Of a DNA stretch of 34,741 nucleotides, positions 1 to 34,741 are shown piece after piece; within the stretch, counting starts at the first letter, position 1; every line of letters begins with the position of its first letter. The notes under the pieces were generated by a model. The model made no database searches, was not told where the DNA came from, and saw nothing but the letters and a program-made list of their open reading frames with translations. Source of the stretch: OM182 bacterium (GTDB taxonomy: Bacteria > Pseudomonadota > Gammaproteobacteria > Pseudomonadales > Azotimanducaceae); assembly GCA_004213835.1 (NCBI GenBank), contig SHAE01000007.1, forward strand, positions 1 to 34,741, written 5' to 3'. The position numbers and the translations under genes are program-made.

Positions 1-1043
1 TCGTTACTGCCATCAGCGGTAACCTCTGTCGCTGTACAGGGTATGGTCCTATCATCGCTGCTGGCCTTGCGTCCTGTGATGCCGCTGGGCAGCTCGACCA
101 CTTGACCTACGCAGCGCAGCAACCGACATCGACTGAGACGCCCTCCCAGCAGGCAGACATTGGCTATCGCATTGCCCGCAGCGAGGCTGAGCTGGGTCAA
201 TGGCTGCAACAAGACTCAGCCGCTGGAATACCGAGCCAGTCTGAGCCGACGACGGCTGTTAAGCTGATCGCTGGCGCAACGGATGCTTGGGTGGCGGTGA
301 ATCAGGAGGCGCAAGAGCATGCCAATATCATTGATATATCGCGCATTGAAAGCCTGCGAGTGATCAGCCAAGAACAGCAGGTGCTGAACATCGGCGCCTG
401 CGTGTCTCACGAAGCACTGTTGGAGTTCTTTACCACCCCGCCCAATCGCAGTGCCGCCGTTGAAGAACTGTTGCGCCGCTTTGGCTCGCCGCAAATTCGC
501 CACGCCGGCACCATTGGCGGCAATTTGTGCGGTGGTTCGCCAATAGCTGATTGGTCGCCGTTATTGCTTGCACTGGATGCTCGGGTGACTTTAAAAAGCG
601 CAACGGCTGCGCGAACCCTACCCTTAAGCGAGTTTTTTCTGGGGTACCGGCAAACGAGTTTGGCTGGTGATGAATATCTGGCGTCGGTGCAATTGGACAT
701 TCCATCGAGCTGGTCGAATCTGTCATTCGAAAAAATCAGCAAGCGCTATGAAGACGACATATCCAGCGTCTGTGCTGCTATTTTCCTCGACCTTGCAGAC
801 AGGACGGTGCGGCAGGCGCGCATCGCCTTCGGTGGAGTCGCAGCGACCCCAGTGCGCGTGAGAGAAGTGGAAGACATGCTCCTCGGTAAATCCCTAAGTG
901 ATGTCGATGACGGCTTACTCACTGACTGTCTCGCCAGCGTGATAACACCCATCAGCGATGTGCGAGCCAGCGCCGACTACCGCATGCAAATGGCTAAGAC
1001 CCTGTTGTTGCAGCGTGTGCAGGACGCAAGGATGGCAAGCTGA
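1..1043 (+). CDS. xdhA: Xanthine dehydrogenase small subunit (2Fe-2S/FAD), 5'-truncated
   Basis: Reading frame 3 is open from the window edge, so this is the C-terminal 346 residues of a gene that starts upstream. The first visible residues carry GNLCRCTGYGPI, the cysteine motif of the second [2Fe-2S] cluster of the molybdenum hydroxylase family. A linker and a FAD-binding domain follow, with KLIAGATDAW and HAGTIGGNLCGGSPIADWSP, typical of the CO-dehydrogenase flavoprotein fold. The C-terminal flavoprotein domain ends the protein. XdhA passes electrons from the molybdenum centre of XdhB through Fe-S and FAD to NAD+ during hypoxanthine and xanthine oxidation in the cytoplasm. A TTG at 102 could open a shorter reading frame, but that would discard the cluster motif, so it is not the true start. 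xdhB begins 1 bp after the stop. Confidence 0.95.
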   Translation, partial: VTAISGNLCRCTGYGPIIAAGLASCDAAGQLDHLTYAAQQPTSTETPSQQADIGYRIARSEAELGQWLQQDSAAGIPSQSEPTTAVKLIAGATDAWVAVNQEAQEHANIIDISRIESLRVISQEQQVLNIGACVSHEALLEFFTTPPNRSAAVEELLRRFGSPQIRHAGTIGGNLCGGSPIADWSPLLLALDARVTLKSATAARTLPLSEFFLGYRQTSLAGDEYLASVQLDIPSSWSNLSFEKISKRYEDDISSVCAAIFLDLADRTVRQARIAFGGVAATPVRVREVEDMLLGKSLSDVDDGLLTDCLASVITPISDVRASADYRMQMAKTLLLQRVQDARMAS

Positions 1044-1044
1044 C

Positions 1045-3324
1045 ATGAAACCGCATCCCCATGAATCGGCCAAGGCCCACGTTACCGGTAAGGCGCTTTA
1101 TGTCGACGATGTCGCGCTGCCCAGCGACTGTCTCTACGTGGTTGCCGGTGTCTCAGAGCACCCGAAAGCACAACTACTGAGCGTTGATTTACAGGGCGTC
1201 TGGCGCAGTCCGGGCGTTGTTGATGTGTTGACGGCAGCAGACATACCTGGTGAGAACGAAGTTGGCGCAGTGTTGCCCGGCGACACCTTGCTTGCCGATC
1301 AACACGTCGAATACGTTGCTCAGCCGATTTTCGCCGTAGCGGCGACAAGTTTAAAGGCAGCGCAACGCGCGGTGCACAAGGCACAAATCCAATACGACAT
1401 CGAGTCCCCGACCCTCAGCGTGGCAGAGGCCATGGCGGCCCAAACCATGGTCAGCCCCACGCGGCGCTGGGGCAATGAACAGATTGCTGAGCAGTTAGCG
1501 CAGGCGCACTACTGCGTCGATCAAGAGCTGTATATCCGCGGACAAGAGCATTTTTATCTTGAGCCCCAAGCCTCCTTTGTCACGCCCCAAGACGATGGCT
1601 TGTTGGTGGTTACCTCATCGCAGCATCCTGGTGAGGTGCAAAGCGCGGTGGCGCGGGTGCTGGGCTGGCATATGCACAAAGTCACCGTGGAATGCCGACG
1701 CATGGGTGGTGGGTTCGGCGGTAAGGAAACTCAGGCAGCGCCGCTGGCTTGTTTGGCCGCGCTGTTTGCGACGCGGCGCAACAAAGCCGTTAAGTACCGC
1801 ATGCCTCGCCACGATGACATGGTACAGACGGGCAAACGGCATGATTTTGCGACCAAGGTAAAACTGGGCTGCGACGCGCAAGGGCTGTTGGTGGGCGGCG
1901 ACTTCGAGGTCGCAGGGAAGTGCGGTTATTCGCCTGACCTATCTGACGGCATTGTCGATAGGACAATGTTCCACGTCGACAATGCATACTTCTTGCCGGA
2001 TCACCGCATCGTCGGCCACCGCTGCAAAACCAATACCGTGTCAAATACAGCCTTTCGTGGTTTCGGCGGCCCGCAGGGCATGTTGGCCATGGAAGCCGCC
2101 ATGGACGCCTTGGCTTATGCAGCGAATATAGAACCGCTGCTGCTACGCCAACGAAATCTTTATCGTCCGGGATTCGACCGCACACCCTATCAGCAGGCGG
2201 TCACTCAATTTGTGCTGCCCGACCTCATTGCGCAGCTGGAGGTGGGCAGTGACTACTGGGCTCGGCGCCAGCAGATTAAGCAGCGCAATCAAGAAAACCC
2301 GCGCTGGCGTCATGGCATTTCACTCAATCCCGTCAAGTTTGGCATTTCTTTTACGACAACCCATCTCAATCAGGCCGGCGCGTTGGTGCATCTTTATACC
2401 GACGGCAGTGTGCAGGTGAATCACGGCGGCACGGAAATGGGTCAGGGCCTTTTCACCAAGGTTCAGGCCGTGGTCGCCCGAGCGTTTGGTCTGCCCATGG
2501 AACAAGTCGTGAACACCGCCACGCGCACGGACAAAGTGCCCAATGCCTCGCCGACGGCGGCATCCTCTGGAGCGGACATGAACGGCATGGCAGCGCAAAT
2601 CGCCTGTGAGCAACTGAAGACTCGATTGACCGAGTTTGCCCAGCAGCAACTGGGCTGGCAGGGCGAGCTGAGCTTCAGCGACGGCATGGTGCGCAGTGCG
2701 CAAGAAGGCGCTCAGGCACTGGCTTTCGCCGACTTTGTGCACCAAGCCTACCTCGCGCGGGTTTCCCTGTCAGAGAAGGGCTTTTATCGCACACCGAATT
2801 TGCAAATGGACAAAGATACCGGCGTCGGCACGCCTTTTTACTACTTTGCCAATGGAGCTGCGGTTTCTGAGGTTCGGGTCGACACCCTCACGGGTAACTA
2901 CCATGTCACTCGCATAGATATCTTGCACGACGTTGGAAACTCATTGAATCCGGCTATCGATAAAGGCCAGATAGAAGGGGGCTTTGTGCAAGGCATGGGT
3001 TGGTTGACGTCGGAAGAGCTGCTGTGGGACGACGGTGGCCGTGTCATCGCCACGGGTCCGGCTAACTACAAAATCCCCACGGCCCACGATGTACCGGAAG
3101 CCATCAATATCGCGTTTTATGAGCAAGCCAATGCTCAGCCAACGGTGCATCAATCCAAGGCGGTTGGTGAGCCGCCACTGATGCTGGCGATTTCGGTCTG
3201 GTGTGCGTTGCGCGATGCCTGCGCCAGTCTCACCGACTATCGCGCCATACCTGAGTTGGCGGTGCCAGCGACGCCTGAGCAGGTGTATTACTGCCTGCAA
3301 AAGGCCGGGGACCTTGCCTCATGA
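1045..3324 (+). CDS. xdhB: Xanthine dehydrogenase molybdopterin-binding subunit
   Basis: This 759-residue protein has the length usual for XdhB. The ATG at 1045 is chosen because MKPHPHESAKAHVTGKA matches the family N-terminus and abuts the xdhA stop; an upstream ATG at 958 would overlap xdhA. Visible active-site motifs are MGGGFGGKETQ (molybdopterin region), AFRGFGGPQG (the arginine associated with purine substrates in XDH) and KAVGEPPLMLAIS (the general-base glutamate). It oxidises hypoxanthine to xanthine and xanthine to urate with the XdhA subunit. The arginine and both glutamates are present, so a purine substrate is more likely than an aldehyde. The stop overlaps the start of a tiny ORF by ATGA. 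Confidence 0.96.
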   Translation: MKPHPHESAKAHVTGKALYVDDVALPSDCLYVVAGVSEHPKAQLLSVDLQGVWRSPGVVDVLTAADIPGENEVGAVLPGDTLLADQHVEYVAQPIFAVAATSLKAAQRAVHKAQIQYDIESPTLSVAEAMAAQTMVSPTRRWGNEQIAEQLAQAHYCVDQELYIRGQEHFYLEPQASFVTPQDDGLLVVTSSQHPGEVQSAVARVLGWHMHKVTVECRRMGGGFGGKETQAAPLACLAALFATRRNKAVKYRMPRHDDMVQTGKRHDFATKVKLGCDAQGLLVGGDFEVAGKCGYSPDLSDGIVDRTMFHVDNAYFLPDHRIVGHRCKTNTVSNTAFRGFGGPQGMLAMEAAMDALAYAANIEPLLLRQRNLYRPGFDRTPYQQAVTQFVLPDLIAQLEVGSDYWARRQQIKQRNQENPRWRHGISLNPVKFGISFTTTHLNQAGALVHLYTDGSVQVNHGGTEMGQGLFTKVQAVVARAFGLPMEQVVNTATRTDKVPNASPTAASSGADMNGMAAQIACEQLKTRLTEFAQQQLGWQGELSFSDGMVRSAQEGAQALAFADFVHQAYLARVSLSEKGFYRTPNLQMDKDTGVGTPFYYFANGAAVSEVRVDTLTGNYHVTRIDILHDVGNSLNPAIDKGQIEGGFVQGMGWLTSEELLWDDGGRVIATGPANYKIPTAHDVPEAINIAFYEQANAQPTVHQSKAVGEPPLMLAISVWCALRDACASLTDYRAIPELAVPATPEQVYYCLQKAGDLAS

Positions 3325-3419
3325 GCAGCGCCCCGAAAAGTGGAAAAACACGCGGGACAACAATGGGTAAAAGAGGCAGTGCAAGAAGCAGTGCAAGAAG
3401 CATGGGAGTAAGAACATGA
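3321..3419 (+). CDS. Candidate 32-residue basic micro-ORF bridging xdhB and xdhC
   Basis: An ATG at 3321 overlaps the xdhB stop (ATGA) and opens 32 codons that end in a TGA at 3417-3419. That stop overlaps the xdhC start, again as ATGA. The peptide begins MSSAPKSGKTRG, is rich in Lys, Arg and Ser, contains a repeated SARS segment and has no hydrophobic stretch. I recognise no family. It fills the gap between the two genes exactly, so it may serve as a translational-coupling bridge that carries ribosomes from xdhB to xdhC, or it may encode a real small protein. The alternative is a chance open frame in a spacer. A similar arrangement occurs between uraD and hiuH. Confidence 0.4.
   Translation: MSSAPKSGKTRGTTMGKRGSARSSARSMGVRT
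3376..3399 (+). repeat. 12-bp perfect tandem repeat, two copies
   Basis: GCAGTGCAAGAA occurs twice head to tail between xdhB and xdhC, inside the bridging micro-ORF. A partial third unit (GCA, 3400-3402) leads into the GGGAG ribosome-binding site of xdhC (3404-3408). The 12-bp unit keeps the micro-ORF frame open. Confidence 0.85.
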
Positions 3420-4315
3420 TTTGGCAAACCGCCCTTGCGAAGGTCCAAGCAGACGGCACCCCCCATGTACTGGTCACTATTCTAGCGGTGTCCGGATCGG
3501 CTCCCCGAGTGGGCGGCAGCAAGATGGTGGTTACCCAAGATGATGTCGTCGACACCATTGGCGGCGGCCAACTGGAACTGCTGGCCATTGAGCATGCGCG
3601 CCAAATCCTTGGTGGTGAGCAGCCTAGCGAGCAACATATCGAACACTATCCGCTTGCCGCCACGGCCCTGCAGTGCTGTGGGGGAGCAGTGACGTTGCTT
3701 TACGAACCGCTTGGGTTGTCCCAGCCAGATGTGGTGATCTTTGGTGCGGGGCATGTCGGTCAGGCGGTGCTGGGGCTGCTCGAAGCGTTGCCTGTGCGAA
3801 CCACGGTGCTCGATGCTCGCCCGGCATGGCTTGAGCCAGCCCGGGCGCAGCACAAGCTGCTGCTCCCCGAAGCCGTTACTGTTGATGGATTGACCGAGCA
3901 AGATCTTATGCAGTGGGTGCCCGCCAACGCTTGGGTCTTTGTGCTAACCCATGACCATCTGCTCGATTACCAGCTGATTGCGGCGCTGATGCAACGTGCA
4001 GATCTGCGTTTTTTGGGACTGATCGGCTCAACCACGAAGTGGCAGAACTTTTCGTTACGCCTGCAACGTGATGGTGCCTCGGCCACTGAGTTGGCCAGAG
4101 TTCAATGTCCCATCGGCGATGGCGGCACTCGTTTCAAAGAACCCGCAGCCATCGCCATAGACGTGGTCGCTAAGCTGCTACGCGACATCAGCAAGGCAGA
4201 TCTGCCGAGGCAGACGTCGACAGCATCCAGCGATTCAAGCGCCAAAGAAGCAGCCAACGGCAAGCGCATCAGCAAACGCCAGCTTCGTGAGCAAGTGCCG
4301 GGATTGTTTCGTTGA
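3416..4315 (+). CDS. xdhC: Xanthine dehydrogenase accessory protein XdhC
   Basis: This 299-residue protein belongs to the XdhC/CoxI family. XdhC binds and inserts the sulfurated molybdenum cofactor into XdhB. The N-terminal XdhC domain has LAVSGSAPRVGGSKMVVT and IGGGQLE. The C-terminal Rossmann domain has VVIFGAGHVGQAVLGLLEAL followed by VLDARP. A hydrophilic Ser/Lys-rich tail follows residue 265 or so. The ATG at 3416 has GGGAG seven bases upstream, and a stop at 3368 in the same frame with no other start between fixes it. Its stop overlaps the TTG start of uraD. Position directly behind xdhAB supports the role. Confidence 0.95.
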   Translation: MIWQTALAKVQADGTPHVLVTILAVSGSAPRVGGSKMVVTQDDVVDTIGGGQLELLAIEHARQILGGEQPSEQHIEHYPLAATALQCCGGAVTLLYEPLGLSQPDVVIFGAGHVGQAVLGLLEALPVRTTVLDARPAWLEPARAQHKLLLPEAVTVDGLTEQDLMQWVPANAWVFVLTHDHLLDYQLIAALMQRADLRFLGLIGSTTKWQNFSLRLQRDGASATELARVQCPIGDGGTRFKEPAAIAIDVVAKLLRDISKADLPRQTSTASSDSSAKEAANGKRISKRQLREQVPGLFR

Positions 4316-4839
4316 CGACGCTGCAACAGTTCAATCTGCTGCAGACTGAGGAAGCTCAGGCGATGGTTATGAGTTGGTGCCACTGCCAGTCTTGGGCTGC
4401 CGACGTGGTGAAGCATCGCCCCTTCAGTGATGCACAGCAGCTCAGTGACTACTGCGAAATGCGGTGGCAATTGGCAACGCCTGCAGAGGTTGAAGCAGCG
4501 TTAGCAGCGCATCCCCTGATTGGCGATGTTGAGCTGTTGCGGGCAAAATTTGCGCCCGGCGATGAGCAGGCGAGCACGGCAACGTCCGAACAGGGACAAG
4601 TGTTGCAGGCCAGCGGCGCGACTCTTGATGAACTTGCGCGGCTCAATGTTGCCTACAAACAACGCCACGGCTTTATCTTCGTCATCTGTGCAAAACACCT
4701 CAGCGCGGAAGTCATGCTTGCGGCGATTCGTGACAGGATCGGCAATAGCACCAACGATGAACTAACCTGCGCGGCGGCGGAGCAGCGAAAAATATTCTTA
4801 CTGCGTATTGAGAGCGCCTTCGAAGGGCAAACGCCGTGA
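4312..4839 (+). CDS. uraD: OHCU decarboxylase
   Basis: This 175-residue protein is a 2-oxo-4-hydroxy-4-carboxy-5-ureidoimidazoline decarboxylase, the step that yields (S)-allantoin stereospecifically. Family features seen are AAHPLIGD with the catalytic histidine, LDELARLNVAYKQRHGFIFV, and a C-terminal region with IRDRIGNSTNDEL. The start is an unusual TTG that overlaps the xdhC stop (TTGA); the resulting N-terminus MTTLQQFNLL fits the family, and no nearer ATG preserves it. It works between HiuH and PuuE, and hiuH follows after a 103-bp gap containing a second bridging micro-ORF. Confidence 0.93.
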   Translation: MTTLQQFNLLQTEEAQAMVMSWCHCQSWAADVVKHRPFSDAQQLSDYCEMRWQLATPAEVEAALAAHPLIGDVELLRAKFAPGDEQASTATSEQGQVLQASGATLDELARLNVAYKQRHGFIFVICAKHLSAEVMLAAIRDRIGNSTNDELTCAAAEQRKIFLLRIESAFEGQTP

Positions 4840-4946
4840 AGCATCGCAGTGTTCAGACAATGGCTGAGAAGGGCACCGCGCTCGAACCGAGCAAAGACCT
4901 AGCGAGGCCCGAGCAAGAACTGAGAAGGACTAAAGCAGAGCAATGA
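4836..4946 (+). CDS. Candidate 36-residue charged micro-ORF bridging uraD and hiuH
   Basis: A GTG at 4836 overlaps the uraD stop (GTGA). The frame stays open for 36 codons and ends in a TGA at 4944-4946 that overlaps the hiuH start (ATGA at 4943). The peptide contains QTMAEKGTALEPSKDLARP, is highly charged and hydrophilic, and matches nothing I know. An internal ATG at 4860 could also start it. As with the xdhB-xdhC gap, the ORF occupies the spacer exactly. I infer either translational coupling or an unannotated small protein; a chance frame cannot be excluded. Confidence 0.35.
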   Translation: MKHRSVQTMAEKGTALEPSKDLARPEQELRRTKAEQ

Positions 4947-5296
4947 GTGAAACCCTAGGTACGCAGGTCACCACGCATGTGCTGGATCTGGTTACTGGCT
5001 TCCCGGCCCCCCAGGTAAATGTGCGCTTGGCAGATATGCAGGGCGTTGAGCTGTGTACCGCCAGCACGAACAGTGATGGTCGAATTGAGCACTGGGGCAG
5101 CGATGTGCGCCTGACGGTTGGTACCTATCGCATGACATTCGATGTGGCGGGCTATCGACGCTCGCTGAACGGGCAGGAAGAGCCAGCGTTTTTTCCGCAG
5201 ATCGATATTGTGTTTCATTTGCGCGGTGACCGTGAGCGCGTACACATTCCCGTTCTGCTGAGTGCTTACGGCTACACAACCTACCGAGGCAGCTAA
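4943..5296 (+). CDS. hiuH: 5-hydroxyisourate hydrolase (transthyretin-like)
   Basis: This 117-residue protein hydrolyses 5-hydroxyisourate, the product of urate hydroxylation, to OHCU. The N-terminal VTTHVLDLVTGFPA carries the active-site histidine region. The protein ends with the diagnostic transthyretin-related tetrapeptide YRGS after HIPVLLSAYGYTT, which holds the second histidine. Length is typical. It lies between uraD and guaD in the urate operon, as expected for the PuuD-HiuH-UraD route. Also named uraH. Confidence 0.96.
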   Translation: MSETLGTQVTTHVLDLVTGFPAPQVNVRLADMQGVELCTASTNSDGRIEHWGSDVRLTVGTYRMTFDVAGYRRSLNGQEEPAFFPQIDIVFHLRGDRERVHIPVLLSAYGYTTYRGS

Positions 5297-5298
5297 CG

Positions 5299-6591
5299 GT
5301 GCAAACCCTATCGTTGCGAGCCAAATTGATGAGCTTTTCCCTCGACGCCGATGGGACTGTCGACGTGATGTACCTAGAGGATGGCGTGTTGATTTGCACC
5401 GATGGCCGTATCGATGCGCTGATGTCAGCCGCAGATTACGCGGCTGATGGCGGTGATTTGGATGCCTGTGACGACCTGCGCCCCTGTTTCATTTGTCCTG
5501 GGTTTGTCGACACCCACCTGCATATGCCGCAACTTGGCATCATTGCCAGCTACAGTCCGCAGCTATTGGACTGGCTGGATCGGTTTGCATTCCCAGCCGA
5601 GCAAGCGTTCGCCGACGCTGCCTTCGCGGCGGAGCAGGCGCAGCATTTTCTCGATCGAGTGATTGCCTCAGGCACAACCTGCGCTCAGGTTTTTACCACG
5701 GTGCATGAACATGCCTGCGAGCATCTTTTTGCCGCTGCGCAAAGCGCAGACATGGCCATGGTTGCCGGTAAGGTCATGATGGATCGCCACGCTCCAGCAC
5801 CGCTGACGCAAGAGCCCCAAGCCTGCGCCCGTGCCTGCGAAGGGCTAATCAATAAGTGGCACGACAAGGGGCGCCTGCGCTATGCGCTCACACCACGCTT
5901 TGCGATCACCTCTAGCGAGGAACAGCTAGCGCTGTGCGGCGAACTGCTGCAGAGCCATCCAAGCGTACTGCTACAAACACACCTGTCGGAAAACCACGAA
6001 GAGATTGGCGAGGTCGCGCGTTTGTTTCCACAAGCCGACGACTACCTCGACGTGTATGAGCGCTTTGGCTTGAATGTGTCGTCCGCCACATTTGCCCATG
6101 GCATCCATCTGTCGGCCAGCGAGCGCCAGCGCATCGTCGCGGCTGGAGCCAAGGTGGCGTTCTGCCCTAGCTCCAATTTGTTTTTGGGCAGTGGTTTGTT
6201 CGATCTTGCTGCCATGCCGATGGACAATCTGTCGATTGCCAGTGATGTGGGTGGCGGCACAGGTTTGTCGATGCTTTATACCTGCGCCGAGGGCTACAAA
6301 GTGGGCCAAGCGCGGGGTCACCAAATGCACCCGACCGAGGCTTTTTATGCGATCACGGCAGGTAACGCCAAATCACTGGGTCTGGCGGATGAGATTGGTC
6401 AGCTGCGACCGGGCTACTCAGCAGATCTCGTGGTGTTGAACCCGTCGAAGCCGCAGGGGCTAGCTGAGCGTTATGCGACTTGTGAGGAGCTAACAGATGC
6501 ACTGTTTGCTCTCATGATGCTCAGCGACGACCGCAGTATTGAGCGCTGCTATATCGCAGGCAAGCTGGCTTACAGTGCGAGTGCGCAATGA
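5299..6591 (+). CDS. guaD: Guanine deaminase
   Basis: This 430-residue amidohydrolase deaminates guanine to xanthine and so feeds XdhABC. Metal-binding and catalytic motifs are PGFVDTHLHMPQ, LQTHLSENHEEI, FAHGIHLS and ASDVGGGTGLSML, all in the order seen in bacterial GuaD. The start is GTG at 5299, 2 bp after the hiuH stop, with a weak GAGGCAG upstream. The stop overlaps the puuD ATG (ATGA), so the two are probably translationally coupled. Confidence 0.94.
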   Translation: MQTLSLRAKLMSFSLDADGTVDVMYLEDGVLICTDGRIDALMSAADYAADGGDLDACDDLRPCFICPGFVDTHLHMPQLGIIASYSPQLLDWLDRFAFPAEQAFADAAFAAEQAQHFLDRVIASGTTCAQVFTTVHEHACEHLFAAAQSADMAMVAGKVMMDRHAPAPLTQEPQACARACEGLINKWHDKGRLRYALTPRFAITSSEEQLALCGELLQSHPSVLLQTHLSENHEEIGEVARLFPQADDYLDVYERFGLNVSSATFAHGIHLSASERQRIVAAGAKVAFCPSSNLFLGSGLFDLAAMPMDNLSIASDVGGGTGLSMLYTCAEGYKVGQARGHQMHPTEAFYAITAGNAKSLGLADEIGQLRPGYSADLVVLNPSKPQGLAERYATCEELTDALFALMMLSDDRSIERCYIAGKLAYSASAQ

Positions 6592-7781
6592 TGGGTTTTG
6601 AATTCAACCTCGGCGAATGGACCATATTGCTCTTTCGTGTGCTGCATATCGTCACTGCGATTGCATGGATTGGCGCGTCATTTTACTTCGTTTGGCTGGA
6701 TATGAACCTGCGCCCTGTACCCGAAGCCAAGCACGGCAAGGGTCTTCATGGTGACCTTTGGGCGATTCACGGCGGTGGTATTTACGAGGTGCAAAAGTAC
6801 ACGCTGGCGCCCCCGCAGATGCCGCAAACTCTGCATTGGTTCAAATGGGAGGCTTACAGCACCTGGCTAACGGGCAGCGCTTTGTTGGTGCTTTTGTATT
6901 ATGGCCGGGCGCAAACCTATCTCATCGATGGCTCGAGTTGGGTGCAAGAACCCAGCGTGGCTATCCTTGCCAGTATTGGCTTTTTGGCGCTCAGTGTCGG
7001 TGGTTATGAGGTGTTGGTACGGCGCAAAAACCTCTCTGTCCGGCCACTGGCTGGGCTGATTGTGCTTTGGCTGGGCATGCTTTGTTGGCTGGCTTTTCAG
7101 CTGTTCAGTCAAAAAGCCGCTCCTATTCACATTGGCGCGGCAATGGCCTCCATCATGGCGGCAAACGTCTTGCTGGGAATCATTCCCGGGCAGCGCGCCT
7201 TGGTGCAGGCCATCGAGTCCGGTGGCGAGCTAGACCCCGAGCCGGCTTTGGCCGCGCGCAAGCGATCTCTGCACAACAATTATCTGACGTTGCCGGTGGT
7301 GCTGTGCATGGTGTCGAACCACTCCATGTTCCTATATGGCCATCCGCTGGCTTGGGCGGTGCTGATTGCGCTCATGCTGAACGCCGCCTACCTGCGGCAC
7401 TTCTTTAATCTGCGGCATCAAGGAATCCTGCGGCCCAGCATTATCGTCATTTCCGCAGTGATCTTCGTGCTGACGGCCATGGTGAGCGATCGCCTTGCAG
7501 GTGGTGTGAGCTTTGTCGAGGACGACAGTGAGGTTGCGGTGCTCACCGATCAGCAGATGCTGGTGTTGGTCGCCGAGCACTGTGGCAATTGTCATGCAAT
7601 GGAGCCGACGTTCCCCGGTTATGCAGCGGCTCCCGGCGGCATTGTGTTGGACAGCCTTGGGGCACTCGATACGTACAAAGCGCGTACGGTGAGTTCGCTA
7701 AAGAGCGGCTACATGCCCTTGGGCAACATGGGCGGCCTCACCGCTGAGCAGCGCGCTGCCATGCTGCGCTATCTGGAGTAG
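6588..7781 (+). CDS. puuD: Membrane-bound urate hydroxylase with cytochrome c domain
   Basis: This 397-residue protein matches PuuD, the integral membrane urate oxidase that converts urate to 5-hydroxyisourate and passes electrons to the respiratory chain. It has several hydrophobic helices (first at about residues 10-32) around conserved HIVTAIAWIGASFYFVWLD and HGGGIYEVQKY. A C-terminal cytochrome c module has its haem-binding C-G-N-C-H at residues 332-336. There is no soluble urate oxidase in the window, so PuuD supplies this step. It is the last gene of the first operon and converges with puuE across 42 bp. Confidence 0.94.
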   Translation: MMGFEFNLGEWTILLFRVLHIVTAIAWIGASFYFVWLDMNLRPVPEAKHGKGLHGDLWAIHGGGIYEVQKYTLAPPQMPQTLHWFKWEAYSTWLTGSALLVLLYYGRAQTYLIDGSSWVQEPSVAILASIGFLALSVGGYEVLVRRKNLSVRPLAGLIVLWLGMLCWLAFQLFSQKAAPIHIGAAMASIMAANVLLGIIPGQRALVQAIESGGELDPEPALAARKRSLHNNYLTLPVVLCMVSNHSMFLYGHPLAWAVLIALMLNAAYLRHFFNLRHQGILRPSIIVISAVIFVLTAMVSDRLAGGVSFVEDDSEVAVLTDQQMLVLVAEHCGNCHAMEPTFPGYAAAPGGIVLDSLGALDTYKARTVSSLKSGYMPLGNMGGLTAEQRAAMLRYLE

Positions 7782-7823
7782 CGATTCGCTTGGGCTGAAT
7801 GTCCCCAGCTTTTTGCTGTGTCG

Positions 7824-8744
7824 CTATGTCGGTGCGTGGTTTGCGTACCAGTGCCGAGCAATATCCACGCGGCGGCAAATCCACACGTCGTCATGTGACG
7901 CGACGTATTCGAGAAAACGGCGCAGCGCGGGTGTTCTGCCTGGGCGCCCAGCAATGCGGCAGTGCAACCCCACGTTGAGCATTTTCGGTGCGTCGGCACC
8001 TTCAGCGTAGAGCTGATCAAAGGCGTCCTTTAGGTAGTCGTAAAACTGTGTACCCGAGTTGAAACCCTGAGCGGTGGCGAACCGCATATCGTTGGTATCC
8101 AGCGTGTAAGGAATAATCAGGTGGGGTTTGGATTCATGCGTATGCCAAAAGGGTAGGTCGTCCGCGTAGGAATCTGAGTCGTACAGCAGGCCGCCTTGTT
8201 GCAGAATCAGTGCTCGGGTATTGGGGCTGTCGCGTCCGGTGTACCAACCTAGGGGAGGCTCGCCGGTAACCTTGGTGTGCGTAGCAAATGCCAGAGCGAT
8301 CTGCTCGCGTTCCTCGTCGATGCTCATATGCTGGTGCGTAATCCAGCGGTAGGCGTGGCTCGCGATCTCCCAGTTTGCCTCCAGCATGGCGGCCACAGCG
8401 GTAGGGTTTCTTTCCATGGCCATGCCAACGCCGAACACGGTCACGGGTATGGACAACTCTGTAAACAAGCGATGCAACCGCCAAAAGCCAGCCCGACTAC
8501 CGTATTCGTAAAGTGACTCCATACTCATGTGCCGATTGGCGAACGACTCTGCGTTGACAATTTCTGACAAGAACGTTTCAGAGCCTGCGTCACCGTGCAG
8601 AACATTGTTCTCAGCGCCTTCCTCGTAATTGAGGACAATCTGTACGGCAATACGAGCGCCATCGGGCCACCTTGGATCGATGGGCTGGTTTGCGTAGCCA
8701 ACCATGTCTCTTGGGTAATCAGAGTCTCTTGGGTAATCAGACAA
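7824..8744 (-). CDS. puuE: Allantoinase PuuE (polysaccharide-deacetylase family)
   Basis: This 306-residue protein hydrolyses (S)-allantoin to allantoate. It belongs to the NodB-like deacetylase family, not the amidohydrolase-type allantoinases. Family signatures are YPRDMVGYANQPIDPRWP, VLNYEEGAENNVLHGD, SHAYRWITHQHMS and the C-terminal LHCRIAGRPGR. The probable start is a TTG at 8744-8742 preceded by AGGAG (8755-8751) at good spacing. An internal ATG 13 codons in would remove the conserved YPRD. The hexapeptide SDYPRD is present twice at the N-terminus because of an 18-bp tandem duplication. It is divergent from hpxW. Confidence 0.93.
   Translation of the reverse strand: MSDYPRDSDYPRDMVGYANQPIDPRWPDGARIAVQIVLNYEEGAENNVLHGDAGSETFLSEIVNAESFANRHMSMESLYEYGSRAGFWRLHRLFTELSIPVTVFGVGMAMERNPTAVAAMLEANWEIASHAYRWITHQHMSIDEEREQIALAFATHTKVTGEPPLGWYTGRDSPNTRALILQQGGLLYDSDSYADDLPFWHTHESKPHLIIPYTLDTNDMRFATAQGFNSGTQFYDYLKDAFDQLYAEGADAPKMLNVGLHCRIAGRPGRTPALRRFLEYVASHDDVWICRRVDIARHWYANHAPT
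8706..8741 (-). repeat. 18-bp perfect tandem duplication in the puuE N-terminus
   Basis: An 18-bp unit (8706-8723) is repeated exactly at 8724-8741. On the coding strand each copy encodes Ser-Asp-Tyr-Pro-Arg-Asp. Normal PuuE proteins have one YPRD near the start, so this looks like a recent slippage duplication. It stays in frame and puts the second conserved YPRD in its usual place. Confidence 0.9.
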
Positions 8745-8830
8745 AAAAATCTCCTATTGGCTAAGTCATGCTCAACAAAGCAAAAACCGCCAGCAAACAC
8801 AACGACGACTAGGCATTAGATCAACAACCC

Positions 8831-8860
8831 GCACAGGCCTGCATAGGCCTGCAGAGGCCA
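8831..8860. repeat. Three-copy 10-bp phased repeat
   Basis: GCACAGGCCT, GCATAGGCCT and GCAGAGGCCA lie head to tail, differing at two to three positions. The 10-bp period is about one helical turn, which would place each AGGCC core on the same DNA face. It lies in the puuE-hpxW promoter region. Confidence 0.7.
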
Positions 8861-8869
8861 GAGGATAGG

Positions 8870-8883
8870 ACGACAGTTGTCGT
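8870..8883. promoter_or_regulatory. Palindrome, candidate operator
   Basis: ACGACA-GT-TGTCGT is a perfect inverted repeat with 6-bp arms in the divergent promoter region, the size expected for a dimeric regulator site. Assignment to any regulator family would be a guess. Confidence 0.3.
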
Positions 8884-9082
8884 GGCATGCCGTTACACCG
8901 GATCGCCCGGCGCGCACTAATTCAAGGCGCCGAAAACCTGATAGGCGCCCACTGAATGGGTTGATAGCATGGCACAGCATTTGCAGATCGATTGTTTGGG
9001 CGCCGGATCTGGATTCCGGACTTATCGGCCCGAACAAACATGAGCTGCACCGCGCCATTTAGCATTAGGCACTTGAACGACC

Positions 9083-10669
9083 ATGACCAAACAAGCCGTC
9101 GCTTTTACATCACCGCATTTTTTGGCCACCCAAGCAGGCATGGACGTACTGCAGCGTGGCGGCAATGCCGTGGACGCGATGATCGCGGCGGCGGCGATGA
9201 TCGCAGTCGCCTACCCTCATATGAATGGTTTGGGCGGTGACGGCTTTTGGCTCGTGCACCAGCCGGGTCAGAAACCTTGGGCCATTGATGCCAGCGGTAC
9301 CGCAGCCACCGCAGCCAGCCCAGATTGGTATGCCCAGCGCTCGCTGCAAACCATACCGGCGCGAGGCGCCCCTGCGGCATTAACCATGGCAGGTACCGTT
9401 GCGGGTTGGCAGCTAGCGCAAGACACCTGGTCAGCGAAAAACCCTGCTGAGCAGGTAATGCCCATTGCCGACCTGTTGGCTGCTGCAATAACGCGGGCAG
9501 AGGACGGTATCGTGGTAACCGATAGTCTTGCGGCGGCATCGCAGAAAGTTGCCGATGAACTGCAAGGCGCTGACGATTATCAGCGCGTATTCACTCGGCA
9601 TGGCAGTCCTGTGCAACCGGGCGAAACATTCCGCAACCCAGCGTTGGCGGGTCTGCTAAAGCTGCTCGCAGAGCAAGGTCTGCAAAGCTTCTACCGTGGT
9701 CAGGTGGCGGAAGGTTTGGCGCAACATTTGTCAGCTTGCGGATCGCCCATCAGCCTCGACGACTTTACCAGTTACCAAGCCCAACTCGTGACGCCACTAG
9801 AGGTATCGATCGATGGCGCTGAGATATTTAACCTGCCGGCACCCACGCAGGGATTTGCGTCGCTGCTGCTGATGGCCTGCTATGACCGTTTGGCAAAAGC
9901 CGAATGGCCTGAGGCCGAGAGCATTCATGCGCTGATTGAAATTACTAAGCATGTTTTTGCACTGCGGGAACAGTGGGTCGCTGACCCCTCCCAAGTACCG
10001 GTGGATTTACAGGAGCAGTTGTCTGCCGCGTCTGTTGCCCGAATTGCTGCCGAGATTGATCTTCAAGGCGTGGCGCAGTGGCCGCGACCGGCCCAGGGTG
10101 GCGATACGGTTTGGATGGGCGCAAAGGACGCTGACGGAACCATGGTCAGCTTTATTCAAAGCTTGTACTGGGAATTTGGCTCCGGTGTTGTTGTGCCGCA
10201 GTACGGTTTGGTTTGGAATAACCGAGGGTCGAGCTTTTCTTTGGCGCCGGGCATTAGGCAACTTGCACCGAGGCGCAAACCGTTTCATACACTTAACCCG
10301 TCGTTGCTGATCGACCACAGCGGCGAGCGCATCGCCTTCGGCACCATGGGCGGCGAGGGTCAGCCGCAAACCCAAGCGGCATTAATGATGCGTCATCGAT
10401 ATAGACAACAAAGCCTCGCTGACGCTGTCAGTCGGCCCCGTTGGTTGCTCGGACGGACCTGGGGTGACGAGGACCACGGCCTTAAGATCGAAAACGACTT
10501 AGACGCAGTCATTGTTGCTGCACTTGAAAGTCGAGGGCATAGCATCACCATGGTGCCCCCTCGTAATGAGGCAATGGGCCACGCGGGTATGGTCAAAGCC
10601 ATGACCGACGGCGGTGCCGAGGCCGCCACCGATCCGCGCAGCGACGGCCTAGCACTGACATCAGGATAA
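9083..10669 (+). CDS. hpxW: Gamma-glutamyltransferase-family Ntn hydrolase, probable oxamate amidohydrolase
   Basis: This 528-residue protein is a member of the gamma-glutamyltransferase fold. MDVLQRGGNAVDAMIAAAA and NGLGGDGFW are conserved in the large subunit. GGDTVWMGAKDADG marks the autocleavage site, giving a predicted nucleophile at Thr342, and TMGGEGQPQTQAA is in the small-subunit half. No signal peptide is seen, unlike periplasmic GGT. HpxW of Klebsiella converts oxamate to oxalate and ammonium in allantoin catabolism. Neighbouring aminotransferase and allantoate amidohydrolase genes support that assignment over glutathione metabolism. A generic GGT-like hydrolase remains possible. 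Confidence 0.82.
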   Translation: MTKQAVAFTSPHFLATQAGMDVLQRGGNAVDAMIAAAAMIAVAYPHMNGLGGDGFWLVHQPGQKPWAIDASGTAATAASPDWYAQRSLQTIPARGAPAALTMAGTVAGWQLAQDTWSAKNPAEQVMPIADLLAAAITRAEDGIVVTDSLAAASQKVADELQGADDYQRVFTRHGSPVQPGETFRNPALAGLLKLLAEQGLQSFYRGQVAEGLAQHLSACGSPISLDDFTSYQAQLVTPLEVSIDGAEIFNLPAPTQGFASLLLMACYDRLAKAEWPEAESIHALIEITKHVFALREQWVADPSQVPVDLQEQLSAASVARIAAEIDLQGVAQWPRPAQGGDTVWMGAKDADGTMVSFIQSLYWEFGSGVVVPQYGLVWNNRGSSFSLAPGIRQLAPRRKPFHTLNPSLLIDHSGERIAFGTMGGEGQPQTQAALMMRHRYRQQSLADAVSRPRWLLGRTWGDEDHGLKIENDLDAVIVAALESRGHSITMVPPRNEAMGHAGMVKAMTDGGAEAATDPRSDGLALTSG

Positions 10670-10676
10670 ATAAATT

Positions 10677-11906
10677 GTGACAGCTCCCTATCTACCACCG
10701 CCGCGCCTGCTCATGGGCCCCGGCCCGATCGATGCAGACCCGCGGGTTTTGCAAGCCATGTCCAGCCAATTGATCGGACAGTTTGATCCGAGTATGACCG
10801 CCTGCATGGATCTCACCATGGCCTCGTATCGGGAGGTATTTTGTACCGACAATCAGTGGACGTTCTTGGTCGATTCAACCTCCAGAGGCGCCATCGAGGC
10901 ATCAATGGTGTCGCTGGTAGAACCCGGTGACACAGTACTGGTGCCGATTTTCGGCCGCTTTGGATATCTGCTGAAAGAAATTGCCAGTCGCTGCGGTGCC
11001 AACGTAGAAACCATCGAAGTGCCCTGGGGCACGGTGTTTGACCCCCAGCAAATCGCCGACGCCATTCGTGAAACCCAGCCAAAAGTCTTGGCGATTGTGC
11101 AGGGCGATACGTCCACGACGATGTTGCAGCCATTGGCCGATATCGGCGCACTGTGTCGTGAGGCCGGCGTGATTTTGTACTGCGACGCGACTGCGTCCAT
11201 CGGCGGCAATGCGCTGCAAACCGACGACTGGGGTCTAGAGGTCGTGACAGTGGGTTTGCAAAAGTGCTTGGGCGGTCCTTCGGGCAGCGCGCCAATTACC
11301 CTGGGCGAGCACGCTGTAGACGTTATTAAGGCGCGGCGACATGTTGAGGCGGGCATCAAAACTCAGGATCACCGAGAAGGCAACGGACTGAGAATCGCCT
11401 CCAACTATTTTGATCTTGCGATGATCATGGATTACTGGGGGCCTGAGCGGCTCAACCACCATACCGAAGCAACCTCCATGCTTTATGGCTCGCTCGAGTG
11501 CGCGCGCATATTGCTCGAAGAGGGTTTGGACAATGCCATTGCGCGCCATGAACTCAACGGTCGTGCGCTGGCCGAGGGCCTGCTCGCCATGAACCTGCAG
11601 CTTTACGGCGATCAACAAAACCGCATGAACAATGTGGTCGGCGTGTACATACCCGTGCAGGTCAACGGCGCCCTAGTTCGCCACGACATGCTGCACGATT
11701 ATGGCATTGAAATTGGCACGTCCTTTGGGCCGTTGGATGGCGTTATCTGGCGCATTGGCACCATGGGCTACAACGCGCGCCCCGATGCAGTGCTGAAAAC
11801 CCTCGCCTGTTTAGAGCAGTGTTTGATCAGCTCGCAACACGGCATGCAACCCGGCGCGGCAGTCGCAGCAGCGAAGAAAACCTACGCAGCCGCGCAGACC
11901 TCCTAG
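10677..11906 (+). CDS. pucG: (S)-Ureidoglycine-glyoxylate aminotransferase (PucG/HpxJ type)
   Basis: This 409-residue class V PLP-dependent aminotransferase has MGPGPIDADPRVL at the N-terminus and STSRGAIEASMVSLVEPGD. VIVYCDATASIGG-like sequence (VILYCDATASIGG) lies near the cofactor aspartate. VGLQKCLGGPSG has the Schiff-base lysine at Lys196. The protein resembles alanine-glyoxylate aminotransferases, but position between hpxW and an allantoate amidohydrolase points to ureidoglycine as amino donor. The products would be oxalurate and glycine. The start is GTG at 10677 with AGGA at 10663-10666. The operon spacing on each side is only 6-7 bp. Confidence 0.85.
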   Translation: MTAPYLPPPRLLMGPGPIDADPRVLQAMSSQLIGQFDPSMTACMDLTMASYREVFCTDNQWTFLVDSTSRGAIEASMVSLVEPGDTVLVPIFGRFGYLLKEIASRCGANVETIEVPWGTVFDPQQIADAIRETQPKVLAIVQGDTSTTMLQPLADIGALCREAGVILYCDATASIGGNALQTDDWGLEVVTVGLQKCLGGPSGSAPITLGEHAVDVIKARRHVEAGIKTQDHREGNGLRIASNYFDLAMIMDYWGPERLNHHTEATSMLYGSLECARILLEEGLDNAIARHELNGRALAEGLLAMNLQLYGDQQNRMNNVVGVYIPVQVNGALVRHDMLHDYGIEIGTSFGPLDGVIWRIGTMGYNARPDAVLKTLACLEQCLISSQHGMQPGAAVAAAKKTYAAAQTS

Positions 11907-11912
11907 CCGACG

Positions 11913-13187
11913 ATGCGCAGCGCAAAAAATCAAGGCCAAGTTTGTGATGTCGTGGCGGTGGCGGCCGCAAGGGTAATGCAGCGGTGCGATATCCTCGCGA
12001 CGCTCTCTGCAAGCCCGAGCTTTATTGAGCGAACCTATCTCAGTCCAGCGCATGCCCAAGCCAACGACATGGTCCAAGGGTGGATGCGCGAAGCGAAGAT
12101 GAGTACTCGGCAAGATGCTGTCGGCAACATCTGGGGTCGCTATGCCAGCAGCGACACCTCGGCCCCTACCCTCATCGTTGGCTCACATCTCGATAGTATT
12201 GTTAACGCGGGAAAATACGACGGCATTCTTGGCGTTCTGCTGGGCATCGAGCTGTGTGACCTGCTCGCTGCCAGTGGCACCGACCTGCCGTTCAACTTAG
12301 ACGTCGTGGGTTTCTGTGATGAAGAAGGCGTTAGGTTTGGTGCAACCCTGCTTGGCAGCTTAGCGATCAGCGGTAAGTGGCAGGACAGCTGGGCTGAATT
12401 GACCGATACCGATGGCATCAGCCTCGCTCAAGCCATGCAAAATTTTGGTCTGTCGATTAGCGAAGCCAGCACTGCTGCGCTGGATCCGGCGTCGGTGCGG
12501 GGTTTTTTGGAAGTGCATATAGAACAAGGTCCGGTGCTCGAATCGCGTGACCTGCCAGTAGGGGTGGTGACTGACATCTCAGGCGCACGCCGATTTAGCC
12601 TAGTGGTCGAAGGTAAGGCAGGCCACGCCGGTACCGTGCCCATGTCTATGCGCAAGGATGCCCTGCTGGGAGCCAGTCAATGTATCGCCTTGGTCGAAGA
12701 GGCGACAAAGCGTTTCAATGTGCTCGCAACCGTTGGAGACATTTCTTGCACACCCGGGGCGGCCAACGTAATTCCCGGCAGCGTGCAGTTTTTGCTGGAC
12801 ATCAGAAGCGCGAAAGATCGTCTGCGTGACCGCGCGTTGGATTGGTTGATGGCGGCTATGCGCTCGCACTGCCGTAAGCGCGGATTGAACATCGACAGTA
12901 TCGAGATCCACAGTGCGGACGCAGCCGCTTGTGATAGCCGTTGGCAGCGGCTTTTTGAGCATGCGATGCGTGATGCAGGCATCGAGGTGAATTCGCTCGC
13001 CAGCGGTGCGGGTCACGATGCCATGGCAATGACCGGTTTTACGCCGATGGGCATGCTTTTTGTGCGCTGCAAAGAGGGTATTAGCCATCACCCCGATGAG
13101 TCGATTACGACGAACGACGCAGCGGTTGCACTCGACGTGCTCACCCGAGCGGTCTGTGCAGATGCGGGTGTAGCAGCTCCTATTTAA
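11913..13187 (+). CDS. allC: Allantoate amidohydrolase (M20 family)
   Basis: This 424-residue M20-family metal-dependent amidohydrolase has GSHLDSIVNAGKYDGILGV (metal ligands), FCDEEGVRFGATLLGS, EVHIEQGPVLE, GKAGHAGTVPMSMRKDAL and SGAGHDAMAM. These are the conserved blocks of the allantoate amidohydrolase/N-carbamoyl-L-amino acid hydrolase group. Context after puuE, hpxW and pucG favours allantoate, releasing ammonium, CO2 and ureidoglycine, the substrate of the upstream aminotransferase. A beta-ureidopropionase or carbamoyl amino acid hydrolase function cannot be excluded by motif alone. The Klebsiella name would be hpxK. Confidence 0.87.
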   Translation: MRSAKNQGQVCDVVAVAAARVMQRCDILATLSASPSFIERTYLSPAHAQANDMVQGWMREAKMSTRQDAVGNIWGRYASSDTSAPTLIVGSHLDSIVNAGKYDGILGVLLGIELCDLLAASGTDLPFNLDVVGFCDEEGVRFGATLLGSLAISGKWQDSWAELTDTDGISLAQAMQNFGLSISEASTAALDPASVRGFLEVHIEQGPVLESRDLPVGVVTDISGARRFSLVVEGKAGHAGTVPMSMRKDALLGASQCIALVEEATKRFNVLATVGDISCTPGAANVIPGSVQFLLDIRSAKDRLRDRALDWLMAAMRSHCRKRGLNIDSIEIHSADAAACDSRWQRLFEHAMRDAGIEVNSLASGAGHDAMAMTGFTPMGMLFVRCKEGISHHPDESITTNDAAVALDVLTRAVCADAGVAAPI

Positions 13188-13202
13188 TGCGAATGCCCCG
13201 AG

Positions 13203-13496
13203 CTATTCGTCAACGCCCCTGATCACAATGAGCTTAGAGCTTGCGTTTGCCCGCCGCATATCGTGAATGGGCGTCACCTCCGGTGAGGTTACCCAAGCCA
13301 AGGCGTTTTCTTCTTTCGCAAAAGCGATGACAACCATTCGATCGGGCCGCCAGTCCGTGTCGGCGAACAGAATCTCGCCAGCCCTGATGACATAGGTGCC
13401 ACCAAATTGTTCGACGGTTGGGGTGATTAGCGCGAGGTACTTGGCGTACTCATCGGGGTTGTGTACATCGTTATCCACGACAACGTAGGTTGTCAT
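13203..13496 (-). CDS. DUF1330-like small protein
   Basis: A 97-residue protein beginning MTTYVVVDNDVHNPDEYAKYL, with ITPTVEQFGGTYVIRAGE and a central DWRPDRMVVIAFAKEENALAW. These segments fit the dimeric alpha/beta-barrel DUF1330 family, whose biochemical role is unknown to me. AGGAGGC lies upstream of the ATG on the - strand (13500-13506). It converges with the allantoate amidohydrolase gene, 15 bp apart, and sits upstream of no obvious partner. Confidence 0.8.
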   Translation of the reverse strand: MTTYVVVDNDVHNPDEYAKYLALITPTVEQFGGTYVIRAGEILFADTDWRPDRMVVIAFAKEENALAWVTSPEVTPIHDMRRANASSKLIVIRGVDE

Positions 13497-13577
13497 TTAG
13501 CCTCCTGAGTTAGGTTGGTTTCGGGCTTCGAGACATATTGATCACACTGGCGCAGCCTTTGTTGGCTTTGCCACTGC

Positions 13578-14162
13578 TTAGGAGTCTTTAGGCGATGGCG
13601 CCGCAATATGCTTGGAGAGAATGTCGTAGATGTCGGGTTTGTTCTCGCGAATCTCTTCGGGACTCAGTCCTTCGATGGAGTGAGGGTAAACGAGCCATTC
13701 GTCACTCTCGTGCAAAAAGTAGTCAGGTTCCTCATCGGTCTCGTTACGGGTCGGCTTGTAGTAAGGAACGGCGACGCGAATATCCGTGGGCATGTTGAGC
13801 TTCAGGCTCTCCGCCATCGCCTTCTTAATGGTATGAATCGTTCGGCCAGTGTCATAGACATCGTCCACGATCAGTACTCTGTCGTCGGCAGACAGACGTT
13901 TCACCAAATAACTCAGGCCAAAAATTCGAACATCCCGGGATTGTTTATCGATACCGCTGTATGAACTGGTGCGGACTAAAATGTGATCCGTCGGAATGCC
14001 TTTGACGGCAAAGTACTCTTGCACGGGCAACCCGATGGGCGCGCCGCCTCGCCACAGAGCCATAATAAAAGACGGCCTGAAACCGCTTTGATACACTTTA
14101 TGGGCGAGGCGAAACGAATCATTAAGCAACTCATTGGCGTCAAGATAGTGCTTGTAAGTCAT
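13578..14162 (-). CDS. Hypoxanthine/guanine-type phosphoribosyltransferase
   Basis: A 194-residue type I phosphoribosyltransferase starting MTYKHYLDANELLNDSFRLA. ALWRGGAPIGLPVQEYF is the N-terminal PPi-loop region. The PRPP loop VLIVDDVYDTGRT has acidic residues Asp100/Asp101 and a catalytic-type Asp104. It ends with the family motif SIEGLSPEEIRENKPDI. It would salvage hypoxanthine or xanthine to the nucleotide and so competes with the neighbouring degradation genes. The frame is open up to 14252; I prefer the ATG at 14162 because the family N-terminus aligns there. The extra 30 residues lack family character. No strong ribosome-binding site is visible. Confidence 0.85.
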   Translation of the reverse strand: MTYKHYLDANELLNDSFRLAHKVYQSGFRPSFIMALWRGGAPIGLPVQEYFAVKGIPTDHILVRTSSYSGIDKQSRDVRIFGLSYLVKRLSADDRVLIVDDVYDTGRTIHTIKKAMAESLKLNMPTDIRVAVPYYKPTRNETDEEPDYFLHESDEWLVYPHSIEGLSPEEIRENKPDIYDILSKHIAAPSPKDS

Positions 14163-14241
14163 AAATCGTGGCTGCGACAGTAAGGACGTTTGGGACAGCG
14201 GGTTCGCAAACATAATACGACAAACCCATGACGATAATCGA
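14163..14241. promoter_or_regulatory. Divergent promoter region between two phosphoribosyltransferases
   Basis: Only 79 bp separate the two head-to-head paralogues, if the starts chosen here are right. Both promoters must overlap or lie inside the genes. I cannot identify convincing boxes. Confidence 0.4.
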
Positions 14242-14820
14242 ATGAATGACACTGGCGATCAAAAAGTCTTTGTAGACGAGCGCTCTCACATACTCGACTC
14301 CTATCGATTAGGCGAAAAGATTTTTGCTGATGGCTTTGAGCCGACGTTTATCGTCGGGCTGTGGCGCGGTGGCAGCGCTGTTGCGCTAGTTGTGCAGGAA
14401 TGCTTCGCCTACCTCGGCGTTCCCACCGAACACACCACCATACGAACCTCCTACAGTGGCCGAGAACAGTACGAGCAATCCATGCGCCGATTTGAAGGCA
14501 TCCGTGTGCATGGCAAGAGCTATGCGCTGGAGGCTCTGAGCGCCGATGATCGGCTGTTGATTGTGGATGATGTCTTCCGCACCGGTCGCCATTCTCGCGC
14601 CGTTGTTGATCAATTGCGCGTCGGGCTGAGACGCAACATGCCAAAGGAAGTTCGTGTGGCGGCGCTGTGGAAACACACCCAGTCGGACGACTCGCAGCTG
14701 GATTATTTCCTCCACGAGACTGATCGTTGGGTGGTGCTGCCATACGAACTCAGCGGCTTGTCGCCCAATGAAATCCGCGCCAACAAACCCCAGTTGAGCC
14801 AGCTATTCCCTGACGGTTAA
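14242..14820 (+). CDS. Phosphoribosyltransferase paralogue with altered PRPP loop
   Basis: A 192-residue paralogue of the divergent gene, with matching blocks FIVGLWRGGSAVALVVQECF, RTSYSG, LSADDRLLIVDDV, YFLHETDRWVVLPYEL and GLSPNEIRANKP. It differs in the PRPP/catalytic loop. The usual D-T-G-R-T is R113-T-G-R-H117 here, so the Asp that acts as base in HGPRT enzymes is replaced by Arg and the following Thr by His. It may have a different base specificity, weak catalysis, or a regulatory role like PyrR, which also has a non-Asp residue there. The two genes look like an old tandem inverted duplication. Confidence 0.82.
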   Translation: MNDTGDQKVFVDERSHILDSYRLGEKIFADGFEPTFIVGLWRGGSAVALVVQECFAYLGVPTEHTTIRTSYSGREQYEQSMRRFEGIRVHGKSYALEALSADDRLLIVDDVFRTGRHSRAVVDQLRVGLRRNMPKEVRVAALWKHTQSDDSQLDYFLHETDRWVVLPYELSGLSPNEIRANKPQLSQLFPDG

Positions 14821-14936
14821 AAGAACGCTGGCTTCTTTTTTGCTCCTTACTCGCGCTCTTTCCAAGGCTCGCGGACACTGATCTTTTGTCACATACTCAA
14901 GACAAAGGAAGAAACTGCGAGCGGGAGGAAGCAGCA

Positions 14937-16571
14937 ATGTACGACATCATTATTCGGGGTGGATCCCTGGTAGATGGCACCGGTGCTGAACCGGTATTGG
15001 GGGACCTGGCGATCAAGAACGGTCTGATCGCCGCGATGGGCCAGGTCGATGGCGAAGCAAGGGAAGTTATCGATGCCACGGGTCACACAGTGACGCCAGG
15101 TTTCATCGACACCCATACTCACCTAGATGCGCAAATTGGTTGGGACCCTGACATGACGCCGGTTAGCTGGCATGGGGTCACCACAGCGCTAATCGGCAAC
15201 TGCGGTGTGACTTTTGCACCCTGCAAACCAGCAGATCGAGAGTTCCTCGCTTCAATGATGGAGACCGTTGAAGACATACCGCGCGAAGCCATCCTCTCCG
15301 GTCTGCCCTGGGACTGGGAACAATATGGCGAGTATTTGAATTCTATTTCGGAAAAACCGACGGCCATCAACATTGCCGGCCTAGTTGGCCACAGTGCGAT
15401 CCGCTATTACGTCATGGGTGATCGCTCTTTTGAGGAACAAGCCAGCGCTGAAGAGAAGCAGCAGATGGCTGATATCGTGGCGAAGTCGCTGGAAGGCGGT
15501 GCCTTTGGTTTTTCCACAAACCGATTTGAACCGCATAAAGCGCCTGACGGGCGATCCATCCCCGGCACCTTTGCAGAGCCTGACGAACTGGCAGTCATCT
15601 CCAAAGCCGTTGCCGAGCGTAACGGCCTGATGCAATCCGTGGGCGCAAGTCCCGATGTTATGGAAGCCATTGCCAACGAAGGCAGTCGCCTTTTGTTCAG
15701 CTATGGCACCAAGGCGGAACCTGGTGCTGGTGCCAAGAGCGCGCAGTGGCTCGAGCAGTTCTCCGCTGGTCGCCAGGTAACCGCGCTCACCCATGTTCGC
15801 AGTTCAGGCCTGCTTTTGAGTCTGTCGACCAAATTCACCATACGTGGCGAAGCATGGAAGCAGCTGAACGAAGCCAATGTAGCAGAGAGCCTGCGGTTGA
15901 TTGACGATGCGGACTTTGTCGCGCAACTGGTGGCAGAGGCGGAAGCCTCGGAAGCGAAGAAATTTGTTGGCGAGCTGTTTTATCTCGGCGCCGACGAGGT
16001 GCCTAACTACACCGAAAAGCGCAGTGTCAAAGAGATGGCCGACCAGGCAGGGGAGCATTGGGCCGAGACCCTGCTGCGTTTGTCTAAGGAGACGCAAGGC
16101 CGTGCGTTGTTTAACTGGCATATGTTTCAAAAAGACATGGGCGAGCTGAAAGATTTGCTCACCCAGTCCAGCCATATCTTCCCAGGTCTTGGCGACGCCG
16201 GTGCCCACGTATCACAAATCATGGATGCTGGTTGGTCGACCTTTATCCTGTCTTACTGGTACCGCGAAACCGGCACGTTCACCCTCGAACAAGCCGTCGA
16301 GAAGATGACCAGTGGTCCAGCCAAGGTGTTGGGGCTGACCGACCGAGGAGTGTTATCGGTGGGGATGAAGGCTGACGTTAACGTATTCGATGCGAACGAA
16401 GTCACGGAACTGCAGCCAACGTTGGTCCACGACTTCCCCAATGGTGCGCCACGCTTTATTCAAAAGTCACGTGGCTTCAAGGCGACCATTGTGAACGGAG
16501 CGGTCAGTGTTCGAGACGGTGAGCTGACGGGCACGCGAGCGGGTGAAGTGCTTCGTCACGGCCAAAGCTAG
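14937..16571 (+). CDS. N-acyl-D-amino-acid deacylase-like amidohydrolase
   Basis: A 544-residue amidohydrolase of the D-aminoacylase group. MYDIIIRGGSLVDGTG is followed by TPGFIDTHTHLDAQIGWDPD (metal HxH), LIGNCGVTFAPCKPADRE, LVGHSAIRYYVMGD, ALTHVRSSG and GLGDAGAHVSQIMDAG. The family hydrolyses N-acyl-D-amino acids or related amides; the substrate here is unknown. The ATG at 14937 is chosen because GGGAGGAA lies six bases before it; the frame extends upstream to 14886 without family sequence. It is separated from the purine genes by 116 bp and from the carboxylase by 141 bp, so it could belong to either neighbourhood. Confidence 0.85.
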   Translation: MYDIIIRGGSLVDGTGAEPVLGDLAIKNGLIAAMGQVDGEAREVIDATGHTVTPGFIDTHTHLDAQIGWDPDMTPVSWHGVTTALIGNCGVTFAPCKPADREFLASMMETVEDIPREAILSGLPWDWEQYGEYLNSISEKPTAINIAGLVGHSAIRYYVMGDRSFEEQASAEEKQQMADIVAKSLEGGAFGFSTNRFEPHKAPDGRSIPGTFAEPDELAVISKAVAERNGLMQSVGASPDVMEAIANEGSRLLFSYGTKAEPGAGAKSAQWLEQFSAGRQVTALTHVRSSGLLLSLSTKFTIRGEAWKQLNEANVAESLRLIDDADFVAQLVAEAEASEAKKFVGELFYLGADEVPNYTEKRSVKEMADQAGEHWAETLLRLSKETQGRALFNWHMFQKDMGELKDLLTQSSHIFPGLGDAGAHVSQIMDAGWSTFILSYWYRETGTFTLEQAVEKMTSGPAKVLGLTDRGVLSVGMKADVNVFDANEVTELQPTLVHDFPNGAPRFIQKSRGFKATIVNGAVSVRDGELTGTRAGEVLRHGQS

Positions 16572-16591
16572 AACGCTGCTGCCAATCAAAC

Positions 16592-16610
16592 TGCCGGCCG
16601 TGGGCCGGCA
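16592..16610. terminator. Compact GC-rich hairpin, possible terminator or RNA-processing element
   Basis: TGCCGGCC-GTG-GGCCGGCA forms a perfect 8-bp stem with a 3-nt loop, 20 bp after the amidohydrolase stop. It lacks a following T-run, so a classical rho-independent terminator is doubtful. It may stabilise the 3' end or be a repeat element. Confidence 0.4.
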
Positions 16611-16712
16611 ATCCACTATCGAAACTCGTAGCACTGAGTCAGTTGACCCAGTGCAGGTTCAGGCTGGTCGCAGATCACGCGCGGTCTGGATCGGGCCAAT
16701 ACAGGAGGGGAT

Positions 16713-19700
16713 ATGACGTTTAGCGGTGTGTTGATCGCGAATCGGGGAGAAATTGCCATACGTATCGCACGGGCAGCGCAAGATCTGGGGTTGCGCACGG
16801 TTGCCGTGTATTCCCAAGACGACGCCGCCAGCCTGCACACACAGGTAGCAGACGAGGCAGTTCAGTTGGAAGGGCTTGGTGCGCGGGCTTACCTCAACAT
16901 CGAGGGCGTGATTGCAGCAGCTCAAGCCAGCGGCTGCGATGCCATTCATCCCGGCTACGGTTTCTTGTCTGAGCAGGCCGAATTTGCCACCGCCTGCGCG
17001 AATGCGGGCATTAAGTTCATTGGACCGACGGCAGAGCACCTGGGTTTGTTTGGCGACAAGGCCCGTGCGCGGGAAGCAGCCATTGCTGCAAATGTGCCGG
17101 TACTGCAGGGCATTGATCGCGCGGTGACCTTAGCAGAGGCTCAAGCATTCTTCGGCCAGCATCCCGGAGGCATCATCATCAAGGCGCTGGCAGGCGGCGG
17201 TGGTCGCGGCACTCGTGCGGTCACTAACGCGGCTGACCTGGCGGAAATTTTTGCGCGCTGTCAGTCCGAGGCGAAGGCGGCATTTGGTATTGAAGACGTC
17301 TACGTCGAGGTCTTTTTGCCCAAGGCCAAGCATATCGAAGTGCAAATCATCGGCGATGAGCATGGCAGCATCACGCACCTTGGCGAGCGTGAGTGTTCTG
17401 CCCAGCGGCGCAATCAAAAAGTGGTGGAGATAGCTCCTGCGCCAGCGCTGGATGAAGAGCTGCGGCAGCGCATGATTGAGGCGGCAGTGCGTTTCGCGCA
17501 GGCGCAGAACTATCAAAGCTTGGGCACCTTCGAGTTTCTCCTCGACACCTCAGGCAGCGGTTTTGAGTTTGTGTTCATCGAGGCCAACGCGCGGCTGCAA
17601 GTGGAGCATACGGTTACCGAAGAAGTCACCGGCGTTGATCTGGTGCAAAGCCAGATTCGTGTGGCCGGCGGTGAATCCCTGTCGGACCTCGACTTGGCAG
17701 ATCCGGCAACGCCACGCGGCTTTGCCATTCAAGCCCGGGTGAATTTAGAAACCCTCGGTGCTGATGGTTCGGTGCTGCCCTCTGCAGGCACGCTTACCGC
17801 CTACGAACCCCCCAGCGGCCCCGGCGTGCGGGTCGATGGCTTTGGTTATAACGGTTATCAAACTTCTACGGCCTTTGATTCGCTGCTGGCCAAGGTCATC
17901 GTTTCGACCAAGGCCGACAACTTTGCCGCGGCCTGTGCCAAGGCGGGCAGGGCACTAACTGAATTTCGTATCGAAGGTCTCAGTGCCAACACGGATTTTC
18001 TGCAGAACATCTTGAGTCATACCGACTTTGTCGAGGCGTCGATTCATACCCGCTGGGTAGATGAAAACATGCAGACTCTCGCGTCCCCTTCGGGTCAGCG
18101 TAATCGCTATGTGAGCGCGCAGCAGGGGGAGCCTGGCGACGGCTTTGCTGGCGCTCGCGTAGACACTTCAGACCCGCTGGCTTTGTTCGCTCACGATGCC
18201 GAAATGAAGAACCGTCGGAGCGAAGTGGTGCAGGAAGCTGCCGTAATTACCGGCCCTGACGGATCTGTAGGTGTTAGCTCACCGATTCAAGGCACCATTG
18301 TGTCGATTGACGCAGCTGTGGGCGACGAAGTGCGGGCCGGTCAACAGCTAGCGGTGGTCGAGGCCATGAAGATGGAACATGTGATCGCCGCTGACTTCGA
18401 CGGCATCGTGCGCCAAGTCACCATGGCAGAAGGCGACGTGGTTCGTGAAAGCTTTCCCATCGTTTTTGTGGAAGAAGCCCACGTCAGTGGCGGTGCGCAA
18501 ATCACCGACGAGGCCGTGGACCTTGATCATATTCGCGCAGACCTGCAAGAAAACTATGACCGGCATGCATATACCCTAGACGAGAATCGTCAAGAAGCAG
18601 TGGCAAAGCGACACGCCCGAGGCGGCCGCATGCCGCGCGAGAACATCGCCGAGTTGATGGACGATGGCTCATTCAAAGAATACTGGCCCTTGGTCGTGGC
18701 GCGTCAGCACAAACGACACGATATGGATTCGCTGCGCGAGCGCACGCCGGGGGATGGCGTGGTGGCCGGTACCGGCACCGTGAATGCAGATCTGTTCGGT
18801 GACGAAGCCGCGCGAGCCATGGTGGTGCACTACGACTACACGGTGCTCGCGGGCACACAGGGGGCGCGCAATCACTACAAGCAAGACCGCATGTTTGAGC
18901 TGGCCCTGCGCTGGCGCATTCCGCTGATTTTATTTGGCGAGGGCGGCGGTGGTCGTCCTGGCGATGACAGCACCGGCCCTGCGGTCGCCTTCGACACCCC
19001 CACCTTTACGACCTTTTCTAAGCTTTCTGGTGCCGTGCCCTTGGTCGGTGTGAATCATGGGCGGTGTTTCGCGGGCAATACGGCGTTGCTCGCCTGCTGC
19101 GATGTGATCATCGCAACCAAGGATTCTACCATCGCCATGGGCGGGCCAGCCATGATCGAGGGCGGCGGTCTGGGTATTTACACCCCGGAAGAAGTTGGCC
19201 CCATGTCCTTTCAGGTGCCCAACGGGGTTGTGGATATTCTGGTCGAGGATGAAGCCGAGGCGGTTCACGTAGCGAAAAAGTATCTCAGCTATTTCCAAGG
19301 CAGCCGACAAGATTGGCAGGCGCCGGATCAACGCAAGCTGCGGCATATCGTGCCGGAGAATCGACTGCGTTTGTACGACATGCGCGAGATCATCGATACC
19401 GTAGCCGACGAAGATTCGTTGCTAGAGATTCGCAAAGAATTTGGCATTGGCGTGATCACCTGCTTTATTCGGGTAGAAGGCAAACCTATGGGCGTCATCG
19501 CCAACAACCCGCACCATTTGGCTGGCGCCATCGATTCCGACGGCGCAGACAAAGGCGCGCGCTTTATTCAGCTTTGCGACGCTTTTGATATTCCCATCCT
19601 CAGCCTAATGGACTGCCCGGGCATGATGGTGGGGCCAGATGTCGAAGCAACAGCCCTGGTCCGCCACTGCGTACGCATGTTCAACGCCGGCGCAAACCTT

Positions 19701-20087
19701 ACAACGCCAATGTTCGGTGTGATCGTGCGTAAAGCCTATGGCTTGGGTGTACAGGCCATGTGCGGGGCAAGCGCCTTGGCTGGCTTTTTCACAGTCGCAT
19801 GGCCAACCGCCGAGTTCGCTGGCATGAACATCGAAGGTTCGGTAAAACTTGGCTATCGCAACGAACTGATGGCCATTGAAGATCCCCAAGAACGCGCAGA
19901 TGAATTTCAGCGTCGGGTGGATCGGGCCTACGAATCGGCCAAGGCCGTGAACGCAGCTGCCGGTGGTGGCCTAGATGACGTGATCGATCCCGTGGAGACG
20001 CGGTCTTGGGTAGCAGAAAGCCTGAAGCGCCTGCCACCCGTGCCAGCGCGCACGGAGAAAAAATACCCGTTCGTCGACACTTGGTAA
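16713..20087 (+). CDS. Single-chain acyl-CoA carboxylase (BC-BT-BCCP-CT)
   Basis: This 1124-residue protein carries all carboxylase parts in one chain. An N-terminal biotin carboxylase (about 1-450) has VLIANRGEIAIRIAR, the ATP-grasp loop ALAGGGGRGTRAV and FIEANARLQVEHTVTEEVTG. A BT-like linker follows. A biotin carrier domain (about 515-590) has VVEAMKMEH with Lys553 as biotin site. A C-terminal carboxyltransferase (about 620-1124) has GEGGGGRPGDDSTGP and LMDCPGMMVGPDVEATALVRH. Architecture and size match the long-chain acyl-CoA carboxylase type known as a homohexamer from Mycobacterium avium. The substrate here could be acetyl-, propionyl- or longer acyl-CoA. AGGAGGGG precedes the ATG. The selenoprotein gene follows after 21 bp, with GGAGG. 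Confidence 0.9.
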   Translation: MTFSGVLIANRGEIAIRIARAAQDLGLRTVAVYSQDDAASLHTQVADEAVQLEGLGARAYLNIEGVIAAAQASGCDAIHPGYGFLSEQAEFATACANAGIKFIGPTAEHLGLFGDKARAREAAIAANVPVLQGIDRAVTLAEAQAFFGQHPGGIIIKALAGGGGRGTRAVTNAADLAEIFARCQSEAKAAFGIEDVYVEVFLPKAKHIEVQIIGDEHGSITHLGERECSAQRRNQKVVEIAPAPALDEELRQRMIEAAVRFAQAQNYQSLGTFEFLLDTSGSGFEFVFIEANARLQVEHTVTEEVTGVDLVQSQIRVAGGESLSDLDLADPATPRGFAIQARVNLETLGADGSVLPSAGTLTAYEPPSGPGVRVDGFGYNGYQTSTAFDSLLAKVIVSTKADNFAAACAKAGRALTEFRIEGLSANTDFLQNILSHTDFVEASIHTRWVDENMQTLASPSGQRNRYVSAQQGEPGDGFAGARVDTSDPLALFAHDAEMKNRRSEVVQEAAVITGPDGSVGVSSPIQGTIVSIDAAVGDEVRAGQQLAVVEAMKMEHVIAADFDGIVRQVTMAEGDVVRESFPIVFVEEAHVSGGAQITDEAVDLDHIRADLQENYDRHAYTLDENRQEAVAKRHARGGRMPRENIAELMDDGSFKEYWPLVVARQHKRHDMDSLRERTPGDGVVAGTGTVNADLFGDEAARAMVVHYDYTVLAGTQGARNHYKQDRMFELALRWRIPLILFGEGGGGRPGDDSTGPAVAFDTPTFTTFSKLSGAVPLVGVNHGRCFAGNTALLACCDVIIATKDSTIAMGGPAMIEGGGLGIYTPEEVGPMSFQVPNGVVDILVEDEAEAVHVAKKYLSYFQGSRQDWQAPDQRKLRHIVPENRLRLYDMREIIDTVADEDSLLEIRKEFGIGVITCFIRVEGKPMGVIANNPHHLAGAIDSDGADKGARFIQLCDAFDIPILSLMDCPGMMVGPDVEATALVRHCVRMFNAGANLTTPMFGVIVRKAYGLGVQAMCGASALAGFFTVAWPTAEFAGMNIEGSVKLGYRNELMAIEDPQERADEFQRRVDRAYESAKAVNAAAGGGLDDVIDPVETRSWVAESLKRLPPVPARTEKKYPFVDTW

Positions 20088-20108
20088 GCAAATCCGGAGG
20101 CGCTACCC

Positions 20109-21233
20109 ATGAACTACTTTGACTACTCAGAGTTCGAAATTGAGATTCGCGAAGATCTGCCTGCAACCTATGCCGCTTACTGGACGCAGTTAGCAAAACC
20201 CGGCAACTGGTGGACTGGCGCCCAGCGGGTCGCCATTGCCGAAGAAACCCGCAACGCGCTGACCTGCGCATTTTGCGCTGAGCGTAAGCAAGCTCTGACG
20301 CCCTACGGTATAGCGGGTGAGCACGACCATGCTGGCGTGTTGCCCGAGCGAGTGGTCGATGCGGTGCACCGAATCATTACCGACCAAAATCGCATTACCC
20401 AAGCCTTGGTGGACGACAACGCTGCGAACGGACTCAGCAAAGCGGCCTACGTAGAGCTTGTTGGCATTGCGGTGACGGTATTTAGTATTGACGAATTTCA
20501 TCGCGCCATGGGCCTGCCGGTGGAAACGCTGCCGGAACCTGTGGCGGGAGAGCCGTCGCGCTATATGCCTCCTACCTTGGTGAGCGATATGGGGTTCGTG
20601 CCGACAATTCCTGCCGAGGGAGCGACAGCAAACGAGGCGGATCTATGGCAGCCGGGCTTTGCGCATAACGTGGTGCGGGCCCTGTCCTTGGTGCCAGACG
20701 CAGTACGCGATTGGCACAAAGTCGCCGGAGCACAATATCTGTCGTTGCCTGGTATGCAGAACATGGTGCAGGACGAAAACCGCTCGATTAATCGCATGCA
20801 AATGGAGCTAATCGCCGGTCGCGTGTCCTCGGTTAACGAGTGTTTTTACTGAACCAGCGCGCACGCAACGATGCTCCGTGTGAGCGCGATGACCACCGAA
20901 ACAGACGTCGACTTGCAGGGCGTCAATGGCGATGCAGCTAGCGCTGCCAAGGGTATTGAGTATGGCGCTGAACTGATGAGCTTCGCGGAAAGTTTGGCTC
21001 AACGAGATGACCAAGCGCTTGCAAGCGCTCGTATGACTCTGCAGCGAGTCGCCGGTGATAGGGTGATGGTGGATGCCGCCGGTGTTGCCGCGAATTTTCA
21101 GCGTATGGTGAGAATTGCTGATTCCATCGGCATTCCTTTCGACAACATGCAAAGCGACTTTGTGAATAGCATTCAAGCGGAGCTGGGTCTGACGCGCTTT
21201 GCCAGCGCCCAGCATTCGCTCGTAGACGGTTAG
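20109..21233 (+). CDS. AhpD/CMD-family protein with in-frame TGA, probable selenoprotein
   Basis: The frame from ATG 20109 reaches a TGA at 20850-20852 and continues in the same frame to TAG at 21231-21233. That gives 374 residues if the TGA is decoded. The TGA falls in RVSSVNECFY-(TGA)-TSAH, exactly where the carboxymuconolactone decarboxylase/AhpD family has the second Cys of C-x-x-C-x-x-x-H (Cys245, position 248, His252). Downstream sequence, for example GIEYGAELMSFAESLA and AAGVAANFQRMVRIADSIG, is typical of the C-terminal half of these proteins, so homology spans the TGA. I therefore infer selenocysteine at 248. A second CAFCAERK motif lies at residues 54-61. The protein probably reduces peroxides or disulfides. 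Automated calling would give two fragments, 20109-20852 and 20871-21233. Alternatives are a recent nonsense mutation or sequencing error. Confidence 0.8.
20857..20887 (+). promoter_or_regulatory. Candidate bacterial SECIS hairpin after the TGA
   Basis: Starting 5 nt after the TGA, GCGC (20857-20860) can pair with GCGC (20884-20887). GCACG (20861-20865) can pair with CGTGT (20877-20881) with a two-base bulge, leaving an 11-nt loop CAACGATGCTC. Bacterial SECIS elements sit just downstream of the UGA inside the coding sequence, with a small apical loop that often has an early G. Position fits, but the loop G is not clearly placed, so the exact fold is uncertain. Confidence 0.4.
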
Positions 21234-21372
21234 TCAGGCAATAGACTAGCCCAAGCCTGTTGCCGCATATTTTGTGTCTGGTGCTTTGAGTCGGAGTTTG
21301 CTGCGCGGCGTTGCTGCCTGATAGCGGATTTCTTTGACAGGGCTAGTCAAAAGATTGGAATAAGTGCTTCGG

Positions 21373-21687
21373 CTAGATGAACAAATACCATATGAAAGCT
21401 GCCAAAAAGCCAGCGACGAGAGCTAAGACCTCCATGGTGTAACTTTTTACTCGCATAACCGTCGCTGCGGAAAAGGCGGCGATACCCCATATCATCGAAG
21501 TGTAGGTGTAAATTTTTAACTGGCTGTCGAGCTCAACAATACGGCCAAACCAAAGTGTCCGCCCAACTTCATAATCACTGACTATCAATGCCATAAGGAT
21601 AGCAAGCGGCGTTGCGGCTAATCCCATTAGCACCTTCATGTCGCCATCTACCCATCGAATGAACTTGTCCAGCAGGGTTTCTTTCAT
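21373..21687 (-). CDS. Small membrane protein, unknown
   Basis: A 104-residue ORF starting MKETLLDKFIRWVDGDMKVL. Three hydrophobic segments at about residues 18-38, 62-80 and 84-104 suggest a three-helix inner-membrane protein. I recognise no family. It stands alone between the convergent selenoprotein gene (139 bp away) and a divergent small membrane-protein gene. The ribosome-binding site is weak. Composition is more AT-rich than the neighbours. Confidence 0.5.
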   Translation of the reverse strand: MKETLLDKFIRWVDGDMKVLMGLAATPLAILMALIVSDYEVGRTLWFGRIVELDSQLKIYTYTSMIWGIAAFSAATVMRVKSYTMEVLALVAGFLAAFIWYLFI

Positions 21688-21932
21688 CTTTAACCGCTCA
21701 GAGGCGAAACGAACTTAACTCGTTGTCGTCGAGGTTGCGCAACCAGACGCTATTTATTGCACAAAGTGGTGGATAAAAGCTGCCAAGGTGGTGATTGATT
21801 GCGTTGAAAGGGAAATACTTTGACATGCTTCACGACTTTAGGAATCTGTTAGTTCGCTAAGGCTCCGCATCAACGCATTTTGTGCTCTGCTTTCTCCGCC
21901 AATACGGCATCAAATCATATGAGGGGAAATCT

Positions 21933-22262
21933 ATGAGTACGGATCGAATACTGACGGCTATTGGAGTACTGCTGGCCATTGTTGCCGCCTTTGTGGCGCT
22001 GGAGTGGTGGGCTGTGATACTGGTCTTGCTGGGATTGTTGAGCGGGTTTTTGTCACCGCTCACGGATATGGCAGCAAGAACAGGTTATACCGTTGCAGCG
22101 ATCGCTCTGCCGACCATCGCTGACGCGTTGGATGCCATTCCAATGGCAGGGTCATACCTGAACGCAATTATCGATAACTTTGCCGTCGTTATTGCCGGTA
22201 TCGTCATCGCCAACTTTCTGTTGGTCATTGTCTCGCGGCTAATGGAGAGCGAAGCCGCGTAG
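21933..22262 (+). CDS. Small membrane protein, unknown
   Basis: A 109-residue ORF from ATG 21933 with GAGGGGAA upstream, which decides this start over an ATG at 21882. The first hydrophobic helices lie at about residues 6-45 (LTAIGVLLAIVAAFVALEWW and VILVLLGLLSGFL), and a third at about 75-103 ends in VSRLMESE. I recognise no family. A role in this neighbourhood cannot be inferred. It converges with atuA over 57 bp. Confidence 0.65.
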   Translation: MSTDRILTAIGVLLAIVAAFVALEWWAVILVLLGLLSGFLSPLTDMAARTGYTVAAIALPTIADALDAIPMAGSYLNAIIDNFAVVIAGIVIANFLLVIVSRLMESEAA

Positions 22263-22319
22263 CTCGCAGAACGCTACCGCCGCTGGGTCAGGTCTGATCC
22301 AGCGGCTATCTGTGTCGCC

Positions 22320-24095
22320 CTATCCTATGCCAGCAGCCAGCACATCGGGTACTTCGATGTACTTGGCGCGCAAGTACTCACCTAGCGATTTCGCTTGTTT
22401 ATCGATGCGATGGTTCGACGCCGCCCCTGTGCCAAGCACGCCCTTGATGTAGAAATTCATCGCTTTAAGGTTGGGCATGTCGTAACGCTCTACGTCGTAT
22501 TGACCAAAGTCCGGTACTAAGCGTTTGAACTCCTCTACGGTGAGATACTCGTACAAGAAACTGTAGGCCTCGTCGGTTTTTGCCCACACGCCGCAGTTGG
22601 CGTTGCCACCCTTATCGCCGGAGCGGGTGCCGAACAGGCGCCCAAATGGGATGCGCACAGCTGGGCCTGTCGGTGCAGGCGCGATGATGGCCGGTGTTTC
22701 TTGGTAATAGATCTCTTCCAAATCCAAACGCTGGGTGGGCAGCACCTCGGTCGTGGTACCACCAAGGTGCACCCGTTCAGTTAAACGTTGGCTGCTGATC
22801 AGCGCCGGCCAGTGAATGATGGCCGGGCCGCCGTTAAAGCCCGCCGCGCCGCGCCCGGTGTTGCCGGGAATACCCGCCAAGGCCAATTCGGTGGTTTTGG
22901 CCGCGAAGATGCGACCGAACTTGCTCGGGTCCTGTGCGGTGACGGTCACACGCAGTGCCGCATGGGCAACCTCGTTGCTGCCCGGGTCCTCATGGTCACT
23001 GCGGATCAGCTGTACTTCGACATCGTCGAATTGCTCGCGTCCGCCGATGTTGTGAAAAACTGCGTCCAAATACAGCTCGGCTTTCTTCTCAATATCAAGC
23101 CCAGTCAGCAGCACTTCCATCGACTGCTTATAAGGCCCTTGCGTGTTGAAACACACCTTATGTGTGGGTGGCGGGCTGCTGCCCCGGCAGCCGCTCACAT
23201 ACACGCGGTCGTCGCCCACTTGTTCAATCTGCATGGTATCGAAATGCGCGATGACGTCTGGGTTGTAGTAGGCCGGGGTAGAAATCTCGTATAGCAACTG
23301 TGCTTTGACCGTACCTTCGGAAATGAGGCCGCCGGTGCCCGGGTGTTTGGTCACCGTAAAGCTGCCGTTAGCCTCTATTTCGGCAATCGGATAGCCAACG
23401 TCGCGAAAGCTTGGTACTTCCTCAAAGAATGCGTAGTTGCCGCCACAGCACTGGGCGCCACATTCGATGATATGGCCCGCCGCCAGTGCGCCGGCAAGGG
23501 CGTCATAGTCGTTGCGCTGCCAATTGAACTTCCACGCCGCCGGGCCAATCACCACGGCAGCGTCGGTAACGCGCGGGCAAATGACGATGTCAGCACCTTG
23601 ATCCAGCGCCTCCTTGATGCCCCAGCCGCCCAAGTAGGCGTTCGCGGTAAGCGCCTTTTGATCGGTGTCTTTGAGGTCCTGCTGGGTATCGAGATTGGTG
23701 AACGATTCGCCGTCGCCTTGGAGCTGTTCGAGATTAGGCAGCAAGTCATCGCCATCGATGTAAGCAACCTTCAGTTGCACACCCAGCTCTGCCAGAATTT
23801 TTTCCACCTCCGCTGCCATGCTCTTGGGGTTCAGCCCTCCAGCATTGGTTACGATCTTGATGTTCTTTTCACTGCACAGCGCCGCTACATCTTTGACCTG
23901 CTTCAAAAACGTACCGACGTAGCCAGTATCTTCTCCCCGCGTCTGCTGCTGGTTGTACAAAATCGACATGGTCAGCTCGGCAAGATAGTCACCGGTCAGT
24001 ACGTCGATGGGGCCGCCTTCGACCATTTCTCGTGCAGCATCTAAGCGGTCACCGTAGAAACCGCTGCAGTTACCAATGCGTATCACATCGCTCAT
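22320..24095 (-). CDS. atuA: AtuA-family protein (acyclic terpene utilisation, DUF1446)
   Basis: A 591-residue AtuA-type protein. The N-terminal half opens with IRIGNCSGFYGDRLDAAREM and has TNAGGLNPKSMAAEVEKIL, GAQCCGGNYAFFEEVP and PGTGGLISEGTVKAQLLYEI. The C-terminal domain has RSGDKGGNANCGVWAKTDEAY. AtuA is needed for growth of Pseudomonas on acyclic terpenes, but its exact reaction is not settled. It is the last gene of the - strand operon behind the carboxylase subunits and an enoyl-CoA hydratase, the setting expected for the family. GGGAGA precedes the ATG. Confidence 0.88.
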   Translation of the reverse strand: MSDVIRIGNCSGFYGDRLDAAREMVEGGPIDVLTGDYLAELTMSILYNQQQTRGEDTGYVGTFLKQVKDVAALCSEKNIKIVTNAGGLNPKSMAAEVEKILAELGVQLKVAYIDGDDLLPNLEQLQGDGESFTNLDTQQDLKDTDQKALTANAYLGGWGIKEALDQGADIVICPRVTDAAVVIGPAAWKFNWQRNDYDALAGALAAGHIIECGAQCCGGNYAFFEEVPSFRDVGYPIAEIEANGSFTVTKHPGTGGLISEGTVKAQLLYEISTPAYYNPDVIAHFDTMQIEQVGDDRVYVSGCRGSSPPPTHKVCFNTQGPYKQSMEVLLTGLDIEKKAELYLDAVFHNIGGREQFDDVEVQLIRSDHEDPGSNEVAHAALRVTVTAQDPSKFGRIFAAKTTELALAGIPGNTGRGAAGFNGGPAIIHWPALISSQRLTERVHLGGTTTEVLPTQRLDLEEIYYQETPAIIAPAPTGPAVRIPFGRLFGTRSGDKGGNANCGVWAKTDEAYSFLYEYLTVEEFKRLVPDFGQYDVERYDMPNLKAMNFYIKGVLGTGAASNHRIDKQAKSLGEYLRAKYIEVPDVLAAGIG

Positions 24096-24137
24096 GTTGT
24101 CTCCCTCTCGACGCGCTGGCGTCGCCCTGATCTGTGG

Positions 24138-24914
24138 TTATTCTTTTATCCAATTGGGTTTGCGCTTCTCACGAAACGACGCCATGCCTTCTGCGCCCTC
24201 GTCAGAACGAAACATGCGCGCACTCCACTCGGCGGTTTCTTTGAACCCTGCCTCGATAGACAGTTGCGGCACCCGACGCGCCAGCTTTTTGCACTCTTGA
24301 ACTGCAATAGGGCCGCCTAGGTTGATCATGGCAATTTGCTCTTCAACGCTACTGATCAGTTGGTCTTCTGGCACGGTGATGTGCGCAAGCCCCATGTCGA
24401 CAGCCTGCTGGCCATCGAAACGCTCGCCGGTTAAGAACAACTTCATGCCGTGGTGTACGCCCAGCTTCGGCAGACAGACCACGGAAATGATCGCTGGTAT
24501 GACGCCAATGCGTACCTCGCTGAAACTGAATTGCACATCAGTGCGCGTTACCACGATGTCGGATGCGCCGACCAACCCCAGCCCGCCGGCGAAGGCCGCA
24601 CCGTTAATGGCTGCGATAACCGGTTTAGGACTGTCCATGATGGCGGTGAGCACGTCGGCATAGGGCACGGCGCGGCCGACGCCCTCTGAGAGTTGGCCGG
24701 GTGGGCTCTTCAGGTCGGCGCCAGCGCAGAACGCTGAACCGTTGCCAGTAATCACGATGGAGCGCACTTCATCGTTGGCGTTGGATGCCATCAAGTGATC
24801 GTAAAGCTCGGTGACCAATATCGCTGAGAGTGCGTTACGGTTATCCGGTCGGTTCAGCGTTATCCAAGCCGCACCGTTGCGAATCTCATACAGGGTTGCT
24901 TCGGTTGCACTCAT
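24138..24914 (-). CDS. Enoyl-CoA hydratase/isomerase family protein
   Basis: A 258-residue crotonase-fold protein. GSAFCAGADLKSPPG carries the first oxyanion-hole residues and the region AAINGAAFAGGLGLVGASDIV the second. The C-terminus reads SMASFREKRKP-like (MASFREKRKPNW), common in hydratases. In Atu and Liu pathways a hydratase adds water to the product of the biotin carboxylase. Position 2 bp after the carboxylase gene supports an atuE-like role on a branched glutaconyl-CoA. The exact substrate is not readable from sequence. Confidence 0.88.
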   Translation of the reverse strand: MSATEATLYEIRNGAAWITLNRPDNRNALSAILVTELYDHLMASNANDEVRSIVITGNGSAFCAGADLKSPPGQLSEGVGRAVPYADVLTAIMDSPKPVIAAINGAAFAGGLGLVGASDIVVTRTDVQFSFSEVRIGVIPAIISVVCLPKLGVHHGMKLFLTGERFDGQQAVDMGLAHITVPEDQLISSVEEQIAMINLGGPIAVQECKKLARRVPQLSIEAGFKETAEWSARMFRSDEGAEGMASFREKRKPNWIKE

Positions 24915-24916
24915 GG

Positions 24917-26899
24917 TTATTCCTCTTCCGCCAATGTGACCAGCAGTTGGGCGTTGTCGACCTGATCGCCCACCCCCACATGCACTTGTTCAACGGTGCC
25001 GTCTCGCGGGGCAACGATGCGATGCTCCATTTTCATGGCCTCCAAAATCACCAATAAATCGCCTTTTGCCACCGTATCCCCGGCAGCAACTTCTGTGGTG
25101 AGCACCGCGCCGGGCATGGGAGCAGTCAAACCGCCGCTGGCGTCGACGCCTCTAGGATCTGGGTAACGCGGTAGCTCAATCAGCACCAAATCGCCGTTAT
25201 CGCCGTGCAGCAGCCACTGCATCCCATTGCGCTGAATGTCGAACTGCAGTCGCTGGCCGTCTAACGCCAGATCAATGCGGCCTTCGCCGGCTTGGTGCAT
25301 GGCCACGCTGTGGGTCTCGTCATTGCAGATCACCTTGAAGGTGCCATCGCGCAAACTCTGGTAAGCAACTGTTAGCTCGGTGTCGGCCACGGTGTAGGTC
25401 GTCGATTGCAGGGGCATGGTGGAGTTGCGCCAGCCGCTTGGCAGGGTGGTCAGCACCTTGGCGGCGAGCCTGCGCTGGGCCTGACTTTCCATGGCCACGG
25501 CGATGGCCGCTTGCAGGTGTTCAAGCTCAGATACCTCGCGCTGCAACGGCGGCTTTACTCGCTCGATAAAGTCTGTGGTGGTGTCACCGGCTAGGTACTG
25601 CGGCGTGCGCAACGTGGTAACGAGGAAATCACGATTGGTGTTGAGGCCCGCAATGGCGGTGGTTTCGAGTACCCGTGCCAGGCGTCCCGCGGCCTCGCGG
25701 CGGGTCGGCGCGTGCACGATAACCTTGGCGATCATGGGGTCAAACTGCGTGCTGATCTCGCTGCCGGCCTCTACGCCGGAGTCGAAGCGCGCCCCGCCTG
25801 CGGTAGCTGGCTTCCAGACCAAGACCGGACCCGGTGATGGCAAGAACCCCTTGGCCGGATTTTCTGCGTACAGGCGCGCCTCTATGGCATGACCGTTGAT
25901 CGAAATCTCGTCTTGGGTAAAAGACAGCGTTTCGCCCTCGGCGACACGAATTTGCTCGCGCACCAAATCTTTGCCGATGATCTCTTCGGTGACCGGATGC
26001 TCCACCTGCAGGCGGGCATTCACTTCAAGAAAGTAGAAGTCGTCGTTGTCGCCGAGCAAGAACTCCACGGTGCCCGCGGAGGCGTAGCCAAGTTTTCGTG
26101 CCGCAGCGATAGCCGCATCGCCCATGCGCGATCGCAGGGCATCGTCCACAGCCGGCGAGGGGGCTTCTTCGATAATCTTCTGATGTCGGCGCTGGATGGA
26201 GCATTCACGTTCGTAGCAGTGCACGAGATTGCCGTGACTATCGCCGAGAATTTGAATCTCGATATGTCTAGAGGTGGCCAGCCATTTTTCAAGGAACACC
26301 GTGTCATCGCCAAAAGAGCTACCGGCTTCGCGCTTGGCGCCCTCAACCGCCGCCATCAGCTCGGCTTCGCTTGCAACCACACGCATGCCGCGACCACCGC
26401 CACCGGCGGAGGCTTTGACCAAGACCGGATAACCAATCTGCGCAGCCGCCGCGACGATATCGGTATCGGCAGTAATTTCGATGCCCGGCAGGGTGGGTAC
26501 ACCCGCTTCGTCCATGAGCCTTTTGGCAGACAGCTTGTCGCCCATTAAGCCAATGACTTCCGGCGACGGGCCAAGCCACTTTACGCCCGCATCAATAACG
26601 GCTTGGGCGAAGGCCTGGTTTTCGGACAAAAAGCCGTAACCCGGGTGGATGGCATCAGCGCCACTGCGTTTTGCCGCGTGTAATACCTTGGTTACGTCCA
26701 GATAGGTCTCGCCGGTGCTTTTGCCGTTAAGCGCAATGGCGGTGTCGGCTTCGAGTACGAAGGGTGCATTGACGTCACCGTCGGCATAAATCGCCACGGT
26801 GCTGATACCCATGGCTTGGGCGGTACGATTAATGCGTCGTGCGATCTCGCCGCGGTTGGCGACAAGCAGACGGCTGATGGGGGTAATTACATGCGCCAT
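24917..26899 (-). CDS. atuF: Biotin carboxylase/carrier subunit (AtuF-like)
   Basis: A 660-residue acyl-CoA carboxylase alpha subunit. It has ISRLLVANRGEIARRI at the N-terminus, VKASAGGGGRGMRVV as ATP-grasp loop, ECSIQRRHQKIIEEAPSP and FLEVNARLQVEHPVTE. The C-terminal biotin carrier has ILEAMKMEHRIV with Lys623. The ATG at 26899 overlaps the end of the carboxyltransferase gene by 13 bp; an earlier in-frame start would extend into it without family sequence. With the upstream beta subunit it forms a geranyl-CoA or methylcrotonyl-CoA type carboxylase. AtuA in the operon favours geranyl/citronellyl-type substrates. Confidence 0.9.
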   Translation of the reverse strand: MAHVITPISRLLVANRGEIARRINRTAQAMGISTVAIYADGDVNAPFVLEADTAIALNGKSTGETYLDVTKVLHAAKRSGADAIHPGYGFLSENQAFAQAVIDAGVKWLGPSPEVIGLMGDKLSAKRLMDEAGVPTLPGIEITADTDIVAAAAQIGYPVLVKASAGGGGRGMRVVASEAELMAAVEGAKREAGSSFGDDTVFLEKWLATSRHIEIQILGDSHGNLVHCYERECSIQRRHQKIIEEAPSPAVDDALRSRMGDAAIAAARKLGYASAGTVEFLLGDNDDFYFLEVNARLQVEHPVTEEIIGKDLVREQIRVAEGETLSFTQDEISINGHAIEARLYAENPAKGFLPSPGPVLVWKPATAGGARFDSGVEAGSEISTQFDPMIAKVIVHAPTRREAAGRLARVLETTAIAGLNTNRDFLVTTLRTPQYLAGDTTTDFIERVKPPLQREVSELEHLQAAIAVAMESQAQRRLAAKVLTTLPSGWRNSTMPLQSTTYTVADTELTVAYQSLRDGTFKVICNDETHSVAMHQAGEGRIDLALDGQRLQFDIQRNGMQWLLHGDNGDLVLIELPRYPDPRGVDASGGLTAPMPGAVLTTEVAAGDTVAKGDLLVILEAMKMEHRIVAPRDGTVEQVHVGVGDQVDNAQLLVTLAEEE

Positions 26900-28539
26900 G
26901 TGCCGTACTCCTTGGTGCCTTTGACCGTATTGTTGTGGCAAGCCGACAGTGACATGGCAACAACGTTGCGGGTGTCGCGTGGGTCGATCATGCCGTCATC
27001 GGAAACTCGTGAGGTGGCGTATAAACCCTTGGAGCGCTCCTCTGCCCAATGCTCTGCAAAGGCTGCACGCTTAGCGTCGGCCTCCTCGTCAAATTCAATA
27101 CCGCGCCGTGCAGCGGCGCCCTTGCCGACAATGGTCATGACACCGGCCATCACGGCAGGGCCCATGACGGCGATTTTCGAATGTGGCCAGATGTAGGTGA
27201 ACTTGGTGCCGAAGGCTCGACCGCTCATGCCGTAGTTACCCGCGCCATAGGAAGCGCCAACGATCACGGTAATGTGCGGTACCGTAGAGTTCGCTACCGC
27301 GTTAACCATCTTTGAACCGTTCTTGGTAATACCGCCTTGTTCAAAGTCGGTGCCGACAATGAAGCCGGTAATGTTGTGCAAAAACAGCAGTGGCACGTCG
27401 ATTTGGTTGCATAGCTGAATGAACTGCGCGGCTTTTTCGGCCGATTCTGAAAACAGCGCACCATTATTGCCGAGAATACCCACCGGATAACCGTGCACTG
27501 ATGCCCAGCCACACACGACCGATGGACCATAAAGGGGTTTGAATTCTTCAAAGGCAGAGCCATCCACCACGCGCATGATCACTTCGCGAATATCCAGTGG
27601 ACTTTTCAGATCCTTGGAGACCATGCCCAGCAACTCTTCTTCGTTGTGCACCGGCTCGTCAAAGGTGCTCTTGGGCTCGGGGCCAAGCTTGCGCCAATTC
27701 AGGTGCGAAACGACTTCACGGCAAATGCGAATGCCGTCCATTTCGTCTTGGGCGAGATAGTCGCCAAGTCCGGATGTTTGGGTATGCATGTCCGCGCCGC
27801 CAAGACTCTCGGCGTCGGCATCTTCACCCGTGGCCATTTTCACCAAGGGCGGGCCACCTAGAGACACCATGGCCTGGTTCTTCACCATAATGTTGTAGTC
27901 GCTCATGCCCGGTTGATAGGCGCCACCAGCCGTGGCAGCGCCAAAGATTACCGACACCGTGGGTATACGCATTTTTGATAGCTCGGAGATCTCGTAAAAG
28001 AGCCGCCCAGATTCGGCAAAGTGATCAACTTCTCGCTGCAGGGCGGCTTCCGCCTCGGCGTTGGGGTCGCCTTGGCTGTCGCCGCTGGCACCGCGTAAAT
28101 CTGCGCCAGCACTTTCAACAAACTGCACGTAGGGCATGCGATTTTCGCGAGCGATTTCTAGGCCGCGCATCAACTTCTTCGAGTTAAAGGGGTTAAAGGC
28201 GCCTGCGCGTACAGATGGGTCATGGCCCAAGATCACGCATTCCACGCCTTCAATGACGCCGATGCCGACGACGAAGCCAGAGCCGATGTCGTAGGAAGAG
28301 CGCCACGCCGCCAGCGGGCTGATCTCAAGAAATGGTGAATCCTGATCAAGCACATGGGAGATGCGCTCGCGAATGGGCATTTTGCCGCGCTTGCGAATCC
28401 GCGCGACGGCTTCTTCGCCACCGCCCTGAGCAGCCTCGTCATACAGCTGCTGCAGCTGCGCCAAGGTCTCCATCATGTCGGACTTATTGGTTTGGAATAC
28501 CTCAGACCGGGTATCCAGTTTTGAATCCAAAACAGGCAT
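26887..28539 (-). CDS. atuC: Acyl-CoA carboxylase carboxyltransferase subunit (AtuC-like)
   Basis: A 550-residue carboxyltransferase beta subunit. It has RKRGKMPIRERISHVLD, HDPSVRAGAFNPFNSKK, FVESAGADLRG, FGAATAGGAYQPGMSDYN and GILGNNGALFSESAEKAAQF. C-terminal GASYGAGNYGMSGRAF and WPHSKIAVMGP are typical of methylcrotonyl/geranyl-CoA carboxylases. The ATG at 28539 has GAGGGGGAAG upstream. It is the first gene of the - strand operon and overlaps the biotin carboxylase gene. Without structure-level comparison I cannot separate geranyl-CoA from methylcrotonyl-CoA specificity. Confidence 0.9.
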   Translation of the reverse strand: MPVLDSKLDTRSEVFQTNKSDMMETLAQLQQLYDEAAQGGGEEAVARIRKRGKMPIRERISHVLDQDSPFLEISPLAAWRSSYDIGSGFVVGIGVIEGVECVILGHDPSVRAGAFNPFNSKKLMRGLEIARENRMPYVQFVESAGADLRGASGDSQGDPNAEAEAALQREVDHFAESGRLFYEISELSKMRIPTVSVIFGAATAGGAYQPGMSDYNIMVKNQAMVSLGGPPLVKMATGEDADAESLGGADMHTQTSGLGDYLAQDEMDGIRICREVVSHLNWRKLGPEPKSTFDEPVHNEEELLGMVSKDLKSPLDIREVIMRVVDGSAFEEFKPLYGPSVVCGWASVHGYPVGILGNNGALFSESAEKAAQFIQLCNQIDVPLLFLHNITGFIVGTDFEQGGITKNGSKMVNAVANSTVPHITVIVGASYGAGNYGMSGRAFGTKFTYIWPHSKIAVMGPAVMAGVMTIVGKGAAARRGIEFDEEADAKRAAFAEHWAEERSKGLYATSRVSDDGMIDPRDTRNVVAMSLSACHNNTVKGTKEYGTWRM

Positions 28540-28606
28540 ATCTGCTTCCCCCTCTTACTGCCTTGCGGCAACAAACACCCCACTGAGGAACAAAGCTAGC
28601 AGAATA

Positions 28607-28634
28607 AAAAGCCAGCCATAAGGTTTTTTTGTGG
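28607..28634. repeat. 28-bp direct repeat, copy 1
   Basis: This segment, core GCCAGCCATAAGG followed by seven T and GTGG, is identical to 29333-29360. The two copies bracket the ParDE genes. Copy 1 lies 67 bp from the atuC start. Confidence 0.95.
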
Positions 28635-28701
28635 GTGGGTTTGCATCGCAGCGAAGAGAAGGTCTAAGCGATTTGCTCATTTGCGTGCGCGCGACTGTCA
28701 G

Positions 28702-28992
28702 TCAAATGTGACGCGCTGGATCCATGTTTTTGTAGAGAAATCGAAAAATCAAAATGCCATCTTGCTCGGGACGATAGTAGATCGAGTGTGCAATACACTC
28801 TGCCCGACGCAGGCCCGGACGAATGTGGTCATAGTCCGCACCGAAGCTAGGGTTGTCAGTAATCACGCTAACCTTGTCCTGCAAAGTAAGTTGATAGCGC
28901 TCTGTTTGATCCGTCCCGTATTTCGTCAGTCCATCGAGATATATGTTGATCAAATCCCGTTCCGCGTCCCTGGTTAGGACGTAGTTAGTCAC
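28702..28992 (-). CDS. parE: ParE-type toxin
   Basis: A 96-residue RelE/ParE-superfamily toxin. VTNYVLTRDAERDLINIYLDG opens the protein; DNPSFGADYDHIRPGLRR and IYYRPEQDGILIFRFLYKNMD are the usual ParE segments before the C-terminal strand. The GTG at 28992 overlaps the antitoxin stop by 8 bp, the normal type II organisation; the open frame upstream to 29067 lacks family sequence. ParE toxins act on DNA gyrase. The final helix typical of longer homologues appears short. Confidence 0.88.
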   Translation of the reverse strand: MTNYVLTRDAERDLINIYLDGLTKYGTDQTERYQLTLQDKVSVITDNPSFGADYDHIRPGLRRAECIAHSIYYRPEQDGILIFRFLYKNMDPARHI

Positions 28993-29245
28993 GAAGTAAG
29001 CCTTTATCGCGGGCTTCCGCTCGCGCTGCTTCAAGGATCTCTGGCATGGATCGTGAACTGGCGCCACTGGCTTCTGCCTGATCTACCAAATGTTGCAGCG
29101 CTTGAACTGCAGCCTCGCGGCGTTCTTGATCTCTCCTGACGAGATCGCGGAAGTACTCGCTTACGTTGCCGTAACGCCCGGTGTTGATTTGGGCTTCAAC
29201 CCACTCGTTCATCTGGTCCGGCATTGAAATGGTCAGTCGGCTCAT
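28985..29245 (-). CDS. parD: ParD-type antitoxin (ribbon-helix-helix)
   Basis: An 86-residue antitoxin with MSRLTISMPDQMNEWVEAQI, the N-terminal DNA-binding ribbon-helix-helix part, and VSEYFRDLVRRDQERREAA in the ParD dimer region. A charged C-terminal half that binds toxin follows. The ATG at 29245 is preceded by GAGGGG. The antitoxin precedes and overlaps the toxin gene and probably autoregulates the operon by binding upstream. Confidence 0.9.
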   Translation of the reverse strand: MSRLTISMPDQMNEWVEAQINTGRYGNVSEYFRDLVRRDQERREAAVQALQHLVDQAEASGASSRSMPEILEAARAEARDKGLLRD

Positions 29246-29264
29246 CAAACGCCCCTCGGCAAAA

Positions 29265-29292
29265 ATTCTTATCTAATCATACTTATTCTTAT
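29265..29292 (-). promoter_or_regulatory. Candidate parDE operator/promoter
   Basis: Two direct copies of ATTCTTAT (29265-29272 and 29285-29292), spaced by 20 bp, sit in an AT-rich stretch just upstream of parD. Repeated short sites at helical-turn spacing suit a ribbon-helix-helix autoregulator. I have not placed the -35/-10 boxes. Confidence 0.4.
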
Positions 29293-29332
29293 AGTGGACG
29301 TGAATGCTTGACGCAGGAAGCGCGGGCAAATT

Positions 29333-29360
29333 AAAAGCCAGCCATAAGGTTTTTTTGTGG
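29333..29360. repeat. 28-bp direct repeat, copy 2
   Basis: Identical to 28607-28634 and in the same orientation, ending 30 bp before the GTG of the TetR gene. The unit from copy 1 start to copy 2 start is 726 bp and contains parDE. Confidence 0.95.
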
Positions 29361-29390
29361 TAGCTTTTTGCCCACACAGAGGGGGATATC

Positions 29391-30059
29391 GTGGCCGTTG
29401 AGCAAGGATTGCAGCAACTCAAAAGCGCTCGCGCTCGCGACAGCATGTGCAAGGCGACGATTCACCTGCTCGCCAACGTAGGCTATGCCGAGACGACGAT
29501 TGCAGGCGTGGCTCAAGATGCGGGTTTTTCCAAGGGCGCGGTGCAGTATCACTTTCCGACCAAGGAAGAGCTGATTGCTGCGACCGTAGAGCATTTGCTG
29601 ATGCGCACGGTACCCAGCGCCAGCCAGTCGTATGAAAGCGTAGACAGTGCCCTGCTGAACGCATGGCAGCGGCTGATCAATACATCGGCCTATCGCGCCT
29701 TGCTGGAAGTGCTCAATGCAGCTCGTATCGATCGCAAGCTGCGCTTGCGCATATCTGCTGAGCTGGTCGCTTGGGGCAAAAATTTAGACCAACAGTCGTT
29801 GGCGATATATCAAAGCGCCAACGAGCATTTGTCGGCGCAAGCACAAGATGCCGAAGTGGTCATGCTGCTCAATATGACCCGCAGTTTTATGCGCGGGCTG
29901 CTGACGCAAGAACAGTATGGCGTTTCACCCGAAGAGACGCTGGCCTATGTAGGTAAGTGGATTGAGCTGATTGCGCCACTGCTCAAGCTGCGCAATACCG
30001 CGAGCGGTGATGACGAGAAAAACCGCAACAAGAACAACATTAATGGGGACGAAAGATGA
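29391..30059 (+). CDS. TetR-family regulator
   Basis: A 222-residue TetR protein with an N-terminal helix-turn-helix: MCKATIHLLANVGYAETTIA, then VAQDAGFSKGAVQYHFPTKEELIAA. The variable C-terminal ligand domain is all-helical. The start is GTG with GAGGGGG upstream. The stop overlaps the acyl-CoA dehydrogenase start (ATGA). It faces the carboxylase operon across the ParDE insertion, so it probably regulates both operons, as AtuR does in Pseudomonas. The ligand is likely an acyl-CoA intermediate; this is inference. Confidence 0.88.
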   Translation: MAVEQGLQQLKSARARDSMCKATIHLLANVGYAETTIAGVAQDAGFSKGAVQYHFPTKEELIAATVEHLLMRTVPSASQSYESVDSALLNAWQRLINTSAYRALLEVLNAARIDRKLRLRISAELVAWGKNLDQQSLAIYQSANEHLSAQAQDAEVVMLLNMTRSFMRGLLTQEQYGVSPEETLAYVGKWIELIAPLLKLRNTASGDDEKNRNKNNINGDER

Positions 30060-31258
30060 GTGTGACACAGGCGGAAATCGCTGAGTTTGAGGAGCAAGCC
30101 GACCGTTGGTTCGCTGAGCACAAACCGGGTAATCCGGGCTTCATATTGCCCGAAACCTTTATGGAGGTGGGCACCGATCAGCAGTTTGAGTTCCTGCGCG
30201 ATTGGCAGCAAAAGGTCTACGAAAATGGCTATGTGGGCATGTCGTGGCCCAAGGAGTATGGCGGTCTGGGCATGGACCAGGTGTTTCAGGACATCGCCAC
30301 CAAGGCCATGGCCAAACATCGGGTGCCCTTTTTGCCCAACACCATTGGTCTGAACTGGGCCGGGCCGTTGATTCTTGCCATGGGCTCGGACGAAGAGAAA
30401 AGCAAATACATTAAGGGCATTCTCAGCGCCGAAGACATTTGGTGTCAGGGTTTTTCAGAGCCTGATCACGGTTCGGACTTGGGCAGTGCGCAGTGCAAGG
30501 CCGTGAAAGACGGTGATGAGTATGTGATTAACGGCTCTAAAATCTGGACCAGCCTCGGTTCATACGCCAAGTACATGATCTTGATCGCACGCACCTCGAC
30601 CGATGGCCCAAACAAGTACGCGGGCCTGAGTTTCTTCTTGGCGCCCATGCAGGCCGCAGGCATCGAGCCACGCCCGATCAAAAAGCTCACCGGTGAATAC
30701 GGGTTTTGCCAAACGTTTTTTCACGACGCCAGGATTCCGGCTTCTTGCATGATCGGCAAAGAAGGCGAGGGTTGGAAGGTCGCCATGGCAACGTTGATGT
30801 TTGAGCGCGGTGCAGTAGGTGGTCAGGCCGGTGGACTGTCCATGATGGATCTGAGCATCGACGACATCGTCGAACTGGCACGCCGCGCCAAGCGCAACGG
30901 CAAACCGGCGATTGAAGACCCCCATGTACGCGAGCAGTTGGTAGACCTGATCACCGAAGCCCGCGGCAACAGCTACATGTCTGCACGCACCAAGGTGCCA
31001 GCGCTGGCCACCGACTGGCCGGATGCGGTGAGCATGTCAGGCAAGCTGCGCGCAACCGAACTTAAGCGACGCATGTGCCAGTTTGCGATCTCATTGCAGG
31101 GCGCCAATGGCGCACGCTATGTCAGCTCAGAAGCCGTGGATGGCGGCCTGTGGCAACGCTCTTATTTGAATGCCTTCTCTGGAACCATTGGTGGTGGCAC
31201 CAGCCAGATTCAGCACAACATTATTGGCGAGCGCGTACTCGGTCTGCCGAAAAGCTAG
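30056..31258 (+). CDS. Acyl-CoA dehydrogenase, subunit 1
   Basis: A 400-residue FAD-dependent acyl-CoA dehydrogenase. WPKEYGGLGMDQVF, WCQGFSEPDHGSDLGSAQC (FAD/substrate loop), INGSKIWTSLGSYAKYMILIARTS and GGGTSQIQHNIIGERVLGLP are typical. The base Glu of MCAD-type enzymes (YEGT) is replaced by Gly here (IGGGT, Gly380). Catalysis may depend on a Glu elsewhere or on the next gene product, as in heteromeric FadE pairs. It is translationally coupled to the TetR gene. It would desaturate the acyl-CoA that the carboxylase later uses. Confidence 0.9.
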   Translation: MSVTQAEIAEFEEQADRWFAEHKPGNPGFILPETFMEVGTDQQFEFLRDWQQKVYENGYVGMSWPKEYGGLGMDQVFQDIATKAMAKHRVPFLPNTIGLNWAGPLILAMGSDEEKSKYIKGILSAEDIWCQGFSEPDHGSDLGSAQCKAVKDGDEYVINGSKIWTSLGSYAKYMILIARTSTDGPNKYAGLSFFLAPMQAAGIEPRPIKKLTGEYGFCQTFFHDARIPASCMIGKEGEGWKVAMATLMFERGAVGGQAGGLSMMDLSIDDIVELARRAKRNGKPAIEDPHVREQLVDLITEARGNSYMSARTKVPALATDWPDAVSMSGKLRATELKRRMCQFAISLQGANGARYVSSEAVDGGLWQRSYLNAFSGTIGGGTSQIQHNIIGERVLGLPKS

Positions 31259-31291
31259 GCCTCGGCAAGCGGATAAAGGAATCACCTTTTC

Positions 31292-32401
31292 ATGGCAACG
31301 ATAGAGTTTTCAGAAGAACAAACCATGCTCATGGAGACGGCAGTCGACTTCTGCCGCAAACACTCACCATTGGACCGAGTGCGCGCGCAAATTGAGCAAA
31401 GCGACGGTATCAGTGCTGAGGTTTGGCAAGAAATGGTCGACCTTGGTTGGTTGGGAATTACGGTGCCCGAACCATACGGCGGCCTTGGTCTGTCGCTTGC
31501 CGACACCGTGCCCATCGCCGAAAGCATGGGCAGGCACTTGATGGGTTCACCGTTTGTCGCCACCACGCTGGCCACGCAGGCGCTGGTCCAAAACGCCAGC
31601 GAAACGCAAAAAGAGCATTGGCTACCGCAGATTGCCGAGGGCAGTGCCGCCTCCCTGGCGCTCACGGAAGAAGACGGTAACTGGAATCTGACCGAAGTTG
31701 GCAGCCATGCCCAAGTGCAAGGCGATAAACTACTGCTCACCGCGAAGAAATGCTTCGTGCTGGATGCGCCACAAGCAGCAGTCATAGTCGTGTCGGCTCA
31801 GGTAGATGGCGCCGCCAGATTGATCGCGGTGACAGCCGATCAATTGCCAGAGGGCGCGTTGGTGCGGGAAACCGTCATAGATGAAACGCGACGTAGTTAT
31901 ACGCTCGAGGTCGATGCGTTGGCACTGCCAGCCGATCAGTTACTGCCCGGCGCAGACTTTGCCAGCGTCGAACATGCCGCACTGTTGTTGCTGAGTGCAG
32001 AAATGTCCGGCGGCCTAGCCGGTGTTCTGCATGTGATTATCGATTATCTCACGACGCGTAAGCAGTTCGACCAGTACATAGGCAGCTACCAATCTCTTAA
32101 GCATCCAACAGTGCAGATCTTGTTGTCGATGGAGGCGTGCCGCTCACATGTCTACCGTGCCGCAACGCTGATCGCTCAGTCAGACAACGACGCCATAGAG
32201 GAAGCGGTTCGAATGGCCAAGGCCCAAGGCAGCGAAGCCTTCGCCTTTGCTGGTGACCGCGCCGTACAGTTTCATGGTGGCTTTGGCTTCACCTATGAGT
32301 GCGACGCGCAGTTGTTTTTGCGGCGCGCGCTTTGGTGTCAGTATCAGTTTGGAGATGCGGCCTACCACCGAAATTTATTAGCACCACTGCTGTTGGATTA
32401 G
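31292..32401 (+). CDS. Acyl-CoA dehydrogenase, subunit 2
   Basis: A 369-residue member of the same superfamily but shorter and divergent. It has EMVDLGWLGITVPEPYGGLGLSL, a poor FAD-loop region (ALTEEDGNW), RKQFDQYIGSYQSLKHPTVQI and HGGFGFTYECDAQLFLRRA with a candidate Glu336. The usual C-terminal GTSQIQ motif is absent. Together with the preceding gene it resembles the alpha2beta2 dehydrogenases known from mycobacterial steroid side-chain degradation. The gap to the first subunit is 33 bp. Confidence 0.85.
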   Translation: MATIEFSEEQTMLMETAVDFCRKHSPLDRVRAQIEQSDGISAEVWQEMVDLGWLGITVPEPYGGLGLSLADTVPIAESMGRHLMGSPFVATTLATQALVQNASETQKEHWLPQIAEGSAASLALTEEDGNWNLTEVGSHAQVQGDKLLLTAKKCFVLDAPQAAVIVVSAQVDGAARLIAVTADQLPEGALVRETVIDETRRSYTLEVDALALPADQLLPGADFASVEHAALLLLSAEMSGGLAGVLHVIIDYLTTRKQFDQYIGSYQSLKHPTVQILLSMEACRSHVYRAATLIAQSDNDAIEEAVRMAKAQGSEAFAFAGDRAVQFHGGFGFTYECDAQLFLRRALWCQYQFGDAAYHRNLLAPLLLD

Positions 32402-32444
32402 CTGTGGTGGCATCTATGACGAATGCTTACACAGGACAGGAAAA

Positions 32445-33077
32445 ATGACCGCAACAAAAAAGATGAAGCTATACCACTGCGCAGACGCACGTTCCTTGCG
32501 TCCACTCTGGGCCTTGGAAGAAATGGGCCTAGATTACGAACTCATCAATATGGAGTTTCCGCCCCGCGCCACGTATCCCGGATATCTGGATTTAAACCCC
32601 CTAGGCACCGTGCCCACGTTTACCGATGGTGAGTTGGTAATGACTGAGTCTTCGGGCATCTGTCAGTACCTAGAGGACATGTACGGTCCATCGCCCTTGG
32701 GAGTCGCAAAGGATCACCCTGCGTATGGCGAGTATCTGAACTGGCTGTACCGCAGCGATGCCACGCTCACGTTTCCGCAAACCTTGGTGCTGCGTTACAC
32801 GCGGCTAGAACCTGAAGAGCGGCGTATTCCACAGGTGGTGGAAGACTACTCGATTTGGTACCACTCGCGTCTGCGTTCGGTGGAGATGGCCTTGGAAGGC
32901 AAGGACTTTCTCTGCGCTGACAAGTTCACCATGGCCGATATCGCCGTGGGCTATGCCTTGTTCCTTGGGGTCTCACTTGGGTTAGATGAGCGCTACAAAC
33001 CCAACTGCAAGCGCTACTTGGCAAGCCTGATGGAGCGGCCTGGGTTCAAAAGTGCGCGTGAAAAACAGCAGGCCTAG
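32445..33077 (+). CDS. Glutathione S-transferase-like protein
   Basis: A 210-residue GST-fold protein. The thioredoxin-like N-terminal domain (MKLYHCADARSLRPLWALEE) has the cis-Pro TVPTF and ESSGICQYLED motifs for glutathione. The helical C-terminal domain has the ADKFTMADIAVGYAL N-capping region. GSTs conjugate or isomerise using glutathione; in this operon it may act on an acyl intermediate or detoxify. AGGAAAA precedes the ATG. A start seven codons on is possible. Confidence 0.88.
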   Translation: MTATKKMKLYHCADARSLRPLWALEEMGLDYELINMEFPPRATYPGYLDLNPLGTVPTFTDGELVMTESSGICQYLEDMYGPSPLGVAKDHPAYGEYLNWLYRSDATLTFPQTLVLRYTRLEPEERRIPQVVEDYSIWYHSRLRSVEMALEGKDFLCADKFTMADIAVGYALFLGVSLGLDERYKPNCKRYLASLMERPGFKSAREKQQA

Positions 33078-33101
33078 CCGAAGGTCTAGTCGAAGGTAAC
33101 G

Positions 33102-34100
33102 ATGATGAAAATCAATACTGGACTGCCTGCCCACGATTTAAACGCCGTGGGGGCCTCAGCCAAGAGCATAGAAAACGCTGGCTTCACCGGCGTGTCGACA
33201 CAGGAAAATCGTCAGGACGCTTTCTTACCCCTGGCCGTCGCAGCCACCCACACTCAATCACTTGAACTGCGCACCAGTATCGCCATCGCGTTTTCCCGCA
33301 GCCCCATGGTGGCGGCGAATTTGTCTTGGGATTTACAGCGCGCCAGCAAGGGGCGCTTTACGCTGGGCATTGGCAGCCAAGTGAAAGGCCATAATGTGCG
33401 GCGATTCAGCGTGCCTTGGTCTGCGCCCGCGCCACGCATGCGTGAATACGTGCAGTCGCTGCGCGCTATCTGGGATTGCTGGGCTAACGGCACGCCGCTT
33501 AACTATCAGGGCGAGCACTACCAGTTCAGCCTGATGACCCCCAACTTCACGCCAGAACCTTGCGAGCACGGCATACCCAAGGTACAGATTGCAGCGGTTG
33601 GACCGGTGATGATGAAAGTGGCGGCTGAGGAATGCGACGGTGTCATGCTGCATGCCTTTTGCACGGGCAAATACTTGCAGAAGGTCATACTGCCACGCCT
33701 CAACAAGGGCTTAGAAAACTCAGGCCGACATCGCGAAGACTTCGAGATCAGCGGTGGTGGCTTTGTGGTCACCGGCGCCGATGATGAAGCCGTTAGCAAG
33801 ATGTTCGAATGGGTGCGCATGCGCGTGGGTTTTTACGGCTCAACACCTGCTTACTGGCCGGTGTTTGAACAACACGGCTGGGAAGATCTTGGACACAAGC
33901 TCAATGACATGTCGAAAAAGGGCCAATGGGAGCAAATGACCCAAGAAGTCTCCGACGACATCGTGCACGAATTTTGTGCCGTGGGTCGTTTCGATCAGAT
34001 TGCGGACAAGATTCGTGGGCGCTTTGCCGGCGCCGTCGATGTAATCGCCATGCCCGATAACACCCCCAGCGATTTGCTGCAGGAACTGCGATCTTTGTAG
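33102..34100 (+). CDS. LLM-class flavin-dependent oxidoreductase
   Basis: A 332-residue luciferase-like monooxygenase fold protein: KINTGLPAHDLNAVGASAKSIENAGFTGVS, RTSIAIAFSRSPMVAANLSWDLQ, SKGRFTLGIGSQVKGHNVRRF, AIWDCWANGTPLNYQGEHYQF and VQIAAVGPVMMKVAAEECDGV. It resembles the F420-dependent-annotated TIGR03617 group. Gammaproteobacteria often lack F420, so FMN is also plausible. It is the last gene of the operon and may oxygenate a terpenoid or steroid-like intermediate; the substrate is unknown. Two adjacent ATGs (33102, 33105) are equivalent starts. Confidence 0.85.
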   Translation: MMKINTGLPAHDLNAVGASAKSIENAGFTGVSTQENRQDAFLPLAVAATHTQSLELRTSIAIAFSRSPMVAANLSWDLQRASKGRFTLGIGSQVKGHNVRRFSVPWSAPAPRMREYVQSLRAIWDCWANGTPLNYQGEHYQFSLMTPNFTPEPCEHGIPKVQIAAVGPVMMKVAAEECDGVMLHAFCTGKYLQKVILPRLNKGLENSGRHREDFEISGGGFVVTGADDEAVSKMFEWVRMRVGFYGSTPAYWPVFEQHGWEDLGHKLNDMSKKGQWEQMTQEVSDDIVHEFCAVGRFDQIADKIRGRFAGAVDVIAMPDNTPSDLLQELRSL

Positions 34101-34505
34101 AAATTTTTGGGTCTTGGTTTTCCCGCGCACCGGCTCCAAAAAAAGGCAAAGATAAGCCTCAAAAAGGTAAGCCTCAAATAAGCGCGTCCATGGCCATTGT
34201 GTGAGCAGCGCTTATCAAAATTGTTACGCTCGTCCATCTCAACCTACCGTTCATAAGCTGCCTCTTCTTTAGAAGGCCCAATTCCACGAGGTTTCGCCGC
34301 GTTCGCGCGATCCTACGGGGTTGCCAGACACTTAAATCAACGAGTCCCGGTGTTGACCGTTTTGTCTGGCCAATCAGAGTTTGAATTAACACGGCATCAC
34401 AGAAGTGCTGTGTTGGTTTTCTGGTGATTGCACAGGTCAGAGATCGAATCGGCGTGTCATTAATAGGGCACTAACCTTGGGCTCATTACTTTTTAGGAGA
34501 GAGTA
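34101..34505. promoter_or_regulatory. Intergenic region upstream of TonB-dependent receptor
   Basis: A 405-bp region without a credible gene. It holds two AAGCCTCAAA copies (about 34155-34179), an inverted repeat CCAGACA/TGTCTGG (34324-34330/34363-34369) and a strong stem-loop at 34388-34414. No B12-box or other recognised riboswitch signature was found by eye. It should contain the promoter of the receptor gene. Confidence 0.5.
34388..34414 (+). promoter_or_regulatory. Stem-loop in the receptor leader region
   Basis: AACACGGCA (34388-34396) pairs with TGCTGTGTT (34406-34414) over nine pairs, one G-T, around a 9-nt loop. A T-rich stretch GGTTTTCTGG follows. It may be an attenuator, a terminator of the upstream operon, or an operator palindrome. 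Confidence 0.35.
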
Positions 34506-34741
34506 ATGATTAACGCTTTGCGTCTACTGCAATTGCTGCCCTTGGGTAGGCAATTGAATTCCCTTGTAAATCCTAACGCGCCACAGCGACGGGTTTCCCT
34601 TCTCGGCCAACGCCTTGTTGGTTCTCTTTTATCGGCAGGGCTAGTGCTCGGTTCGTTGCTTGGCCTTTCTGCGGTAGCGGTGGCAGAGGAGGACGAAGCC
34701 GTCATTGAAGAAGTGGTTGTGACGGGTAGCCGAATAAAGCG
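34506..34741 (+). CDS. TonB-dependent receptor, N-terminal part (3'-truncated by window)
   Basis: The frame from ATG 34506 runs off the window after 78 codons. AGGAG lies at 34495-34499. A long N-terminal signal region has basic residues followed by the hydrophobic LVGSLLSAGLVLGSLLGLS and AVAVA cleavage site, then acidic EEDEA. IEEVVVTGSRIK is the TonB-box and plug-entry motif of outer-membrane TonB-dependent receptors. The substrate cannot be read from this portion. Proximity to the Atu-like operon suggests uptake of a related hydrophobic compound, which is inference. Confidence 0.85.
   Translation, partial: MINALRLLQLLPLGRQLNSLVNPNAPQRRVSLLGQRLVGSLLSAGLVLGSLLGLSAVAVAEEDEAVIEEVVVTGSRIK

Follow-up and report, generated by a model that had tools for sequence, protein, structure and literature searches.

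Evidence for selenocysteine at an in-frame UGA in an AhpD-related protein of an OM182 bacterium

Introduction

Does a TGA codon in the middle of an AhpD-like redox motif end the protein, or is it read as selenocysteine (Sec)? The question is raised by a gene in contig SHAE01000007.1 of an OM182 bacterium, of which we analysed a stretch of 34,741 nucleotides (hereafter, the window). The frame that begins with ATG at 20109 has TGA at 20850–20852 (codon 248) as its sole interruption. It continues for 126 open codons to TAG at 21231–21233, and 374 residues result if the TGA is read. The first-pass annotation had stated that the frame runs through the TGA to 21233 and that the TGA stands at the Sec position of a CxxUxxxH motif; the sequence confirms both, the motif being C245-F-Y-U248-T-S-A-H252 (ECFY-TGA-TSAH). 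The gene features are as follows.

20109–21233, plus strand: selenoprotein coding sequence, 374 amino acids with TGA 248 read as Sec, stop TAG; matches NF041238 with 460 bits over residues 13–366
20096–20100, plus strand: putative ribosome-binding site GGAGG, 8 nt before the ATG (function inferred from sequence)
20850–20852, plus strand: TGA recoded as selenocysteine (codon 248); TGA in 87 of 88 homologues, TGC in one

Judged by base composition alone, a stretch of 126 codons free of stops beyond the TGA would arise with p of about 0.008, and therefore the comparison with homologues decides. Seven of the 30 open reading frames checked in the window end in TGA, and only the selenoprotein gene has an internal in-frame stop. 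Thus, TGA is an ordinary stop codon here, and the recoding is local.

Results

The joined protein was assigned to the NCBIfam equivalog NF041238 (AhpD_rel_CFYUT, “alkylhydroperoxidase-related (seleno)protein”), with 460.2 bits against a cut-off of 175 and residues 13–366 aligned to positions 1–357 of the 357-position profile. The CFYUT motif (Sec or Cys) is present at 245–249, and all six divergent homologues tested against NF041238 exceeded its cut-off (202–398 bits). The match to the Pfam CMD family PF02627 was 21 bits, under the gathering cut-off of 23, and that to TIGR01926 was 43.5 bits against a cut-off of 81.8. The initial description as a CMD/AhpD protein is therefore retained for the AhpD type and not for the Pfam CMD assignment, which is weak; the proper family is NF041238.

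In the available text of a 2026 review, NF041238 is listed as a selenoprotein family with CxxU, under the name ‘AhpD-related protein (hypothetical protein 1, Sargasso Sea metagenome)’ (PMC13188914). The family was first reported in 2005 from four sequences with CxxU, with no functional evidence in the portion available (PMC1088965). The first-pass annotation had mentioned AhpD-like and CMD-domain selenoproteins from marine metagenomes; the window gene is a further member of this already catalogued family: it matches the profile over its full length, shares the CxxU and differs in nothing of substance. The two-domain fold, the N-terminal CxxC and the SECIS covariation described below were worked out here and are absent from the available text of both papers. 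AhpD-like 1 (COG2128) and AhpD-like 2 (PF02627) of the GOS survey likewise carry CxxU in an AhpD core, according to the sections seen of PMC2398784. The review excerpt equates “AhpD-like protein” with TIGR01926 (PMC13188914), whereas the window protein falls under the cut-offs of both TIGR01926 and PF02627.

When 146 related genomes were searched with the joined protein, 79 gave some match. The comparison set consisted of 88 near-full-length loci, fetched from 59 genomes and 30–89% identical. The window's own row and low-scoring hits on other CMD proteins were excluded from it, as were partial or split rows (two each in G030:C346, G068:C88 and G042:C84, and one each in G009:C119, G009:C77, G057:C35, G041:C63, G019:C39 and G088:C151). 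The alignment of the joined protein at residue 248, as proposed in the first-pass annotation, gave TGA in 87 of the 88 homologues and cysteine in one (L080 in G030:C41, codon TGC). H252 was kept in all 88. One of the 88, L131, has an additional TAA. Excluded rows that span the site also show a TGA, one each in G030:C346, G009:C119, G057:C35, G068:C88, G042:C84 and G041:C63. TGA was likewise found in seven of seven loci from named records (Halieaceae, the K189A clade and unplaced proteobacterial MAGs), two of which correspond to G028:C105 and G033:C15 and are not independent of the 88. In an 89-row tree, the cysteine row lies within a seven-row set whose other six members are Sec (support 97/92). 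Such a position among Sec rows would be expected for a Sec-to-Cys change, with the placement unsure because the row's own branch is long (1.79).

A nonsense mutation or a sequencing error that turned TGC or TGT into TGA in a cysteine gene would leave a product of 247 residues. That the gene is known from one assembly, 70% complete, and that one homologue does have cysteine would fit such an event. However, the same TGA recurs in 87 of 88 homologues (59 genomes, the cysteine row counted in), the coding sequence is conserved on either side of it (42-row alignment), and the hairpin downstream is under constraint. We consider a mutation or error extremely improbable. The evidence instead strongly supports the proposal, made on the first reading, that UGA 248 stands for selenocysteine in the redox centre of an AhpD-type protein; this evidence comprises the TGA/Cys exchange, a SECIS hairpin, tRNA-Sec in the same genome and selA, selB and selD in its kin. 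This support is independent of annotation.

In one bacterial family (f1), 61 of 91 genomes had the gene, with as many as three near-full-length copies and nearly always in the Sec form; therefore, Sec was kept and not replaced by Cys. Within the order but outside f1, the gene was found in two genomes, G093 and G101. In draws of genomes spread over many families, NF041238 exceeded its cut-off in 1 of 369 genomes of the class and 1 of 398 of the phylum, in each case our own genome. A plasmid search gave no match, 16 pattern stretches in viral contigs yielded no confirmed relative, and viral structures gave no match at E ≤ 0.001.

The region immediately 3′ of the TGA contains the following element.

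20872–20886, plus strand: SECIS hairpin core; stem 20872–20876/20882–20886, loop 20877–20881 (5 nt), invariant G at 20878

Numbered from the T of TGA, positions 23–27 pair with 33–37. We compared 88 TGA rows (the window and 87 homologues) with 1000 synonymous resamplings; because the rows share ancestry, these counts cannot be treated as independent trials. The core stem cells were paired in 97.5% of cases (resampled mean 53.8%, maximum 64.1%), and all five pairs were present in 77 of 88 rows (resampled mean 9.8, maximum 20). The leucine codon at 25–27 was CTC or CTT in 88 of 88 rows, while the codon use of the other parts of these genes predicts 26; serine at 34–36 was AGY in 83 of 83, against 36 expected. 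The pair 27–33, in which both members are third codon positions, was C-G in 74 rows, T-A in 12 and T-G in two. The loop G at position 29 was present in all 88, even when it belonged to a Ser or Gly codon, and the cysteine homologue has neither the 27–33 pair nor this G. The hairpin 3′ of the TGA is thus held by synonymous codon choice and by covariation.

The outer pairs 21–39 and 22–38 formed in only 58 and 51 of the 88 rows, respectively. The free minimum-energy fold of the window sequence (−16.0 kcal/mol) is another fold, the conserved hairpin having −9.4 kcal/mol when enforced, and the hairpin stretch folded no better than its shuffles (z −0.76). In the bSECIS model, as given in a figure legend of the review (PMC13188914, Fig. 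2), the loop has 3–9 nt with a G in its first two positions, the stem has 4–16 bp, the spacing is 16–37 nt and the minimum free energy is at most −7.5. The window agrees with this model, having a 5-nt loop with G second, a 5-bp core, a spacing of 24 and −9.4 kcal/mol with the core enforced; under the same enforcement, −7.5 was reached by 70 of 88 rows.

Our own assembly comprises 1.6 Mb in 103 contigs and is 70% complete. The search for selA, selB, selC and selD that had been proposed for this genome succeeded for tRNA-Sec, which was found in contig C79 with 73.8 bits against a cut-off of 47, and by ARAGORN too; selA, selB and selD were not found over cut-off in this 70%-complete assembly. In the related genomes G028 and G038, selA and selB are followed by a GPH-like MFS transporter, a Coq4-like gene and tRNA-Sec. 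Contig C79 ends at 7732 and has three of these genes: that for tRNA-Sec, the Coq4-like one and the one for the MFS transporter. Its tail aligns to the nearest relative, G028 (86%), up to L138:2944, where the selB stop is at 3088; C79 hence ends about 144 bp short of the position of selB in G028. The simplest reading is that selB and selA lie beyond the end of the contig.

Missing selA, selB and selD are also what would be seen if the selenoprotein gene were kept by descent in a species that had lost the Sec pathway, where UGA would now be a stop. Such a loss is very unlikely in our judgement: the tRNA-Sec is intact at 73.8 bits, its contig follows G028 to within 144 bp of the selB stop and ends there, and the window keeps the hairpin core.

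Among the 146 relatives, selA exceeded its cut-off in 77; among 18 chosen kin, selB did so in 14 and selD in 15. For co-occurrence, the gene was counted at E ≤ 1e-20 and selA at E ≤ 0.001: 56 of the 146 genomes had both, seven the gene alone, 26 selA alone and 57 neither, and five of the 82 selA genomes contributed only pieces below cut-off. RF01852 at E ≤ 0.001 matched in 145 of 146 genomes and in 14 of 14 controls; these matches are unspecific, and only selA was therefore used. The genomes with the gene and without selA were our own (G000), G009, G012, G014, G019, G031 and G033. G009 (96% complete) and G031 (90%), each in hundreds of contigs, had no selA and no selB over cut-off, and both had selD.

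Two observations on the Sec genes of other genomes are added here. Contig C321 of G101, a genome from a different family within the order, carries selA, selB, tRNA-Sec and the selenoprotein gene within about 5 kb (L078:300–5335). This clustering suggests transfer as a set, and possibly a transferable selenocysteine island. In the kin, selD is part of a long frame (L142:1408–3498 of G006 has 696 codons, most others over cut-off about 725–757), the N-terminal part of which reads like NADH dehydrogenase; these frames resemble the Ndh-SelD fusions described in the part of PMC2398784 available.

The whole protein was modelled with AlphaFold from the 42-row alignment (mean pLDDT 94.3). The features of its C-terminal half are as follows.

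20583–21230, plus strand: C-terminal half, AhpD-like catalytic domain (residues 159–374), from the model; 6k40 AhpD E 3e-15 (profile), Z 13.7
20805–20864, plus strand: proton-relay motif E233...C245-F-Y247-U248-TSA-H252, invariant in 42 of 42 rows, with the spacing of PA0269

E233, C245, Y247, U248 and H252 were invariant in all 42 aligned rows, Sec being counted with Cys, and model helices 229–242 and 246–262 place the relay in a helix-turn-helix. The corresponding relay residues, in the text seen of PMC3141380, are E36, C48, Y50, C51 and H55 in PA0269, and E118, C130, H132, C133 and H137 in M. tuberculosis AhpD. The spacing is identical in all three proteins, E-x11-C-x-(H/Y)-C/U-x3-H. The fold of the C-terminal half resembles that of PA0269 (Z 10.1) and of M. 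tuberculosis AhpD (Z 8.2). Unlike these two proteins, the window protein has Sec where they have the second Cys, is predicted to consist of two fused domains and carries an extra CxxC.

The N-terminal half contributes two features.

20109–20582, plus strand: N-terminal half, predicted diverged AhpD-like domain (residues 1–158); model pLDDT 94.5 and VIA-align, with no sequence support
20265–20276, plus strand: second CxxC, C53-A-F-C56; both Cys in 79 of 88 homologues

When the N-half was modelled alone, the 11 best VIA-align rows were all AhpD/CMD structures (Z 6.2–8.5), and the next row had Z 3.0. The 374-residue product is accordingly predicted by the model to consist of two fused AhpD domains, a structural claim that rests on VIA-align and is subject to that program's warning on helical folds. 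Foldseek alone matched neither the whole model nor the N-half model to a PDB entry at E ≤ 0.001. At the level of sequence, hhalign of the N-half against the C-half returned no internal duplication (probability 0.7%, E 0.082), the aligned segment pairing CxxC with CxxU; the N-half profile found nothing in the PDB below E 0.086, chaperonins ranking first; and the N-half had no CMD match in Pfam among 42 members. One or both N-terminal Cys are missing from nine of the 88 homologues, all of which still have the TGA: C53/C56 fall in a gap in six, residue 56 is Thr in two, and neither Cys is present in one.

Discussion

Our results make it very probable that the gene encodes an NF041238 selenoprotein with SelB- and hairpin-dependent Sec insertion and two predicted AhpD domains, most likely acting in the reduction of a hydroperoxide or a related electrophile. 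SelA and SelD would make Sec-tRNA-Sec, and SelB, acting on the hairpin just 3′ of the UGA at 20850, would insert Sec at codon 248. A defined hairpin and active-site set are hereby given for a family whose 2005 report, in its available text, offered no functional evidence (PMC1088965).

Since the whole AhpD relay is present, its second Cys replaced by Sec, the C-terminal domain would most likely reduce an organic hydroperoxide or a related electrophile, as a selenol/thiol hydroperoxide reductase. In AhpD, the second Cys is the attacking residue. By analogy with AhpD chemistry, the selenolate would attack the peroxide or related electrophile, C245 would resolve the intermediate to a selenenylsulfide, and a dithiol would regenerate the enzyme. 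It is conceivable, speculatively, that C53/C56 of the N-terminal half pass electrons to this C-terminal centre. PA0269, which has the same relay in Cys form, is only a weak peroxidase in the account available (PMC3141380), and no biochemistry of NF041238 was found in the parts of the literature examined.

A selenoprotein that is not a peroxidase is a less probable reading, which we nevertheless take seriously. The protein might reduce another electrophile, for example by reductive dehalogenation like that of Bmp8, a debrominase of the CMD family, or it might serve a catabolic enzyme as a dithiol relay. Compared with the whole model, Bmp8 scores Z 13.3, close to the 13.7 of the best single-domain AhpD, and it ranks first among the CMD-family rows found with the N-half profile, at a non-significant E of 0.088. 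The neighbouring genes (an acyl-CoA carboxylase fusion and an Atu-like cluster) are catabolic. In contrast, the AhpD relay E/C/Y/U/H is complete and invariant, and the carboxylase adjoins the gene in only two of the 88 fetched loci. We favor reduction of a hydroperoxide or a related electrophile by the AhpD-type centre.

The best structural match of the whole model is Sestrin2, in five entries with Z 14.8–16.8; the best of these (Z 16.8, 240 residues, rmsd 3.4) places model residues 1–343 on chain residues 75–477. A profile search of the PDB gave 14 rows with no Sestrin among them. As described in the accessible text of PMC4674687, Sestrin2 has two AhpD-like domains in one chain with its active centre in the N-half (Sesn-A), whereas that of the window protein is in the C-half. 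The Sestrin C-domain has an acidic hinge with DDYDY instead of a helix-turn-helix (PMC11429811, in part); the window protein keeps the C-half helix-turn-helix, has no DDYDY in its sequence, and differs from Sestrin2 further by its Sec and CxxC. Bacterial fused AhpD dimers (YciW and proteins of Corynebacterium ureicelerivorans, Comamonas aquatica and Rokubacteria CMD) likewise have two AhpD-like domains per chain, and were proposed as Sestrin analogues in the section seen of a 2024 review (PMC11429811). Two of these have the Cys pair in the C-half only, whereas the window protein has CxxU in the C-half and its family usually CxxC in the N-half. No selenoprotein is among the fused dimers in the available text of that review, where ‘seleno’ occurs only in selenomethionine, and no paper in the literature collection searched joins AhpD-like proteins, Sestrin and selenocysteine. 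The predicted shape of NF041238, which resembles that of animal Sestrins and usually includes a second cysteine pair, seems to have been little noticed.

We tentatively propose, as a possibility that we hold to be doubtful on balance, that NF041238 proteins are pseudo-dimers of Sestrin architecture in which the N-half CxxC dithiol takes electrons from a reductant and reduces the C-half CxxU selenenylsulfide after each turnover; both active sites would be kept, where Sestrin has one altered. Such an N-terminal relay would not be obligatory across the family, because nine of the 88 homologues are without the N-terminal pair and still have the TGA. If the proposal is true, NF041238 would represent a Sestrin counterpart in bacteria that uses Sec and has both active sites. 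Given the predicted fold, one can test for a link between AhpD proteins that depend on selenium and the origin of a stress regulator of eukaryotes. The remaining interest of the family lies in this double-domain architecture, with a redox motif in each half in most members.

The gene neighbourhood was also considered. A fused acyl-CoA carboxylase gene (16713–20087) ends 21 nt upstream of the selenoprotein gene, with catabolic genes around. An operon function derived from this carboxylase was rejected, as it adjoins in two of 88 loci, with at least 1 kb of upstream sequence present in 82 of 88. Neighbours that recur within 5 kb form their larger groups, of up to 21 loci, around a paralogue clade, with a PLP enzyme and hydrolases among them, and only small neighbour sets recur in the orthologue group: AtuA is near the gene in five loci (L049–L052 and L076), with both carboxylase subunits in four; a phosphoribosyltransferase pair is directly upstream in three (L051–L053); and a luciferase-type (LLM) oxidoreductase-like gene adjoins in L058, L059, L069, L071 and two paralogue loci. 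None of the recurrent neighbours was accepted as a functional partner. Since they are common to small orthologue groups only, the neighbourhood does not define the substrate.

In a second Sec clade of the family, a PLP enzyme is encoded on the other strand within 5 kb in 21 loci between L100 and L136, mostly of one paralogue clade. It presumably belongs to the O-acetylhomoserine/methionine-lyase type, a hint of sulfur or selenium amino-acid metabolism.

Elsewhere in the window, the minus strand at 22320–28539 encodes AtuA (by Pfam), an enoyl-CoA hydratase and two acyl-CoA carboxylase subunits. Positions 3–13187 hold what we take to be a purine/urate breakdown cluster, with presumed xanthine dehydrogenase parts, uraD/uraH-like genes, a guanine deaminase, a membrane urate oxidase with a cytochrome domain, an allantoinase-like gene and an allantoate amidohydrolase; a gamma-glutamyltranspeptidase (by Pfam) lies inside it. 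A small overlapping gene pair at 28702–29248 is, we assume, a ParE/ParD-like toxin-antitoxin module.
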